DNA of 64,000 nucleotides from Alphaproteobacteria bacterium (GTDB taxonomy: Bacteria > Pseudomonadota > Alphaproteobacteria > Micavibrionales > Micavibrionaceae): contig JADLAT010000015.1 of assembly GCA_020848095.1 (NCBI GenBank), positions 62,001 through 126,000 on the forward strand. The letters are read 5' to 3'. Both the position numbers and the translations under genes were made by a program. Under the pieces are notes generated by a model that had not been told where the DNA came from, made no database searches, and worked only from the letters and a program-made list of their open reading frames with translations. Positions 1-64,000 of the stretch are shown in pieces; positions within the stretch are counted from its first letter, which is position 1; every line of letters starts with the position of its first letter.

Positions 1-1647
1 ATTTGCATCCATCGCCGGTAAAAATTTGTTTGTTATAGGGTATCTGCGGTCACGGCCAAATGCGCGCGAGGATACCTTTACGCCGGGCGCGCCTTGGCGG
101 CGCTTATACTCGTTGCGACAAAGCATGTTCCATATCTTTTTTATGATAGCCGGATCATGTCCGCGTGCGGCAACTTCCTCCACGCTCATTTCTCCCTCGA
201 TCAACCCGGCCAGAATATCATCCAGAAAAGGGTAGGGCGGGAGTGAATCGCGGTCACGCTGGTTGTCGCGCAACTCGGCGGAAGGCTCCTTTGACAAAAT
301 TTTCTGCGGTATAACGGTTTTTTCCCGGTTTCTCCATACGCAAAGCGGGTAAACCTCACTCTTGTAAAGATCCTTTAAGACATCAAAGCCGCCGCACATA
401 TCGCCGTATAACGTGGCGTATCCGGTGGCCAGTTCCGATTTATTACCGGTGGAGAGGAGCAATTCGCCAGACATATTTGATAGGGACATTAAAATAGCGC
501 CACGGGCTCGCGATTGCATATTCTCATGCGCGAGCGCCTTAAGGGAGGGGATCGTTCTCTCGAAGGCCGTCATGATCTCGCTTATGGAAATAACTTCATA
601 ATGCACCCCCAGAAGTTCTGCGCATTCCTGCGCATCTTCGAGCGAGGCCTGTGAGGTAAACCGCGAGGGCATCATGATGCAGCGCACATTCTCTGGTCCC
701 AGTGCATCTGCGGCGATGGTCGCTGTCAGGGCGCTGTCGATTCCCCCGGACAGACCAAGAAGGACGCGGGTGAAATTATTCTTGCGCGCATAATCACTAA
801 GGCCGGTGGTCAGAGCGCGATAGGTAAGTCCTAGCGGTTCCAGCGCCTGAACGGGGCGCCCCTGCGTTATTTTAAAACGCCCGTTTCCTGCGGTGAGGTT
901 GATTATTTCTTCTTCAAAGGCGGGGGCTGTATATTGAATATCGCCCGCTGCGCTCCTTACCAGCGACCGTCCGTCAAAAACCAGATCATCCTGTCCGCCA
1001 ACCATATTGAGATAAATTACGCCGGTTTGCGGCACATCCTGAGTTTGCATAAGCATGGCTTCGCGCTCGGCCTGTTTATTTTCTGTATAGGGGCTGGCAT
1101 TGATGATCAGCATAAAATCAGGGTTTTGCCGCAGGGTTTCGTGGTAAAGCTTGAGATTCCAGACATCCTCACAAATCATCAGGCCAATTTTATGATCGCG
1201 GAAGGAAATCGTTCCGGTTTTCGTGCCGGAGGTAAAAACCCGCATTTCATCAAAAACACCATAGGTGGGCAGGGTTTGTTTGGCATGTATATGGCGAATC
1301 TGGCCATTTTCAATTAACAGGGCGGCATTGAATGTTTTTTTTGTTGCGCCTTGATGGGGCTCGCTTTCTATTTCCATACGCCACGGCGCGGGGATAAGGG
1401 CGGCGCTGGAGAAACGCAAACTGTGTTCGCATAGCGCTGTAACAGCGTCCTCTACGGCATCCAGAAAGGAAGGCTTCATCACGAGGTCTTCGGGAGGATA
1501 GCCGCACAGGAAAAGTTCCGGAAAGACAACCAGATCTGTTTCAGCGTCATTACCCGCCCAAACTTCAAGGATTTTAGCCTTGTTGCCCTCAATATCGCCA
1601 ACGGTGGGATTGAGCTGGCCTAAGGTTATGCGCAGATTTTTGCTCAT
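1..1647 (-). CDS. nadE: Glutamine-dependent NAD+ synthetase (C-terminus cut by window edge)
   Basis: Makes NAD+ from nicotinic acid adenine dinucleotide, ATP and glutamine in the cytoplasm. The reading frame begins at the ATG at 1647 (MSKNLRITLGQLNPTVGD) and stays open to base 1. The N-terminal half is a carbon-nitrogen hydrolase (glutaminase) domain, with PELFLCGYPPEDL, a Lys region before YGVFDE, and the catalytic Cys in LMICEDVWN near residue 158. The C-terminal half is an ATP-pyrophosphatase with the P-loop LGLSGGIDSALTA near residue 294. The last visible stretch (FGRDRRYPITNKF) resembles the family C-terminus, so probably only a few residues are missing. The start lies 3 bases after the aroG stop, so the two are cotranscribed. 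Confidence 0.95.
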   Translation of the reverse strand, partial: MSKNLRITLGQLNPTVGDIEGNKAKILEVWAGNDAETDLVVFPELFLCGYPPEDLVMKPSFLDAVEDAVTALCEHSLRFSSAALIPAPWRMEIESEPHQGATKKTFNAALLIENGQIRHIHAKQTLPTYGVFDEMRVFTSGTKTGTISFRDHKIGLMICEDVWNLKLYHETLRQNPDFMLIINASPYTENKQAEREAMLMQTQDVPQTGVIYLNMVGGQDDLVFDGRSLVRSAAGDIQYTAPAFEEEIINLTAGNGRFKITQGRPVQALEPLGLTYRALTTGLSDYARKNNFTRVLLGLSGGIDSALTATIAADALGPENVRCIMMPSRFTSQASLEDAQECAELLGVHYEVISISEIMTAFERTIPSLKALAHENMQSRARGAILMSLSNMSGELLLSTGNKSELATGYATLYGDMCGGFDVLKDLYKSEVYPLCVWRNREKTVIPQKILSKEPSAELRDNQRDRDSLPPYPFLDDILAGLIEGEMSVEEVAARGHDPAIIKKIWNMLCRNEYKRRQGAPGVKVSSRAFGRDRRYPITNKFLPAMDAN

Positions 1648-1650
1648 TGT

Positions 1651-3042
1651 TTACTCCGCTGCCGCTACGGGGCGGGTTTTAAGCGTTTTAAATTGCCGCG
1701 CTTCTTTTAATTCGTCGGCGACCAGAAAAGCAAGCTCCAGCGCCTGATTGGCGTTCAGGCGGGGATCACAGGCCGTGTGATAACGGCTGGAGAGATCCTC
1801 ATCCCCGATTTCATGCGCTCCACCAACGCATTCGGTGACATTCTCTCCCGTCATCTCAAAGTGAACGCCGCCGGGATGTGTGCCCTCGGTCTGGTGAACC
1901 TTGAAAAATCCACGGACTTCGCTCAGAATATGCTCAAAATTCCGGGTTTTATAGCCAGTTTGTGATTTATACGTATTGCCATGCATAGGATCGCAAGCCC
2001 AGACGACACTGCGGCCTTCTTCCTTGATTCTGCGCACCAGCGGAGAGAGTTTGGTTTCTACCTGTTCATGTCCCATTCGGGCGATGAGGGTCAGGCGTCC
2101 CGGCGTATTTTCAGGATTCAATACATCAATCAGCCGCACCAGCTCATCGGGCTGCATAGCGGGGGAAACTTTAAGGCCCAGCGGGTTTTTAATGCCGCGG
2201 ATGAATTCAATCTGTGCGTGGTCTTCCTGATGCGTTCGTGCGCCAACCCAGAGCATATGCGCGGAGGTGTCATACCAATCACCGGTCAGGCTGTCCGTAC
2301 GGGTCATGGCCTGCTCATAGCTCAAATGCAGAGCTTCGTGAGACGTGTAGAAGTCAACTTGCGATATGGCAGGCAGCGTGGCAGAGGTCACCCCGCAGGC
2401 AGTCATAAAGCGCAATGCGTCATCAATCCGGCCTGCTAAATCTTCGTAACGGTCTTTTAGGGGGCTATCGGATACAAAATCCAGATTCCAGCCGTTAACA
2501 CGGTGAAGATCGGCGTATCCTCCCTTGGCAAAGGCCCGCAGCAGGTTAAGCGTTGATGCGGCCTGGTGGTAGGATTTCAAAAGTCGTTCCGGGTCCGGAT
2601 TGCGGGCCTCGCTTGTAAACTCAAAGGCATTGATGCTGTCCCCCCGGTAGGCGGGCAGCGTAACGCCGTCTATGGTTTCCGTGTCACTGGAGCGGGGTTT
2701 GGCGAATTGTCCGGCAATCCGGCCAACTTTTACGACCGGCAAAGCGCCGCCATAGGTCATAACCACCGCCATTTGCAGGATCACGCGGAAAGTGTCGCGA
2801 ATTTTTGTGGCCGAAAACTCAAGAAAGCTCTCGGCACAATCGCCGCCCTGAAGGAGAAAAGCCTCTCCATTGGCAACACTCGCCAGTGATTTTTGCAAGG
2901 CGCGGGCTTCACCGGAGAAAACAAGCGGCGGCATACCCGCCAGCGCACGCTCTGTGCGGTGGAGCGCGGCCTGATCGACGTATTCCGGCATTTGTTTGAC
3001 GGGTTTTGATCGCCAGCTTGCAGGTGTCCAGTCTTGTGACAT
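1651..3042 (-). CDS. aroG: Class II 3-deoxy-D-arabino-heptulosonate 7-phosphate synthase
   Basis: Condenses phosphoenolpyruvate and erythrose 4-phosphate, the first step of the shikimate pathway. The 463-residue length and [21 protein letters not shown] start are typical of the plant-like class II enzyme. Family segments include [12 protein letters not shown] (near residue 83), [26 protein letters not shown] and [18 protein letters not shown]. It heads a two-gene unit with nadE (3-base gap). A promoter-like site sits at 3102-3130. The symbol is one of several used for this class. Confidence 0.95.
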
Positions 3043-3101
3043 TTTCTACTTTTCCTATTTCTTTTAAGCGCTTCTTGGTCGTGTACGCAAGAAACCTGAT
3101 T

Positions 3102-3130
3102 TTTATAAAGGATTTGAGCGCTTTTCGCAA
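3102..3130 (-). promoter_or_regulatory. Putative sigma70 promoter for aroG-nadE
   Basis: On the minus strand a TTGCGA -35 (3125-3130) and a TATAAA -10 (3102-3107) are separated by exactly 17 bases. They lie about 60 bases upstream of the aroG ATG. The match is by eye. Confidence 0.5.
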
Positions 3131-3183
3131 AGCCTAACTGCGGCCAATGCCCTCAAATATGGAATGTGTATTTCAAATAATCT

Positions 3184-3211
3184 TTTACAATGGCTCTGTA
3201 CAAGATAGAAT
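3184..3211 (+). promoter_or_regulatory. Putative sigma70 promoter for the HD phosphodiesterase gene
   Basis: TTTACA (3184-3189), a 16-base spacer and TAGAAT (3206-3211) match the sigma70 consensus at 5 of 6 positions in each box. Transcription would begin near 3218, just before the AGGAGAG ribosome-binding site of the gene starting at 3236. Confidence 0.6.
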
Positions 3212-3235
3212 AGAAGAAGTAGAGGAGAGTTTCTT

Positions 3236-4333
3236 GTGAGTATGCTTTGTTTTTCTGACGATGAGGTTACAAAGAACCATCGTTTATCTTTGTTTAGCGA
3301 TGTTCCGGGAGCCTTTGATAATGCCAGCGGCGGCTTTTCATCTTCTGAGGTTAGAGAAACTCTGGTAAAGGTGTCGGCGGCATTCGTTGATGATCTTAAG
3401 AGGCTGGAGCAGGAAAGCTTCCTGTTTAGCGATGACAGCCTCTCTGTGAGAGAGGGGAGTGTGCAGAATGTAGAGGCGCTTTACCGCTGGCAGAGCGAAG
3501 GTGCTATACCCGGGCTGGTCGCTATGTGTCTGCTGGCGTGTGAGCGCTGGGCTTTAACGGATTTTGCCTTAACGCGCCCGGTGATGGTTGCTGCTATCTT
3601 GGGGGAGATACCGAGTAAGCTTCTTTATCACAATAATGATCATCTCCGTAAAGTGCTGCTGCAAACCATTCGTCTGATTTCTGCTCATAATAGGATTTAT
3701 GCCGGTACAGACCGGCTTTTAACAAAGAAACAAATGGCACATCTTCTGATTGCGGCCTGTATTCATGATTTGGGACATGACGGTGCGGGCAGCGCAGGCA
3801 GTCCGGGGCGACTGGAACGGCAATCTTTTGCGCTTGCCCGGCCTTATCTTCTGGCTGCGGGTTTTTCCGAAAAAACGGATCTTGAGGCTCTGGAGATTAT
3901 GCTTTTGGCGACCGATGTTTCACCCTTGGATAACCCTAATAGCCTGATGCGTCAGATGAAGGCGGCGTACACGCACCATTTCGCATCGGAAAAATCAGAC
4001 GCGGATTTTTATCTTTCGAGTGATCTTAGTATTTTGCGTGGCCGCCCTGATCTTTGCCAGATGGCTCTGCTGCTGCATGAGGCGGATATTGCGACATCTG
4101 CGGGGTTGGATTACGGGTTAAGCCAGCATGAAACTGATCTTTACTGCCGGGAAATTGGCGAGAATTACGCCACACCGTCCTTTATTCTGGCGTTTTTTGA
4201 AAAAACATGTGAAAAGCAGTTTCTGAGCGAAGCCGGGCAGCTTCTCTATGCCGATAACATGACTCGAATCCATGAATGTGTGCGGCAGGATGTTATGGCG
4301 GGCAATAAACCTTTCACATCGGGGCTGCGTTAA
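3236..4333 (+). CDS. HD-domain phosphodiesterase (class I cyclic-nucleotide PDE-like)
   Basis: A 365-residue soluble protein. The metal-binding pattern of the HD/PDEase superfamily is visible as YHNNDHLRKV near residue 132 and IHDLGHDG near residue 178. A later Asp lies in the LLLHEADIAT region (near residue 283). The spacing resembles eukaryotic-type 3',5'-cyclic nucleotide phosphodiesterases more than HD-GYP proteins, so hydrolysis of a cyclic nucleotide is likely but the substrate is not readable. GTG at 3236 is chosen because AGGAGAG sits about 7 bases upstream; an in-frame ATG follows at 3242. It has its own promoter and converges on gor with a 5-base gap. Confidence 0.75.
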   Translation: MSMLCFSDDEVTKNHRLSLFSDVPGAFDNASGGFSSSEVRETLVKVSAAFVDDLKRLEQESFLFSDDSLSVREGSVQNVEALYRWQSEGAIPGLVAMCLLACERWALTDFALTRPVMVAAILGEIPSKLLYHNNDHLRKVLLQTIRLISAHNRIYAGTDRLLTKKQMAHLLIAACIHDLGHDGAGSAGSPGRLERQSFALARPYLLAAGFSEKTDLEALEIMLLATDVSPLDNPNSLMRQMKAAYTHHFASEKSDADFYLSSDLSILRGRPDLCQMALLLHEADIATSAGLDYGLSQHETDLYCREIGENYATPSFILAFFEKTCEKQFLSEAGQLLYADNMTRIHECVRQDVMAGNKPFTSGLR

Positions 4334-4338
4334 AAGCG

Positions 4339-5685
4339 CTAGCGCATGGTAACGAATTCCTCAGCCGCTGTCGGATGCATGGGCATGGTACGGTCGAAAT
4401 CGGCTTTCGTCGCTCCGCAGTTCAAAGCCACGGCAAACCCCTGCATGATCTCCGGCGCGTCCATTCCCATCATGTGCAGGCCCAGAATTTTATCGGTTTT
4501 TGCATCAACCACCATTTTCATCAAGGCCCGCTCATCCCGCTGGCTGATTGTATGTTTCATCGGTTTGAAGCTGCTTTTATAAATCTTAACCGCATAGCCT
4601 TTTTCACTAGCTTCTTCTTCGGTCAGGCCAACCGTCGAAAGCGGCGGATTTGAAAAAACGGCCGTAGCAATATTTTCGTAGTTAACCCGCTGCTCCGGAT
4701 TTCCACCAAAAAGGCGATCAGCCAGAACATGACCTTCGCGAATGGCAACGGGAGTCAGGTTATGACGGTTGGCAACATCACCAAGGGCGTAAATATGGCT
4801 TTGTGAGGTTTGATAATCATCGTTAATAACAATTTGCCCCTTTGAAGTCGTTTTCACATCGGCGCATTCAAGGCCAAGGGCGCTCGTATTGGGAATCCGC
4901 CCGATTGCCGCCAGGGCTTTGTCACATTCAATGATGTCCCCGGTTGTGGTGTAAACACTGTAGCGGGGTCCGTTTTTTTCAACTTTTTCTATATCGCACG
5001 CAAGCCGCAGATCAATACCTTGTTTCAGCATTTCTGTACCGAGCGCCTCTCGCAGATCCTGATCAAAGCCACGCAATAATAAATCACCACGATGCAAAAG
5101 GATCACATGCGCACCCAGCCCGTGCAAAATATGTGCAAATTCAACGCCTATATACCCGCCGCCCTGAATAACCACATGCTTTGGCAAGTCCGGCCAGTGA
5201 AAAACATCATCGGATGTGGCCATCAACTCGCCGCCCGGGATACCCGGTATCCGCGGAAGGCCACCCGTGGCAATCAGGAATTTGTCAGCGGTTATGATGT
5301 CATTATTTACGGTAATTTTGTTGGCACTTAAAAAACGTGCAAAACCCCGTATGATTTCAACGCCCGGCTTTTCAAGCGCAGTCTGGTAAATACTGTTTAA
5401 ACGCTCTATTTCCTTGTTTTTGTTGGAAATAAGGGTCTTCCAGCTAAAGTTTATCTTTTCCGGCGGACTCCACCCGTATCCTCGCGAATCCTCGAAATGT
5501 GCGGCATAATCGGAGCCATAGGCGAGAAGTTTTTTAGGCACGCAACCAAGATTAACACAGGTCCCGCCGAGCGCTGCGCCTTCTGCAATGCCAACATGCG
5601 CGCCGTAGGCTGCGGCAATTCGGGCCGACCTCACGCCGCCGGAACCTGCACCGATCACGAAATAATCATAGTGTTTTTCATTCAT
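4339..5685 (-). CDS. gor: Glutathione-disulfide reductase
   Basis: FAD/NADPH-dependent enzyme that regenerates reduced glutathione in the cytoplasm. Visible are the N-terminal FAD-binding GAGSGGVRSAR (residue 12 on), the redox pair GGTCVNLGCVPKK (Cys43/Cys48), a NAD(P)-binding GGGYIGVEFAH, the FAD motif IYALGDVANR, and the C-terminal active-site His in MPMHPTAAEEF. At 448 residues it is the usual length. The ATG at 5685 is chosen over the upstream in-frame ATG at 5703 because it forms an ATGA overlap with the lpxL stop. It is the last gene of the lipid A operon. Confidence 0.93.
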   Translation of the reverse strand: MNEKHYDYFVIGAGSGGVRSARIAAAYGAHVGIAEGAALGGTCVNLGCVPKKLLAYGSDYAAHFEDSRGYGWSPPEKINFSWKTLISNKNKEIERLNSIYQTALEKPGVEIIRGFARFLSANKITVNNDIITADKFLIATGGLPRIPGIPGGELMATSDDVFHWPDLPKHVVIQGGGYIGVEFAHILHGLGAHVILLHRGDLLLRGFDQDLREALGTEMLKQGIDLRLACDIEKVEKNGPRYSVYTTTGDIIECDKALAAIGRIPNTSALGLECADVKTTSKGQIVINDDYQTSQSHIYALGDVANRHNLTPVAIREGHVLADRLFGGNPEQRVNYENIATAVFSNPPLSTVGLTEEEASEKGYAVKIYKSSFKPMKHTISQRDERALMKMVVDAKTDKILGLHMMGMDAPEIMQGFAVALNCGATKADFDRTMPMHPTAAEEFVTMR

Positions 5686-6557
5686 TGTTCTTGTTCTTTC
5701 CATCTTCTATGGAGCCAGAGCCATTGCGCGGGTGTTTCTTTGATCCAGCCCTCCAGCAAATTATGGGCATCAAGGATAACATCTCGGACGGGTCTGGGCG
5801 TTCCATCATTTTCGAATGTTTTGATTTCATCGTAAATAATCAATCTGGATTGTATACCCTGAGTACGAACATTGCGAACGGGGATGAGGGGGCATTCATA
5901 TTTCTGCGCCAATTGGACAAAAAAAGGATTGGTCATAGCGTCATGTCCGAAAAAGGGGACGGACAGCCCCTCATTATATTTTTGATCGATAAGTATTCCT
6001 AAAATCCCGCCATTCTTTACGCACTCCATCATACGTTTGCCGCCGCTGCGCGATTTTGGGTGTGCCTTAAGGCGTCCTCCAAGGCTGCGTGCGCGCATAA
6101 GAATATCAGCACTCCAGCGGTTGTTTGGCGCGCGGTAGCTGGCATCCACCGTGATACCCAGCTGAAGGAGACAGGCGACCGAGTTCACTTCCCAGTTCCC
6201 AAGATGCGCTCCAAAACATATTGCCCCCTTACCGCGGTTGAGTGCTTTTGTAAGGTTTTCTGCTCCTTCGATAGAGGTGTGGCTTTGCCCTAGCCTTTCC
6301 AGATGGGGATATTCGGCAATCACGCGCCCCAGATTTTTCCACATGCCGGTGATAATGGTATTGCGCTCGTCAAGAGAGATGTGCGGAAAGGCCCTCTCCA
6401 GATTACGGTGTGCCTTACGCGAGGCGGCCAGCCGTGGGCCTGTGATGCGGCCTATAAAAGCGCCCGTTGCGGAGGCGCCGCGCACAGGCAAAACACCAAA
6501 AATAAAGAAAATGGCCTTAAGAAAAACAGCTTCCAGAAAATAACGTATGTTTTTCAT
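5682..6557 (-). CDS. lpxL: Lipid A late acyltransferase (LpxL/HtrB family)
   Basis: Transfers an acyl chain from acyl-ACP to Kdo-lipid A on the cytoplasmic face of the inner membrane. The 291-residue protein starts with one hydrophobic anchor (LEAVFLKAIFFIFGVLPV). It carries the family catalytic His/Glu in GAHLGNWEV (His118, Glu123) and the downstream GGILGILIDQKYNEG segment. It overlaps lpxK upstream and gor downstream by ATGA, so the group is translationally coupled. Whether it adds the first (LpxL) or second (LpxM) secondary chain cannot be told. Confidence 0.88.
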   Translation of the reverse strand: MKNIRYFLEAVFLKAIFFIFGVLPVRGASATGAFIGRITGPRLAASRKAHRNLERAFPHISLDERNTIITGMWKNLGRVIAEYPHLERLGQSHTSIEGAENLTKALNRGKGAICFGAHLGNWEVNSVACLLQLGITVDASYRAPNNRWSADILMRARSLGGRLKAHPKSRSGGKRMMECVKNGGILGILIDQKYNEGLSVPFFGHDAMTNPFFVQLAQKYECPLIPVRNVRTQGIQSRLIIYDEIKTFENDGTPRPVRDVILDAHNLLEGWIKETPAQWLWLHRRWKEQEQ

Positions 6558-7564
6558 GATTTTCTGATCATGCTCTCAATCAACCGGGCAAGAAGATCTG
6601 TATTCTCAAAAGCCATTTCTACGTTCACGACATCCACGGTTATATTTTCTGTAGCGGGCAGGCGCATAAAATCTTTTTCCGTTGTGATGAGGCGCGCGTC
6701 CAGCGCTTTAGCCTTCCGGTCCAGCGTAAGCAAATCGTTCTTTGTATAAGGATAATGATCGGCAAATTTTAAGGTTTCTACGAGATTGAGATTGATCGTA
6801 TTTTTAAGAAAACTAAAAAACTTTTCAGGATATCCCAGCCCAGCGAAGGCAAAATAGCGCAAATCCTTATCGGGAAGCACGCTGCCTTTTTGCGGCTTGA
6901 TGTTGGCTTTTATGATCGGTTTATCTGTGGGCAGAATTCCCGTCAGGCCGCGCACATCCTCCCCGATCAGGATAAACCCATCGGCATTTTCCAGCCCCTT
7001 TGTTAATGGCTGGCGCAAAGGACCGGCAGGCAGCATCTTTTGATTGCCAAAGCCCATCTCCCCATTAATAACGATGAGTTTTATGTCTTTGTGGATGCCC
7101 GGATTTTGCAGTCCATCATCCATGATGATGAGATCCGCGCCTTTCTCATGCGCAAGCTTCACACCTTTTGCCCTGTCTGTGGAAACGACGGTGGGTGCAT
7201 GTTTGCATAAAATCAAAGGTTCATCGCCAACATCCCATGACGTGTGACGCGTGGCTTCTACCAGAAGAGGCCCGCGCTCTGCGCCGCCATAGCCACGACT
7301 GAGAAAAAAAGGGGTCTTGGCAAGCTCCCGGTCTTTAATGACCTCAAGAATAGCCAGCGCCGCCGGGGTTTTTCCCGTTCCACCGGTGACAAGATTTCCC
7401 AGACATAAAACAGGAATGTCCGAAACATAGGGCGTATTTGAATGCTGGTGGAGGGTATAAAAGAAGTAATACACGCACGAGAACGGCGCGAGCCAGCGTT
7501 CCAGACGGGACGGAGAGGTTCCTGCCTTTATGTACCAGAATTTAGGCGTTTGCAGGAAACTCAT
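6554..7564 (-). CDS. lpxK: Tetraacyldisaccharide 4'-kinase
   Basis: Phosphorylates the 4' position of the tetraacyl disaccharide to form lipid IVA at the inner membrane. The 336-residue protein has an N-terminal hydrophobic segment (LAPFSCVYYFFYTL), then the family P-loop GNLVTGGTGKTP at residues 56-67, followed by the FFLSRGYGG motif and the DLIIMDDGLQNP Walker B-like segment. It overlaps waaA upstream and lpxL downstream by 4 bases each. Confidence 0.93.
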   Translation of the reverse strand: MSFLQTPKFWYIKAGTSPSRLERWLAPFSCVYYFFYTLHQHSNTPYVSDIPVLCLGNLVTGGTGKTPAALAILEVIKDRELAKTPFFLSRGYGGAERGPLLVEATRHTSWDVGDEPLILCKHAPTVVSTDRAKGVKLAHEKGADLIIMDDGLQNPGIHKDIKLIVINGEMGFGNQKMLPAGPLRQPLTKGLENADGFILIGEDVRGLTGILPTDKPIIKANIKPQKGSVLPDKDLRYFAFAGLGYPEKFFSFLKNTINLNLVETLKFADHYPYTKNDLLTLDRKAKALDARLITTEKDFMRLPATENITVDVVNVEMAFENTDLLARLIESMIRKS

Positions 7565-8853
7565 GATGTCGTCTCCGTGGCGGGCGGCAGGCCGATTATC
7601 GGCTCCAAATGCTTTATAACGGCATAAATCACATCTTCTTTTTGTTTTGCAAAATCAAGAGCAGCAGCGCGGCGCTTGGCAAGAAGATCCGGCGTGCTGA
7701 GAAGGCTCAAAAGCTCATCATACAAAGCCCCCTCATCGGTAAGCTTTTTGGCAGCGCCGGCGTCATTCATCTGGTCAAAAATTTCCTGAAGATTTTGTAC
7801 ATGTGGGCCATGCAAAACAGCGCAATCTAGCTGCGCCGCCTCAATTGGGTTGTGTCCGCCGCCGCCATCATCGCTAAACGAGCGACCAATACACGCAATG
7901 GGGGCGATACGATAGAATAGCCCCAGTTCACCAAGGGTGTCGGCAATATAAATATCGGTTTCAGCAGCAGGGGGCGTACGTGTTTCACCGCGCAATTGCA
8001 AGGCAAGCTGTGTACTTTTGAGCGTTGCGGCAATATCCGCTCGGCGTTCGGGGTGACGGGGAATTAAGATGGTCAGAAGATTGGGAAAGGTCTCCTTCAG
8101 ATGCATATGCACCCGCGCGGCCAGTGTTTCTTCTCCCTTATGCGTACTGGCATAAACCCAGCACGGACGACCATCGACCGCATTCTTTACAAGCTCAATG
8201 TCCGCTGGCGTGGTGAGGAGGGGGGTGGCACTGTATTTCAAATTATCCGTAACATGGACATTTACGGCGCCAAGCTGCCGGAAGGCCGTTGCATCAAGGT
8301 CCGTCTGGCACAAGACACTTTGAAATGTTTTAAGAATATTTTCTGCAAAAGAGCGGGTAAATCGCCATTTTCGCAAGGAATCCGGAGAGAGCCGGGCATT
8401 CACCAGAGAGGCCGGAATACGCCGCTTGCGTATTTCTGTCAGCATGCAGGGCCAGAGCTCGGATTCCATCCAGAGAATAAAATCAGGTTCCCAATGGTTT
8501 AAAAAGCGCGCCACCCACGCGGGATGATCAAGAGGGTAAAACTGATGAAAGGCCCGCTGAGGAAGCTTTTTCTCCATAAGAACGGAGGAGGTGAGGGTCC
8601 CTGTCGTCAAAAGAATATGGAGATCTTTATCGCGGTTTAAAAGGCGCTCAATCAAAATGAGAGCCGATTGCGCCTCCCCAACACTGGCAGCATGAATCCA
8701 GCCCAGCCTGCCGGATGGGCGTTTTAAAGCTGTAATGCCTTTGCGCTCGGCAATCCGGTTCGGGTTTTCCTTACCTTTTTTGAGGCGTTGCTTAAGAAAG
8801 GCGCCGAGAATCGGTTCACCGCTGCGCATGAGCGCTTTATAGAGGTTAATCAT
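7561..8853 (-). CDS. waaA: 3-deoxy-D-manno-octulosonic acid (Kdo) transferase
   Basis: Adds Kdo from CMP-Kdo to lipid IVA. The 430-residue GT30-type protein shows GWIHAASVGEAQSAL with the predicted catalytic base Glu60. The C-terminal domain has IPRHPERR and GRSFSDDGGGGHNPIEAAQL, the CMP-Kdo binding part. It is the first gene of the waaA-lpxK-lpxL-gor operon and starts at the ATG at 8853. Confidence 0.93.
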   Translation of the reverse strand: MINLYKALMRSGEPILGAFLKQRLKKGKENPNRIAERKGITALKRPSGRLGWIHAASVGEAQSALILIERLLNRDKDLHILLTTGTLTSSVLMEKKLPQRAFHQFYPLDHPAWVARFLNHWEPDFILWMESELWPCMLTEIRKRRIPASLVNARLSPDSLRKWRFTRSFAENILKTFQSVLCQTDLDATAFRQLGAVNVHVTDNLKYSATPLLTTPADIELVKNAVDGRPCWVYASTHKGEETLAARVHMHLKETFPNLLTILIPRHPERRADIAATLKSTQLALQLRGETRTPPAAETDIYIADTLGELGLFYRIAPIACIGRSFSDDGGGGHNPIEAAQLDCAVLHGPHVQNLQEIFDQMNDAGAAKKLTDEGALYDELLSLLSTPDLLAKRRAAALDFAKQKEDVIYAVIKHLEPIIGLPPATETTS

Positions 8854-8939
8854 TTCCGTCCCATTGTTTTTAAGATCTGCTAACGATCTTTTAGCTCATT
8901 TTAGGGTAGAGTGAAGATATAAGGCTTTAAAGGTCTATT

Positions 8940-9251
8940 TTGCAATGTTTCATATACGAAGGGCGCAAGCTTTTGAAGCGCGTAGGCGAAAATATATCGG
9001 GAGAAAGATTACGAAGGCGCGCTCTGGAAGAGGTGCGTGCGGCCCGGCTCGTTCTTGAAAAGCATCATCCGGAGCTTCTTGAAACCGTTCGGGAATCACT
9101 TAAAAAGGCAGAAAAAGCAAACGCGTGTTCGCAGGGGATAGTGGAAGAAAAGGTGGACCGGAAAAAAAACCTTGAGACGGTTCTGAAGTTTATTGCGCTC
9201 AAGCCACAGTCCGGCGATCTAAAAACGGCGCTGGAAAAGCTTTTATCCTAA
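8940..9251 (+). CDS. Small charged hypothetical protein
   Basis: A 103-residue, highly charged, probably all-helical protein (ERLRRRALEEVRAARLVLEKHH, then ETVRESLKKAEK). It ends in a leucine/lysine helix (DLKTALEKLLS). The only available full-length start is TTG at 8940; an upstream ribosome-binding site is weak. It diverges from waaA with an 86-base gap. I do not recognise the family. The clean amphipathic heptad-like pattern makes it a plausible real gene. Confidence 0.5.
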   Translation: MQCFIYEGRKLLKRVGENISGERLRRRALEEVRAARLVLEKHHPELLETVRESLKKAEKANACSQGIVEEKVDRKKNLETVLKFIALKPQSGDLKTALEKLLS

Positions 9252-9290
9252 AGGCTATGATTTTTCTCAGGTGGCTCTTCTCATCCACGT

Positions 9291-10184
9291 CTAATTGATC
9301 ACGCATGTGCCGTTTGTCGCTGTCGATGGCTTGTAATGACATCCCGGCACAAGGCAAACATGCTCTTCGTACTTGCTAACACCGCCGGTAGACTGTTCAA
9401 CCGTCAATCCCGTTTTTATTTTCGAATCAACCCCGCCGCAGGACGAGGCTCCCGGAGGGTAAATATATTTTAAACGCAGAACAATAGGATCTCTTTCCCA
9501 TGGCGGGTTGGCTATAGCCGTGTCCATATTGCTGGTATAATCAGCAATGCCGGAACAACGGGTTGGTAAAAAGCGTTTATCCGGTTGAGCAGCGTACTCT
9601 GCAAATGTAAAAAAGCCGTCTTCCGCAGCCTCGTCAATGAAATCCATGCATTTTGCGGCCATCCATACGGTTCTCATAACATCGCAGGTGTAGCTCCCTG
9701 CAGTGATGGCTCCGGGAAGTGTGTAAGAGCCTCCGGTAACAGACGCCGAGGATGCTCCGGCATCCATGCGCCCTCCCAATAAGGTATGGTCAAAATTACT
9801 CGACTCATAAGCCGCCATAGGCGCGCCGATAAGGGGTGTCAGCGCATTGGCCATGTTACCGGCAGCCGGTCCCCAGCGTGTGCTTTCGCTGAACATGGTG
9901 CTGGCGCTCTGGACAAGGACACCCGCAAATTTGTCAAAACAGGTGTATTCCAGAACACTGTCCGGTTTGAAAATCAGGTTTTGATTTTGTGTGATTTCCC
10001 TTTGTGCCTCGAGCCATGCGCGAGATTGCATGGATTCGTAATACTCAGGGTCGCAGGCATCAGGCGCAAACGGCGCTGCTGTGACAGCTTTAGAGACCAT
10101 AACGGCGCACAAAAGCACGGCCAGAGCGCGCAAAGCGATATAGCCTCTGTGTTGCATTGTTCCTATCGTACTTATTCGTGCCAT
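9291..10184 (-). CDS. Exported cysteine-rich protein, paralogue A
   Basis: Not a family I recognise. The ATG at 10184 is chosen because GGGGAG lies 6 bases upstream; GTG at 10190 is also in frame. A signal peptide (IALRALAVLLCAVMVSKAVTA|APF) sends it to the periplasm or beyond. The mature part shares an ordered motif set with the next gene upstream: an acidic helix ending in AQRE, then IFKPDSVLEYTC, MFSESTRW, a Cys-Asp-Val-Met segment, AAKCMDF, and a C-terminal CLVPGCHY with a final Cys. Several cysteines are positionally conserved, which suggests disulfides. It is the last gene of a three-gene exported-protein unit. Confidence 0.75.
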   Translation of the reverse strand: MARISTIGTMQHRGYIALRALAVLLCAVMVSKAVTAAPFAPDACDPEYYESMQSRAWLEAQREITQNQNLIFKPDSVLEYTCFDKFAGVLVQSASTMFSESTRWGPAAGNMANALTPLIGAPMAAYESSNFDHTLLGGRMDAGASSASVTGGSYTLPGAITAGSYTCDVMRTVWMAAKCMDFIDEAAEDGFFTFAEYAAQPDKRFLPTRCSGIADYTSNMDTAIANPPWERDPIVLRLKYIYPPGASSCGGVDSKIKTGLTVEQSTGGVSKYEEHVCLVPGCHYKPSTATNGTCVIN

Positions 10185-10258
10185 AAACACTCCCCGCTTT
10201 TATAATTCTAAGCTATTGTCATGCCTTAGCGCAAATAGCAATTTGGCGGCAGCACTTT

Positions 10259-11332
10259 TTATTGAACACATACATCATCCCCTGCGGTGGCATTACTTTT
10301 ATTATCCAGATGGCATGCTGGATTGGCGCAGAGTTGTTCCGGATAGGCAAAATCCGTTATAGTGTTGGGGTTACCCGCCATATCTTGCGTTCTCTCTGTA
10401 TGCTGAACGATAACGCCCGTTGGAATAGGCGCAGAACAATTCACGGCGCTACCTGGCGCAAGAATTTGAGGCAGGAACATGTTAACGGGCTCAATCGGCG
10501 CATAAATATTATTCTTGTTATGTGCCAAATCTACAAAATCTTGCGTGATATTGTGTGAGGAGGGGCAGGCAAGTGGTTGTGTTCTCGGGTCTACCCCCAC
10601 AAGCCGCTGAAAGGTCATATAAGGCGCTTCTAGGGCAAAATCACTGCATTTGGCAATGAAATATGTATTGTACATAAAATCACAGATATTGCTGACGCCC
10701 GTGACAGTGTCTGCAATGGTGTTGTTATCACCCACAGCCGTTCCCCCCAGGAAATCATGCCAGAAATTGACGTTTACATACTCTTTCAGAGCTTTCATGG
10801 CTATTATTTCAATAATATCATCCAGATAAGTCGGGCTGGTATAAACATCAATATCAACGGACGGAACGTCTGTGCCGCTAATATTTCCATTTATAGGCAC
10901 AGTAACAGGATGCCAAAGTGTTGATTCGCTGAACAGGGGGCCTGTCACGTTGGCGGCGCGCGCCAATTCTTGATCGTGGCAGGTATACTCTAAAACGCTA
11001 TCGGGCTTTAAAATAATGGCATTGGCGCTAACCATTTCGCGTTCGGCCTCAATAAAGGCTAGGCCATACATTTGGTTGAGAAGGTCAGCATCGCAGACCT
11101 TATTCGTAAGGGGCTCGTTTTTATGAGCATTTGGGGCTCCTGCGATATTTGGGCCGTCGGTATCAATGTCAGGGTCGTTTGGCGTCAAAGGGACAACACA
11201 GGGCAGACCGTTAATACAGGGCGCACCCTGTACGGAAAAAGGCGCGAGGAAAAGGCAGGTGAAAAACATCCCGGCTATGAACGCCGAAAACCCGCCTTTG
11301 GAGAATTTTATGGGCCGGCGCTGCCTGTTCAA
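10259..11332 (-). CDS. Exported cysteine-rich protein, paralogue B
   Basis: A 357-residue exported protein (signal segment FIAGMFFTCLFLAPFSVQG|APC) related to the gene downstream. Shared blocks in the same order are EAEREM, ILKPDSVLEYTCHD, LFSESTLW, HDFLGG, NICDFMYNTYFIAKCSDF, and the C-terminal LCANPACHLD. It has an extra Pro/Asp/Asn-rich segment after the signal peptide (residues 45-75). The start ATG overlaps the end of the 153-residue gene upstream by 4 bases. Function unknown; duplication followed by divergence is the simplest history. Confidence 0.75.
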   Translation of the reverse strand: MNRQRRPIKFSKGGFSAFIAGMFFTCLFLAPFSVQGAPCINGLPCVVPLTPNDPDIDTDGPNIAGAPNAHKNEPLTNKVCDADLLNQMYGLAFIEAEREMVSANAIILKPDSVLEYTCHDQELARAANVTGPLFSESTLWHPVTVPINGNISGTDVPSVDIDVYTSPTYLDDIIEIIAMKALKEYVNVNFWHDFLGGTAVGDNNTIADTVTGVSNICDFMYNTYFIAKCSDFALEAPYMTFQRLVGVDPRTQPLACPSSHNITQDFVDLAHNKNNIYAPIEPVNMFLPQILAPGSAVNCSAPIPTGVIVQHTERTQDMAGNPNTITDFAYPEQLCANPACHLDNKSNATAGDDVCVQ

Positions 11333-11790
11333 GGTTGTTCATCCTTTTTTCTGTAGGAGGATTTTTCAGGCCTCCAGACATAAAGTGTTTGTTCGTAATC
11401 ATTGAGTTTGTTTTCAAAGGCGATAATATCGCGAACGCCATAGGAAAAACCATCTCCTAATAGTAGCTCTTTTCCGGGGATTGTTCCAAGGGAGATTATC
11501 CCCCGAGGCGTTTGCGCAAGAATGTAATAGAGACATTTAAGCTTTGATGTATCGCAATCCTTGCTATGGAGAATGTACTCACCGATCCCGTCTCGATTTA
11601 GATCTGCCTGGGCAATGCGCAAATCACGGTGCTGGAGGGCAGAGTCTTTAGAAGTGTAGGCAGCAAGGGATTGGCTGGCGTGCGGGCTTATATTCTCAGG
11701 ATAAATCAGGCGTTCAGCAGCTTCCGCCGTGCGCATATGCGCACACAGGAAAACAAAAAACATCCATAAAATCAATGAAACCGCCTTCAC
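11329..11790 (-). CDS. Exported hypothetical protein with a DxNxDG-type motif
   Basis: A 153-residue protein with a signal peptide (ILWMFFVFLCAHMRTAEA|AER). Near residue 63 it has ADLNRDGIGEYILHS, which resembles the calcium-binding/FG-GAP style loop used in repeat domains of exported proteins. A cysteine pair (CDTSKLKC) follows. The remaining beta-rich segment ends in YVWRPEKSSY. It heads the unit with the two cysteine-rich paralogues and overlaps the first by 4 bases, so a shared role is likely but unknown. Confidence 0.7.
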   Translation of the reverse strand: MKAVSLILWMFFVFLCAHMRTAEAAERLIYPENISPHASQSLAAYTSKDSALQHRDLRIAQADLNRDGIGEYILHSKDCDTSKLKCLYYILAQTPRGIISLGTIPGKELLLGDGFSYGVRDIIAFENKLNDYEQTLYVWRPEKSSYRKKDEQP

Positions 11791-11898
11791 AGGCTCAACC
11801 GCCTCCCTTTGCCCACCTTCCCAATTCTACCAAATTACGGGAGGGTATGGCAACTCAGCGGGGTTTTTAAAATCACCTAAAGCTCGGAAGGTCTCTTT

Positions 11899-12114
11899 TT
11901 AGAGGTCTTCTTCTAAAATGGCCATGTTGAAGTCAAAAGAGAGGCCACCATCTTCATCGTCTTTATAGATGAGCCCTATAAACTCCCCGTTTAAAAGCAC
12001 TTCGGCAGAATCCTTTGTCTTGTCACGAAGTTTCAGAGCAAACCCGTTATTCTTGAATTTATTCTGCAGGTAGGCCTGAAGTCTCGATATTTCTTCGGCT
12101 TTAATGTCGGCCAT
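11899..12114 (-). CDS. DUF3126 family protein
   Basis: A 71-residue protein matching the small alphaproteobacterial DUF3126 family: EISRLQAYLQNKFKN, then a Lys/Arg-rich strand and EVLLNGEFIGLIYKDDEDGGLSFDFNMAIL. Function is not known. It follows olsA by about 35 bases and may be cotranscribed. Confidence 0.85.
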   Translation of the reverse strand: MADIKAEEISRLQAYLQNKFKNNGFALKLRDKTKDSAEVLLNGEFIGLIYKDDEDGGLSFDFNMAILEEDL

Positions 12115-12149
12115 GATGGGGAAGCTCCTTAGGTTTTTTTATCGCACGC

Positions 12150-12935
12150 TCAAGCCGCAGCCTGAAGATCCAGCCCCTTGCATACCGTCTCAAAGCAGGT
12201 TCTGGCAAGCTCTTTTCTATCGAAAAAATCGCCGCTTCGTAAGGGGGGATGAAAAACAACTTGAATCCGCGCACCGGACGTTTTGGCAAAGCGCCACAAA
12301 TGCGCCCCCAGAGGGGTTGTCATGTCGATATGCCAGGCATAAAGGTCCCGGGTTTCCTGTGTTTCCGGTTTCCGTCCGTTTGCCGTGACGATAGAGAGCG
12401 TTATGGGCTGGATCATCAGATCTTTAAATTTTTCTTGAAGTGGAATGGCAAAAAGGCTGGATTTGAAAGGAATGACACGCTGGCCATCCGTTGAGGTGCC
12501 TTCGGGGAAAATAGTAAGATTATTGCCCGATGTTAACATATCATCCAATGTCGTGACCTCTTTGGCGGCGGCCGCGCGGGAACGCTGGATGAAAACAGTC
12601 TGCTGAAGCTTCGAGAGGTAGCCAAAAACGGGCCATCCGGCAACTTCGCTTTTTGCAACAAAGGCACTATAGCATATAATGCCGCCGAGCAGGGGGATAT
12701 CGAGGTAAGACAGATGATTGCTGAGATACATGACCTGTTGTTTGGTTACAGGCTGGCCCTGCATTTCATAGGAAATGCCAAAAATAGCGCTAACGCCTTT
12801 ATGCCATAAATGGGGAAGAATATAGGCGTATCGCCCTTTGTAAAAGAGCAGCAGCAGAGTTTGCAAGGGCACAATCAGCAGGCATAAAACAACAAAAGCC
12901 GCCATTTTCAGGGCAGCACGCAAAGTGGAAATCAT
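12150..12935 (-). CDS. olsA: 1-acyl-glycerol-3-phosphate/lyso-ornithine lipid acyltransferase
   Basis: A 261-residue PlsC-family membrane acyltransferase. It has an N-terminal hydrophobic anchor (MAAFVVLCLLIVPLQTLLLLF), the H(X4)D motif NHLSYLDI near residue 73, and FPEGTST near residue 140. The 4-base overlap with the OlsB-like gene upstream argues that it acylates lyso-ornithine lipid (OlsA), though PlsC activity is also possible. Confidence 0.8.
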   Translation of the reverse strand: MISTLRAALKMAAFVVLCLLIVPLQTLLLLFYKGRYAYILPHLWHKGVSAIFGISYEMQGQPVTKQQVMYLSNHLSYLDIPLLGGIICYSAFVAKSEVAGWPVFGYLSKLQQTVFIQRSRAAAAKEVTTLDDMLTSGNNLTIFPEGTSTDGQRVIPFKSSLFAIPLQEKFKDLMIQPITLSIVTANGRKPETQETRDLYAWHIDMTTPLGAHLWRFAKTSGARIQVVFHPPLRSGDFFDRKELARTCFETVCKGLDLQAAA

Positions 12936-13768
12936 TTGTTAGCCTTTTTATAGTCGGTTATATTTTCAATATTATCACCGCCCGCGATGGTCTTTTGAAT
13001 TTTTCGCTCGTAATGCTTGCGGTAACGATCGGCCAATAAATGCGTCTGCACAACAATAAAGACGTCAGTAGTGTTGAATTGCTCGTCAATAACGGCGCCA
13101 TCGCCGATACTGGCTCCTGCGCGGAGATACCCTTTGATCAGTGGCGGTAATTCCGCGAAAACCCGCCGGGCGTTTATATCCTCCTGCGGAATGATATTCA
13201 TATTTATATAGCGCCCCTTGATGGCGCGCGGGCGGAGCTGTTCCGGCGCAAGGTGATAATGGTGCAGATAGGACAAGGGTTTGGAAATGCTTTTAATATC
13301 AGTGCTGTGCAGGCTGGCGCACCCGAACATTAATTCAATGTCATGCTCGGTAATATAATCGGCAATGCCCTGCCAGAGCAGTTGCAGAATCGGGCGGGAG
13401 CGATAATCCGCCAAAACGCAGGAACGCCCCAGCTCCAGCAAGGAGGTCGCCGCCTTTAAAACAGGAGAGAGATCATATTCCCCGGAGGAATAGAATTGCC
13501 CGACTTTCTCTGCAGCATCGCGCCGCAATAGACGGTATGTGCCAACAATTTTCTCTTGTGGACCGGACTGGTCAATAACGATCAAATGATCGGCAAACTC
13601 ATCATAGGAATCCACATCCATGCGGCTGGCGACCATCTCGGGTTCCGGGCGAGCGGAATATTCCTCGTAGAAGACTTCGTAGCGCAGGCGTTGCGCAGCT
13701 TCAATTTCCTGTTCCGTCTCGGCCAGACGCACGCAAATCGAATCGATTTCAGTATCGTTTTGTGACAT
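12932..13768 (-). CDS. olsB: L-ornithine N-alpha-acyltransferase (OlsB-like)
   Basis: A 278-residue GNAT-fold acyltransferase of the OlsB/hemolysin-like family, which attaches a 3-hydroxyacyl chain from ACP to ornithine. Family features seen are RLRYEVFYEEYSA near residue 25, the DEFADHLIV strand, VGTYRLLRRDAAE, and LELGRSCVLADYRSRP. With OlsA it would make ornithine lipid, a phosphorus-free membrane lipid. The substrate is inferred from the pairing with olsA. Confidence 0.8.
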   Translation of the reverse strand: MSQNDTEIDSICVRLAETEQEIEAAQRLRYEVFYEEYSARPEPEMVASRMDVDSYDEFADHLIVIDQSGPQEKIVGTYRLLRRDAAEKVGQFYSSGEYDLSPVLKAATSLLELGRSCVLADYRSRPILQLLWQGIADYITEHDIELMFGCASLHSTDIKSISKPLSYLHHYHLAPEQLRPRAIKGRYINMNIIPQEDINARRVFAELPPLIKGYLRAGASIGDGAVIDEQFNTTDVFIVVQTHLLADRYRKHYERKIQKTIAGGDNIENITDYKKANK

Positions 13769-13947
13769 TCAGTAGGCCTATATTAAACCAATGCGCAATC
13801 CTAAGCATTGAAGATGGTTGGTCAAGCAGTTTAGTACATCTCTAGACGGCAAAAATGTGGCTTACTATTGCCATCACCCGTACTGGTCAATCATCTTTTT
13901 ATCTGCGCACCGGAAAAAAGCGCTCATCCCAGAGATATTTCTGAAGC

Positions 13948-15147
13948 TCAAGGCTTCACGTAGAGATGCACTTCATTAGATGTCGCCTGCGGGTCCTCAC
14001 CATAGGACAAATCAAGCCGGTCCATGGTCAAGCCCATCTGGGTCAGCGTCCGCAAGACTTTCTCCGCATTCCGCCGGGCTTTTGTGCTTTCAATGGCAAC
14101 TTCCGCAGCATTACCCTGTGAGGGGTGTACGGCCACAAGGTCGAAGCGAGCCTGGGGGTAGCGTTGTAACGCCTCGTTCACCGCCATATATATAGGCTGC
14201 TCATATTGGACATCGCTACGGTCAAAACGAATTTTGGCCAGAGGGCGAGGGCCGGAAAGTGCGGGGGCTTGTTGTGTATAGGATGCATCCGCATTTGAAC
14301 CCGGTGTATGCGAAACCGGGGTCGCGCCGTAGGCCTCGGCACTGGAGAACGGACGATTGGCAAGGCTCTTGCCGTAAAGGTCACCATTGGCAACCCCCAG
14401 TGTAAGGGCGCGTAGATTGTTGCGCTCAGACGCCAGATACGTGCTGGTGCGGGTGATGTCGTCACTCACGGTGTTCAAAACACGCTCAATAAGAACAATT
14501 GTTCCGTTGATTTTGTCCTCAAGCTGCGCCAGATCCACGTGGTCTTCCTCGACAGCGCCGCTGAGAGAGTAAGCGGCTCTCGTGGATTCCATCAGGAAGG
14601 ATGCCTCTGTCGCCAGCCGCGCCGCATCAACGGCAATGCCGTTAAGTTCGGCAATCCCGTTGCCGAGCGTTTCCAACTGGGCCTGCGCATCGCTGACACG
14701 CTTTACCAGTCTGGGGTTCCCCGGCGTGGTTCCCGATTGCAGCTGCGTGTTAATGGTGGCCACATTCGCGTAGTATTTCGTTGAAAGCCCCTCATTGGTG
14801 TTTTGCAAGGAGGACAGGGAAGAAGAAAGGGCGGAGATTCGCCCCTGTATGCGGTTTAATTCCGAAGACAGGCTGGAAACTTTTTCTCCAACTGACGTCC
14901 GGGTATTTGAAGACTGGAAATAGCTGCTCCCGGATATTTCTGCCGGTGTGACGTCTCTGACGCGCGCAGGCTTGCTGTAAACCTGTTGACGCAAATGATC
15001 GGGCAGGGGGGAGTTGGTCACAGTCAGTGAGCTCGGCGCCGTCCGGGTCTCGTGGGTGGCGGCCATAGCAGGGCTGCACAGGGCAGCCGCGGTAAAAAGA
15101 AGCAACGCCCTGGAAAGGCGGGAATGCATTTTTAATGTCATGTGCAT
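13948..15147 (-). CDS. Exported coiled-coil protein with OmpA-like C-terminal domain
   Basis: A 399-residue protein with a signal peptide (RALLLFTAAALCSPAMA|ATH). It has a long helical middle (residues about 75-235, rich in SSLSSELNRIQ-type heptads), a linker, and a C-terminal domain from about residue 300. That domain starts IRFDRSDVQYEQPI, runs through FDLVAVHPSQGN and KARRNAEKVLRTLTQMGL, and ends LDLSYGEDP. This order matches a divergent OmpA-like peptidoglycan-associating fold. It may tie the envelope to peptidoglycan. Several close ATGs make the exact start uncertain. Confidence 0.7.
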   Translation of the reverse strand: MHMTLKMHSRLSRALLLFTAAALCSPAMAATHETRTAPSSLTVTNSPLPDHLRQQVYSKPARVRDVTPAEISGSSYFQSSNTRTSVGEKVSSLSSELNRIQGRISALSSSLSSLQNTNEGLSTKYYANVATINTQLQSGTTPGNPRLVKRVSDAQAQLETLGNGIAELNGIAVDAARLATEASFLMESTRAAYSLSGAVEEDHVDLAQLEDKINGTIVLIERVLNTVSDDITRTSTYLASERNNLRALTLGVANGDLYGKSLANRPFSSAEAYGATPVSHTPGSNADASYTQQAPALSGPRPLAKIRFDRSDVQYEQPIYMAVNEALQRYPQARFDLVAVHPSQGNAAEVAIESTKARRNAEKVLRTLTQMGLTMDRLDLSYGEDPQATSNEVHLYVKP

Positions 15148-15389
15148 CTAATATATTCTCAATCTGTGCCGGTCAAATCTATGTAGACCGCGCGTTAAAC
15201 CACGCTAAAATAGAGGCAATTCACCTACGGGGAGAGCATCACCATTTATATATACGGAGTCAAGCAAAACCCTTTTCCCAATGCAAGTTTTACAGGGCAT
15301 AATTAAAAATGGCAAGCATGCTTGCATTCAGTTTTTGTTTCGTCTATGTTCGCCCGGCTTTGTCCTGTTATCTCTAAATAAACGCTTGC

Positions 15390-15466
<77 letters not shown>

Positions 15467-15595
15467 TTTACACTTCATTTTTAACTCTCCTCCCTGATTT
15501 TTCAATACAGCTTTGTTGAGAGCGCTATTTGCATGGTTCGTGGCGCTTATGTTATATTTTCGCAGATGCTGAAAATATGGGCGGGGACGCTGCTA

Positions 15596-15931
15596 ATGCT
15601 GAGTGCTACAGAAACGGCCAGAGTAAAGAAGTTTGTTGCCGGTATGGATGAAAAAACCGCCCAGGCGATGTCTCGCCTGTTTGAATTGACTAAACCGGGG
15701 TGCAGCGAGGCTGCGTACGAGTTGATGGCTATAGCTCATGACCAGAATATGTGCGCATCAGATCGTGTCATCAGTAATTTTGCTACGCATGGCTTGATTA
15801 ATCGCAGTGGTTCTATGCCTCGCCCCGTAGCCTCTGCTATTCGAAAAGCCGTTGCTGAGCACTATCTGGCAATGCGGGCCTTTGTGCATCCGGTGCTGAA
15901 GCCCGATTTGCTGGATTTCGATCTCGTATAA
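15596..15931 (+). CDS. Small hypothetical protein
   Basis: About 111 residues from the ATG at 15596; the frame is open back to an ATG at 15533, giving 132 residues. The sequence looks helical and charged (ETARVKKFVAGMDEKTAQAMSRLFELTKPG; ending VHPVLKPDLLDFDLV), with no signal peptide from the inner start. I do not recognise a family. It lies between the tRNA-Arg gene and a strong terminator at 16003-16025, consistent with a single-gene unit. Confidence 0.5.
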   Translation: MLSATETARVKKFVAGMDEKTAQAMSRLFELTKPGCSEAAYELMAIAHDQNMCASDRVISNFATHGLINRSGSMPRPVASAIRKAVAEHYLAMRAFVHPVLKPDLLDFDLV

Positions 15932-16002
15932 GCGATCCTGGAAAATGCAGGTCAACGCATTCGTAAGCCATTAGCCCTATTTTAATTAAGAAGCGCGTCT
16001 TA

Positions 16003-16028
16003 AAAAACAGGTATCACCTGTTTTTTTT
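16003..16028 (+). terminator. Rho-independent terminator after the 15596 gene
   Basis: A perfect stem, AAAAACAGGT paired with ACCTGTTTTT around a 3-base loop, runs into eight Ts. The A-rich left arm means it may also work on the other strand. Confidence 0.85.
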
Positions 16029-16146
16029 ATCCTTATTTTTTGATTTATTCGGGTTTTTGCTAAACAACGCTTGCATGAATTTTGAAAACTTCTAAATATT
16101 GGCCTCGCGGATTGTTTAAACTCGTTTGGCGCAGGAGCGTATAATT

Positions 16147-17262
16147 ATGTCAAAATTAGGACTCGCGGAATATATTTGGCTCGATGGAGCCGTGCCTACG
16201 CGCTATATGCGCTCAAAAACACGTACGGTGAGTGTGGGAAAAAACCCCAAGCCGGAGGATTTTCCTGAATGGAGCTTTGATGGCTCCTCTACCAATCAGG
16301 CCCATGGCCATAATTCGGATTGTTTTCTTCGGCCTGTCTGCGTGATGAATGATCCTATTCGCGGAGAGGGGGCCTGGCTCGTCTTGTGTGAGGTTTACGA
16401 TTCAGATAACGAAAACCCGCATTTCTCAAATTCCCGCGCTCAGTTGCGCGAAGTGCTGGCGGCGGGTGCCTCGAAACAGGATCCGTGGTGCGGCTTTGAG
16501 CAGGAATATACATTCTTCGACGGGCGTCAGCCATTGGGCTGGCCGGAATATGGTTTCCCTCGCCCCCAAGGGCCGTTCTACTGCGGCGTTGGTGCTGATG
16601 AGGTTTTCGGGCGGCAGATCGTTGAGATGCACACAAAATACTGCATGCAAATGTCTTTGATGTTCTATGGGCATAATGCGGAGGTCATGCCGGGCCAGTG
16701 GGAGTTTCAGATAGGATACCGCGGGGACCCCAAAGAAAATGCCGGGGCACTTGAAATGGCCGATCATACCTGGATTTGTCGTTGGTTATTGTGCCGCGTG
16801 GCCGAAGATTTCGGTGTTACGGTTTCTTTTGATAACAAGCCGGTAAAGGGCGATTGGAACGGTGCAGGGATGCACACCAACTTCTCAACAAAAGACACGC
16901 GCGACCCCGCCAAGGGGCGTGAGGCTATTGAGGCCGCGATTCAGGCTTTGGGCCGTAAACATAAGGAGCATATTCTCCTTTATGGTGCCGGTCTGGCGGA
17001 GCGTCTGACGGGAAGGCACGAAACCTGCGATATCAATACTTTTAGAGCGGGTGCTGGTGATCGTGGCTCATCCATTCGTATTCCGCAGCCGGTGGCGCAA
17101 AAGGGCTATGGCTATTTCGAGGATCGCCGTCCCGGCGCGAATGCCGATCCGTATCTTGTGGCGGCACGCTTATGTGCGACCGTTTGTAATATTGATGAAT
17201 CGGTCATGAGCTTTTCAAGCTGGCCTCGCTTGGATAAAAAATTGCCTATGGCCGCTGAATAG
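16147..17262 (+). CDS. glnII: Glutamine synthetase type II (eukaryote-like)
   Basis: Makes glutamine from glutamate, ammonia and ATP. The 371-residue length, short of the roughly 470 of GlnA, and the motifs are those of GSII: WSFDGSSTNQA, WCGFEQEYTFFD, EVMPGQWEFQIG, KPVKGDWNGAGMHTNFST, and RHETCDINTFRAGAGDRGSSIRIP. No adenylylation-site Tyr loop of GlnA is expected in this class. ATG 16147 is chosen for its AGGAG at 16132; the frame is open upstream to TTG 16126. It stands alone between two terminators, and no PII gene is adjacent. Confidence 0.95.
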   Translation: MSKLGLAEYIWLDGAVPTRYMRSKTRTVSVGKNPKPEDFPEWSFDGSSTNQAHGHNSDCFLRPVCVMNDPIRGEGAWLVLCEVYDSDNENPHFSNSRAQLREVLAAGASKQDPWCGFEQEYTFFDGRQPLGWPEYGFPRPQGPFYCGVGADEVFGRQIVEMHTKYCMQMSLMFYGHNAEVMPGQWEFQIGYRGDPKENAGALEMADHTWICRWLLCRVAEDFGVTVSFDNKPVKGDWNGAGMHTNFSTKDTRDPAKGREAIEAAIQALGRKHKEHILLYGAGLAERLTGRHETCDINTFRAGAGDRGSSIRIPQPVAQKGYGYFEDRRPGANADPYLVAARLCATVCNIDESVMSFSSWPRLDKKLPMAAE

Positions 17263-17290
17263 TAGCGACAGCATAACTTTAAGAGAAAAT

Positions 17291-17316
17291 GGCCCCTCAA
17301 TCGGGGCTGTTTTTTT
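17291..17316 (+). terminator. Rho-independent terminator after glnII
   Basis: GCCCC pairs with GGGGC around a 6-base loop and is followed by a run of seven Ts, about 30 bases after the glnII stop. Confidence 0.85.
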
Positions 17317-17348
17317 GCGGAACGCATTGATTATGAAAAGAAATATGT

Positions 17349-17377
17349 TTGTTTTGTTAACCTTTATGCGCTATCCT
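17349..17377 (+). promoter_or_regulatory. Candidate promoter of the pilus/secretion locus
   Basis: TTGTTT and TATCCT are spaced by 17 bases, about 70 bases upstream of the assembly ATPase gene and just past the glnII terminator. Each box matches consensus at only 4 of 6 positions, so this is a weak call supported by position. Confidence 0.35.
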
Positions 17378-17450
17378 GAATTGGAGTTACGCAATTTAGG
17401 GCCTTTTTCAAGGCTTCCAGCCCAATCAAGGTTTGAAAGAGTTTTTAAAG

Positions 17451-19397
17451 ATGATCCATAAGGATAATAAAAGCAAAGGGCAGGGGGGCGGTGGTGTACA
17501 AGGCCCGGATAGCCGTTGCTTTGACACCTTTACGGACATGACGATTGAAATTGATCTGGAGGCGGAGGTCATTGATCAGGCTCCGGCAGATGGTCAGCTC
17601 CCGGTTCCTTTTATTCAACAAAAACAAAAGCCAGATAGCGGAATCCGGGGTGTGACGAAAGCATCCTCTGCTGTTGTAAGCGGATTTTCTCAGGAAGATG
17701 AGCAATATGGGCTCGGTAAAAAACTCCGCATCGGCGAGAGGCTAGTCAGCCGTGGGGTTATTACAGTTGACCAGTTGAATGTGGCGCTGCAGGAGAAAAA
17801 AATATCCGGCAAGATGCTGGGCGAGGTCATGGTTGATCTTGGTTTTATCAACGAAGAGACATTAAGCATTTTTCTGGCGGAATCGTCAGGGTTTGAGTTA
17901 TTTGACCCCAAGCACACCATCTTTGATGGCGATGTGCTGAATCTCATTGATAAGGCACTTGCGATCAAGCACCAGATGTTACCGGTTTCGAGAACAGAGC
18001 ATGATATCCGCGTGGCGATGGCCGATCCGTATGATGTTCTGGCGCTTGATACGCTGCGCCGGTTCTTGCCAAAGGGGCTTCATCTCAAGCCTATGGTCAG
18101 CACACCAAAAATTATTGGTGAGGCCATTGATGCCGCTTATGGCTATGCCAGCACCGTCAGCGCTATTTTAAAAGAGCTCGAGGGCGGAAAAGAACAAAAG
18201 GATGTTGCTTCGCTCAGCGAAAGTGAGCTTTTTTCTCACCCGATCGTGCGCCTTGTCAATGCGCTGGTGTTTGAGGCGGTGAAGATCGGGGCTTCGGACT
18301 TGCATTTCGAGCCTGAGGAAAACTTTATTCGGCTGCGCTATCGTCTTGATGGGGTGTTGTTTACCGCCCAGATTTTGCACAAGCAGCACTGGAGTGGAAT
18401 TTCGCAGCGTATAAAGATTATTTCCGGCATGAACATTGCCGATAAACTGGGCGCGCAGGATGGCCGTTTTCGGATGGACATCAGTGGCCGGGACGTGGAT
18501 TTTCGTGTGTCGTCCCTGCCCACGGTTTTTGGCGAAAATATCGTGCTGCGGGTTTTGGATCAAAGCGCCAGCATCATGCCGATGGAAAAGCTCGGCTTTA
18601 GCCCGCACAATCTCGAATTAATCAAAAAATCACAAAGCCGTCCAGAAGGGATCATCATCGTTACGGGGCCGACAGGGTCCGGTAAGACTACATCTTTGTA
18701 TTCCATGCTGAATGAGGTCAATGAGGTCGGTGTAAACATTCAAACGCTGGAAGATCCTGTTGAATATTCGCTGCCCATGATTCGGCAAACATATGTCCGG
18801 GAGGGGCTCTTGGAGTTTGCGGACGGGATTAAAGCGCTTTTGCGCCAGGACCCGGATATCATTTTCATAGGCGAGATCAGAGATGGTGAAACGGCGGGAA
18901 TGGCCTTGAAAGCCGCCATGACAGGGCACCAGGTCTATACAACGCTGCATACCAACGATTCCTTTGGGGCGATTCCCCGCCTTTTCGATCTTGGCCTGAA
19001 GCCCGGTATGGTGGCGGGCGCCATTTTGGCAATTTTTGCACAGCGGTTGACGCGCTGTCTTTGCGCAAATTGCAAGGAGGCCTATAAACCCGACGAGCAG
19101 GAATGCTTGATATTGGGTGTTGATTCGCAAGAGCCACCAACAGTTTACAGGGCAAGTCAGGGTGGTTGCGATTTGTGCGCGGGGCAGGGATATAAGGGGC
19201 GAACGGCTGTTGTTGAGATTTTGACTTTTGATGAGGATATGGACGAACTTTTGGCGCGCGCGGCAACAAAAGCCGACTTAAAAGCGCTTGCCGTAAAAAA
19301 GGGCTTCAAAAGTATGAAAGACGATGGCATTCTAAAGGTCTTGGGTGGAATCACAAGTCTTGAGGCTTTGTCCAAGGTCGTCGATATCAATAAATAG
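17451..19397 (+). CDS. gspE: Type II secretion/type IV pilus assembly ATPase (GspE/PilB/MshE family)
   Basis: Hexameric cytoplasmic ATPase that powers pilus or pseudopilus assembly. After a Gly/Gln-rich N-terminus it has an MshEN-type domain (about residues 85-230: LGKKLRIGERLVSRGVI, MLGEVMVDLGFI). The catalytic domain follows, with Walker A GPTGSGKTTSLYS near residue 405, an Asp-box LEDPVEYSLP, Walker B IIFIGEIRDGETA and a His-box TTLHTND. A four-cysteine zinc site is visible (CLCANC near residue 537 and CDLC near 573). The TTG at 17433 is an alternative start. First gene of the locus. Confidence 0.92.
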   Translation: MIHKDNKSKGQGGGGVQGPDSRCFDTFTDMTIEIDLEAEVIDQAPADGQLPVPFIQQKQKPDSGIRGVTKASSAVVSGFSQEDEQYGLGKKLRIGERLVSRGVITVDQLNVALQEKKISGKMLGEVMVDLGFINEETLSIFLAESSGFELFDPKHTIFDGDVLNLIDKALAIKHQMLPVSRTEHDIRVAMADPYDVLALDTLRRFLPKGLHLKPMVSTPKIIGEAIDAAYGYASTVSAILKELEGGKEQKDVASLSESELFSHPIVRLVNALVFEAVKIGASDLHFEPEENFIRLRYRLDGVLFTAQILHKQHWSGISQRIKIISGMNIADKLGAQDGRFRMDISGRDVDFRVSSLPTVFGENIVLRVLDQSASIMPMEKLGFSPHNLELIKKSQSRPEGIIIVTGPTGSGKTTSLYSMLNEVNEVGVNIQTLEDPVEYSLPMIRQTYVREGLLEFADGIKALLRQDPDIIFIGEIRDGETAGMALKAAMTGHQVYTTLHTNDSFGAIPRLFDLGLKPGMVAGAILAIFAQRLTRCLCANCKEAYKPDEQECLILGVDSQEPPTVYRASQGGCDLCAGQGYKGRTAVVEILTFDEDMDELLARAATKADLKALAVKKGFKSMKDDGILKVLGGITSLEALSKVVDINK

Positions 19398-19452
19398 CTT
19401 CCAGACAAAATCGTTTAGATTTTTATCAGGGTTCTGTCGAAGGGGACGCATC

Positions 19453-20706
19453 ATAGAACGGTATAAGTATAAAGCGATAAACACCAAAGGTCGGCCAATT
19501 CGTGGAAACATTTCCGCGGCCAGTGAGGTGGATTTATATAAGCAGCTGCAATCGGCGGGGCTGGAGCTTATTGACTGCTCTGTTGTTGGTGCCGGCAGCG
19601 GGCGCGGCCTGGGTCAGTTGACGCGAAAAAAAGTCAAGCTGCGGGACCTTATTCAATTTTTTGTCCATATGGAGCAGATGCAAAGTGCGGGCGTGCCGCT
19701 TCTGGATGCGCTTTCCGATATCCGTGATTCCACTGAGAACGATCATCTGCGCGATATTATGACGGAAATAAATAAAGATGTGTCGGACGGAAGCTCGCTG
19801 TCCGAGGCCATGCTCAAGCATCCAAAGGTCTTTAAGCCACTTTATATATCCTTGATTGAAGCCGGAGAGGAAACCGGCGATCTTACATCTTCTTATCTCC
19901 AGCTTGTGAAATACCTTAAATGGGTGGATGCAATATCGGCGAAAATTCGGAAAGCAACGCGTTATCCCGTAATTGTAACCATCGTGGTTCTGGGGACGAT
20001 TGTTTTTATGATGAGCGTGGTTGTACCACAAATCGTAGGATTCTTGAAATATTTGGATCTTGAGCTTCCCTGGTTCAGCGTATGGCTGATCGCGACATCT
20101 AACTTCTTTGTGGAGCCGCAATTCAGCGTTTTTGGGGTGCCCGTGTACGGGAGTTTCATCGTGATTACGGTGCCCCTTGTGTTGTTCATTATTATCAAGC
20201 TGTTAAGGAAGTCTTCTGATAACATCGCTTACCGCTTCGATTCCTGGTATTTGAAGGCGCCGGTGATCGGGCTACTTATCCGCAAAATTTCAATCGCACG
20301 TTATGCACAGACTTTCGGTGCGCTTTATTCGAGTGGTATTGATGTTATCAGCGCGCTTAAATCGGCCCGCGGGACGGTCACAAATCTCTTGATGATTGAT
20401 GCCATGGAATCGGTGGAGGCGCACGTTCAGGCCGGCAGTCCGCTCTCCGAGGCCTTTAATGCCAGCGGAGAGTTTCCTAGTATGGTTGTCCGTATGGTGC
20501 GGGTCGGAGAGGAGTCCGGTAACCTTACGCCGGTGCTTGATCAGGTCTCTGAATTCTACACACACGATGTTAATGAGGCGATCGAAGGTTTAATTGAGCT
20601 GATTCAACCGACATTAACTGCTATACTCGGTCTGATGATTGCTTGGATCGCGGCGGGAAGCCTCGGTCCGATCTATATGAATCTTGGTAACTTTATGGAT
20701 TACTAA
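19453..20706 (+). CDS. gspF: Type II secretion/type IV pilus inner-membrane platform protein (GspF/PilC family)
   Basis: Polytopic inner-membrane protein that couples the ATPase to pilin assembly. It has two GspF repeats (about residues 70-190 and 275-400: FFVHMEQMQSAGVPLLDAL and YAQTFGALYSSGIDVISAL) and membrane segments such as VIVTIVVLGTIVFMMSVVVP. Homology begins at the residues ERYKYKAINTKGRPIRG, whose preceding codon is ATA at 19453, 6 bases after AGGGGA. No ATG, GTG or TTG is in frame between 19363 and there. The nearest conventional start is the ATG at 19345, inside gspE, which would add 36 residues. Confidence 0.85.
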   Translation: MERYKYKAINTKGRPIRGNISAASEVDLYKQLQSAGLELIDCSVVGAGSGRGLGQLTRKKVKLRDLIQFFVHMEQMQSAGVPLLDALSDIRDSTENDHLRDIMTEINKDVSDGSSLSEAMLKHPKVFKPLYISLIEAGEETGDLTSSYLQLVKYLKWVDAISAKIRKATRYPVIVTIVVLGTIVFMMSVVVPQIVGFLKYLDLELPWFSVWLIATSNFFVEPQFSVFGVPVYGSFIVITVPLVLFIIIKLLRKSSDNIAYRFDSWYLKAPVIGLLIRKISIARYAQTFGALYSSGIDVISALKSARGTVTNLLMIDAMESVEAHVQAGSPLSEAFNASGEFPSMVVRMVRVGEESGNLTPVLDQVSEFYTHDVNEAIEGLIELIQPTLTAILGLMIAWIAAGSLGPIYMNLGNFMDY

Positions 20707-20735
20707 CGCTTTATTTCTTTATCTAGGTTTTATAA

Positions 20736-22367
20736 ATGTCCCTTTCTTTGTTGCCGAATAACCATACAGTTTTGATGATCTCGGATGAGTTTCTCTCGAT
20801 CTATGCCGTCACCGCGCGGAGCGCCCGGCTCGTGGAGACGGTTCCATGGGAGGCTGAGGATTTTGAGGCGAATGTCGCAGGGATCATAGCTAAGGATTGC
20901 GGAAGAAAATCCGTCTTGATCTTGAATGACATGGTGGAGCAGCACTATCGCAAGGAGCGTGTCATCCGCACTGGCGTGGGTTTTGCGGATCGTACGGCCC
21001 TGCTGCGCCGCAAGCTGAATGTTGCCTTTTCTGGTTTTCCGATTCGCGCGGCGTATCCTCTTAAGGAAAAAATGCCAAAAACCGATAAGCAGCCAGCTGC
21101 GGATATTTATATCTTTGCAGCGGTGGCAGGGACGGATCAATTCACGAAAACAATGAACGCCACGCGCAGTTCTTTGGCCTCAGTTTCCGGACTATGTCTC
21201 CTTCCTGTTGAATCTTCGGATATGATCGGGGCGCTCTCCGCCAAGCTGGTAAAAAAAGATAAAGCAAAGGCAGAGGCGCGTTGGTCTATATTTATGGGGC
21301 AGCATAGAAATGGCAGTCTGAGGCAGGTCGTTACCAAGAATGGGGAACTTGCTCTAACGCGTATGAGTCCGATTTCCAATGTTGAGGAGAATGCGGAGAT
21401 CTGGGCGCAGGATCTGCACCAGGAATTCAAGGCAACGATGAGCTATCTCTCACGTTTGGGGTATGAAGAACATGACGGCCTGGATGTTGTTGTCATTGCA
21501 ACCCATGCGGCAGGCGAAATACTAACGGGCCTTCTTGACGGGGCATACGATTTGCACGTGATGACGGTTATGGAGGTTGCGCAAGCTCTGGGCTTATCCA
21601 TAGGTCGGCAGGATTCCTTGCATTATGCTGATCCTCTGCACGTGGCATGGGTCGGGCGAAAACGTCGATTAATTTTATCTATGAAGGCGCCGATTATTGA
21701 TGATGTTTCCCGTCCTCGCCGGATGGCGGCGGCGGTGATGGCTGCGTTGGTTCTGGGGGGCGGGTTTCAGGGGTATCAATTCATTCAAAAGGCAGCCAGT
21801 GTCTCGGAAATTGGTAGTGAGATTTCTCAGAGGGAAAAGCAAAAGGCGCAACTCGATGTGGGGTATGAACGTGAAATCCGTCGCTTGAATGACGTTGGTT
21901 TTGATGCGCGTCGTGTGCAAAGTGCTATCGCCGTAAACGCCGCATTGGAAGCCCAAAATATAAAAGTTTTGAACGTTATCAATGGGATGGGGAAGGCCCT
22001 GGGGAAAAATTTACGAATTGACAGCTTGAATATTGAGCGCCCAAAGATCAGTTCTGTGGAAAAGTTTATTGACGGTATGGGAAAGAAAGCCCCACCTCTT
22101 TTTGAGGCCAGGATGCGTATGACTTACCCCGCCACCGCTAACGTTGATGCGGGAAATAAGGAGGTCCGGGATTTGCGCGACCGCTTGGAGATAGCGCTGC
22201 CGGATCATAAAGTTCGTGTTACAAAATTTCTTAAAGATTACGAATATACGGAAGGCCTCGTGGTTGAGGCCGGAGATTTGGAAAAGGAAAATATTCAGCA
22301 GGATTTTGTAGCTGAAATTCTTGTGCAGGGGCCGCCGCAGAGTTCGGAAAAGGTAATAAAACAATGA
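20736..22367 (+). CDS. GspL-like or fused PilM-PilN-like assembly protein
   Basis: A 543-residue bitopic protein. Residues 1-320 are cytoplasmic and resemble the actin-like fold of PilM/GspL (MSLSLLPNNHTVLMIS, SVLILNDMVEQHYRKERV, a late DVVVIATHAAGE). A single membrane helix (RRMAAAVMAALVLGGGFQGY, near residue 330) follows. The periplasmic part has a coiled coil and a ferredoxin-like segment (LRIDSLNIERPKI, EVRDLRDRLEIALP). This is the layout of GspL, or of PilM fused to PilN. The position after the platform gene and before a PilO-like gene supports an assembly-complex role. Sequence identity to named families is low. Confidence 0.7.
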   Translation: MSLSLLPNNHTVLMISDEFLSIYAVTARSARLVETVPWEAEDFEANVAGIIAKDCGRKSVLILNDMVEQHYRKERVIRTGVGFADRTALLRRKLNVAFSGFPIRAAYPLKEKMPKTDKQPAADIYIFAAVAGTDQFTKTMNATRSSLASVSGLCLLPVESSDMIGALSAKLVKKDKAKAEARWSIFMGQHRNGSLRQVVTKNGELALTRMSPISNVEENAEIWAQDLHQEFKATMSYLSRLGYEEHDGLDVVVIATHAAGEILTGLLDGAYDLHVMTVMEVAQALGLSIGRQDSLHYADPLHVAWVGRKRRLILSMKAPIIDDVSRPRRMAAAVMAALVLGGGFQGYQFIQKAASVSEIGSEISQREKQKAQLDVGYEREIRRLNDVGFDARRVQSAIAVNAALEAQNIKVLNVINGMGKALGKNLRIDSLNIERPKISSVEKFIDGMGKKAPPLFEARMRMTYPATANVDAGNKEVRDLRDRLEIALPDHKVRVTKFLKDYEYTEGLVVEAGDLEKENIQQDFVAEILVQGPPQSSEKVIKQ

Positions 22368-23005
22368 TTGGAGTTTTAGGCACAAAAAGGGTTCTGGCTA
22401 TTATATTATTATTGGCGTTGAATGTCATCCTGGCTATGGCTATTCATATGTACCTTGTTCCTCGTCAGGTACAACAGGGAAAAGATCTTCGAGGGCTTCA
22501 GGGCGAAATATCAACGATTGAGGGCGACATATCACGCATGAAAGTTGAGTTCTCACAGATCGAAACACAAAAAGAAGAATATGAAAGGTTAGAGAAACGC
22601 GGTTTCTTCAAGGATCAGAATCGGCGTGATGCCGAAAATGTTTTTAGTCACATCCAGAAATTTTCGGGGGTGAATGTTGCTGTCGCGAACATCAGTGCCG
22701 GTATAATCGAAGAAAATGCAGAAGCGAAAAAAGCTCGGCAAAGGATTTTAACAAGCCCTGTGAAGATCCGGATGGAGGCAGTCGATGACATTGATCTGTT
22801 TCATTACCTCTTTCTTTTGAATAATTACTTTCCCGGTCATATTACCGTTGAAAAAGTATCCTTTAAGCGAGAGTCTGATGTGACGGGAACGGTTCTTCGC
22901 AGTATTGCAACGGGCACCAATCCGCCGCTGGTGACGGCTGAGGTGGATGTTTTATGGCGAACCATGATTCCAGATGAAAATTTGACTGAAAAAGGCGCCC
23001 CTTAA
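22364..23005 (+). CDS. PilO/GspM-like inner-membrane assembly protein
   Basis: A 213-residue bitopic protein. A short cytoplasmic start is followed by a membrane helix (LAIILLLALNVILAMAIHMYLV), a periplasmic coiled coil (LRGLQGEISTIEGDISRMKVEF) and a ferredoxin-like C-terminal domain. This is the PilO/GspM layout. It overlaps the GspL-like gene by 4 bases (ATGA) and is followed 1 base later by the PilP-like gene, so the three are coupled as in pilMNOP. Confidence 0.7.
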   Translation: MIGVLGTKRVLAIILLLALNVILAMAIHMYLVPRQVQQGKDLRGLQGEISTIEGDISRMKVEFSQIETQKEEYERLEKRGFFKDQNRRDAENVFSHIQKFSGVNVAVANISAGIIEENAEAKKARQRILTSPVKIRMEAVDDIDLFHYLFLLNNYFPGHITVEKVSFKRESDVTGTVLRSIATGTNPPLVTAEVDVLWRTMIPDENLTEKGAP

Positions 23006-23006
23006 A

Positions 23007-23714
23007 ATGGAGATGTTTCCGATAAAATCTCTTCTAAATAAGAATGCAGCGTGGCTGGCCGTGTTTTGCTTTCCGATTTTTGCGTACGCGCAACCATTGC
23101 CACAAGACGGGAGCGGCGAAGTTTTGCCTTTATTGGAGGCGCCTTTGTCCGAAACACACTTGCCCGACGTACACTTGCAAGAGCAAGGCGCGGGCGCAGT
23201 ACAAATGCCGGAGGCGGCAGGACCGGCGCAGGGCACGGTGGGGAAGACTGCTGATGCTCTGACCCCTCCCGAGATTGCGCCAGAGCCGATGGTTGAGGGC
23301 GGGCCGGTGTTTAAAGCGAGTGAATACGGCTCGGTTCTCTTCACGTATTGGGAGCATGTGGCCATTCAAGACGCGCGGCGCAACTCCACAGGATATGCCA
23401 AGGCGCCCAGTGCGAGCGAGTTGGCGCGTTCCCTCAAAACACGTGAAGACGGAGAGCGGGTAAAGCCGCCGCCGGAAGAGCGTGAGATTCGCTTGAGCGG
23501 GATTGTTTACAAGGGCAGCGCTGATTGGGCGATATGGCTAAATAATAAACGGGTTACACCCGATGCCCTTCCCTCGGAAGTGCTCGACCTTAAGGTTTAT
23601 AAAAACTATGTGGAGATGAAATGGTTTGATGAGTATACAAACCAGATTTTACCGCTGCGTTTGCGTCCGCATCAGCGTTTTAATATTGATTCTCGCATAT
23701 TTTTACCCGGTTAG
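23007..23714 (+). CDS. PilP/GspC-like periplasmic assembly protein
   Basis: A 235-residue exported protein. A signal or anchor segment (AAWLAVFCFPIFAYAQ) is followed by a Pro/Gly/Ala-rich linker to about residue 95. A C-terminal beta domain begins REIRLSGIVYKGSADWAIWLNNKRVTP and ends PHQRFNIDSRIFLPG. That domain resembles the homology region by which PilP and GspC contact the secretin. Position directly after the PilO-like gene supports the call; similarity is by pattern only. Confidence 0.6.
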   Translation: MEMFPIKSLLNKNAAWLAVFCFPIFAYAQPLPQDGSGEVLPLLEAPLSETHLPDVHLQEQGAGAVQMPEAAGPAQGTVGKTADALTPPEIAPEPMVEGGPVFKASEYGSVLFTYWEHVAIQDARRNSTGYAKAPSASELARSLKTREDGERVKPPPEEREIRLSGIVYKGSADWAIWLNNKRVTPDALPSEVLDLKVYKNYVEMKWFDEYTNQILPLRLRPHQRFNIDSRIFLPG

Positions 23715-23752
23715 AGTGATAAGGGAGCTTCCTTACGGAGGCGTTTACAGCT

Positions 23753-24490
23753 TTGAGCATTATACAAAACGCAATTTTTGCTTCAGGGGTTTCGGTTAGT
23801 TACGCCCATAAGCCGGCGATCACGGATATTTCCTTTGCTGTGGAATCGGGGCAGCTCTTCGGCTTGATAGGGCTGAATGGCGCGGGAAAAACCACCTTTA
23901 TAAAAGCGTTACTGGGGTTGCGTGCCCCGGATTCCGGAACACTTCAGGTTTTTGATGAATCTGTCGCGCATTTTAAAACAAGTCGCCGTCTGGCCTTTCT
24001 GCCGGAACGCTTCGAACCCTCTTGGTTTTTAAGTGGGTTGGAATTCCTGAAATTTTCGGCAAGTCTTTATGGGCGCACACTTACAACGGCAGAGTGCCAA
24101 AAATCTGCGGAGCGTCTGGCCTTGGATCCCGGTGTTTTGAAAAAGCGTGTCCAGACATATTCAAAAGGAATGCGTCAAAAACTGGGGCTGCTGGCCACAA
24201 TTTTAACAGGAGCAGATCTTCTGGTGCTGGACGAACCGATGAGCGGACTTGATCCCGTCGCCAGAGCTCTTGTGAAGGAAATGATTCTGGAGGCAAAATC
24301 CGAAGGGCGGACGGTTTTTCTCAGCTCTCACATTCTGGCGGATATGGATGAGATTTGTAACGGTGTTGCTGTGCTGCATGATCGAACGGTTCAGTTTGTG
24401 GGCAAACCCGGTGAGTTTAGAGCGCTGACAAAAGCTGTGAATCTTGAGCGCGCTTTTTTACATTTTATTGAGAAAAAAGTGGCGGCGTGA
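23753..24490 (+). CDS. ABC transporter ATP-binding protein
   Basis: A 245-residue ATPase. Walker A is GLNGAGKTTFIKALLGL near residue 44, the signature is YSKGMRQKLGLLATIL, Walker B is DLLVLDEPMSGLDP, and the H-loop is FLSSHILADMDE. This is the CcmA/NatA type that pairs with ABC-2 permeases. TTG 23753 has GGAGG about 10 bases upstream. The matching permease is probably the ABC-2 gene at 30922, on the far side of the pilus genes. Confidence 0.9.
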   Translation: MSIIQNAIFASGVSVSYAHKPAITDISFAVESGQLFGLIGLNGAGKTTFIKALLGLRAPDSGTLQVFDESVAHFKTSRRLAFLPERFEPSWFLSGLEFLKFSASLYGRTLTTAECQKSAERLALDPGVLKKRVQTYSKGMRQKLGLLATILTGADLLVLDEPMSGLDPVARALVKEMILEAKSEGRTVFLSSHILADMDEICNGVAVLHDRTVQFVGKPGEFRALTKAVNLERAFLHFIEKKVAA

Positions 24491-24565
24491 TACGCTGCCT
24501 TGGAGTTTTTTCTCATTTGTTGCGGTATCTCGCGGGCGTTTTCTTTAACCGATCAGGGTATAGTC

Positions 24566-25609
24566 ATGTTTCTTTTCCACTCAAGGGTTGTTTTTGTTTC
24601 TTTGGTTACAGCTCTTCTTTTTACGGTTATCCCCGGATTTAAGCCGGTTCTCGCACAGGAACCTGTCGTGCAGAGCGCGCCGCCGCGCCAGCTTTTGCCA
24701 GGGGAGAATGTGCCTCTGATGGCTCCTGTTCCTGATGAATATCCGGCGAATCAGTCAGCCGGAGCACCTCAAGCTATGGACGGGGGCAGTGAATTTGTGC
24801 CGGCGCCGCCTGCGCAATCGGTTTTATCAGAACCCTCAGCGGCGACTCCAGAGCTTGCAACGGTCCCGGTTATGCCCTCGCCGGTATTGGATCAGGAGTT
24901 TGACGAGAATTTGTTTTTTGATGCGGAGGCTCTCGTGCCAGAAGGAGAGGTCGCACGCAAGGGCGCACCTTCCAAGGTAAATCCGTCCTTGAACCCGGCT
25001 TCTCGCTTCGTCATCAGCACAAAAGATTATAGCCCCAACAGCAAGGAAGCAAGGCTGGTAGCCGCTGATCGGGCAATGGTATTAGGGCGTTTTGAATCGG
25101 CGCTGGAAATTTACGATGGTCTTTACGCACAAAATCGCCGCGATCCTAATATCCTTCTGGGGAGAGCCATCGCGTTTCAAAGCCTGAACCGGGATGGTGA
25201 GGCTATCAACGCCTATGAGGAGCTTTTGAAGATTCGCCCTAAAAATATTGACGCGCAAATCAATCTAAATGGTCTGGTGGGCAAGCTGTACCCGGCGGTG
25301 GCCCTACAAAAGCTTAGGGACATTTATGACGACAATCCGGGAAATACGGCAACGGTAGCGCAGATGGCCGTCATGGAGGCCCGTCTTGGTCGCTATGAAG
25401 ATGCGATTCGCTATTTGGGGACAGCCGCCAGTATGGAGCCCAGAAATGCCGGCCACGTCTTCAATATGGCTGTTATAGCGGACCGGGCGGGCGACAAGAA
25501 AATGGCGATTAAGTATTATGAAGAAGCGCTTGAAATTGATACGCTTTACGGCTCCAGCCGCTCAATTCCCAGAGATACTGTTTTCGCGCGCTTGGCGCAG
25601 CTCCGCTAA
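24566..25609 (+). CDS. Exported TPR-repeat protein
   Basis: About 347 residues from the ATG at 24566, which gives a signal peptide (MFLFHSRVVFVSLVTALLFTVIPGFKPVLAQ is the leader region). A Pro/Ala-rich unstructured part to about residue 150 follows, then tetratricopeptide repeats (LGRFESALEIYDGLYAQNRRDP, NRDGEAINAYEELLKIRPKNI, LGRYEDAIRYLGTAASMEPRN, GDKKMAIKYYEEALEIDT). Periplasmic TPR proteins commonly assist pilus secretin or assembly complexes (PilF/TadD/MshN-like). That role is inferred from position. Confidence 0.75.
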   Translation: MFLFHSRVVFVSLVTALLFTVIPGFKPVLAQEPVVQSAPPRQLLPGENVPLMAPVPDEYPANQSAGAPQAMDGGSEFVPAPPAQSVLSEPSAATPELATVPVMPSPVLDQEFDENLFFDAEALVPEGEVARKGAPSKVNPSLNPASRFVISTKDYSPNSKEARLVAADRAMVLGRFESALEIYDGLYAQNRRDPNILLGRAIAFQSLNRDGEAINAYEELLKIRPKNIDAQINLNGLVGKLYPAVALQKLRDIYDDNPGNTATVAQMAVMEARLGRYEDAIRYLGTAASMEPRNAGHVFNMAVIADRAGDKKMAIKYYEEALEIDTLYGSSRSIPRDTVFARLAQLR

Positions 25610-25611
25610 AT

Positions 25612-26424
25612 ATGCAGGGCGGTTTATCAGCCCTGCCTATAGGGACGATTTTACCTTTCCCGTTGGAAGTCATTCTGATTGCTGCACTCGGGCTTATTTT
25701 AGGGAGTTTTGCGACAGCACTCTCCTATAGGGGGCAGCGTGGAATTGCCTGGTACGGGTGTGGCGATCGTTCCTTTTGTCCTCATTGTCATCATGTTTTG
25801 AGCATTCTGGATCTTCTGCCCTTATTATCCTGGCTGTTTCTGCGTGGGCGCTGTCGCCACTGCCGGGCGCATATTTCCAGATTTTACCCTTTGACGGAAA
25901 CCGTGCTGATGGCCCTCTGTCTGCTGTATTATTTTGTATATGGCTTATCTGACCCCGGAGCGGTTGTTCCCATATTCTTTGCACTGCCGTTTCTTTGGGC
26001 GTTGGTTGTAATTGATTTGCGCACAAAAACTTTGCCTGACGATCTTGTGCTGGCCGTACTGATACTGGGAGGCTTCAGGCTCGTTTCCACAGCATTCGCG
26101 CATGAAACGTTACTCGCTCCGCTTTTTTCTGCGATGGCGGGCGCGGTTGTTTTTGGCGGAATTTCGTGGGCGGCGGGCATGCTGGTGAGCAAAGTAACCG
26201 GAAAAGCGGCTCTGGGCTTTGGCGATGTTAAGTTTTTTGCCGTGGCCGGGCTCTGGCTGGGTCTGTCTTTTCTGGCGTGGTTTTGTATTATAGCCGGGGT
26301 TTCCGGGCTTGTTTTGGGGGTAATCTGGCGATGGCTCACCGGGGAAGAGCGTTTCCCCTTCGGGCCAGCGCTTATTTTTTCTTTTTGTTCTATTCTGGCT
26401 TTCGGTGGTTCTCTTTCTCCATAA
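25612..26424 (+). CDS. pilD: Type 4 prepilin peptidase / methyltransferase
   Basis: Polytopic membrane aspartic protease that cleaves and N-methylates prepilins. The N-terminal zinc-type cysteines are present as CPHC (near residue 57) and CRHC (near residue 82). The two catalytic Asp motifs are visible as VVIDLRTKTLPDD (near residue 134) and GFGDVKFF (near residue 205). At 270 residues and about eight membrane segments it is a usual length. It follows the TPR gene by 2 bases. Its substrate here should include the pilin at 33751. Confidence 0.92.
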   Translation: MQGGLSALPIGTILPFPLEVILIAALGLILGSFATALSYRGQRGIAWYGCGDRSFCPHCHHVLSILDLLPLLSWLFLRGRCRHCRAHISRFYPLTETVLMALCLLYYFVYGLSDPGAVVPIFFALPFLWALVVIDLRTKTLPDDLVLAVLILGGFRLVSTAFAHETLLAPLFSAMAGAVVFGGISWAAGMLVSKVTGKAALGFGDVKFFAVAGLWLGLSFLAWFCIIAGVSGLVLGVIWRWLTGEERFPFGPALIFSFCSILAFGGSLSP

Positions 26425-26538
26425 AGGCCGTTATGCTATGATAATCGAGCCGTATTTACGTTCTCTTTACCCGCGTGCGTTACAACTAAGGGATGGTGAA
26501 TTTCTTTACTCCCGTTTTTCCAGCAAAAGGAGATTTCT

Positions 26539-27723
26539 TTGGACCTGACACAGCTTCTTGCCTTCACGATGCAAAATGGGGCCTCTGACCTCCATTTAAG
26601 CGCTGGAAACCCACCGATTATTCGCGTTAATGGCTTGCTTAAACGCGTTAAGGCCGATCCGCTTTCGAGCGATGATATCCGGACAATGCTCTATTCCGTG
26701 ATGACGGAGGATCAGCGAGCGGAATACGAAAAAAACATGGAACTGGACTTTGCAATCGCGCTGGGGGAGAAGGCGCGTTTCCGTGTTAATGGGTTTAATA
26801 CGCGGTTGGGGGCTTCCTCGGTGTTTAGAACAATCCCGACGGAGGTTCCGTTAATGGAAGATCTGGGCTTGCCACCTGTTATGCGCAGGCTGGCGGATCT
26901 TGAAAAGGGAATTGTCATTGTCACAGGCCCGACAGGGAGTGGTAAATCAACAACACTGGCCTCCATGATCAATCATATCAATATCCATCATTCCAAACAT
27001 ATTCTTACAATTGAAGATCCGGTTGAGTTTTTCCACACTTCTAAAAAATGCCTGATTAATCACCGAGAAGTAGGAACGGATACAAACTCGTTCGCCCGAG
27101 CGCTGAAAAGCGCACTGCGCGAAGACCCTGATGTGATTCTCGTAGGAGAGATGCGGGATTATGAGACAATTTCTCTGGCATTGACCGCCGCGGAAACAGG
27201 TCACCTGGTTTTCGCCACGCTTCACGCCAACTCCGCAGCAAAAACAATTGATCGTATTATTGATGTGTTCCCGACCGGGGATAAGGAAATGGTGCGTGCC
27301 ATGCTTTCCAGCTCTTTGCAGGGCGTAATTGCGCAAACGCTGGTTCGGCGCGCGGACGGGCAGGGACGTCTTGGTGCTTATGAAATTCTGATCGGCACGA
27401 ACGCCGTACGGAACTTGATTCGTGAGAACCAGGTCCCACAAATGTATTCGATGATGCAAACAGGGTCGCGCTATGGCATGATCACCATGCAGGACGCTAT
27501 CGCAGATCTGTTTGAAACAGGATTGATTGATCAGGACGAGGCGCGGCGCGCAACCGTTCTGACGACCGGCTCAGAGGAAGAGGCTGGCAGTGAGTCGGGA
27601 TATGCCGCTGCGGCTCTTGGCGGTGGCAAGCTGGATGGTGATTCTATGTCACCGCCCCCTGTCATGAAGGGGGGCTCCGTTCGCGGCGGAGGTGGCTCCA
27701 AGGATGAAGGGTATTCATTTTGA
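26539..27723 (+). CDS. pilT: Type IV pilus retraction ATPase (PilT)
   Basis: A 394-residue cytoplasmic hexameric ATPase. It opens with QNGASDLHLSAGNPP, then Walker A GPTGSGKSTTLASMINHIN near residue 131, the Asp-box TIEDPVEFFH, Walker B DVILVGEMRDYETI and the His-box FATLHANSA. The C-terminal tail is Gly/Ser-rich (AAALGGGKLDGD to the end), longer than in typical PilT. TTG 26539 is used with AAAAGGAG 8 bases upstream. The stop overlaps the TTG of the next gene. Confidence 0.93.
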   Translation: MDLTQLLAFTMQNGASDLHLSAGNPPIIRVNGLLKRVKADPLSSDDIRTMLYSVMTEDQRAEYEKNMELDFAIALGEKARFRVNGFNTRLGASSVFRTIPTEVPLMEDLGLPPVMRRLADLEKGIVIVTGPTGSGKSTTLASMINHINIHHSKHILTIEDPVEFFHTSKKCLINHREVGTDTNSFARALKSALREDPDVILVGEMRDYETISLALTAAETGHLVFATLHANSAAKTIDRIIDVFPTGDKEMVRAMLSSSLQGVIAQTLVRRADGQGRLGAYEILIGTNAVRNLIRENQVPQMYSMMQTGSRYGMITMQDAIADLFETGLIDQDEARRATVLTTGSEEEAGSESGYAAAALGGGKLDGDSMSPPPVMKGGSVRGGGGSKDEGYSF

Positions 27724-28874
27724 ACTCTTCGGCACATCCTCCAATCGTCCTTGATTACCTTAAGGCCATGAATGAACAAAAGGCGAGCGACCTTTACCTT
27801 ACGGTAGGGCGCGAACCAACGCTCAGGGCAGATGACCGGATGGTTGTCCTCGGTGGGGGGGTATTAACGCCCGCGGATATAGAAGATATTCTTGTATCCA
27901 TTCTGACCAGCCGGCAACGGCGTGAATTTGAAACGTCTTTTGAGTTGAATACAGCATTAGATATGGCGGAAAACGGCAGGTTCCGTGTTAATGTGCTTAA
28001 GCAAAGACAGTTTCCGGCACTGGTGATACGCCGTATTGTATCTCATATCCCTAGCGTGGCTGATCTTAAGCTACCGCCCATCCTTGAACGGCTGGCTCTT
28101 GAAAAAAGGGGGCTGGTTCTGGTGACGGGGATCACCGGTTCGGGTAAATCGACAACTTTGGCCTCTATGGTGGATCATCGTAACCGTTCGACCGAAGGGC
28201 ACATCATCACCATCGAAGACCCGATCGAATATTTCCATGAACATAAAAAATCTGTGGTTACTCAGCGAGAGGTCGGCGTCGATACGGAATCCTATGCCGT
28301 TGCGATGAAAAATTCCTTGAGGCAACGTCCTGATGTGATTCTCGTAGGGGAGATACGCGATCGTGAGGTTATGGAGCAGGCATTAACCATCACAGAGACG
28401 GGGCATTTGTGCCTGGCCACAATCCACACCAATAACGCCTATCAAGCCATTGAGCGTATTGTGAACTTCTTCCCGGAGGAGTTGGCAGGACAGGTGCGCC
28501 TTAATCTTTCTATGAATTTAAAAGCGATTATCTCGCAAAGGCTGCTGCAGGACAAAAGCGGCTCAATGGTTCCTGCCGCTGAAATTATGCTCAATCAGGG
28601 GTTGGTGCGTGAGTTGATTCTCAAAGGAGAAATCACGAAAATCAAAGATGTGATGGAGCAGAATAATTCTTTGGGCATGTGCACATTTGATCAGGCTCTC
28701 CTGCGCCTTTTTGCCGATGGGTTTATCACTGAAGATGTCGCTATCAGCAATTCCGATAAGCCGACAGATCTGAAAATCAAGGTGCAACAGCTAAAACTTT
28801 CTGGATCTGTAGGGGGCAATGGTGGCAATACGCTTTCGGATCTTGATACATCGCGAATAAGGTTTGGGGATTGA
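27720..28874 (+). CDS. pilU: PilT/PilU-like ATPase paralogue
   Basis: A 384-residue second retraction-type ATPase. It has NEQKASDLYLTVGREPTLR, Walker A GITGSGKSTTLASMVDHRN near residue 137, TIEDPIEYFHEHKKS, DVILVGEIRDREVMEQ and LATIHTNNAYQAIERIVNFFP. The EYFHEHKKS and IHTNNAYQA segments are the PilU type, and PilU usually assists PilT. TTG start with a TTGA overlap to the pilT stop indicates coupled translation. Confidence 0.88.
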   Translation: MNSSAHPPIVLDYLKAMNEQKASDLYLTVGREPTLRADDRMVVLGGGVLTPADIEDILVSILTSRQRREFETSFELNTALDMAENGRFRVNVLKQRQFPALVIRRIVSHIPSVADLKLPPILERLALEKRGLVLVTGITGSGKSTTLASMVDHRNRSTEGHIITIEDPIEYFHEHKKSVVTQREVGVDTESYAVAMKNSLRQRPDVILVGEIRDREVMEQALTITETGHLCLATIHTNNAYQAIERIVNFFPEELAGQVRLNLSMNLKAIISQRLLQDKSGSMVPAAEIMLNQGLVRELILKGEITKIKDVMEQNNSLGMCTFDQALLRLFADGFITEDVAISNSDKPTDLKIKVQQLKLSGSVGGNGGNTLSDLDTSRIRFGD

Positions 28875-28990
28875 AGCCCATAGGCGACATATCTCTATTG
28901 TTTCTGGGTATTTCTTGTGATGTAGTAAGAATCATTGCGCATGTTGTGCGTGTTTCTGACCCTTGTTTTCTTGATTTAAGGCATTTCCCG

Positions 28991-30901
28991 ATGATGAACA
29001 TTCTTTCAGGCAAAAAATACCGCTTCCGTTTTATGATCTACACGTGTTTCCTGCTTTTGCCTCTTCTCTCTATGACGGGCTGCGATTTCGCTGAGAATAC
29101 ACTGAAGTCGGATCGCGAAGGCAATCTTGAAAAGCAGGATTTTAGAGACGCGCTGTCCTCTCGAATATCGGATGAGGAAGAGGGCGGTGATAATGCGGTG
29201 CAGGCCGCAGGAATTCCGGATCTCCAACCCTATGTCTCCAGTACGGGCGAGCGCATGAAGGCGATGCCTTTGGTCTCAATTTCAATTAACCAGTCTGTCC
29301 CCATTCGTGATGCCCTGTTTGAGTTGGCGCAACAGGCTAATTACGACATTGAACTGGATCCGCGTATCAGAGGGGCTATTATTTTTACCGCGAGAGAGCG
29401 CCCATTTGATGAAGTCATCCGGCGCATGAGCGAGATAGCTGGTCTGCGATATAAGTTTGAAGATGATGTGCTGCGTGTGGAGTTGGATACGCCGTACAAC
29501 AAGGTTTATAAAGTGGATTATCTGAGCTATATCCGCTCCAATACGAGCGGTATCCGTAATGATATCGCGGTGGTGAGCGGAGAGGGGGCTGATACAGGGT
29601 CTAAATTCGAATCGCTCTCCAAAAGTGAAGCTGATTTCTGGGGAGAACTGGAAACCAACCTTGAGCAGATTGTTCGTGGCAATCAGACTGGCGCATTGAA
29701 AACGAGAAAAGACCCTCGTATAACCGCTACAGAGCAAAATGCGGACGTTCGTGCGGTCGCTCCGACCTCAACCGATGGGAAGGGCGGCACAACTGTTCAG
29801 GTTCAGCCGCCGCAGGCAACCTTGCGGGTGGATTCTCTCCCTCTGGATGATGAGGAGGATACGCGCTCCGCGTCAAAAAACAAAGGTACTGAGGCACAAA
29901 GTGAGGCTCGCTTTACAATCAATCGTCAGGCCGGCATGATCAATGTGTATGCCAGCGAAGCTGCACATAAAGAGGTCGATGCTTATCTCAAGCTCGTAAG
30001 GCGCGCGGTAACTTCGCAGGTTTTGATTGAGGCCAAAATTCTTGAAGTCACATTAGACGATGAATTTGCGACCGGTATTGACTGGCGCGCTCTTGGCATA
30101 CTATCCGGCGAAGTGACGCTTGATTTCCTTAATGCCGGAACCTCCCGTTCGTCCTCTACTTTGGTTCCTGCCACCGCGGCAGGTTTGAGCGGCGCCACCG
30201 TAGCAGACGACGCCAGTCTTGTTCTGGGCTATACCGGGAATGATATTCAATCCTTAATTCAGGCGGTATCCGGCTTTGGAACTGTGCGGGCTCTGGCCAG
30301 CCCCCGCTTGACTGTTTTGAATAACCAATCGGCAATTCTTAACGTATCTACCAACAGAGTGTTTTTTGAAATTGATATTGATGTAACGACCAACGAGGGA
30401 GATACATCAACCGATATTTCCAGCGACATCCGCAACGTTCCTGAAGGCGTGCTGGTGAATGTTCAGCCCTCCATCAATCTGGATAGCAATACAGTCTCCC
30501 TGGCTTTGCGCCCAACCATCACACGGGTGGTCCGAAGCATCCCGGATCCTGCTATCCAATTCGTAACCGCCAGCGCGGGTATTGAGGGCGTGCAGTCTTT
30601 AGTCCCCGAAATTAACGTGCAGGAAATTGACTCTGTCATTCAGGTGCGCTCCGGTCAGCCGGTCGTTATGGGTGGTTTGTTGCAAGATCGCATTGTCTCC
30701 AATGAAACGGGCGTTCCTGTTTTGAGCGAGGCTCCCCTATTCGGAGCCTTATTCAGAGATCATCGGGATCATGCACAGAAAACAGAGCTTGTGGTTTTCC
30801 TGAAGGCGACCATTTTGGAAAACCCTGCGGAGAGCGTTCATAATACGGACAAAGACCTTTATCGGCAGTTTTCTTCGGATCGTCGGCCCTTTAAACTCTA
30901 G
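28991..30901 (+). CDS. mshL: Outer-membrane secretin, MshL/PilQ-like lipoprotein
   Basis: Forms the outer-membrane channel for the pilus. ATG 28991 or 28994 gives a lipoprotein signal ending LLPLLSMTGC; a TTG at 28871 is open in frame but would bury that signal. After an acidic linker come a short N0/STN-like domain (VPIRDALFELAQQANYDIELDPRI), the DFWGELETNLEQIV segment seen in MshL, a low-complexity insert, and the secretin core. The core includes VLIEAKILEVTLDDEFATGIDW, ALASPRLTVLNNQSAILNV and PVVMGGLLQDRIVSNETGVPVLSEAPLFGALF. Confidence 0.9.
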   Translation: MMNILSGKKYRFRFMIYTCFLLLPLLSMTGCDFAENTLKSDREGNLEKQDFRDALSSRISDEEEGGDNAVQAAGIPDLQPYVSSTGERMKAMPLVSISINQSVPIRDALFELAQQANYDIELDPRIRGAIIFTARERPFDEVIRRMSEIAGLRYKFEDDVLRVELDTPYNKVYKVDYLSYIRSNTSGIRNDIAVVSGEGADTGSKFESLSKSEADFWGELETNLEQIVRGNQTGALKTRKDPRITATEQNADVRAVAPTSTDGKGGTTVQVQPPQATLRVDSLPLDDEEDTRSASKNKGTEAQSEARFTINRQAGMINVYASEAAHKEVDAYLKLVRRAVTSQVLIEAKILEVTLDDEFATGIDWRALGILSGEVTLDFLNAGTSRSSSTLVPATAAGLSGATVADDASLVLGYTGNDIQSLIQAVSGFGTVRALASPRLTVLNNQSAILNVSTNRVFFEIDIDVTTNEGDTSTDISSDIRNVPEGVLVNVQPSINLDSNTVSLALRPTITRVVRSIPDPAIQFVTASAGIEGVQSLVPEINVQEIDSVIQVRSGQPVVMGGLLQDRIVSNETGVPVLSEAPLFGALFRDHRDHAQKTELVVFLKATILENPAESVHNTDKDLYRQFSSDRRPFKL

Positions 30902-30921
30902 CTGAGTATCTGGAGGGGCTT

Positions 30922-31683
30922 TTGTCACTGGCTCTGGTTCGTTATGTTCTGATTGCCGCTTTGCGTGATCGTCTGGTTTTAGGGTTAATTATCCTGATGG
31001 CGCTGGGCGTGGCCATGTCCGTGTTTCTAGGCTCGGCAGCTATCACGGAGCAGGGCCGGTTTGTGGCGGTCTATGCTGCAGGCTCTCTGCGCATGATTAA
31101 CGTACTGGGGCTGGTTCTTTTCGCCGTTTTCTTTATCCGCCGAAGTTTTGATGCGCGTGATATAGAGTTTATGCTCTCTCGGCCGATCGGACGAATACGA
31201 TTTCTTCTCTCTTACGTCGCAGCGTTCTCTCTGCTGGCGGCGTGTTTCGGCGCAATAACCGGACTTTGCCTTTTTGTACTCTCTCCGGAGCAGGATAGGG
31301 GAGGGCTTATACTCTGGACGATCAGTCTCGTGGTCGAAAATATCATCATTATTAACACAGCGTTGTTCTTCTCAATGATCCTTACGAGCGCGGCAACCGC
31401 GGCCTTTGCCGTTTTTGGGTTTTACGTGCTGGCCCGGATGATGTCTCAGATTTTGGGTATAATAGATTCCGGTAAAAGCGAAATGAACTCGAGTGTTCTC
31501 GAAACAATTATGCAAGGTATTTCCATGGTGATGCCTCGCCTTGATCTGATGGCACAAACATCGTGGCTCCTTTATGGCGTAAATGACGCGGCCGGGCTTG
31601 TCTTTGTGTTGGCGCAAGGAACTACGTATCTGGCGGTTATTGTGCTGGCGGCCTTGGTTGATCTAAGGTTCAGGCAGTTCTGA
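30922..31683 (+). CDS. ABC-2 type transporter permease
   Basis: A 253-residue polytopic membrane protein with about six helices (RLVLGLIILMALGVAMSVFLG, MINVLGLVLFAVFFI, FLLSYVAAFSLLAACFGAITGL, IIIINTALFFSMILTSAATAAF, AVIVLAALVDLRF). The layout is that of ABC-2 exporters (NosY/CcmB-like). TTG 30922 follows GGAGGGG. It is the probable partner of the ATPase at 23753, since no other ABC gene is in the locus. Its stop shares a base with the next start (TGATG). Confidence 0.8.
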   Translation: MSLALVRYVLIAALRDRLVLGLIILMALGVAMSVFLGSAAITEQGRFVAVYAAGSLRMINVLGLVLFAVFFIRRSFDARDIEFMLSRPIGRIRFLLSYVAAFSLLAACFGAITGLCLFVLSPEQDRGGLILWTISLVVENIIIINTALFFSMILTSAATAAFAVFGFYVLARMMSQILGIIDSGKSEMNSSVLETIMQGISMVMPRLDLMAQTSWLLYGVNDAAGLVFVLAQGTTYLAVIVLAALVDLRFRQF

Positions 31684-32417
31684 TGTCACGTTCCGGCTCC
31701 AGAGCATGGCTTGTTCTTCTGTTTGTCACAGCCCTCTTCGCCAATATTCTGGTCTGGTACTCCGTGCGCCCGGTTTTGGCCCGGTGGACGAACGTTCCGC
31801 CACCGCCCTCAAGTGGAACCGCCCGCCTGATCGGCTTAGGGGATGCGCAGCTTTCCTACAGAATTTACGGCATTATGATTCAAAATTTTGGCGATACCGG
31901 CGGTCGTACAACCCGGCTGGCTGATTACGATTTCGAAGCTTTGGGGCAGTGGTTCATGTTGCAGCAGGAACTCGACCCGGTTTCTGATTTCACCCCCTTT
32001 CTGGCGGCTTATGTTTTTGGCGGCTCGCAAGACCCAAAGAAGCTAGGGCCGGTAATCCGCTATCTTGAGAAAGCCGCCGGAAACGGGGAAGGGGAGAAAT
32101 GGCGCTGGCTTGGGCAAGCGGTATATCTGGCCCGGTTCCGGATGGAGGATATGGATACGGCGCTCCGGCTGGCCCGAAAGCTTGCGGCCTTTGATAACCC
32201 GGATATGGCCTCGTGGGCGCGTCAGGCCCCGGTCTTCGTAATGACCGCGATGGGGGATAAGGAAGCGGCCTATACCCTGATGATGAATATGTTGACGTCC
32301 AGCGCAGAAAAGCTGGACCCTAATGAGGTCAACGCGATGGTCGATTACCTCTGTACACGTATTTTGGATAAGCAAATGGCGGCAAAACACCCCTTGTGCA
32401 AGGATAACCATCCCTAA
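31683..32417 (+). CDS. Membrane-anchored TPR-like hypothetical protein
   Basis: A 244-residue protein with one N-terminal membrane helix (AWLVLLFVTALFANILVWYSV) and a helical periplasmic domain. Repeats in that domain look like degenerate TPR/Sel1 units (KKLGPVIRYLEKAAGNGEGEKWRWLGQAVYLARF, DMDTALRLARKLAAFDNP, DKEAAYTLMMNMLTSSAE). It is translationally coupled to the ABC permease by TGATG, so a joint role with that transporter is likely. Family not recognised. Confidence 0.65.
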   Translation: MSRSGSRAWLVLLFVTALFANILVWYSVRPVLARWTNVPPPPSSGTARLIGLGDAQLSYRIYGIMIQNFGDTGGRTTRLADYDFEALGQWFMLQQELDPVSDFTPFLAAYVFGGSQDPKKLGPVIRYLEKAAGNGEGEKWRWLGQAVYLARFRMEDMDTALRLARKLAAFDNPDMASWARQAPVFVMTAMGDKEAAYTLMMNMLTSSAEKLDPNEVNAMVDYLCTRILDKQMAAKHPLCKDNHP

Positions 32418-32462
32418 GGGTTTTCCTCTTCGCAAACGGGGAAGATATGCTATTTTCCTTCT

Positions 32463-33557
32463 ATGAACGGGCTTAGTTTTTCATTGTTAGAGGTCTTATT
32501 CCTCATAGGCGTTGTGCAATGCGTCTATGTGGCCGTCCATATCGCCTTTAGATTTGCTCAGCTCCGCCATGCGCTCCTGCCGTTTTTATATTTTGTTTTG
32601 CTGGGACTGGCCTTTTTGGCTGATTTCGGTGTGGAGCGGCTGTCTCTTTCCGTTGACGGCGTGGGGGGAACGTATTTCTACATTCACTGGGCGCTTTGGT
32701 TTTCTGTGCCTCCGCTGAGCGTGCTTCTTGTCTTTCAGATCGCAGAGAAATCTCGAAAGCCGGATCATCCGGGCAATGTCTGGGTAATGGGGCTGGTGCC
32801 GCTTGGCATGGCGCTTGCCGGAATTGTCGCCGCCAGGGCCGAGCCGGGCTGCTCTCTCATGACGCCCTGCCGGATTTTATATGACATGCTGGGCGTCACC
32901 GGTTTAATGTCCGGCGCCATCAGCCTTCTGGTTATTTTCAGCCGTCAGGACCTGCTTAAGAACCTCTACCGTCAAAAATCAGGTCAAACGCGCTATTGGC
33001 TTATTTTTGCGATTATCTCGCTCAATACCTTATTTCTGGCCATTATGCTTGGGGGGCTGATCGGGCGATTAGGGTCATCCGAAGTTCTGGCCATGCGGGG
33101 GGTTCTGGGGCTGGGCTTTGTATATCTGGCGGGCACGGGATTTTTTCGAATTTACCCTTATGAGACAAAATCCGGCCTGTCACCTTCTGCATCGGACAAC
33201 CCGCCGCTGGATGAGGTGGAACAGGCATTGGCCCAGCGGATCGAGGGTCTGCTGAATCTGGAAAAAGTATATCAGGAGCCAACCTATTCCCGCGCCGACC
33301 TCGCGCATGAATGCGGCGTTCCCGAAAGCGCGATCTCACGGGTTATTAATGCGCATTTTGGCAAAACATTTCCCCGCCTTATAAATGAACGCCGTGTAGA
33401 GGATGCAAAGCGGCTCTTGCTGGAGACCGATGCCCCGGTGCAGCTTATCTGTTCTGAGGTCGGGTTTAACTCACTGGCCTCCTTCAACCGGAGCTTCCGG
33501 GAAATAACGGATGATTCGCCGGGGCAATTCAGAAAACGCACGCGCGGCGGCGGATGA
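32463..33557 (+). CDS. Membrane-embedded AraC-family transcriptional regulator
   Basis: A 364-residue protein with about seven membrane segments in residues 1-225 (LLEVLFLIGVVQCVYVAV, LLPFLYFVLLGLAFLADF, WALWFSVPPLSVLLVF, WVMGLVPLGMALAGIVAA and more). A C-terminal AraC DNA-binding domain carries both helix-turn-helix units (LAHECGVPESAISRVINAHFG and LICSEVGFNSLASFNRSFRE). The membrane part probably senses something in the envelope. It sits directly upstream of the pilin gene, which makes that gene the obvious target, but no operator can be shown. Confidence 0.85.
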   Translation: MNGLSFSLLEVLFLIGVVQCVYVAVHIAFRFAQLRHALLPFLYFVLLGLAFLADFGVERLSLSVDGVGGTYFYIHWALWFSVPPLSVLLVFQIAEKSRKPDHPGNVWVMGLVPLGMALAGIVAARAEPGCSLMTPCRILYDMLGVTGLMSGAISLLVIFSRQDLLKNLYRQKSGQTRYWLIFAIISLNTLFLAIMLGGLIGRLGSSEVLAMRGVLGLGFVYLAGTGFFRIYPYETKSGLSPSASDNPPLDEVEQALAQRIEGLLNLEKVYQEPTYSRADLAHECGVPESAISRVINAHFGKTFPRLINERRVEDAKRLLLETDAPVQLICSEVGFNSLASFNRSFREITDDSPGQFRKRTRGGG

Positions 33558-33689
33558 GCCGCTCAATTCGTTTTTTTGAGCATGCAATTTGTGCCGGATA
33601 AGAGGATTGTCCATTCTTCTTAAGGGTTTGTTCAGACATTTCCGTCGAAACTGGAAGAATTAGGGCTATATCGGAAGGCTTTTGGCGTG

Positions 33690-33695
33690 TATAAT
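33690..33695 (+). promoter_or_regulatory. -10-like hexamer upstream of the pilin gene
   Basis: A perfect TATAAT lies 55 bases upstream of the pilin ATG, in a 193-base gap after the AraC gene. No good -35 is found 16-18 bases upstream, which would fit an activator-dependent promoter. No sigma54 -24/-12 pattern was seen. Confidence 0.4.
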
Positions 33696-33750
33696 CTTCG
33701 GACTGACTCGCCACCTATTTCACTCAAAATCTTTAAGGAGAAACACTATA

Positions 33751-34485
33751 ATGAAGAACAATTTACAAAAAATTCGCGGAGACGCGCAGGGTTTTACCCT
33801 CGTCGAACTTGCGGTTGTGATGATCATCATCGGCATCCTGATCGGCGGTATCTTGAAAGGACAGGAACTGATTACGAATGCCCGCGTAACATCCTCTATC
33901 AGCCAGATGGAGTCCTTGGGTGCGGCCTATAACGGTTTCCGTGACCAGTATGCTGCTTTGCCGGGCGATATAATCAATGCCGTGACACGGGTTCCAGGAT
34001 GTAATGTTCTCCCTTGCGCGAACGGAGATGGGAGCGGAGTCGTTGATACGAATGTGGGGGCGGCCTCAGCCTACGCCAACGAAGGTACACAATTTTTTGT
34101 CCATCTCCTGAATGCCGGTTTTATTACAGGCATGTCAGGAGCTAATGCTGCAGAAGCCTTTGGTGTAAGTAATCCGGCAGCCCCGATTGGTGGAGGCTTT
34201 ACAGCAGGTGATGCGCGTACAGGCACGAATGGCTTTACGGCAGCGGATCTCGGGGCAACGGTTCATCTTGTTTTAACAGGGACAATGGCCAACGTTGCCG
34301 CTGGACAGGGGATTCTGACACCACAACAGGCCAGCAATCTGGATCGTCGTTTGGATGATGGCGTTCCTAACTCCGGTTCTGTTGTAGGTCAGACATTTGC
34401 GGCAGATGCGGATTGTACAGGAGCGACGGCAGATGTATACGGTTCTGACAACTCTCAGGTCTGTGTGGTCGCCCTTAGTCTCTAA
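33751..34485 (+). CDS. Type IV prepilin / pseudopilin
   Basis: A 244-residue prepilin. ATG 33751 follows AAGGAG by 10 bases. A 14-residue charged leader ends at Gly14, followed by FTLVELAVVMIIIGILIGG with Glu at mature position 5, the classic peptidase substrate. The globular part has the YAALPGDI segment seen in many alphaproteobacterial pilins, a Cys pair (PGCNVLPCANGDGSG) and a C-terminal Cys pair (DADCTGATADVYGSDNSQVC). It is the only pilin in the locus and ends at a strong terminator, so it is probably the major subunit. Confidence 0.9.
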   Translation: MKNNLQKIRGDAQGFTLVELAVVMIIIGILIGGILKGQELITNARVTSSISQMESLGAAYNGFRDQYAALPGDIINAVTRVPGCNVLPCANGDGSGVVDTNVGAASAYANEGTQFFVHLLNAGFITGMSGANAAEAFGVSNPAAPIGGGFTAGDARTGTNGFTAADLGATVHLVLTGTMANVAAGQGILTPQQASNLDRRLDDGVPNSGSVVGQTFAADADCTGATADVYGSDNSQVCVVALSL

Positions 34486-34510
34486 GGTGTTTTAAACCTA
34501 ATTCTTCAAA

Positions 34511-34539
34511 AAGCCCGGGGTTAATCCCGGGCTTTTTTT
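34511..34539 (+). terminator. Rho-independent terminator after the pilin gene
   Basis: AAGCCCGGG pairs perfectly with CCCGGGCTT around a 6-base loop and runs into seven Ts. It lies 25 bases after the pilin stop. Confidence 0.92.
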
Positions 34540-34557
34540 ATGGTCTGCTGCTCGGAT

Positions 34558-35109
34558 TTAGGCCAGAAACAGGCGATCCTTAAAATGCTGCATGGTTGTT
34601 TTGGTGCGGCAAACAATGCGGATTTCATCAATATCCGCGCTCAGGCGGCTGGCGATCACCTCAACAATAAGCCTTGCCGCGCGCGCCTTGGGAAACCCCC
34701 TCTGGCCGGAGCCAATTGGCGGAAAGGCAAGACTGCGCAGTCGCATGGACCGCGCCAGTTCCACCGCCTTGCGGCAGGCCTTGGTCAGATCCCGGTCATG
34801 CCGGTCAAAATCATCCTTCCAGATCGGCACAATACAATAGATTATATGTTTACAGGGCAGGTTAAACCCCGGAACGGCATAGACATCTCCGGTTCGGGGC
34901 ATGACGATATGCTCAAGAATAAATTTATCAAGCTGCGTCCCGGCCCCCTCCAATATCGCCGCGTTCAGCATTCCGCGATATTCCAGCGTTTGCGGGATAA
35001 CGGTAACGATGGCATCCGTATTCTGCCGCGTGATATCTCCCTGCACGACCTTGATACGATTTAAATAGGGATTGGAAGGGCTAATCGGCTCTGATATGAA
35101 TGAATCCAT
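34558..35109 (-). CDS. Macro-domain protein
   Basis: A 183-residue protein that is essentially one macro domain, a fold that binds or hydrolyses ADP-ribose and its derivatives. Visible are IKVVQGDITRQNTDAIV near residue 19, GDVYAVPGFNLPCKHIIYCIVP, and SLAFPPIGSGQRGFPKARAARLIVE. The usual Asn of the catalytic NAAN loop is replaced by TVIPQ, and the following loop (RGMLNAAILEGAG) differs from MacroD enzymes, so it may be a binder. Its start overlaps the divergent peptide-binding-protein gene. Confidence 0.85.
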   Translation of the reverse strand: MDSFISEPISPSNPYLNRIKVVQGDITRQNTDAIVTVIPQTLEYRGMLNAAILEGAGTQLDKFILEHIVMPRTGDVYAVPGFNLPCKHIIYCIVPIWKDDFDRHDRDLTKACRKAVELARSMRLRSLAFPPIGSGQRGFPKARAARLIVEVIASRLSADIDEIRIVCRTKTTMQHFKDRLFLA

Positions 35110-36913
35110 GGCTCACAATATACTGGTGTTTTTATCGTTTTTCTTTCTTTTTATGCCGCTTGCCGGGGCGCAGGGCAATGAAAATATAAACCCGCCCGGG
35201 ACATTCGGCCTTTCTATGCACGGGACACCGAAATACAGTGCCGCCGACATGCATCTCACCTATGCCAATCCGGATGCGCCGGTGGGCGGTGCGCTGCGTT
35301 CTGCTGCTATTGGAACATTCGATACCCTCAACCCCTATGCCATAAAGGGGCGCGCTGCGCTGGGGCTGGATCTGGTTTATGACCGTCTCATGGCGCGTGT
35401 CTGGGATGAACCCTTTACACTCTATCCGCTCATTGCCGAGCGCGCAGATATCGCGCCGGACCGCTCTGCCATAACGTTTCATATCAACCCGAAGGCGCGT
35501 TTTCATGATGGCTCCCGGATCAGTGCCGATGATGTGATTTTTACCTTCGAGACACTGAAAAACGAAGGTCGCCCAAATATGCGCAAGGTCTATCGTCTGG
35601 TGAAAACGGTAGAAAAGCGGGATGATCTAAGCGTTCATTTTGAGCTGGGCGCCGGGTATGACCGCGAAACCGTTATGATTCTGGCCATGATGCCGGTATT
35701 GTCCAAAACATGGTGGAGCGGGCGGGTGTTTGACACCACAACGGTTCAAATTCCGCTTTTGAACGGGCCTTACAAAATTGCGGCCTTCGAGCCGGGGCGG
35801 CGCATTGTGTATGAACGCGTGCCGGATTATTGGGCGAAAGATACGCTAACCAATGTAGGGCATCATAATTTTGAGCGAATTATCTATGATTATTACCGCG
35901 ATGATACGGTGGCTTTCGAGGCTTTTAAAGCTGGAAATCTGGACCTCCGGCGTGAAATGGATGCCGGAAAATGGGCCAGTGCCTATGATTTTCCGGCCCT
36001 GCGTGCGGGCGATGTGAAGATGGAAGCCCTGCCGCATGGGCGCCCGGAGCGTACGCGGGCCTTTATTTTTAATACGCGCCGCGCGCCCTTTGACGATATC
36101 CGTGTGCGCCGGGCGCTGGGGCTGCTGTTTGATTTTGAGTGGGTTAATCGAAATTTGTTTCATGACCAGTATTTAAGAATTAACAGCTATTTCCCCAATT
36201 CCGAACTTGCGGCATCCGGTCCCCCCTCAATGGCGGAACTGGCGATATTAAATCCGTGGAAAGAGCAATTGCCTCCGGAAGTCTTTGCCGCTGTAAAACC
36301 CGCCCCGCAAAACGCCGATACCAGGCAGAGGCGAAAAAATATGCTGGAGGCGGATCATCTGCTCAAAGCCGCCGGATGGGTCGTCAAAGACGGAAAGCGC
36401 ATGAAAGACGGAAAGATTTTCCGCTTTGAAATCATGCTGGACGCGCCGGAGAATGAAAAAATCGCGCTGCATTTCAAGCGGGCGCTGGATAAAATGGGTA
36501 TAGAGGCCAATATCCGGGTTCTGGACGCTGCCGCTTACCGGGGCCGGTTGAATGAATATGATTTTGATATGACGCTGTATTACTGGCTCTCAACGCTTTC
36601 GCCGGGAACGGAACAGATTTTGTTCTGGGGCTGCAAAGCGGCGCAAGAGCCCGCGCGCTGGAATTTTGCCGGAATCTGCGATCCGGCCATAGACGCCATC
36701 GCTTCAAATATTGCACAAACCCAAACGCGCGAAGGGCTGGTTGCACATATGCGGGCGCTCGACCGGGTTTTGATGAGCGGACATTATATGATCCCGCTCT
36801 ATTACGGCAGCGTCGATTACATGGCGTATTGGAAACAAATAACTCATCCCGATGAAACACCGCTTTATGGCGCTGTGCTTGAAACATGGTGGATGAAAAA
36901 AGACATCCCTTAA
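35096..36913 (+). CDS. ABC transporter substrate-binding protein, YejA-like (SBP family 5)
   Basis: A periplasmic peptide-binding protein of about 605 residues. The signal peptide is ILVFLSFFFLFMPLAGA|QGN; ATGs at 35096 and 35108 are both possible. It starts FGLSMHGTPKYSAADMHLTYANPDAPVGGALR, typical of YejA. The SBP_bac_5 hallmark segments follow (PLIAERADIAPDRSAITFHINPKARFHDGS, LSADDVIFTFETLK-like ISADDVIFTFETLK). No permease or ATPase gene is adjacent, so it is an orphan component here. Confidence 0.88.
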   Translation: MNESMAHNILVFLSFFFLFMPLAGAQGNENINPPGTFGLSMHGTPKYSAADMHLTYANPDAPVGGALRSAAIGTFDTLNPYAIKGRAALGLDLVYDRLMARVWDEPFTLYPLIAERADIAPDRSAITFHINPKARFHDGSRISADDVIFTFETLKNEGRPNMRKVYRLVKTVEKRDDLSVHFELGAGYDRETVMILAMMPVLSKTWWSGRVFDTTTVQIPLLNGPYKIAAFEPGRRIVYERVPDYWAKDTLTNVGHHNFERIIYDYYRDDTVAFEAFKAGNLDLRREMDAGKWASAYDFPALRAGDVKMEALPHGRPERTRAFIFNTRRAPFDDIRVRRALGLLFDFEWVNRNLFHDQYLRINSYFPNSELAASGPPSMAELAILNPWKEQLPPEVFAAVKPAPQNADTRQRRKNMLEADHLLKAAGWVVKDGKRMKDGKIFRFEIMLDAPENEKIALHFKRALDKMGIEANIRVLDAAAYRGRLNEYDFDMTLYYWLSTLSPGTEQILFWGCKAAQEPARWNFAGICDPAIDAIASNIAQTQTREGLVAHMRALDRVLMSGHYMIPLYYGSVDYMAYWKQITHPDETPLYGAVLETWWMKKDIP

Positions 36914-36988
36914 ATCATGATTGAGCCGCTTGCGCTGGTTTGCTACTCTTCCCTCCGGTCAACACTTTTATGAACTACGTCTGGACAT

Positions 36989-37546
36989 ATGCCGATGCCT
37001 GTAAAGAAAATCCGCCCCGTTATGTTTTTTGCCATTTTGGGCTGCACTTCGCTTTTATCGCTCTCCGCCTGCGCGCCGGGTAAAAGCGTTCATGATATAG
37101 ACGGGCAATTCTGGCAACGCTCCAGCATGTCTGAGGCCGTGTACGCCCAAGGCCCCAAGGCACAGCAAATGCTCAACCGGGATATTTCCCGCTGTGTTTT
37201 TGAGGTGCGGGAACTGCAACGTCTTGGCGTAACCAAAAATGCAATCCCTACGGATTACCATGGCCGGGTTCTGGACCCTGATGAATTGGCGCTCTATGAT
37301 CATGATTCGCCGGAACGTGATAAACATCTTCTGGCTGAACATGGCAATTATGTCGATTTCGAATCCTGTATGAATGAAAAAGGCTGGGAGAGGGTTGAAC
37401 ACGTCCCTTTTGAAGTCGCGGCCAGGGGCCGCGATAATTACCGCCGCGCGCATGTAAAATATAAAGATGTGGTCGATCCGCAAAAACAGGCGAAAAAAGC
37501 CAGTCTTTCAGAGCGCGACAGCAGCGTCGGCAAGCTTAATAACTGA
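36989..37546 (+). CDS. Hypothetical lipoprotein
   Basis: A 185-residue protein with a lipoprotein signal (MFFAILGCTSLLSLSAC, lipobox LSAC near residue 27). The mature region contains two further cysteines (SRCVFEVREL, FESCMNEKGWERV), the second in a CMNEKGWERV context common in small bacterial lipoproteins of unknown role. The C-terminus is basic. It follows the YejA-like gene by 75 bases. Family not named. Confidence 0.7.
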   Translation: MPMPVKKIRPVMFFAILGCTSLLSLSACAPGKSVHDIDGQFWQRSSMSEAVYAQGPKAQQMLNRDISRCVFEVRELQRLGVTKNAIPTDYHGRVLDPDELALYDHDSPERDKHLLAEHGNYVDFESCMNEKGWERVEHVPFEVAARGRDNYRRAHVKYKDVVDPQKQAKKASLSERDSSVGKLNN

Positions 37547-37562
37547 TTGGCTATAGGGGTGC

Positions 37563-38534
37563 TTACGCGTTTTGAGCGGATTTGAGCCTGTTACAGAGCG
37601 TTTCAAGCTCCGTTATCACCATTTCAACGCTCAACCCCTCCATGAGGGTCCTATCAAGCGTTTTCGCATCATATCCCTCATAGTCCGTAAGCTGATCGAA
37701 GTTTTTCGGTGTGGACACGAATCCGCAATGCTTGCCGTAAGGGGCATATAAATGCGGCCAGCTTGGCCCGAATAACCCTAACGTCGGCACATGAACAGCG
37801 GCGGCGCAGTGCATCAACCCGGAATCATTCCCAATATAAAAGGCGCAGCGCGCAATTGTCGCGGCGGCCGTTCCGGGGTCGGTTTTTGCAATAATATCCA
37901 GCGCACGCCCAGGCGGAATAGTGGAGAGAACGGCTCTGGCCGCTTCCTCTTCGCCCGGCGCTGCAAATACGGCCACGCGCCAGCCTTCCATAGGGTGTCC
38001 CGGCCTCGTTATATCATCGATAAGGGCAACGAATCGTTCCGCGGGCCATGTCTTGCCGATCCAGTTTGCTGTCGGTCCAATAGCCAAAACAGGTGCGCCA
38101 GAGGGGATGAGAGCCTCCGCGCGTTCCATTTGCGCCTTCGTAAACCACAATTTAGGCAAAGGCATGCGCTCCAGATTCATGATAGAGGCATTTTGTTCGG
38201 CTTTATGTGCCATTTTATTGATGTGTGGTCCCATGATAAAACGCTGATTAGCCGGGATAAGGCGCGAAACAATAGAGTTGCGCAAATCTATAACCATGTC
38301 CCATCGTTGAGGAACCGTCTGCTTCCAAAGCTTGAGCCAGTGCGCGTTGTGTTTTTGTTTTTTGATGGGAATTATACGCTCAAGCAGCGGATAGCCCTCA
38401 AAAAGGCTGGTGGTCAAAGTCCCGCAGGCGATGCTCACTCTGGCTTCTGGCCATGTTTTTTCTATATAGTTCAAAAGGCCGGTCGATAAAACAGCATCGC
38501 CAATCCGGCTGGATGTGATAAACAGAATTTTCAT
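37563..38534 (-). CDS. Glycosyltransferase family 9 (heptosyltransferase-like)
   Basis: A 323-residue GT-B glycosyltransferase. ATG 38534 gives the family start MKILFITSSRIGDAVLSTGLL; the frame is open further upstream but without homology. The C-terminal half has AIGPTANWIGKTWPAERF and YIGNDSGLMHCAAAVHVPTLGLFGPS, as in ADP-heptose:LPS heptosyltransferases. A role in LPS core assembly is likely; the exact sugar and acceptor cannot be read. Confidence 0.85.
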   Translation of the reverse strand: MKILFITSSRIGDAVLSTGLLNYIEKTWPEARVSIACGTLTTSLFEGYPLLERIIPIKKQKHNAHWLKLWKQTVPQRWDMVIDLRNSIVSRLIPANQRFIMGPHINKMAHKAEQNASIMNLERMPLPKLWFTKAQMERAEALIPSGAPVLAIGPTANWIGKTWPAERFVALIDDITRPGHPMEGWRVAVFAAPGEEEAARAVLSTIPPGRALDIIAKTDPGTAAATIARCAFYIGNDSGLMHCAAAVHVPTLGLFGPSWPHLYAPYGKHCGFVSTPKNFDQLTDYEGYDAKTLDRTLMEGLSVEMVITELETLCNRLKSAQNA

Positions 38535-38544
38535 GAGCCGGATT

Positions 38545-39270
38545 ATGCCACAAACATTGACCTGTATAAAACTCAAAAACCGGGGGCTTGTCCATATTGA
38601 GGGCGCAGATCGGCGTGATTTTCTGCAGGGACTCATAACCAACGACATTCACAAGCTAACGCCGGGTGAGGCAATCTACGCCTGTCTCCTGACGCCACAG
38701 GGAAAATTTTTGCACGATTTCTTTGTGGTGGAGCGCGAGAGAGGCATATCGCTTGATTGTGAGGGGGGTGAACGGGCTCAGGATCTGTTCAGGCTTTTGT
38801 CGCTCTATCGTTTGCGCAAAGACGTACAGATATCCGTTGAACCGGAAAACACCGTTTACGCTATTCTCGGCGGCGCTCCGGCTGATATTTCGGCCTTTAA
38901 GGACCCCCGTCATCCGGATATGGGCTATCGGAGTTTTGATAAGCCCGATGCACCGGAGGGCACGTTTGAAATCTGGGATACGCTGCGGATAGAGCGCGTT
39001 ATTCCCGATGGCAGCCGTGATCTGACGGTCGGCTCCTCAACGATGGATGAGGCGCAAATGGACAGCCTCCATGCCGTTGATTATAAAAAGGGATGTTATA
39101 TAGGGCAGGAACTCACGGCCCGCATGCATTATCGCGGTCTTGGCAAGAAGCATCTGAAATGCGTGAATATATCAAACCTGCCGCCCGGGGCTGTTCTCCG
39201 CTCCACCTGCGGTGATATTGGACTGGCACTGGTCAGGGATGCTAACTTGAACCCAGATGATCCGGCCTAA
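38545..39270 (+). CDS. ygfZ: YgfZ/GcvT-like folate-binding protein (Fe-S cluster maturation)
   Basis: A protein of about 241 residues related to GcvT. It supports tetrahydrofolate-dependent repair or assembly of iron-sulfur enzymes. The signature [17 protein letters not shown] (near residue 187) matches the K-G-C-Y-x-G-Q-E motif. The start region ([25 protein letters not shown]) is family-like. ATG 38533 is also possible. It diverges from the glycosyltransferase and overlaps the leuB stop by 4 bases, convergently. Confidence 0.88.
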
Positions 39271-40355
39271 GCTGCGCAAAGCGCCTCAATTACGGCATCG
39301 CCCATTTGTGCGGTTGAAATGGGCGTGTGTGTATCCCCGGCAATATCGGCTGTACGTGTTCCGTCATTGAGAATTTTTTGTACGGCTTTCTCCAGCATAT
39401 CCGCCAGATCCCCGCGCTCCAGTGAATAGCGCAGCGCCATTGAGAAGCTCAAAATTGTAGCCAGTGGGTTGGCCTTGCCCAGACCGGCAATATCGGGGGC
39501 GGAACCGTGAACGGGCTCATACAATCCCGGCGCGTCCGGGGCGCCAAGGGAGGCAGAGGGCAGCATCCCTAATGAGCCGGTGAGCATCGCAGCCTCATCC
39601 GAAAGAATGTCTCCGAACAAATTATCGGTAACAATAACATCAAACTGTGACGGGTTGCGCAAAAGCTGCATCGCGCAGTTATCCGCATACATATGCTCAA
39701 GCTGTACGTCTGTGTACGCTTCGGCATGAAGCGCAGTTATATCCTCGCGCCAGAGCTTGCCTGACTCCATAACATTGGCTTTTTCGCAGGAATGAACCTT
39801 GCCGGAGCGTTTGCGTGCTAGCTCAAAGGCCACGCGGCCTACGCGCCGTATCTCTGAGGTCGTGTAAACCTGTGTGTTTACACCGCGCCGCTCACCATTG
39901 CCTAAATCCTCAATACCGCGCGGCTGCCCGAAATATACGCCGCCCGTCAGTTCCCGAACGATCAGAATATCCAGTCCCCGGACAATTTCAGGCTTCAAGG
40001 TTGAGGCATCCACCAGCGCGTCAAAAACCAGAGCAGGCCTGAGATTGGCAAATAAATCAAGCGCCTTACGGAGCTTTAGTAAGCCGGATTCAGGGCGCAG
40101 AGTATACTCTACATTATCCCATTTCGGGCCGCCAACCGCGCCCATAAGAATGGCATCGGCTTTGCGGCATTGCGCCAGCGTTTCGTCTGCCAGAGGCTGT
40201 CCGTACGCATCGTAAGCCTGTCCGCCGATCAAGCCGCGCTGAATTTCCAGATCAAGTCCGCATTGCTCATTCATCCAGAAAATAACTTTTTCGGCTTCGG
40301 CCATAATTTCCGGGCCAATCCCGTCACCGGGCAAAATCATAAGGGTTTTTGTCAT
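39267..40355 (-). CDS. leuB: 3-isopropylmalate dehydrogenase
   Basis: Oxidatively decarboxylates 3-isopropylmalate in leucine synthesis. The 362-residue protein starts [21 protein letters not shown]. It shows [22 protein letters not shown], the [15 protein letters not shown] catalytic segment, the metal-binding [15 protein letters not shown], and [21 protein letters not shown] 40355 lies one base past the leuD stop, so the pair is coupled. Confidence 0.95.
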
Positions 40356-40356
40356 G

Positions 40357-40962
40357 TTAAATCCACGGTCTGTTCGTTTTATCGCTTTTTTCAAAGTTTT
40401 CTATATGCGCGGCTTTTTCAAGTGTCAGGCCAATATCATCCAGCCCATGCAAGAGGCAGTGCTTGCGGAAGGGGTCAATTTCAAAGGAAAAGGAAAACTT
40501 GTTTCCGCGCGTAATGGTCTGTTTATCCAGATCAATCTCCAGCGGCGCCTCCGGTTCATCCTTCGCGCTCTGCATAAGCTGGTCAATCTGCCCCTGGGGC
40601 AGGGCGATCGGCAAAATCCCGTTTTTAAAGCTGTTATTGTAGAAAATATCGGCAAAGGAGGGCGCTAGAATACAGCGAAACCCCATATCCAGCAAGGCCC
40701 ATGGCGCATGCTCGCGGGAAGACCCGCAGCCAAAGTTTTCGCCCGTAATCAAAATTTCGGCATTTTTATACTCCGGCTTATTGAGAATGAAATCCTCACG
40801 TGGCTTTCCCTCATCATCATAGCGGATGTTGTAAAAGGCGCTAACGCCCAATCCGGCGCGCTTAATGGTTTTCAGGAATTGTTTAGGGATAATAATATCG
40901 GTGTCGATATTAATCATATCCAATGGCGCGGCAATAGCACGCAAGGTGGTAAAAGGCTTCAT
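40357..40962 (-). CDS. leuD: 3-isopropylmalate dehydratase small subunit
   Basis: A 201-residue swivel-domain subunit of isopropylmalate isomerase. It shows [40 protein letters not shown] and the substrate-loop region [17 protein letters not shown]. It leads directly into leuB. Its partner leuC is about 1.6 kb upstream on the same strand, separated by unrelated small genes. Confidence 0.95.
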
Positions 40963-41024
40963 TGCAGTGTTTTCTCCAATACCATTATTCTACGGGGAGA
41001 TTGTCCGGCCATAGCGAATAAAAG

Positions 41025-41714
41025 CTAAGCCTGTCCGAGTAATCTCCCATTCTTATAATCATCCATCTTCATTTTTGCAAAGGCTTCGAACAGCGTCATG
41101 TCATAAAGCATCTCGCCTTTTTCCTCCCGCATGCGCTTTAACACACCGGGCGGAGAGATATCGCGGTTTTCAAAATGGGGTCGCCATATCCGATAACCAT
41201 CATACGCCTCTACAATCGCGCTCAACCGTACAGGCGCAGAAAGCATTGCGCCGGGAAGGCCATGCGTACCGTTGCCATCCATTTGCTCATGGTGATAACG
41301 CATGATCTCGATCATTAAATCTTTAAAAGGATGCTCTGTATCAGGAAATGATTCCTGCACAATCTGCGCGCCCAATAAGGTATGCGTACGGCGCAGTTTT
41401 TTCAGATTGCCGGAGGGTTTTTCCTCCTGATCCCATATATCGGGCGGCAGAAGCCTCTTGCCGATATCATGCGGCAAAATGGCCCAGTACATATTATTGG
41501 CCACAATCTCACCCAGTCCTAGGGAACGGCAGACGCGGCGGATATTCTCTGCTACGCGCCGAGCATGCTCATGAAAGACATAGGTGATGTCTTCCGGTCT
41601 GACGGCATCATAGGCTTTCAGGCTTTCCAGTTCGTCCAGAATGAAGGGCTTGAAAAACGTCTGGCACGTCGCATCGGTCTCAAATTCAAAATTATCCGGC
41701 CACTGAATTTTCAT
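41025..41714 (-). CDS. Degenerate HD-GYP-like domain protein
   Basis: A 229-residue stand-alone HD domain. The metal-binding residues of HD-GYP cyclic-di-GMP phosphodiesterases are visible: FHEHARRVAENI, LPHDIGKRLLP (near residue 81), and MRYHHEQMDGNGTHGLPG (near residue 141). IVEAYDGYRIWRP follows. The GYP signature is replaced by GTHGLPG, so cyclic-di-GMP cleavage is uncertain. No receiver domain is attached. It lies 62 bases upstream of leuD on the same strand. Confidence 0.75.
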   Translation of the reverse strand: MKIQWPDNFEFETDATCQTFFKPFILDELESLKAYDAVRPEDITYVFHEHARRVAENIRRVCRSLGLGEIVANNMYWAILPHDIGKRLLPPDIWDQEEKPSGNLKKLRRTHTLLGAQIVQESFPDTEHPFKDLMIEIMRYHHEQMDGNGTHGLPGAMLSAPVRLSAIVEAYDGYRIWRPHFENRDISPPGVLKRMREEKGEMLYDMTLFEAFAKMKMDDYKNGRLLGQA

Positions 41715-41770
41715 ATTTCATTAATTGTATGTTACAATGTTACCCCTAAGATACTTCAGGGAACTTAATC

Positions 41771-42070
41771 ATGAAAACAGGGATGGAGAAAATGAAAAAA
41801 TATAACATTCCGGTCTTGCTGTGTATTTGCGTTATAGCCTCATTTCCCGCCGCAGCGGGCGAGGAGACGGCTTTTTCGGCGCTGGAAAATCTACAGATGG
41901 ATACAGAGCAAAGCCGCGTGGTTCTGCCATTGGCGGGGCAGGAAGATCAGGGAACATTAGGGTTTTTTATCGGGCGTGACAAATCACATTCCGTAGCAGA
42001 GGATGCTCAGGCCGATCGCCTCAACAACATTGCCCCGGCCGCCGGGGTGCAATTCCGGCTGGAGTTTTGA
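41771..42070 (+). CDS. Small exported hypothetical protein
   Basis: A 99-residue protein. ATG 41771 has AGGGA 8 bases upstream. The signal peptide is YNIPVLLCICVIASFPAAAG|EET. The mature part of about 70 residues is acidic and ends GVQFRLEF, a terminal aromatic typical of outer-membrane strands, but too short for a barrel. Family not recognised. It is divergent from the HD-GYP-like gene and convergent with the next. Confidence 0.55.
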   Translation: MKTGMEKMKKYNIPVLLCICVIASFPAAAGEETAFSALENLQMDTEQSRVVLPLAGQEDQGTLGFFIGRDKSHSVAEDAQADRLNNIAPAAGVQFRLEF

Positions 42071-42075
42071 TGTAT

Positions 42076-42492
42076 TTAATCAAAGGTTCGGATGAAGGCA
42101 GGAGGCGCTCCTCGCAAGATTGCTGTGGAAGCGGTTGGTTGCGTATTTATAGCGCATTCCAATATAGCTTCGGCCGTTTCTTCAATTCCCCGATTTCGAG
42201 CAAAATGTCTGCCTGAGGGCGTTATGCCATCATCCGACACGAGAATGCGCTCTTCATCGGAGCAGTTTCCTAAATATGTTGTATCCTCAAAAGATGTTCT
42301 AGCCATTATTTTAGGGGGCTGCGCATATAAGCCATCGCTATCTACTGCAGCCGTGAAGGCAACAAGAAGACTTTCGTCTGTTATGGCCGCCCGAAGCGCC
42401 TGTATGGGCGCGATGCCGGTTTCTTCGGTATTTCTTGCGGACGCTCTTTGTAGGGCGGCAAGCTGGTAGGGGGAATGGAATAAATATTTCAT
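42076..42492 (-). CDS. Hypothetical protein
   Basis: A 138-residue soluble protein (MKYLFHSPYQLAALQRASARNTEETGI, ending GAPPAFIRTFD). It has an FTAAVDSDGLYA segment and a central charged region. An overlapping plus-strand frame of similar length exists, but the minus frame has the more protein-like composition and fits the leu gene direction. The ribosome-binding site is weak. Function unknown. Confidence 0.45.
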   Translation of the reverse strand: MKYLFHSPYQLAALQRASARNTEETGIAPIQALRAAITDESLLVAFTAAVDSDGLYAQPPKIMARTSFEDTTYLGNCSDEERILVSDDGITPSGRHFARNRGIEETAEAILECAINTQPTASTAILRGAPPAFIRTFD

Positions 42493-42592
42493 TTTCTAGC
42501 TTACGATATGTCCTGATGTTACGGATATGTATGTAATATAGAAAACAGACCACGTAGTCAATAAAGTTATGTATATATTTTGAGTGTGCGCG

Positions 42593-43996
42593 CTATATAT
42601 CCCGTATATCTGTCAGCTTTCCCGTGATGGCCGCCGCCGCCGCCATAGCCGGAGAGAGCAGGTGCGTACGCCCCCCGCGCCCTTGGCGGCCTTCAAAATT
42701 GCGGTTGGACGTCGAGGCGCATCGCTCTCCGGGCTTAAGCTGGTCGGGGTTCATCCCCAGACACATGGAGCAGCCCGGCTCACGCCAGTCAAAGCCTGCC
42801 TTGATCAGAATATCGGCCAGCCCTTCCTCTTCTGCCTGTATTTTCACAAGGCCGGAACCCGGCACGACCATCGCCTCAACCCCTTTGGCTACTTTTTTCC
42901 CTTGTGCAATCTTTGCAACTTCGCGCAAATCCTCAATTCTTGCATTGGTGCAAGAGCCGATAAAGACCTTGTCCACCGGGATATCTGTCATCTTTGTACC
43001 GGGCGTTAATCCCATATAATCCAGCATGCGCTGAACGGAGGCCTGTTTGCCGGGGTCATTGAAGTCTGCGGGTGAGGGGACAGAGCCGGTAATAGATATC
43101 ACATCCTCAGGCGTCGTCCCCCATGTTACTGTGGGGGCGATATCGGCGGCCTCCAGAATAATTTCCCGGTCAAAAACGGCCCCTTCATCAGAGGGCAAAT
43201 CGCGCCAGTAATCCAGTGCCTTATCCCAATCCGCACCTTTCGGGGCCATGGGGCGGCCTTTAATGTATTGGAATGTTGTTTCATCGGGTGCGACCATGCC
43301 CGCTCTGGCGCCGGCCTCAATTGACATGTTACAGATCGTCATGCGTCCTTCCATGGAGAGCGCCCGCACGGCCTCCCCCGCATATTCAATGACGTAGCCG
43401 TTGCCGCCAGCCGTCCCGATCTGGCCGATAATGCTCAGAATCATGTCTTTCGCCGTAACGCCGGGGGACAAAATACCATTCACCGTAATGCGCATGGATT
43501 TTGCGGGCTTTTGAATAAGGGTTTGTGTTGCCAGAACATGCTCCACCTCCGAAGTGCCGATCCCGAAGGCCAGCGCGCCAAAGGCGCCATGTGTGGATGT
43601 ATGCGAATCGCCGCAGACAATGGTCATGCCGGGCAGGGTAAAGCCTTGTTCCGGTCCGATAATATGAACAATGCCCTGACGTTTATCCATCAGGTCAAAC
43701 AGCGGCACATTAAATTCTGCGCAGTTTGTCCGCAGCGTCTCAATCTGGATACGGCTGTCGGATTGCTCAATCGGCTGGCTTCGGTCTGTGGTGGGGACGT
43801 TGTGATCCATCACCGCCAGCGTTGCTTCCGGTCTGTGGACGCTGCGCCCGGCCATGCGAAGCCCCTCAAAGGCCTGCGGGCTGGTAACCTCATGCACCAG
43901 ATGCCGATCAATATAGATCAGGCATGTCCCGTCATCCTGCCGATGCACGACATGGTCGGTCCATATTTTTTCGAACAAAGTGCGTGGTTTATGCAT
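42593..43996 (-). CDS. leuC: 3-isopropylmalate dehydratase large subunit
   Basis: A 467-residue aconitase-superfamily subunit for leucine synthesis. It starts [17 protein letters not shown]. The [4Fe-4S] ligands are visible in [14 protein letters not shown] (near residue 349) and [11 protein letters not shown] (near residues 409-412). The substrate region [23 protein letters not shown] here reads [16 protein letters not shown]. It has its own promoter-like site very close to the ATG. Confidence 0.96.
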
Positions 43997-44005
43997 GTTA
44001 ACCCT

Positions 44006-44034
44006 ATTTTAATATTTTGAAATTACACTTCTAA
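44006..44034 (-). promoter_or_regulatory. Putative leuC promoter close to the start codon
   Basis: On the minus strand TTAGAA (44029-44034) and TAAAAT (44006-44011) are separated by 17 bases. The -10 ends only 9 bases before the leuC ATG, so a transcript from it would have almost no leader. Confidence 0.4.
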
Positions 44035-44117
44035 CGTAAGCATAGGTGAGCATTCAAGCAAAACAAGTCTGGTTCATCGATAAAAACAGGCCGTCAAGAA
44101 ACCCGAAGGAGCGCCTT

Positions 44118-44573
44118 ATGAGTGAAATTAATCTTAGAAATTTTAATGATCATTCCAAAGGCGTGGTCTTTCAAAGAAATCTTGAGCGTGAAGTCGGTAG
44201 AGAGCCACTCTTAGTTAAAGTTGATGCTAACGCAGATGGTTCCAAGCAGTATGTGGTTCATGAGTCCACAGGAGTTAATTTAGCCGAAATTTGGTCTCGC
44301 CTTAACGGCAATAGAGCAAATGAAGGCGAGTTGAAATCATATAATGAAGAAGAGTTTACAAATAAATTCGGTAATGCTGAAAATATGAGAACATATGATC
44401 AATATAAAGCAGATCTTGACATTTTACGGACAACACCGGGGCTTGGTAGAAATCTTGCGGAAAATAAAGAAATTATGAAATTTAGGTCGCAAGAAATTGA
44501 GCTTGATATAAAGGAAGCCGGGGAGCTTGTTGTCGCCCCTCTGCAAAATCGCCTGTCAATAGAATCGCCATAG
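44118..44573 (+). CDS. AT-rich orphan hypothetical protein
   Basis: A 151-residue soluble, charged protein starting MSEINLRNFNDHSKGVVF. ATG 44118 follows AGGAG by 8 bases; the frame is open further upstream without support. It is clearly richer in A/T and in AAT/GAA/AAA codons than its neighbours, which suggests recent acquisition or a lineage-specific gene. Features include KVDANADGSKQYVVHESTG and a helical C-terminal half. No signal peptide or known motif. It ends at the shared terminator with rplS. Confidence 0.65.
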   Translation: MSEINLRNFNDHSKGVVFQRNLEREVGREPLLVKVDANADGSKQYVVHESTGVNLAEIWSRLNGNRANEGELKSYNEEEFTNKFGNAENMRTYDQYKADLDILRTTPGLGRNLAENKEIMKFRSQEIELDIKEAGELVVAPLQNRLSIESP

Positions 44574-44596
44574 TATAAAAATTATCTATATAAAAA

Positions 44597-44625
44597 AAAC
44601 CTCCCATGCGCGGGAGGTTTTTTGT
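44597..44625 (+). terminator. Bidirectional terminator between the orphan gene and rplS
   Basis: AAACCTCCC pairs with GGGAGGTTT around a 6-base loop. It has a T run on the plus side and an A run on the left, so it ends the plus-strand orphan gene and also the minus-strand rplS operon. Confidence 0.88.
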
Positions 44626-44640
44626 TGGGATTCTTTAGCC

Positions 44641-45207
44641 CTATGCCTGTTCAGCAGAGGCCGCGGCAGCAGCGGCAGCAGCAGCAGTCTCTTCAGCGGC
44701 CTTTGCGGCGGCCTTGGCCTTGATTTTGTCTTCCTGTGCCTTGCGGGCCTCGGCGCGGCTGGCGTCTTTCGTTGCCTTTTTCTGTGCGCGTTTTTGCGTC
44801 TGGGTCATGCCCAGCGTGCTTTCATCCACGATCACTTCAATGCTGTGGCCGGTGGTGCGCTCCGAAATACGGGCCGACTTACCGCGCAGATCGCGCAGGT
44901 AGTAAAGCTTGGCGCGACGTACGGAGCCACGGCGAACCAGCTCAATGCTCTCGATACGGGGGCTCCAGAGCGGGAATGTCCGCTCAACGCCTTCGCCATA
45001 GGAAATTTTGCGTACGCAGAAGGTTTCAGTCACGCCGGAACCGGAGCGCGCAATGCACACACCTTCATAGGCCTGAATCCGCTCGCGCGTACCCTCTTTA
45101 ACTTTCACGTTGATCTTGACGGTGTCACCGGGGTTGAAGGCAGGCATTTCCTTGCCTTCTTGCAGTTTCACCAATTGTTTATTCTCAAACTTCTGTAGTA
45201 CGTTCAT
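44641..45207 (-). CDS. rplS: 50S ribosomal protein L19 with long Ala/Lys-rich tail
   Basis: Ribosomal protein of the 30S-50S interface. The core (residues 1 to about 115) is standard: [72 protein letters not shown]. About 70 extra residues follow, first Lys/Arg/Gln-rich, then nearly all Ala/Glu. ATG 45207 is chosen as it gives [12 protein letters not shown] and has AAGGGA upstream; a GTG at 45216 is in frame. It is the last gene of the rpsP-rimM-trmD-rplS group. Confidence 0.95.
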
Positions 45208-45212
45208 GGTTT

Positions 45213-45287
45213 TCACTTTCCCTTATACGCAATCCCGAAAATCAGCCCGAATACATCCGAGCCGGCGGATTGCTTTGTCTTTTTCAT
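45213..45287 (-). CDS. Possible 24-residue leader peptide upstream of rplS
   Basis: A short frame starts at ATG 45287 ([18 protein letters not shown] and six more residues) and stops at TGA 45213-45215. That stop overlaps the in-frame GTG of rplS (GTGA) and lies 5 bases before its ATG. The peptide is basic at both ends with a hydrophobic middle. No clear ribosome-binding site. It could be chance; coupling to rplS is the argument for it. Confidence 0.25.
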
Positions 45288-45348
45288 GGGTTAATCAAAA
45301 TATTGCAGGTTTTATAGCCCTGAAACGGGTGAATTACAAGCTTTTTTA

Positions 45349-46041
45349 CTATTTTTTGGTGAGTAAATCAGGCCGTCTTTCCTGCGTGATTTTTAAGGCC
45401 TGTTCGCGCCGCCATTGTCTGATTTTCTCATGATGGCCGGATTGTAAAATCTCAGGCACCAAATGCGTGGCGCCATCGCCGGATACCCACGCCGCCGGGC
45501 GCGTATAGTGCGGGTATTCCAGCAGGTTATCGGCAAAGCTCTCCTCATCAGGCGTGGCCTCATTGCCCATGACGCCGGGCAGAAGCCGGATACAGGCATC
45601 CATTAAAATAAGAGCCGCTGGCTCTCCGCCGGAAAGCACATAATCGCCAATGGAGATTTCTTCAAAGCCCTGAGCATCCAAAAGGCGTTGATCCACCCCC
45701 TCATAGCGCCCGCAAAGCAATGTCAGGACAGGCGCGGCGCTCAGCGTTTTGACGAGTGCCTGATCAAGCGGCTTGCCGCGCGGAGAGAGATAGATTTTTC
45801 GTCCGGGACTCTCAATGCTGAGTAATACTTTTTCAATAACATCCGGGCGCATGACCATGCCCGCACCGCCGCCATAGGGCGTATCATCTACTGTTTTATG
45901 AACGTCCTGCGCAAAGTCACGAATATTGAGCGCATCATAGCGCCAATCTCCGCGCTCTAACGCTCTTCCGGCCAGAGAATGCCCCAGCATACCGGGAAAC
46001 ATTTCGGGGAAGAGGGTGAGAATATTGACGTGCCAGGCCAT
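45349..46041 (-). CDS. trmD: tRNA (guanine-N1)-methyltransferase
   Basis: Methylates G37 of tRNAs next to the anticodon, using S-adenosylmethionine. The 230-residue SPOUT protein shows [54 protein letters not shown], and the knot segment [29 protein letters not shown]. It begins immediately after the rimM stop. Confidence 0.96.
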
Positions 46042-46518
46042 TTACAAAAAGGCCTCGTAATCGACAATCTTGAGAGTTTCTCCGATCTCTGGCACAAAAT
46101 CGGGCGTAAGGGGAACCATCACACTCTTACCGTTTGTCAGGCTTATGTCGAGCAGGTCGCTTGCGCCGTAATTCTCAACACCTTTGACAATGCCGATAGG
46201 CTCGCCCGCAGCATTGATAACCGGTTTTCCAATTAAATCTTCATAGGGCGTTTGGGGCAGGGCAGAGGCATTTTCATCCTCTGCAAAAAACGGGCATTTA
46301 CCAAGAGCTTCGGCAGCATTGCGATCATTGACGCCTTCGATTTCAGCCAGAATATATTTCCCAAGCTGGTTTTTAAGGGTGATGTTAAGCGTTTCCGGTC
46401 CGGTTTCGGAAGTGAAAACTTCCGTAAATAAAGTCAGATCATCCACAAGCGGAAAAACTTTAACCAGCCCCTTTACCCCGTGGGCGGAGGCAATCCTGCC
46501 GATGCAAATCCGGTTCAT
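46042..46518 (-). CDS. rimM: Ribosome maturation factor RimM
   Basis: Assists 30S head maturation by binding S19. The 158-residue protein has the N-terminal RimM domain (MNRICIGRIASAHGVKGLVKVFP) and a C-terminal PRC-barrel (YEDLIGKPVINAAGEPIGIVKGVENYGASDLLDI). ATG 46518 is taken for the family start, although the frame continues upstream. Its stop abuts the trmD ATG. Confidence 0.94.
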   Translation of the reverse strand: MNRICIGRIASAHGVKGLVKVFPLVDDLTLFTEVFTSETGPETLNITLKNQLGKYILAEIEGVNDRNAAEALGKCPFFAEDENASALPQTPYEDLIGKPVINAAGEPIGIVKGVENYGASDLLDISLTNGKSVMVPLTPDFVPEIGETLKIVDYEAFL

Positions 46519-46619
46519 GTCGTGGTCACCATAAGGCAGTAAGCGCCGCGCAAGAGCACAAGAAATTGACCCGTATGGTCCTTTTCGCACTCTTGCGCAG
46601 CCTTCACAATTGTGTCGCT

Positions 46620-47117
46620 TTATTCAGCTTTAGGCTCTTCAGCGGCGGCTTCCTCAGCAGGAGCCTCAGCAGCAGGTTCTTCCGCAGGTGCGGCTTCTTC
46701 AGGGGCTGGAGCTTCCGCTGCGGCTTTTGCTGCCGCGGCGGCATCTTCTTCAGCAGCCTTTGCGGCCTCAAGCGCATTTTTGCGTTTCTCTTCTTTTTCA
46801 GCAATCCGCAGCTTGGTTTTTTCAGACGGCGCAGCTTTGTTCGGACGGTTAGGCTGCTCAGGCATGTCGACCAGTCCGGCCTTGGCAAGGAACAGGGCTA
46901 CGCGCTCGGAAGGTTGCGCACCTTGTGAAAGCCAATATTCGATACGCTCTTTAACCAGAACAACGCGCTGGTCATTGTTTTGCTCGAGCAGCGGGTTATA
47001 GGTCCCAAGTTTTTCGATATAACGGCCATCACGCGCCATGCGCTTGTCCGTAACAACGATACGGTAGAAGGGGCGCGCCTTACGTCCGCCTCTGGAGAGT
47101 CTGATTGCTAGTGCCAT
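46620..47117 (-). CDS. rpsP: 30S ribosomal protein S16 with long acidic Ala/Glu/Pro tail
   Basis: The core is residues 1 to about 85 ([42 protein letters not shown]). A roughly 80-residue extension follows: a charged coiled segment ([26 protein letters not shown]), then an Ala/Glu/Pro run to the end. Alphaproteobacterial S16 proteins often have extended tails, but this one is long. It is 57 bases after ffh and 101 bases before rimM. Confidence 0.95.
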
Positions 47118-47174
47118 TTTGGTTTCCTTTCAGTTTCTTTTGGTTTTGATTTCAATGTCATTAAAAAACGGTAA

Positions 47175-48692
47175 TTATTTTTTGCCCTTGCTAAGCAGGC
47201 TGGCCAGATCGGCCTTGCCGCCGAAGGGGTTGCCTTTACCGGCAAACGGGTTGGGGCCGAGGCCACTGCTCATATCGCCAAGTCCGGCCATATCCGCGCC
47301 CAGACCATCCGGGTCCATGGACTTAGCCATCAACTCAAGCTCATCAGCCTTGCCGCCCATCATGTTTTTCATCATGCCCATCATTTTGCCCGCGCCCATT
47401 TTCTTCATGCGCTTCATCATGGTCTGCATCTGCTGGAGCTGTTTATAGAGCTTGTTAACGTCCTGTACACTGGTGCCTGAGCCTGCGGCAATGCGCTTTT
47501 TGCGAGAGGCATTCAGGGTGTCCGGGTTTTCCCGCTCATGCAACGTCATGGAGGAAATAATGGCCTCTTGCCTTTTGAGAATAGAATCATCAAGCCCGGC
47601 GGCTTCAATCTGGGAGGCCATGCCCGATAAGCCCGGCAGCATTTTCATCATCGCGCCCATGCCGCCCATTTTCTGCATTTGCTGCATCTGGGCGAGCAGG
47701 TCGTTAAAATCAAATTGCCCTTTTTTAAATTTTTCGGCCATTTTCATGGCATCTTGCGTATTAACGGTCTCGGCAGCACGCTCAACGAGAGAGACAATAT
47801 CCCCCATCCCCAGAATACGCCCGGCGATTCGCTCCGGGTGGAAAGTCTCTATTTCTGACCATTTCTCACCCATACCGAGCAGCTTGATCGGCTTGCCGGT
47901 GACGGCCTTCATGCTCATCGCCGCGCCGCCTCTGGCATCGCCGTCAACGCGCGTCAGCATAATACCGGTCAGCCCGACCTGTTCGTCGAAGGCCTTGGCT
48001 GTATTCACGGCATCCTGCCCGGTCATCGCATCGGCAACAAGAATCGTCTCAACCGGCTTGGCCATTTTTTGAATGGCGCTGACCTCAGCCATCAATTCTG
48101 TATCAATGCTCAAACGCCCGGCAGTATCCAGCATGACAACGTCATAGCCTTCCTTGCGTGCGGTCTCCAAAGCGCGCTGGGTAATCTCAAGCGGTTTTTG
48201 CCCTTCGATAATGGACAGGGTGGCAATGCCCGTTTGCTCACCGAGCTGTTTAAGCTGTTCCTGCGCGGCAGGGCGGTAAACATCGAGCGAGGCCATAAGC
48301 ACTTTTTTTGCATGCTTCTCGCTCAGGAGCTTTGCGATCTTGGCGGTGGAGGTTGTTTTTCCGGAACCTTGCAGGCCAACCATAAGATAGGCCGAAGGCG
48401 GTGCGCCAAAACGCAGATCCTGCGTAGTGCTGCCCAGCATCTCAACCAGAGCGTCATGAACGATTTTGATAACCTGCTGGCCGGGATTGATGCCCTTGAT
48501 AACATTCTGGCCAATGGCTTTGGCTTTGATGCTCTCAATGAACTCTTTAACCACAGGCAAAGCCACGTCGGCCTCAAGCAGGGCCACACGAATTTCGCGG
48601 GACACGGCCATGACATCGTTCTCCGAAAGGCTGCCCTTACCGCGCAGCTTTCCAAAGACGTTCCCTAGTTTCTGGCTCAGTGATTCAAACAT
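47175..48692 (-). CDS. ffh: Signal recognition particle protein Ffh
   Basis: GTPase that binds SRP RNA and signal sequences of nascent membrane proteins. The 505-residue protein has the N domain, a G domain with GLQGSGKTTSTAKIA near residue 108, DTAGRLSIDTELM and the TRVDGDARGGAAM region. A Met-rich M domain (KMGGMGAMMKMLPGLSGM, KRMKKMGAGKMMGMMKNMMGG) follows. It is preceded by a structured leader at about 48740-48848. Confidence 0.97.
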   Translation of the reverse strand: MFESLSQKLGNVFGKLRGKGSLSENDVMAVSREIRVALLEADVALPVVKEFIESIKAKAIGQNVIKGINPGQQVIKIVHDALVEMLGSTTQDLRFGAPPSAYLMVGLQGSGKTTSTAKIAKLLSEKHAKKVLMASLDVYRPAAQEQLKQLGEQTGIATLSIIEGQKPLEITQRALETARKEGYDVVMLDTAGRLSIDTELMAEVSAIQKMAKPVETILVADAMTGQDAVNTAKAFDEQVGLTGIMLTRVDGDARGGAAMSMKAVTGKPIKLLGMGEKWSEIETFHPERIAGRILGMGDIVSLVERAAETVNTQDAMKMAEKFKKGQFDFNDLLAQMQQMQKMGGMGAMMKMLPGLSGMASQIEAAGLDDSILKRQEAIISSMTLHERENPDTLNASRKKRIAAGSGTSVQDVNKLYKQLQQMQTMMKRMKKMGAGKMMGMMKNMMGGKADELELMAKSMDPDGLGADMAGLGDMSSGLGPNPFAGKGNPFGGKADLASLLSKGKK

Positions 48693-48739
48693 TGTGTCTC
48701 ATACGTTCTTGCAATAAGATTTCTCCCTGCCCAGGGCAT

Positions 48740-48848
48740 TAAAAAGAAAAGCACACTATCCGCGCTGAGCGTAACTTCGCCGAGCGCGGTGTACCTGGTC
48801 CCCGAAAGACCTTGGGCACTGACAAAACAGGAATGCCAGTGGAAATCT
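48740..48848 (-). promoter_or_regulatory. Structured 5' leader or small RNA upstream of ffh
   Basis: Read on the minus strand, the region between the promoter and ffh contains a CACTG/CAGTG pairing and a GGTC/GACC hairpin. A strong stem CCGCGCT/AGCGCGG follows, with an inner GCG/CGC (48760-48789). Nine bases after that stem comes TTTTCTTTTT. This could be an attenuator for ffh, or the end of a small RNA of about 108 bases. No match to the SRP RNA tetraloop region is present. Confidence 0.45.
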
Positions 48849-48854
48849 GCGCCG

Positions 48855-48883
48855 AAACTAAGAGGGTTCTGGCGCTCTGTCAA
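48855..48883 (-). promoter_or_regulatory. Putative sigma70 promoter of ffh
   Basis: A perfect TTGACA -35 (48878-48883) is followed by a 17-base spacer and TAGTTT (48855-48860). Transcription would start near 48848, giving a leader of about 155 bases before the ffh ATG. Confidence 0.55.
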
Positions 48884-48955
48884 GAAAATGTTCTATAAAA
48901 TTATGCGGGCACGTGGCCGCATAAAGCAAAAACCCGGATAAAAAACGAGTAAAAA

Positions 48956-49771
48956 ATGAATTTTTTAAAAATGCACGGGCTTGGAAATGACTTCCTGATC
49001 CTCGATCATCGAAAAAATGCCGAAACGCTGGGCATTGAGCAGATACGCCGCCTGTGTGACAGGCATCTGGGCGTGGGCTGTGATCAGCTTGTGGTGATGG
49101 AAAACACGGATAAAGCGGATATTCGCGCGATTTTTTACAATGCAGACGGCTCCACGAGCGGCGCTTGCGGCAATGCCAGCCGGTGTGTTGCCGATATTTA
49201 TATGAAGGAGCAAAACGTACGGGTCTGTACGCTGGAGACGCAGAGCGGAACTTTAACTGCGCGAGCAGCGGAAAATGGCATGATAACCGTGGATATGGGG
49301 CCGCCGGGGCTGGACTGGCGGGCAATCCCTCTGGCGGAGGAGCGCGATACGCTGGATCTTGGCCTGTCCGAAGGCGCGGTAAGTGCCCCTGTGGGGGTGT
49401 CTATGGGCAATCCGCATTGTGTCTTCTTTGTGGATGATCTCGGGGACATCCCTGTGGATACTTTGGGGGCGCATTTTGAGCATGACCCGTTATTCCCTCA
49501 AAGAGCCAATGTGGAGTTTGTTGAGGTTCTCTCCCCTGTAAAGCTGCGCCAGAAAACATGGGAGCGGGGCGCCGGGCTAACGCTGGCCTGTGGTTCTGGC
49601 GCTTGTGCCGCTGCGGTGGCTGGGGTGCGCCGTGGTTTAACAGGCCGGAAAGTGGAAATCGTACTCGATGGCGGTTCTCTTTTTATCGAATGGCGGGAAA
49701 GTGATGGTCATGTACTGATGACCGGCCCGGTGGCGTATGTGTTCGAAGGAAAAATCAAAGGTGAAGTGTAG
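48956..49771 (+). CDS. dapF: Diaminopimelate epimerase
   Basis: Interconverts LL- and meso-diaminopimelate for lysine and peptidoglycan. The 271-residue protein starts MNFLKMHGLGNDFLILDHR. Both catalytic cysteines are present, in SGACGNASRCVAD (near residue 70) and LACGSGACAAAVAG (near residue 212). Next to mtaB and ftsY on the same strand, a common alphaproteobacterial order, but here interrupted by a minus-strand gene. Confidence 0.96.
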   Translation: MNFLKMHGLGNDFLILDHRKNAETLGIEQIRRLCDRHLGVGCDQLVVMENTDKADIRAIFYNADGSTSGACGNASRCVADIYMKEQNVRVCTLETQSGTLTARAAENGMITVDMGPPGLDWRAIPLAEERDTLDLGLSEGAVSAPVGVSMGNPHCVFFVDDLGDIPVDTLGAHFEHDPLFPQRANVEFVEVLSPVKLRQKTWERGAGLTLACGSGACAAAVAGVRRGLTGRKVEIVLDGGSLFIEWRESDGHVLMTGPVAYVFEGKIKGEV

Positions 49772-49773
49772 GC

Positions 49774-50295
49774 CTAGCATTGGGGCATATAAGAAATGCC
49801 CTCATCCGGAATGGCAAAGAAGCCGCAAAATTGATCATAAAAGAAAAAATGGGCCTTTTCCGGATTTGTTATGATCTGGTCATTTTCATCTGTGTTTGCC
49901 GGAGAGGCCGGGCCGGGTTTGTGTGACCATGTTCCAGTTTTGTGGTCCAGTCTGAGGAAATGAAAATCAGCAGATTTGAAGGATGCATGCGGAGTATAGG
50001 GTTTCAGGAGGCAGGCTATGGCATGAAACTTACCGCTTAAGGCTTCTGTTGCGGATATCTCCTCCAATCCATCCTCTGTAAGGTTATTGGAAATATGTTC
50101 TTTCGTTATTTTGGGGCCGAAGGCAATCCTTGTGTATTTTTGTTGCAATTTACCGGGGATGGCCCATCCGCTCTGGGGAAGGTTGAGGCTGTATGCAAAG
50201 CAATTACTCCTTTTCTTATCGATCATGTCTTCCCATGATAGATTCGGAGCATAAAAATTAAACTGAAGGTTTAAAGAGGGTTCGTGTTTTTTCAT
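49774..50295 (-). CDS. Putative papain/NlpC-P60-like cysteine-dependent hydrolase
   Basis: A protein of about 173 residues (177 from ATG 50307; ATG 50295 has the better upstream GGAAA). Numbered from 50307, a Cys lies in RSNCFAYSLNLPQSGWAIPG (Cys36) and a His in ADFHFLRLD (His116), followed by TWSHKPG, IITNPEKA and YDQFCGFF. This order of Cys, then His in a D-[FY]-H strand, then a polar residue suggests a papain-like fold, as in NlpC/P60 amidases and some effectors or toxins. No signal peptide. It sits alone between dapF and mtaB, on the opposite strand. The call rests on motif pattern only. Confidence 0.55.
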   Translation of the reverse strand: MKKHEPSLNLQFNFYAPNLSWEDMIDKKRSNCFAYSLNLPQSGWAIPGKLQQKYTRIAFGPKITKEHISNNLTEDGLEEISATEALSGKFHAIACLLKPYTPHASFKSADFHFLRLDHKTGTWSHKPGPASPANTDENDQIITNPEKAHFFFYDQFCGFFAIPDEGISYMPQC

Positions 50296-50402
50296 GTGGG
50301 TTTCCATACAGCATGTTTTTTATTATGGCATATCAGAATGGGCGTTAATTATGCAATTATTTTTTTGACGCTGCGCTGGCAAATCTGTAAAAGCACCTCA
50401 GT

Positions 50403-51659
50403 ATGAGCGCAAATGACCCACAAATCGTTACTTTTGGCTGCCGTCTCAATATTCATGAATCGGAAGTGATGCGTGACCATGTCCGTAACGCGGGGGTGCA
50501 GGATGCAATTATCTTTAATACCTGCGCCGTCACCAAAGAAGCCGAGCGGCAGGCCCGTCAGGCCATTCGTAAGGCCAGACGTGAAAATCCAGACGCAAAA
50601 ATTATCGTCACGGGGTGCAGCGCGCAGGTTAATCCGGCAATGTATGCGGAAATGGGAGAGGTCGATCAGATCATCGGTAACGATCTGAAACTAAAAGCAG
50701 AAACATGGCGCGTACGTCATAATGACCGCATCCTTGTGAATGATATTATGAGCGTGCGGGAAACGGCATCGCATTTGCTGGAGGGGTTTGAGGATCATTC
50801 CCGTGCTTTTCTACAGGTGCAAAATGGCTGTGATCATCGCTGTACGTTCTGTATTATCCCCTATGGGCGCGGAAATTCGCGCTCCGTCCCTATCGGCGTT
50901 ATCGCCGAGCAGGTGCGGGCGCTGGTGGGGCGGGGGTATAAGGAAATCGTTTTTACCGGCGTGGATGTGACCTCTTATGGTCCTGATCTTCCAGGCCAGC
51001 CTACACTGGGGCAGATGATCCGCCGGGTCCTGGCGCTGGTCCCGGAATTGCCGCGCATCCGCCTTTCTTCGCTAGACCCTGTGGAGATTGATGATGATCT
51101 CTGGCGCTTAATCGCTGAGGAGCCACGTTTAATGCCGCATCTGCACATTTCTCTCCAATCTGGCGATGATTTGATACTTAAGCGCATGAAAAGGCGGCAT
51201 TTGCGCGCTGATGTGATCAAAATGTGTGAAAAATCACGCGGCTTTAGGCCGGATATTGCTTTCGGAGCGGATATTATAGCGGGATTTCCAACCGAAACGG
51301 ACGAAATGTTCGAAAATACCCTGAAAATTGTCGAGGAATGCGACCTGACATTCCTGCACGTGTTCCCGTATTCCGAGCGTGAGGGAACCCCGGCAGCCAA
51401 AATGCCGCAAGTTTCCGGATCCGTGCGCAAGGCGCGTGCGGCCAAACTCCGGGTTTTGGGGGGCCGCCAGCATGAAAAATTCCTCAAGGGAAACATGGAT
51501 AAAAACTTTCAGGTTATTGTTGAGAAGGGAAATACGGGCCGTACGGAAAACTTCGCGCCCGTTGTGCTGGATCAGGAAATTTCCGTCGGCTCTTTGGTCT
51601 CCGTACGTACATACGGCATAGCAGGGGGCCAGTTACAGGCGCGGGTTCTCTCCGCTTGA
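50403..51659 (+). CDS. mtaB: tRNA t6A37 methylthiotransferase MtaB
   Basis: Adds a methylthio group to N6-threonylcarbamoyladenosine at tRNA position 37. The 418-residue protein has a UPF0004 N-terminal domain with Cys residues (TFGCRLNIHESE, FNTCAVTKEAE, VTGCSAQ). The radical-SAM domain has CDHRCTFCIIPYGRGNSRS near residue 142. The C-terminal part is short and TRAM-like. Length and motifs separate it from MiaB and RimO. Confidence 0.92.
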   Translation: MSANDPQIVTFGCRLNIHESEVMRDHVRNAGVQDAIIFNTCAVTKEAERQARQAIRKARRENPDAKIIVTGCSAQVNPAMYAEMGEVDQIIGNDLKLKAETWRVRHNDRILVNDIMSVRETASHLLEGFEDHSRAFLQVQNGCDHRCTFCIIPYGRGNSRSVPIGVIAEQVRALVGRGYKEIVFTGVDVTSYGPDLPGQPTLGQMIRRVLALVPELPRIRLSSLDPVEIDDDLWRLIAEEPRLMPHLHISLQSGDDLILKRMKRRHLRADVIKMCEKSRGFRPDIAFGADIIAGFPTETDEMFENTLKIVEECDLTFLHVFPYSEREGTPAAKMPQVSGSVRKARAAKLRVLGGRQHEKFLKGNMDKNFQVIVEKGNTGRTENFAPVVLDQEISVGSLVSVRTYGIAGGQLQARVLSA

Positions 51660-51753
51660 CAGCTCCAAAATTATCATTGACATAATTTTAGATTGTGGTG
51701 TATCAAGGCGGTCAATTTTATAAATAAAAATCAAAAATACGAGTATCAGAAAT

Positions 51754-52326
51754 ATGACCGCCAAAAATGAAACCAAAAACCTTTCGGAGCATTTTTCACA
51801 AACACAGCCGGAGGCGGAGCCTGCGAGCGCGGCGGAGGCGTTTTCTCGCGCACTTTCCTATTATGCGGACGGACGCTCCGGCGAAGAATATGCCAAAGCC
51901 GCAGCCTGGTTTGAGCAGGCGGCGCAGGAAATCCCCTTGGCGCAGGCATATCTGGCAGATTGCTATCTCTTCGGCTGCGGTGTTGAGCAAAATGACGAAA
52001 AGGCACTTTCGTTGTTAGAGCAGGCCGCAGAGAAGGATGTGGCCAGAGCGCTTCTGCGGCTTGGTATGCTATATGCGAATGGCGATATTGTTGAGGCGGA
52101 TCAGGTCCTTGCGGCAAAGTATTTTATCCGCGGGATTGATTGCGGTGAAAATGCTTCGGCTGAAGAGTTCCTTGTAGAGCTGCAGCAGGCGCTAATGGAG
52201 GAGTCTGAAACGCCTGAGAACCGGGAAGCATTATCCCTGATTGATGCGTATCTCCATCGTGGCACTCAGGAAAGCCTAGGCAGGGCTATCATTTTCAGTC
52301 CTTTAACTCCTCAGGCACTTCAATAG
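51754..52326 (+). CDS. Sel1-repeat protein
   Basis: A 190-residue soluble protein with Sel1-type repeats (YAKAAAWFEQAAQEIPLAQAYLADCYLFGCGVEQNDEKAL, then LLEQAAEKDVARALLRLGMLYANGDIVEADQVLAAKYFIRG). No signal peptide, so probably a cytoplasmic protein-interaction module. It lies between mtaB and ftsY on the same strand. Confidence 0.8.
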   Translation: MTAKNETKNLSEHFSQTQPEAEPASAAEAFSRALSYYADGRSGEEYAKAAAWFEQAAQEIPLAQAYLADCYLFGCGVEQNDEKALSLLEQAAEKDVARALLRLGMLYANGDIVEADQVLAAKYFIRGIDCGENASAEEFLVELQQALMEESETPENREALSLIDAYLHRGTQESLGRAIIFSPLTPQALQ

Positions 52327-52432
52327 ATCCCGAGGCCTGTACAACACACATTTTTCGCTAAAATAGCCTGACAATTTCCATGAACGGGTGATACACTAAC
52401 CACTTCGGATATTCATAGTGGAGGGTACGCCC

Positions 52433-53620
52433 ATGGTTTTCTGGCGCAAAAAGAACAATGCCTCTGAGCAGGAGCGCGAAGAACGCGAAGACAAAATCAT
52501 TCATCATCCGCGTGAGCCTGCGCTGGAGGTTTCCACCGAAAATGATTCCCCATCCGAAAAAGAGCCCTCGTTTGAAACGGAGGCGGATATTTTGGACGAT
52601 CTGGAATCCAGCCCCGTGCCGCATCATCGCCCGCTGGAGGATGCAAAAGAGGCCGAGGAATTAAGCGACCATTCGGAAGAGGGTGGCTGGCTTTCGCGTT
52701 TAACCAAGGGGTTGAGCAAGTCAACGGGGCGCATTTCTTCGGGAATCGGCGATCTTCTGACCAAGGCCAAGCTTGATCAGGATGCGCTGGATCGGCTGGA
52801 GGAGGTTTTGATCGAGGCCGATCTCGGCCCTAAAACAGCGGCCAAAGTGATTGAGCAATTCGCGCAAGGGCGCTTCGGTAAGGATATTGATGAGCAGGAA
52901 ATTCGTGAGGCGCTGGCCGAAACAATTGCCGCCATTCTACAGCCCGTCGCAAGACCTCTGGTGATCAAGAAGCCTGAAAATGGGCCGATGGTTATTCTGG
53001 TGTGCGGCGTGAATGGCGCCGGAAAAACCACCACAATCGGCAAGCTGGCTCATAGCTATAAATTTGGTCCTGAAAACCACATAGCGCCACAAAGCGTAAT
53101 GATTGCCGCTGGCGATACTTTCCGCGCCGCCGCGGTGGAGCAGCTTGAAATCTGGGCGAAGCGTACGGGCTCTCCGCTGGTGAAAAAAGATATCGGTGCG
53201 GATGCGGCTTCGGTGGCGTTTGAGGCTTCCGCGCGCGCGCGGAAGGAAGGCACAGATATTCTTCTGATCGATACGGCAGGAAGGCTTCAGAATAAGGCTA
53301 ACCTTATGGAGGAGCTGGGAAAAATCGTACGTGTTTTAAAAAAACAGGACGAATCCCAGCCGCATGAGGTTTTGCTGGTTCTGGATTCAACCACGGGCCA
53401 AAATGCGTTCTCGCAGGTTGAGATTTTCAAGGAAATGGTCAATGTCACGGGCCTGATCGTTACTAAACTGGATGGCTCCGCCAAGGGCGGCGTGTTGGTG
53501 GGGCTTGCCGATCAATTCGGCCTTCCCGTTTATGCTATCGGCGTTGGGGAGGCGGTCGAGGATATGCAGCCCTTTAACGCCAAGGAGTATGCGCGTTCTT
53601 TGTTAGGATTAGGGCATTGA
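52433..53620 (+). CDS. ftsY: Signal recognition particle receptor FtsY
   Basis: Membrane-associated GTPase that docks Ffh-ribosome complexes. The 395-residue protein has an acidic N-terminal region (residues 8-90), then the NG domain with GVNGAGKTTTIGKLAHSY near residue 188, DTFRAAAVEQLEIWA, DTAGRLQNKANLMEEL and TKLDGSAKGGVLVGL. ATG 52433 has GGAGGG 8 bases upstream; the GTG at 52418 is in frame but overlaps that site. Confidence 0.96.
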   Translation: MVFWRKKNNASEQEREEREDKIIHHPREPALEVSTENDSPSEKEPSFETEADILDDLESSPVPHHRPLEDAKEAEELSDHSEEGGWLSRLTKGLSKSTGRISSGIGDLLTKAKLDQDALDRLEEVLIEADLGPKTAAKVIEQFAQGRFGKDIDEQEIREALAETIAAILQPVARPLVIKKPENGPMVILVCGVNGAGKTTTIGKLAHSYKFGPENHIAPQSVMIAAGDTFRAAAVEQLEIWAKRTGSPLVKKDIGADAASVAFEASARARKEGTDILLIDTAGRLQNKANLMEELGKIVRVLKKQDESQPHEVLLVLDSTTGQNAFSQVEIFKEMVNVTGLIVTKLDGSAKGGVLVGLADQFGLPVYAIGVGEAVEDMQPFNAKEYARSLLGLGH

Positions 53621-53636
53621 ATTAAAACAAAAGATC

Positions 53637-55073
53637 GTGGATAATAGAAGGATGACATCTTCTCACACGACCGGTGATTTCGAGCCGGTAATATCCAAAG
53701 ACCCCGATGAAGCCCTTGCCGCCGTCACAGCGATTTACGAGGCGCATATCGCCTTTTTGCAGGAGGAGTTCAAAACCTTTGCCACTGGCGCGCACAGCCG
53801 CAGCCGTGTGCGGGCCTGCTACCCGTACGTTAAAATCACCACGCGGCTGGCCCGTCGCAGTGATAGCCGCCTGTCCTATGGCTTTGCGCCGCGCCCCGGT
53901 ACGTACAGCACAACATTGACGCGGCCTGATATTTTCGGCGCGTATTACCGGGAGCAATTCCGTCTTTTGATCAAAAGCCACGAAGTGCCTATTGAGATCG
54001 GGGTCAGTGACACGCCCATTCCTGTTCATTTTGCACTGGGGGATGGGTTTCATCTCGAGGCCGACCTTTCTGTCGAGCAATTGGCGGATCTTCCCGATGT
54101 GTTTGATGTGCCTGATCTGGACGTTATGGACGATGAAATCGCCAACTCAACATATCATGTAGAGCCGGGCGCGGATCAGCCCCTATCCTTGTTCACCGCG
54201 CCGCGCGTGGATATAAGCCTCCAGCGTCTCCGTCATTATTGCGGAATGCCCGCGCACCATTTTCAGAATTACGTTATTTTTACGAATTATCAGTTCTATA
54301 TCGACCAGTTCATCAAGATAGCCAAGGAAAAAGAGGGGCGTGACGGCTACGGCGAATTCGTAATGCCCGAAGGCAAGCGCCTTTACCAAATGCCGGCCTT
54401 TCACCTGAAAATACCGGGCGGCAAGGGCATAACCATGGTCAATATCGGAGTGGGGCCGTCAAACGCCAAGACCATTACGGATCATATCGCCGTCATGCGC
54501 CCCCACGCCTGGCTGATGCTGGGGCATTGTGCGGGATTAAGAAATTCCCAAAGTCTGGGGGATTATGTGCTGGCCCACGGGTATCTGCGGGAGGATCACA
54601 TTCTGGATGAGGCCCTGCCAACCTCCATTCCTCTGCCCGCGCTCTCGGAGATACAGCTTGCGCTGGAAAAGGCCGTGGCGGAGGTCAGTGGTTATAAGGG
54701 GTATGATCTTAAAAAGGTCATGCGCACCGGCACGGTCGCAACAACGGATGATAGGAATTGGGAGCTGCGCTCCTCCATCAAGCAGAATAAGCGACTTTCC
54801 CAGAGCCGCGCAATCGCGATGGATATGGAATCGGGCACAATCGCGGCAAACGGGTTTCGCTTTCGTGTGCCTTATGGCACGTTGCTATGCGTTTCGGATA
54901 AGCCCCTGCACGGCCAGCTTAAATTGCCCGGCATGGCCGACACATTCTATCGCGACCGCGTGGACCAGCATTTGCTGGTGGGCTTAAGGGCGATGGAACT
55001 CCTGCGCGATCTGGGGCCGGAAAAGCTCCACAGCCGCAAATTGCGCAGCTTCAACGAAGTGGCATTTCAATAA
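53637..55073 (+). CDS. amn: AMP nucleosidase
   Basis: Splits AMP into adenine and ribose 5-phosphate. The 478-residue protein has the Amn N-terminal domain (RVRACYPYVKITTR, YSTTLTRPDIFGAYYREQF) and a C-terminal nucleoside-phosphorylase-type domain (MLGHCAGLRNSQSLGDYVLAHGY, AMDMESGTIAANGFRFRVPYGTLLCVSDKPLHG). GTG 53637 or ATG 53652 may be the start. It follows ftsY by 16 bases and is probably cotranscribed. Confidence 0.93.
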   Translation: MDNRRMTSSHTTGDFEPVISKDPDEALAAVTAIYEAHIAFLQEEFKTFATGAHSRSRVRACYPYVKITTRLARRSDSRLSYGFAPRPGTYSTTLTRPDIFGAYYREQFRLLIKSHEVPIEIGVSDTPIPVHFALGDGFHLEADLSVEQLADLPDVFDVPDLDVMDDEIANSTYHVEPGADQPLSLFTAPRVDISLQRLRHYCGMPAHHFQNYVIFTNYQFYIDQFIKIAKEKEGRDGYGEFVMPEGKRLYQMPAFHLKIPGGKGITMVNIGVGPSNAKTITDHIAVMRPHAWLMLGHCAGLRNSQSLGDYVLAHGYLREDHILDEALPTSIPLPALSEIQLALEKAVAEVSGYKGYDLKKVMRTGTVATTDDRNWELRSSIKQNKRLSQSRAIAMDMESGTIAANGFRFRVPYGTLLCVSDKPLHGQLKLPGMADTFYRDRVDQHLLVGLRAMELLRDLGPEKLHSRKLRSFNEVAFQ

Positions 55074-55172
55074 GCCATTGCCGCCAGTTTTCTATATTAT
55101 TTCTTTACAGTCCTCCTGTTTTCCGATAATCAGAGAATAATAAATTCAAATCCGTAGACAGGAAACCTGACA

Positions 55173-55658
55173 ATGACAACGATGACGGACACAATAAAAA
55201 AAACGACGGTAGCGGGCGCATTAGCGCTCCCCTTGGCTTTTGCTGGCTGCGTGGGGATGTCCCCAACGGCCCCTTCCAGCCCGGAAGAGCATGCGTGCCG
55301 CAGAATGACATCTGATACTAATTTTATGAAAGTTGCAGAAGGTGGTCTGATCGGTGGGGTAATAGGAGGCGGGACAGGGGCTGTAGCGCCCGGTATTAGC
55401 ACGAAGGAAGGCGTTATCATCGGCGCCGTGATTGGAGCCGGCTATAAGTATTGGGAGCAGAAAAGCGCTGCTAGCACGGCTTTTAATGCCTGCATGGAAA
55501 ATACGGAACAATGGAAGCAGGAGTACAATAAGTATCAAGAGACACGGGGCCAACCACAATACAGGCAAGCGCCAGTGAATCAGAGTCCACAAGTGGTACC
55601 GCAAATGCCAACGGTTCCAGGTGGATCTCAACGACGAATTGCTCCGGGTATGAGATAA
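55173..55658 (+). CDS. Glycine-zipper lipoprotein
   Basis: A 161-residue protein with a lipoprotein signal (VAGALALPLAFAGC, lipobox near residue 26). A glycine-zipper segment (GGLIGGVIGGGTGAVAPG, then GVIIGAVIGAGYKY) suggests insertion into or contact with a membrane, as in SlyB/17-kDa-antigen relatives. The C-terminus is Gln/Pro-rich. Likely an envelope lipoprotein; exact role unknown. Confidence 0.75.
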   Translation: MTTMTDTIKKTTVAGALALPLAFAGCVGMSPTAPSSPEEHACRRMTSDTNFMKVAEGGLIGGVIGGGTGAVAPGISTKEGVIIGAVIGAGYKYWEQKSAASTAFNACMENTEQWKQEYNKYQETRGQPQYRQAPVNQSPQVVPQMPTVPGGSQRRIAPGMR

Positions 55659-55700
55659 GGGAAGCCCCTTATTCTTCAGCCTTAATGCCGTGTTGATCAA

Positions 55701-55728
55701 AAAAAGCGGGGCGAAATCCATCGCCCCG
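55701..55728 (-). terminator. Rho-independent terminator of the small 55745-55942 gene
   Basis: On the minus strand GGGGCGA pairs with TCGCCCC around a 6-base loop, followed by GC and seven Ts. It lies 17 bases past the small gene's stop. Confidence 0.85.
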
Positions 55729-55744
55729 GCGCAGAAAATCTTTC

Positions 55745-55942
55745 CTAAACCAGAATATTAACCAGCGATCCTCGCCTGTGCCCCGTAGCACCTGAGGGCA
55801 CATCGGTGCGCTCTATGCGCTCGGCTCCTCTTTGATTTTGCTGCTGATTCCCGGCCTCATATCTTTTGGCGATATTCGGATGCGCCGATGATGAAATTGG
55901 CGGCTGCGGCGGTTTCCCGGCTCCGGAAATGGGTGCTGACAT
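55745..55942 (-). CDS. Small Pro/Gln-rich protein ending RGSLVNILV
   Basis: A 65-residue polar, probably disordered protein (MSAPISGAGKPPQPPISSS, later NQQQNQRGAERIERT). It ends with GHRRGSLVNILV, a short hydrophobic tail that I have seen in small alphaproteobacterial proteins of unknown role. ATG 55942 has AAGGA 9 bases upstream, and a strong terminator follows the stop. These signals make it a likely real gene despite its size. Confidence 0.6.
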   Translation of the reverse strand: MSAPISGAGKPPQPPISSSAHPNIAKRYEAGNQQQNQRGAERIERTDVPSGATGHRRGSLVNILV

Positions 55943-56223
55943 AGGCGCGATCCTTCTTATTTTCCTGTATGAACCTATAGTATAATTCGCGCCGATGCGA
56001 TGCGTAAACTGAAATCATCATTATTAACCTCCCCGCAAGGCAATTTTAACGAAAAACTAAGAAGTTGCGCGTATAAATGGGGGCAATATGCCTTGTTAAC
56101 AAGGTAAGAAATAAAACAAAAGACTGTGGATTGGGGGCATAATACGCTCACGATTCGAAGGGTGCCTCTTGTAGAGCCGAAAATAGCAGGCAATCGGAGA
56201 ATAAACGCGGGATTTTTTAAGCT
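55943..56223. other. Intergenic region between divergent small genes
   Basis: 281 bases, AT-rich toward the right, separating the minus-strand 65-residue gene from the plus-strand DUF2336 gene. It should hold both promoters. I see no hairpin with a T run, no tRNA and no convincing short gene in it. Confidence 0.6.
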
Positions 56224-57345
56224 ATGGACCTGAGCTTTCTGGATAAAACATCGAATGTGACGCCGCTTCTGGTGCGCCTTTACGATTCGCAGAAACTTCA
56301 CGGTCTGGCGAAGGACGAAAAACCTATGGCGCGGGGGGAGTTGGTCTCCGCCATCAGCGAACTTTTGGATATGGAGCTTTCCCCGCGTGAAAGCGAATTG
56401 GTGGCCGATGTTATGATCGGTCTGCTCTCTCAGGCGGAGATGGACCTGCGTCAGGCGCTGGCGGCCCGTTTGGCCTCGCATGATAAAGTGCCGCTACGCC
56501 TTGTCCTTCAACTGGTTCATGATGATATAGAGGTGGCCACGCCTGTTTTGCGTCACAGCCCGGTTCTGGGTGATCTTGATCTGGTTTACATCATAAAATC
56601 CAAAGGTCCCGCTTTTTGGCAGGTGATCGCCACGCGCGAAAAAATGAGCCAGCACATCATGAATCTGCTGGTGGATACGGGGGACATTGATACGGCGCTG
56701 GCTTTAATTGAGAATCAGAAGGTAAAGCTGTCCGAGCATGCGCTGGCTACGCTTTCGGATATGTCTCAAAAATCGGATGTATTGGCGCTGCCTTTGCTCC
56801 GCCGGGAGGACATCCCTCCGGCGCTGGTGAGAAGTCTTTATCGCTTCGTCGGGGAAGAAGTGAAAGCCTTCATTCAGGAGCGTTATAAAATTCATGGTGG
56901 ATCAATCGCGGATGCCGTGGATGAGGTTGTGCTGGAACTTGTGGATGCTGCGGAGGGCAATGGCGAATTTTCCCCGACGCAGGCAATGATAAAGGCGGCA
57001 GAGCGCTATAAGGAAAAGGGGCTGCTCAGTATTAAGCTGATTTTGGGTACATTGCGCCGTGGGCAAATTCAATCATTCGTTGCCCAGTTCTCTCGCTATA
57101 GCGGCCTTCCCGATACAACGGTTCTGGAGATCATTATGCAGCCCAGCGGGCAGGGGCTGGCCGTGGCCTGCCGCGCTTTTAATGTGGGGCGGGAGGATTT
57201 TATCTCCATCTATCTACTCACAAACCGGGCACGCAGCCGGGGCGGCATGGCCGATATGAAAGATATAACCAGAGCCATCAATTACTATAACCGCATCACC
57301 CCCGAAGTCGCACGCGATATTATGGGTAACTCTCTGGACGGCTAA
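56224..57345 (+). CDS. DUF2336 domain protein
   Basis: A 373-residue soluble helical protein of the alphaproteobacterial DUF2336 family. HEAT-like helices are recognisable (RQALAARLASHDKVPLRLVLQLVHDDIEVATPVLRHSPVLGDLDLVYII). A C-terminal segment (GQIQSFVAQFSRYSGLPDTTVLEIIMQPSGQGLAVACRAFNVGREDF) is also typical. Role not established. Its stop overlaps the convergent pgk stop by 4 bases. Confidence 0.85.
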   Translation: MDLSFLDKTSNVTPLLVRLYDSQKLHGLAKDEKPMARGELVSAISELLDMELSPRESELVADVMIGLLSQAEMDLRQALAARLASHDKVPLRLVLQLVHDDIEVATPVLRHSPVLGDLDLVYIIKSKGPAFWQVIATREKMSQHIMNLLVDTGDIDTALALIENQKVKLSEHALATLSDMSQKSDVLALPLLRREDIPPALVRSLYRFVGEEVKAFIQERYKIHGGSIADAVDEVVLELVDAAEGNGEFSPTQAMIKAAERYKEKGLLSIKLILGTLRRGQIQSFVAQFSRYSGLPDTTVLEIIMQPSGQGLAVACRAFNVGREDFISIYLLTNRARSRGGMADMKDITRAINYYNRITPEVARDIMGNSLDG

Positions 57346-58547
57346 GCGGCCTTGTGCGCGGCGCAGAGTGCGGCCACGCCGGGCAGGGTTCGCCCTTCCA
57401 GCCATTCTAAAAACGCGCCGCCTGCTGTGGAAATATAGGTAAAATCATCGCAGGTGCCGGCATTTTCAAGTGCTGACACTGTATCGCCACCGCCGGCTAT
57501 GCTGGCAAGTTTTCCTGCTTTTGTAAGGGCGGCAGCTTGTCTCGCAAGGGCATTTGTCCCCTCGTCAAAGGGTTTGATTTCAAAAACGCCCATTGGTCCG
57601 TTCCAGACCAGCGTTTTGCATTGCTCCAAAACAGTGCTGATGGCTTTAATGCTCTCCGGCCCTATATCGATAGCCATCTGGCCCGCCGGGATTTTTCCTG
57701 ACGGTGCGATTTCTGCGGGGGCATTCACGCGAATTTCCTGTACGCATACACAATCAACAGGAAGAATTATTTTACAGCCTCTTGCTTCGGCATGCTTCAT
57801 GATCGCTTTAGCTTCTTCGGACATCTCCTTCTCACAAAGGGAAGATCCTGTATCCCCACCTTTTGCATAGAGGAAAGTGTTGGCCATGCCGCCCCCCAGA
57901 ATAAGATAATCTACCTTCTCAACTAAATTTTTTAAAACACTGATTTTAGTTGATATCTTTGATCCACCAGTAATGGCAGCGACCGGGCTTTGCGGGTTGC
58001 CGAGCGCCTTGTCCAGTGCCAGCAGTTCCGCCTCCATCAACAGCCCGGCAGCGGAGGGCAAAAGCCGCGCCAGCCCCTCTGTGGAGGCGTGCGCGCGATG
58101 CGCGGCGGAAAAGGCATCATTCACAAAAACATCGCCCAGAATAGCCAGCTGCGCCGCAAAATCCGGGGCATTGTCTTCTTCCCCCTTATGAAAGCGGAGG
58201 TTTTCCAGCAGGGCGATTTCCCCATCGCCAATCGTTTCAGAGATCGCCTTGGCCTTTTCTCCGACACAATCGGGGGCAAAGCGGATGGAGCAGCCCCAGC
58301 ATTCCTCCAGCGTGGGCACCAAAAAGGCCAGCGACATTTCCGGGTTCTGTGCGCCTTCCGGACGCCCGAAATGGGATAGCAGAAGAATTCTAGCACCAGC
58401 TTCGCGTAAATAATCAATCGTGGGCTTTAGCCGGTCGATCCGGTTGGTGTCCATAACCTTGCCCCGGCGGGCCGGTACGTTCAGATCGGCACGCAATAAA
58501 ACGCGTTTTCCCTTTAGGTCGAAGTCTTTTATGGTCTTGAAATTCAT
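57342..58547 (-). CDS. pgk: Phosphoglycerate kinase
   Basis: Interconverts 1,3-bisphosphoglycerate and 3-phosphoglycerate with ATP formation. The 401-residue protein shows KRVLLRADLNVPARRGKV, ILLLSHFGRPEG, FVNDAFSAAHRAHAST, LGGGMANTFLYAKG, LVWNGPMGVFEIKPFDEGT and SIAGGGDTVSALENAG. No gap or tpi gene is adjacent. The gene downstream of it is convergent. Confidence 0.96.
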   Translation of the reverse strand: MNFKTIKDFDLKGKRVLLRADLNVPARRGKVMDTNRIDRLKPTIDYLREAGARILLLSHFGRPEGAQNPEMSLAFLVPTLEECWGCSIRFAPDCVGEKAKAISETIGDGEIALLENLRFHKGEEDNAPDFAAQLAILGDVFVNDAFSAAHRAHASTEGLARLLPSAAGLLMEAELLALDKALGNPQSPVAAITGGSKISTKISVLKNLVEKVDYLILGGGMANTFLYAKGGDTGSSLCEKEMSEEAKAIMKHAEARGCKIILPVDCVCVQEIRVNAPAEIAPSGKIPAGQMAIDIGPESIKAISTVLEQCKTLVWNGPMGVFEIKPFDEGTNALARQAAALTKAGKLASIAGGGDTVSALENAGTCDDFTYISTAGGAFLEWLEGRTLPGVAALCAAHKAA

Positions 58548-58566
58548 TGTGGCCTGTTTTCCGTCT

Positions 58567-59595
58567 TTAATTCATTTGCTCGCGGATGGTTTTGGCATGT
58601 TCGCAGGCTTCAATCAAGCGTGAACGCAAAGAAGGCTCCTGCGCCGTATGTCCGGCATCGGGAACGATGATGTAATCAGCCTCCGGCCAGACCTTATGCA
58701 GGCGGTTTGCCGTTATAACCGGGCAGATCATGTCATAGCGGCCCTGTACGATGGTGGCCGGAATGGCGCGAAAGGCATCCACCTGCTTCAGCAGGCTGTT
58801 TTCGGGCGCAATGACGTTGTGCTTAAAGTAATGCGCCTCAATCCGCGCGATGCTGAGGGCGTGCTTCTTCTGCTCCAGCGTGGTGACCATTTCATAAACC
58901 GGGAATAAAGCAGAGGCGGCGCTCTCATACAGGCTCCATTGTATGGCCGCCTGAAGCTGTGTCTGCGGGCATTCTGCCGTTAAACGGGCATAATAGGCAC
59001 TTAACAGGTCGCCGCGCTCCTTTTCCGGGATAAATTCCGCAAAGCGGGCCCATGCTTCGGGGAAAACTGTACCTATGCCATAAAGGAACCACTGAATTTC
59101 CGGCTGTTCACATAGGAATATCCCGCGCAGGATCAGGCTAAGACACCGCTGTGCATGCTGCCCGGCATAGGCCAGCGCCAGTGTACTGCCCCATGACCCA
59201 CCAAAAATATGCCACCGCTCAATTTTCAAATGCTGGCGCAGGCGTTCCATATCAGCAACCAGATGCGCGGTGGTGTTGTTCACAAGGCTGCCCATCGGCG
59301 TGGAGCGCCCGGCCCCGCGCTGATCAAACAGAATGATGCGGTAATGCGCCGGATCAAAAAAGCGCCTGTGCAAGGGGGATGAGCCGGCGCCCGGTCCGCC
59401 ATGCAGTAAAATAATGGGCACGCCCTCCGGGTTGCCGCTTTGCTCCCAATACAAATTATGAGGTTCTTCTACGGCTAAAAAACCGCTGGAATACGGCGAT
59501 ATTTCAGGGAAAAGATCAAATAGCACCGCACGCGCGGCACCGGTCTCGGTGTCAGTCCTTGGCGGTGAAGGTAAGGCTGGGCCCGGTCTTTCCAT
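58567..59595 (-). CDS. pip: Proline iminopeptidase
   Basis: Alpha/beta hydrolase that removes N-terminal proline. It shows the oxyanion region IILLHGGPGAGSSPLHRRFFDP, the nucleophile GGSWGSTLALAYA and a late Asp/His region (GRYDMICPVITANRL, PDAGHTAQEP). Compared with the family the first 24 residues look extra, so a GTG at 59526 (before LFDLFPEISPYSSGF) may be the true start. It lies 19 bases upstream of pgk on the same strand. Confidence 0.9.
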   Translation of the reverse strand: MERPGPALPSPPRTDTETGAARAVLFDLFPEISPYSSGFLAVEEPHNLYWEQSGNPEGVPIILLHGGPGAGSSPLHRRFFDPAHYRIILFDQRGAGRSTPMGSLVNNTTAHLVADMERLRQHLKIERWHIFGGSWGSTLALAYAGQHAQRCLSLILRGIFLCEQPEIQWFLYGIGTVFPEAWARFAEFIPEKERGDLLSAYYARLTAECPQTQLQAAIQWSLYESAASALFPVYEMVTTLEQKKHALSIARIEAHYFKHNVIAPENSLLKQVDAFRAIPATIVQGRYDMICPVITANRLHKVWPEADYIIVPDAGHTAQEPSLRSRLIEACEHAKTIREQMN

Positions 59596-59689
59596 ACGAA
59601 AATGCCATTCATTCCTGTGGTGAATCAGAGGCGCTCACCATAAAAGGTTACGATAGGGCCTGTCCATGAAGAAAAATTAAAGAGGAGCC

Positions 59690-60622
59690 TTAAGGGTTCA
59701 CAGCTTTGGGCGGTTTTATCGGTAAAGCCGGGGGCAGGGCGTCCGGGCGATCTCTGGCGGGCGGGGCGGCTTTTCCGGGCGGTTTTTCCGCTCGCGCTGC
59801 AGGGGCTGGTTCTTCTGGAAACACCAGTGCTTCGGGATGATCAATCTCCATATTCGGACCGTTATAACTGTCGATCCAGCCGCGTGCCCTGAGAATACGG
59901 CCATTCCAGCTCAGAGGATTCTCTCCGTTTTTAGAAAATAATTTACGATTTTCCGGAGAAATTGTGATCGTAAAATCATCGCGCCAGTTTTTTCCGAAAT
60001 TCAGAAACAGGCGGTTTTTGTTGAGCGTAACACTCTCAATCCGGCCTTCAACAATTTGAAAACTGCCGATATGGGCCTGCGTGTCCTCCACAGGAAGGAT
60101 ACGGACAGCGCTTTCCCAAATGCCCAGCTTTTCCAGCCGGGCATGTTCTTCCTGCGCCGCCATCTGATCAACCATTTCCGGGGTGCTGGCGCTGGTTCTG
60201 ACCATGCCGAGTCCCAAAGCAATCAAACTGCCCTGCACCCAGACTCCATCGGCCTTACGAACGACATGGGCGATATGATGGCCCATTCTGTTGGTGCGCC
60301 CCCGGTCCTTGTCTGGCGTCTGGTAGAGGTCAACTTCCTGATTAAGCAGCATGTCATTCATGATCTGCATGGCCAGCAGGCCATAGGGGCCTGTGTTCTC
60401 CACGCTGTAATCCGGGAAATGAACACCGCTCAGGCGAATAATTCGACCATCATCAAGCTGAAGATCTTGCGGGGAGATTATCTGTAAAACACGCCCGGAT
60501 CCGGTTTGTACGAGCGCCGAAAAATCACCACGGGGAAGGCTTTCCGTTCCGCTGGATAAAGCCGGAAATGAAAGTGACAAAAAACTGGCAATAATTGCAA
60601 AAAACAGTATTATTTGGCGCAT
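59690..60622 (-). CDS. Exported SNase-like (thermonuclease-fold) protein
   Basis: A protein of about 310 residues from the ATG at 60622, which gives a signal peptide (QIILFFAIIASFLSLSFPALSS). The frame is open further up. An SNase-like domain follows: DGRIIRLSGVHFPDY, DKDRGRTNRMGHHIAHVV, VQGSLIALGLGMVRTS and EEHARLEKLGIWES. The usual IDAPE catalytic acid region is changed (VHFPDYSVENTG), so nuclease activity is doubtful. A second beta domain and a Pro/Ala/Lys-rich C-terminal tail follow. Confidence 0.7.
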   Translation of the reverse strand: MRQIILFFAIIASFLSLSFPALSSGTESLPRGDFSALVQTGSGRVLQIISPQDLQLDDGRIIRLSGVHFPDYSVENTGPYGLLAMQIMNDMLLNQEVDLYQTPDKDRGRTNRMGHHIAHVVRKADGVWVQGSLIALGLGMVRTSASTPEMVDQMAAQEEHARLEKLGIWESAVRILPVEDTQAHIGSFQIVEGRIESVTLNKNRLFLNFGKNWRDDFTITISPENRKLFSKNGENPLSWNGRILRARGWIDSYNGPNMEIDHPEALVFPEEPAPAARAEKPPGKAAPPARDRPDALPPALPIKPPKAVNP

Positions 60623-60659
60623 AACAATATAGCTGATAGCACAGAGCCGGAGCATTTTC

Positions 60660-62132
60660 ATGCGACTTTTTGGATTTTCATCTTCATATTCTTCTAAACG
60701 CTCATCTGCGGCGTTTGCAGTGGTGCTGGGCGCGCTGGCGCTTTCGGGATGCTCAATTAATCCGGCGACGGGCGATAAACAATTTGCCGCGCTGATGTCC
60801 CCGCAGCAGGAAAACACCGTCGGCGCTTCCGAGCATGAAAAAATTATCGATCAATTTGGTCTCCTCGATAATGCGGCCATCACCTCCTACGTTAACGAGG
60901 TAGGGCAAAAGGTGGTGCGCGACACGGAACGTCCGGATGTGCAATATAAGTTTTTTGTACTGGATAGCCCGATTGTGAACGCCTTTGCCCTGCCGGGCGG
61001 CTATATTTATGTTTCGCGCGGCCTGTTGGCTCTGGCGAACAGCGAAGCCGAGCTTGCGGCGGTGTTGGCGCATGAAACGGGGCACGTCACGGCGCGCCAT
61101 TCTGCGGAACGCTATTCCACCAGTGTTGTAACATCTCTGGGCGCGGGCCTGCTCTCGGCGGCGATTGGCGGCGGCTCCGGCGTATCGCAGGCTCTGGATA
61201 TCGGCTCTAATCTCTATCTCAGCTCCTATTCGCGCGGTCAGGAAAGACAGGCCGATTCTCTGGGGCTGCGCTATATGACGCGCGGTGGCTACGACTCTCA
61301 AGCCATGCCGGCATTTCTGGCCTCTCTGCAAGCAGAGGGCGCTCTTGAAAATCGCATTGCCGGACGGCAAGGTTCACCGGGGGCCAGCTATTTTTCAACC
61401 CATCCGGCTACGGATGAACGGGTGAGTCAGACAGGCGCGGAAACGCAAAATTACCCACCGGGCGGAACGGTCAACCGGGAGCGCCATTTGCGGACACTCG
61501 ACGGGATGATCTATGGCGATAGCCCGGCGCATGGCTTTGCGCGCGGCCTTGATTTTTATCATCCGGGTATGGGGTTCACCTTCAGCGTGCCGGAGGGGTT
61601 TACAATCACCAACCAGCCCGCACAGGTGGTCGCCACATCGGCCTCAGGCGGGATCATGCTGTTTGACCTGGCGCAAGGCACTGGCGATCCGCTGGCCTAC
61701 GTTCAAAACTGGGTGAAGGAGGCGCCGCCGCAAGATATGGAGCGCATTACTGTAAACGGAATGCAGGCCGCAACCGGCTCCTTTGCCGGCCAGATAAACG
61801 GACGCCCCGCCACAATCCGGCTCGTGGCCATTGCGTGGAATGGCCGTATGGCCCGTTTCCAGATCGCAATTCCGGCTGGGACCTCAACGGCAGAGGTAGA
61901 AGGGCTAAGAAGGGCCACCTACAGCTTCCGCTCGATGAGCGCACAGGAAAAACAGGCGGTGAAACCTTATCGGGTCCGTATCTTCACCGCAAAGGCGGGC
62001 GAGACCGTTTCCAGTGTCGCACAAACACAGCCCTTTACAAGCTTGCGGGAGGAGCGTTTTCGTCTCTTGAATGGCCTGCGGCCCGGAGACACGCTGCAGA
62101 CGGGGCAGCTATACAAACGCATTGAGGGCTGA
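60660..62132 (+). CDS. M48-family metalloprotease lipoprotein with C-terminal LysM-like segment
   Basis: A 490-residue exported zinc protease. The lipoprotein signal is FAVVLGALALSGC. Zinc-binding HETGHVTARH is near residue 139 and the third ligand lies in ERQADSLGLRYM near residue 196, as in BepA/YfgC-type outer-membrane quality-control proteases. Residues 275-415 form an extra domain, and the C-terminus has a LysM-like segment (FTAKAGETVSSVAQTQ, ending LRPGDTLQTGQLYKRIEG), suggesting peptidoglycan contact. Confidence 0.9.
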   Translation: MRLFGFSSSYSSKRSSAAFAVVLGALALSGCSINPATGDKQFAALMSPQQENTVGASEHEKIIDQFGLLDNAAITSYVNEVGQKVVRDTERPDVQYKFFVLDSPIVNAFALPGGYIYVSRGLLALANSEAELAAVLAHETGHVTARHSAERYSTSVVTSLGAGLLSAAIGGGSGVSQALDIGSNLYLSSYSRGQERQADSLGLRYMTRGGYDSQAMPAFLASLQAEGALENRIAGRQGSPGASYFSTHPATDERVSQTGAETQNYPPGGTVNRERHLRTLDGMIYGDSPAHGFARGLDFYHPGMGFTFSVPEGFTITNQPAQVVATSASGGIMLFDLAQGTGDPLAYVQNWVKEAPPQDMERITVNGMQAATGSFAGQINGRPATIRLVAIAWNGRMARFQIAIPAGTSTAEVEGLRRATYSFRSMSAQEKQAVKPYRVRIFTAKAGETVSSVAQTQPFTSLREERFRLLNGLRPGDTLQTGQLYKRIEG

Positions 62133-62180
62133 GACGCTAAATAAAGCACCTCAGTCCGGCCATGCGCTTATCCGCACGGC

Positions 62181-63068
62181 TTATAATCCGGCGAAAAATT
62201 CTGTTTTGTCATCCACATAGCGCATCATGGAGACTTTTAGTTTTTCCATGGCGCGTTGTTCAATCTGGCGAACGCGCTCCTTGCTAACGCCCAGTTCTTT
62301 CCCGAGTGCCTCCAGCGTCACGGTTTCGTGGCGGAGGTGACGCTCACGGATGATGGTCTGCTCCCGGTCGCTAAGCTCGCCAAGAGCCTCCCCCAGCCAT
62401 TGTGAGCGAGCTTTTGCATCTTTCGTTCCCAGAACAATCTCTTCCGGATTCGGACGATCATCACTTAAAAAGTTTTGCCATTCATTCTCATTGTCTTCAC
62501 CGATCGTCGCGTTCAGGGATTGGTCAACGCCCGAAAGCCGTCCCTCCATCTCGGTAACGTCCTGAACCCGGACATTCAGCTCTTTGGCAATTTCTTTGCG
62601 CCCGGCATCGTCAAGCCCCTCGCGCTCGGCCTTGCTTTCGATCTTGGACCGCAAGCGCCGCATATTGAAAAACAGGGATTTCTGGGCGGCCGTTGTCCCT
62701 GTGCGCACAATCGACCAGTTCCGCAAGACATAGTCCTGAATGCTGGAGCGTATCCACCACGACGCATAGGTCGAAAAGCGTATATCGCGCTCAGGGTCAA
62801 ACCGACTGGCGGCCTGCATCAAGCCGACATTGCCTTCTTGAATCAAATCCCCCATCGGCAGACCGTAATTGCGGAAGCGGGAAGCAAGCGCCACCACCAG
62901 CCTCGTATAGGACTTAATCATCTCGTGCAAGGCCTTCTCGTCGCCATCCTCCCGCCAGCGACGGGCAAGCGCCAGCTCGTGCTCCTTTTCCAGCATCGGC
63001 TCGTTCATTGACGTTCTGATATAATCCATATTCGCTTTTTGGCTTTGTGGATCATCGATATAGGCCAT
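62181..63068 (-). CDS. rpoH: RNA polymerase sigma-32 factor (heat shock)
   Basis: A 295-residue sigma factor. Region 2 (LIQEGNVGLMQAASRFDPERDIRFSTYASWWIRSSIQDYVLRN), the RpoH box (QKSLFFNMRRLRSK near residue 129) and region 4 helix-turn-helix (TLEALGKELGVSKERVRQIEQRAMEKL) are all present. ATG 63068 has AGGAGCG upstream. Alphaproteobacteria often carry several rpoH copies, so this may be one of two. Confidence 0.95.
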   Translation of the reverse strand: MAYIDDPQSQKANMDYIRTSMNEPMLEKEHELALARRWREDGDEKALHEMIKSYTRLVVALASRFRNYGLPMGDLIQEGNVGLMQAASRFDPERDIRFSTYASWWIRSSIQDYVLRNWSIVRTGTTAAQKSLFFNMRRLRSKIESKAEREGLDDAGRKEIAKELNVRVQDVTEMEGRLSGVDQSLNATIGEDNENEWQNFLSDDRPNPEEIVLGTKDAKARSQWLGEALGELSDREQTIIRERHLRHETVTLEALGKELGVSKERVRQIEQRAMEKLKVSMMRYVDDKTEFFAGL

Positions 63069-63223
63069 ATTTTTATCGCTCCTGTTAAGGTTAACGCATA
63101 CCGCCCGAAGAAGTTCATTCTCGCGCGGCTTATATGATATCTACTTCGTAGAAATGAGGAAAAAAGTTAACACAAAGTTAATATTTTTTTATTCCATCAG
63201 AAAATAAAAGCAAGGCTTTTAAA

Positions 63224-63255
63224 AAAAATCGAGCGCCGAAACAATCCGGCGCCCG
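63224..63255 (-). terminator. Rho-independent terminator of carD
   Basis: On the minus strand GCGCCG pairs with CGGCGC around an 8-base loop, then TC GA and eight Ts. It lies about 30 bases past the carD stop and before rpoH. Confidence 0.85.
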
Positions 63256-63285
63256 AAATCAGAGATATACGAATTAAACGGCGTG

Positions 63286-63816
63286 TTAGGCGGCTTTGGC
63301 CTGCGCGGGTTTATTATTCGCACCAAGAATGTCTTCGAGACGCTCCGTAGCCTTGATCTCAGTAATGCTTTCCACGGCGGCAACCTCACGGGCCAGACGC
63401 TCCAGAGCGGATTGATAAATCTGGCGCTCGGAATAGGATTGCTCACTATCATCATTGCTGCGCTTAAGGTCACGCAGAACCTCGGCAATGGCAACCGGGT
63501 CGCCGGAATTGATTTTCATCTCGTATTCCTGCGCGCGGCGGCTCCACATCGTGCGGCGCACGCGGGCTTTGCCTTTAAGCGTTTTAATAGCGTCCAGCAT
63601 GCGGTCTGCGGTGCTCAATCTCCGCAGGCCAGCAGCCGCAGCCTTCATCACAGGGATTTTAAGGCGCATACGGTCTTTTTCAAAGGCAATGGCATACAGG
63701 CGAACTTCCATCCCGGCGATAGTGTGCGTTTCCACGCCCTCGATCTGTCCCACGCCATGAGCAGGGTATACAACGTAATCGCCTTGAGTGAAGTTGAAGT
63801 TGTCATTGTCAGCCAT
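63286..63816 (-). CDS. carD: CarD/CdnL family transcriptional regulator
   Basis: A 176-residue RNA-polymerase-binding regulator that stabilises open promoter complexes. The N-terminal RNA-polymerase-interaction domain is visible (FTQGDYVVYPAHGVGQIEGVETHTIAGMEVRLYAI), followed by a helical domain (DRMLDAIKTLKGKARVRRTMWSRRAQEYEMKI, ERQIYQSALERLAREVAAVESI). AGGTGA precedes ATG 63816. It has its own promoter and terminator. Confidence 0.93.
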   Translation of the reverse strand: MADNDNFNFTQGDYVVYPAHGVGQIEGVETHTIAGMEVRLYAIAFEKDRMRLKIPVMKAAAAGLRRLSTADRMLDAIKTLKGKARVRRTMWSRRAQEYEMKINSGDPVAIAEVLRDLKRSNDDSEQSYSERQIYQSALERLAREVAAVESITEIKATERLEDILGANNKPAQAKAA

Positions 63817-63939
63817 ATTTTATCACCTTTTTTATATGTTAAAATTGGAAGAGCAGTCCCGCCGTCTTAAACGTTAAAACGGTAATCTTTGGTGTTTTGG
63901 CATCTCATGCCATGAGGGGCCGTTCTTTGGAAGTGCCTT

Positions 63940-63968
63940 AATGTACTTTAAATTTCATAAAATTTCAA
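63940..63968 (-). promoter_or_regulatory. Putative carD promoter
   Basis: On the minus strand TTGAAA (63963-63968) and TACATT (63940-63945) are separated by 17 bases. The region around is AT-rich. The predicted start near 63933 gives a leader of about 115 bases that contains a CTCATG/CATGAG dyad at 63904-63916. Confidence 0.55.
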
Positions 63969-64000
63969 CTAAAACTTAAAACCGGCTGGCCACTGCGGGT

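Follow-up and report, generated by a model that had tools for sequence, protein, structure and literature searches.

To our knowledge, no ABC transporter figures in the standard models of how type IV pili are assembled. A text search by terms in two reviews likewise found none described as part of the pilus. The precedent comes from Myxococcus xanthus, in which pilG, pilH and pilI encode an ABC transporter within the pil cluster that is needed for pilus formation, according to 1998 work cited in a later paper (PMC3724824). The later paper describes PilGHI as required for the passage of pilin through the inner membrane (PMC3724824). Deletion of pilGHI in Myxococcus causes defects in social motility and EPS (PMC5544727). 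Another account notes that PilGHI had been regarded as peculiar to the Myxococcus cluster and that experimental data in support are lacking (PMC6060248). A sequence-only reading of the DNA analyzed here, which stated that ABC transporters are not standard in type IV pilus loci, overlooked this precedent. For Micavibrio aeruginosavorus, the genome paper mentions dispersed pil genes, pilus proteins that substitute for missing type II secretion parts, and expression of pilus genes during attack or attachment (PMC3189940). A text search of that paper by terms found no ABC module of the kind described below (PMC3189940), nor did we find the module described in the open-licence literature searched, in which an earlier account may have been missed.

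The window (the whole 64,000-nucleotide stretch analyzed) belongs to a 1.99-Mb genome that is 99.7% complete; among named genomes its nearest kin are uncultured Alphaproteobacteria and Micavibrio. Positions 17433–34485 hold fifteen genes in a single run, all on the plus strand, with only two intergenic gaps longer than 100 bases, one 5′ of pilT and the other 5′ of the pilin gene. This run is the standard pilus locus of the Micavibrionales (Alphaproteobacteria). It opens with an MshE/PilB-like pilus assembly ATPase (17433–19397; Pfam T2SSE 6.8e-111, MshEN 2.5e-13) and a PilC/MshG-like platform protein (19345–20706; T2SSF 3.8e-51), the true start of which lies downstream of 19345, probably near 19460; relatives begin at MERYKY. 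Then come three proteins tentatively labeled GspL-like or PilM-PilN-like (20736–22367; conserved family A4), PilO-like (22364–23005; N-terminal membrane helix, the gene being conserved in all intact loci) and PilP-like (23007–23714; conserved). None of the three matches Pfam, so that their labels reflect position and architecture only, and the sole pilus match of the GspL-like profile against the PDB was Myxococcus PilN, at an E-value of 0.33. The ABC ATPase (23753–24490) is followed by a TPR protein (24500–25609; Pfam TPR), the prepilin peptidase PilD (25612–26424; A24_N_bact 1.3e-22, Peptidase_A24 1.4e-14), and two retraction ATPases assigned by family and gene order, PilT-like (26539–27723; T2SSE 9.7e-53) and PilU-like (27720–28874; T2SSE 2.9e-43). 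An MshL-like secretin (28871–30901; Secretin 1.5e-31) precedes the ABC permease (30922–31683) and a membrane protein here called tprM (31683–32417). The run closes with an AraC-type regulator whose N-terminal half is hydrophobic (32463–33557; HTH_18 1.7e-21) and a type IV pilin with the prepilin leader GFTLVEL (33682–34485; N_methyl 4.1e-7). Apart from the position-based GspL, PilO and PilP labels, the open reading frames and their Pfam and NCBIfam families are those of the plus-strand pilus run with embedded ABC genes that had been read from the sequence. The TPR gene is longer in some relatives (about 600–800 aa); the extra space seen between it and the ATPase gene in many loci is this added length, and an inserted gene was rejected there. 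A promoter scan of the window returned 20 sites against 17.5 in shuffled sequence, no better than the shuffles, and terminator-like sites exceeded them (36 vs. 23.0), most falling inside genes.

All the parts expected of a retractable type IV pilus are encoded here: pilin, prepilin peptidase, assembly ATPase, platform and secretin, and for retraction both PilT and PilU (the T2SSE matches at 26539 and 27720), which are conserved in relatives. The locus does not qualify as a type II secretion system. Such a system is recognized by GspC/GspM, several pseudopilins and the lack of PilT, whereas this locus has one pilin together with PilT and PilU, and a separate GspE-like gene sits on contig C17 of the source genome; the description of the locus as "hybrid type II secretion" is therefore not supported. 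The pilus is MSHA-related, sharing with the MSHA pilus an MshEN-type assembly ATPase, an MshL-like secretin and a TPR protein, and the MSHA-like character proposed earlier is borne out for the ATPase (MshEN) and is probable for the secretin, whose best model was MshL (TIGR02519) at 217 bits, short of the cut-off of 250 and well ahead of GspD (130) and PilQ (84). It differs from MSHA in the presence of PilT and PilU and in the added ABC module. We nevertheless do not file it as MSHA, because PilT and PilU are present and MshM is absent from the locus. The MshM AAA ATPase is counted as mandatory for MSHA by Denise et al. 2019 (PMC6668835), and a motif search confined to the loci found none in those of Micavibrionales. 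By the same motif, an MshM-like AAA ATPase occurs in two loci outside the class and in one genome within it (G157).

Judged by sequence and predicted fold, the permease and the ATPase are those of a type V (NosY/NosF-type) ABC transporter. In the 36 orthologues aligned, the ATPase (ABC_tran 1.4e-21) has intact motifs of all three kinds, Walker A, Walker B and signature, and the nearest solved relatives of its profile are ABCA-type ATPases and NosF (profile match to the NosFY system at 4e-50). The window permease by itself has no match in Pfam and nothing useful in NCBIfam, and 10 of 41 orthologues match the Pfam family ABC2_membrane_2. Its AlphaFold2 model (pLDDT 89.9) finds its best fold match in NosY (Z 19.3, 237 aligned, rmsd 3.8); further fold matches include the lipid-moving ABCA/ABCG, and by sequence its profile also reaches the peptide exporter PmtD (E 2e-5). 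Unlike NosFY(D), with which it shares this permease fold and ATPase profile, the present module lacks a NosD-like periplasmic protein, has tprM as its partner, and sits in a pilus context. With the gliding proteins GldA/GldF/GldG it shares the tie of an ABC module to a surface-motility machine, and the ATPase matches the GldA model at 9e-36, far under the cut-off; in contrast, the Gld system has no type IV pilus, and the Gld partner genes are absent here. The likeness to M. xanthus PilG/PilH/PilI is one of gene content and position: both have an ABC ATPase, a permease and a third protein within a type IV pilus cluster, near pilin and machine genes, and here the transporter genes are conserved together with that cluster. 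PilI is moreover about the size of tprM (its deletion reaches codon 250). The differences from PilGHI are that the ATPase and permease genes of the window are about 6.4 kb apart, that a TPR-like membrane protein takes the third place, and that the pilus is MSHA-like.

This third protein, tprM, is predicted to consist of an N-terminal membrane helix and a TPR-like helical solenoid (model pLDDT 91.5). Its ATG (31683–31685) overlaps the TGA stop of the permease gene (31681–31683), exactly the TGATG coupling noted from the letters alone. On the window protein alone Pfam and NCBIfam gave nothing useful, and a fold search of the model returned generic TPR/solenoid rows only (best Z 10.9, no higher than helical repeats give). 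A plasmid collection searched with tprM gave no match. Near its C-terminus, Cys224 and Cys239 are both present in 30 of 39 sequences and both absent in 8, an all-or-none pattern in 38 of the 39. Such a pattern hints at a disulphide, and hence at a domain located in the periplasm. The eight sequences that lack the cysteines could belong to one clade, in which case the signature may reflect that clade.

The association of this module with the pilus was followed across 103 Micavibrionales genomes of at least 90% completeness, with the GspL-like gene and the permease scored separately. Both genes were found in 91 genomes and neither in 9, with 2 having the GspL-like gene only and 1 the permease only (Fisher p 2e-10, uncorrected for kinship). 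Better evidence than this p-value is a joint loss within a genus: G806 has lost both genes inside a genus (g35) that otherwise carries both. Two genomes, G847 and G822, were rejected as exceptions, the contig of G822 starting inside the locus and the gspL of G847 running off its contig. Contig ends aside, 37 of the 41 loci read, drawn from four families, share the order pilB-pilC-gspL-pilO-pilP-ATPase-TPR-pilD-pilT-pilU-secretin-permease-tprM; among the other four, two are too short to judge, one is rearranged (L072) and one is without the ABC genes (L086). In all 80 named loci found via the permease, the secretin lies immediately 5′ of it, and tprM lies 3′ wherever the contig continues. Gene order has thus been kept far beyond chance. 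The claim that the ATPase at 23753 and the permease at 30922 belong together, and to the pilus locus, is upheld by their being kept together with the pilus in relatives. The two outcomes that had been named as telling against the link were a pilus kept without the ABC genes and separate homologous partners for the ABC pair elsewhere. On the first, relatives keep both, with one exception that has lost both; on the second, there is no second pilus-type ATPase in the genomes listed, in which the next-best ABC ATPase scores at most 140 bits against 350–401. A mirror-tree comparison placed the correlation within the trio just slightly above that with other pilus genes, a difference too weak to use.

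The sole true exception, G029, keeps pilB, pilC, gspL, pilO, pilP, TPR, secretin and pilin, and is without ATPase, permease, tprM, PilT and PilU, all five together. The pilus-type ATPase has not been relocated in this genome, because its best ABC ATPase scores only 124 bits against 350–401 for the pilus-type ATPase in carriers; a PilT-like match of the usual strength was not found in it either. Since PilT and PilU are also gone and pilD is shortened to about 96 aa, the loss may reflect general decay of the locus. One locus (L106) first taken to combine pilus and ABC genes without PilT/PilU was rejected, PilT-family genes being present on another contig of its genome. The strongest evidence for the link between pilus and ABC genes is the retention of ATPase, permease and tprM after the locus has been rearranged. 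In G026 the locus is scattered: one contig carries pilB to pilP and then about 7 kb of other sequence, contig C24 the ATPase and TPR genes, and contig C30 tprM, secretin and permease.

Among Alphaproteobacteria of other orders, the ATPase gene comes after pilP or pilO, and the permease gene occurs with tprM, usually adjoining the secretin, the two blocks often being far apart in the genome. The 6.4-kb gap between the two ABC genes of the window thus represents one version of a class-wide two-block arrangement. A pilus-type ATPase above 225 bits is present in 7 of 9 such genomes, the others being G284 (80% complete) and G392; one further class-level match, in G431, was discarded (E 8e-4, 5 stops). 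At the level of the phylum, the tprM profile has matches in 33 of 398 genomes, 30 of them belonging to ten families in other classes. Of 20 loci read, 19 have the permease next to tprM or close by, and the pilus-type ATPase falls within the stretch in 12, usually as permease-tprM-pilin-ATPase, with pilB and pilC also inside 11 of these loci.

Very probably, then, the ABC transporter is functionally part of the pilus system. The specific role that we favor, and regard as reasonably likely, is that of a dedicated inner-membrane complex for biogenesis of an MSHA-related retractable pilus, similar to PilGHI in its working. The ATPase, the permease and tprM would join in one such complex, with two ATPases driving two NosY-type permeases and the single helix of tprM anchoring a TPR-like arm that would be placed in the periplasm beside the pilus machine. 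Co-conservation suggests that the permease, through changes driven by ATP, would act on the pilin or on the assembly machine, in the handling of secretin or pilin, and by analogy with M. xanthus PilGHI the complex may be needed for making or cycling pili.

A different activity, export of a lipid, polysaccharide precursor or small peptide as a decoration or lubricant of the pilus, with tprM as the exporter accessory, would suit a fold class that includes exporters, namely PmtD by sequence and ABCA/ABCG by fold. The company that the module keeps speaks against it: its conserved partners are the pilin, the PilP-like protein and the secretin, and the conserved core of every lineage read is free of lipid, glycosyltransferase, peptide-synthesis and processing genes. 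The lipid, sugar or peptide export suggested by the sequence-only reading is thus not supported, and we consider export of a separate substrate unlikely. NosDFY-type complexes are able to act on periplasmic partners, and one could picture the ATPase, permease and tprM as a mechanical relay resembling FtsEX/MacB, which would open or remodel the cell wall or aid the secretin in crossing it and move no substrate. The membrane-anchored arm of tprM would fit such a relay, as would the position of permease and tprM next to the secretin in most Alphaproteobacteria read. However, in other classes the permease–tprM pair adjoins the pilin instead, and the conserved core holds no peptidoglycan enzyme, which makes a relay quite unlikely. 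That the ABC genes are incidental passengers of a long operon, without a pilus role, is highly improbable even though shared regulation can keep operonic neighbors: the link is not incidental, because the GspL-like gene and the permease are jointly present or absent in 100 of 103 genomes, the ABC genes are retained after breakup of the locus, and other classes have the same genes in pilus loci with a different gene order.

A broader form of the proposed biogenesis role is offered tentatively, as something possible rather than probable: a dedicated ATP-driven inner-membrane ABC complex equipped with a TPR arm would be a widespread component, so far overlooked, of a whole type IV pilus subtype across Pseudomonadota, would act directly on pilin or on assembly of the machine, and would have PilGHI as its best-known example. 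If a comparable module accompanies the pilus in predators of the Micavibrio type and in ten or more families of other classes, its role becomes testable in many organisms, and it may bear on prey attachment by epibiotic predators. The AraC-type regulator is found often, not always, being absent from several relatives' loci. Several of the genomes with tprM outside the class hold two copies. The pilin, earlier called single, is so within the locus (one N_methyl protein, at 33682) and not within the genome, where contig C17 encodes three further N_methyl proteins.

An AraC-type regulator (32463-33557), whose N-terminal half is strongly hydrophobic and contains several membrane helices, is encoded between tprM (31683..32417) and the pilin gene (33682..34485); it occupies this position in most relatives and is absent from some. 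Directly after the pilin gene, on the opposite (minus) strand, lies an ORF (34558-35109) for a small protein that, judged by eye, is macro domain-like (VVQGDITRQNTDAIV).

In G026, a family member of 63-65% GC, the pilus locus is spread over several contigs (L072 and L224), and the gene order is tprM-secretin-permease in place of secretin-permease-tprM. The pilus locus of genome G029 (L086, C1:832000-851999) lacks PilT, PilU, the ABC ATPase and permease genes, and tprM, and has a prepilin peptidase ORF of only ~96 aa; it is a stripped or decaying form.

Genome G359 carries a second permease copy (L171, C6:331500-351499) adjoined by neither tprM nor the secretin, with PilT/PilU nearby on the opposite strand. 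Elsewhere in the genome to which the window belongs, contig C17 encodes a second GspE-like ATPase and, ~25 kb from it, three N_methyl proteins (251347-279409); these probably make up a pseudopilus or type II secretion system of their own. Genomes from other classes (L197-L216) possess a permease-tprM-pilin-ATPase cassette, present in two copies per genome in several of them.
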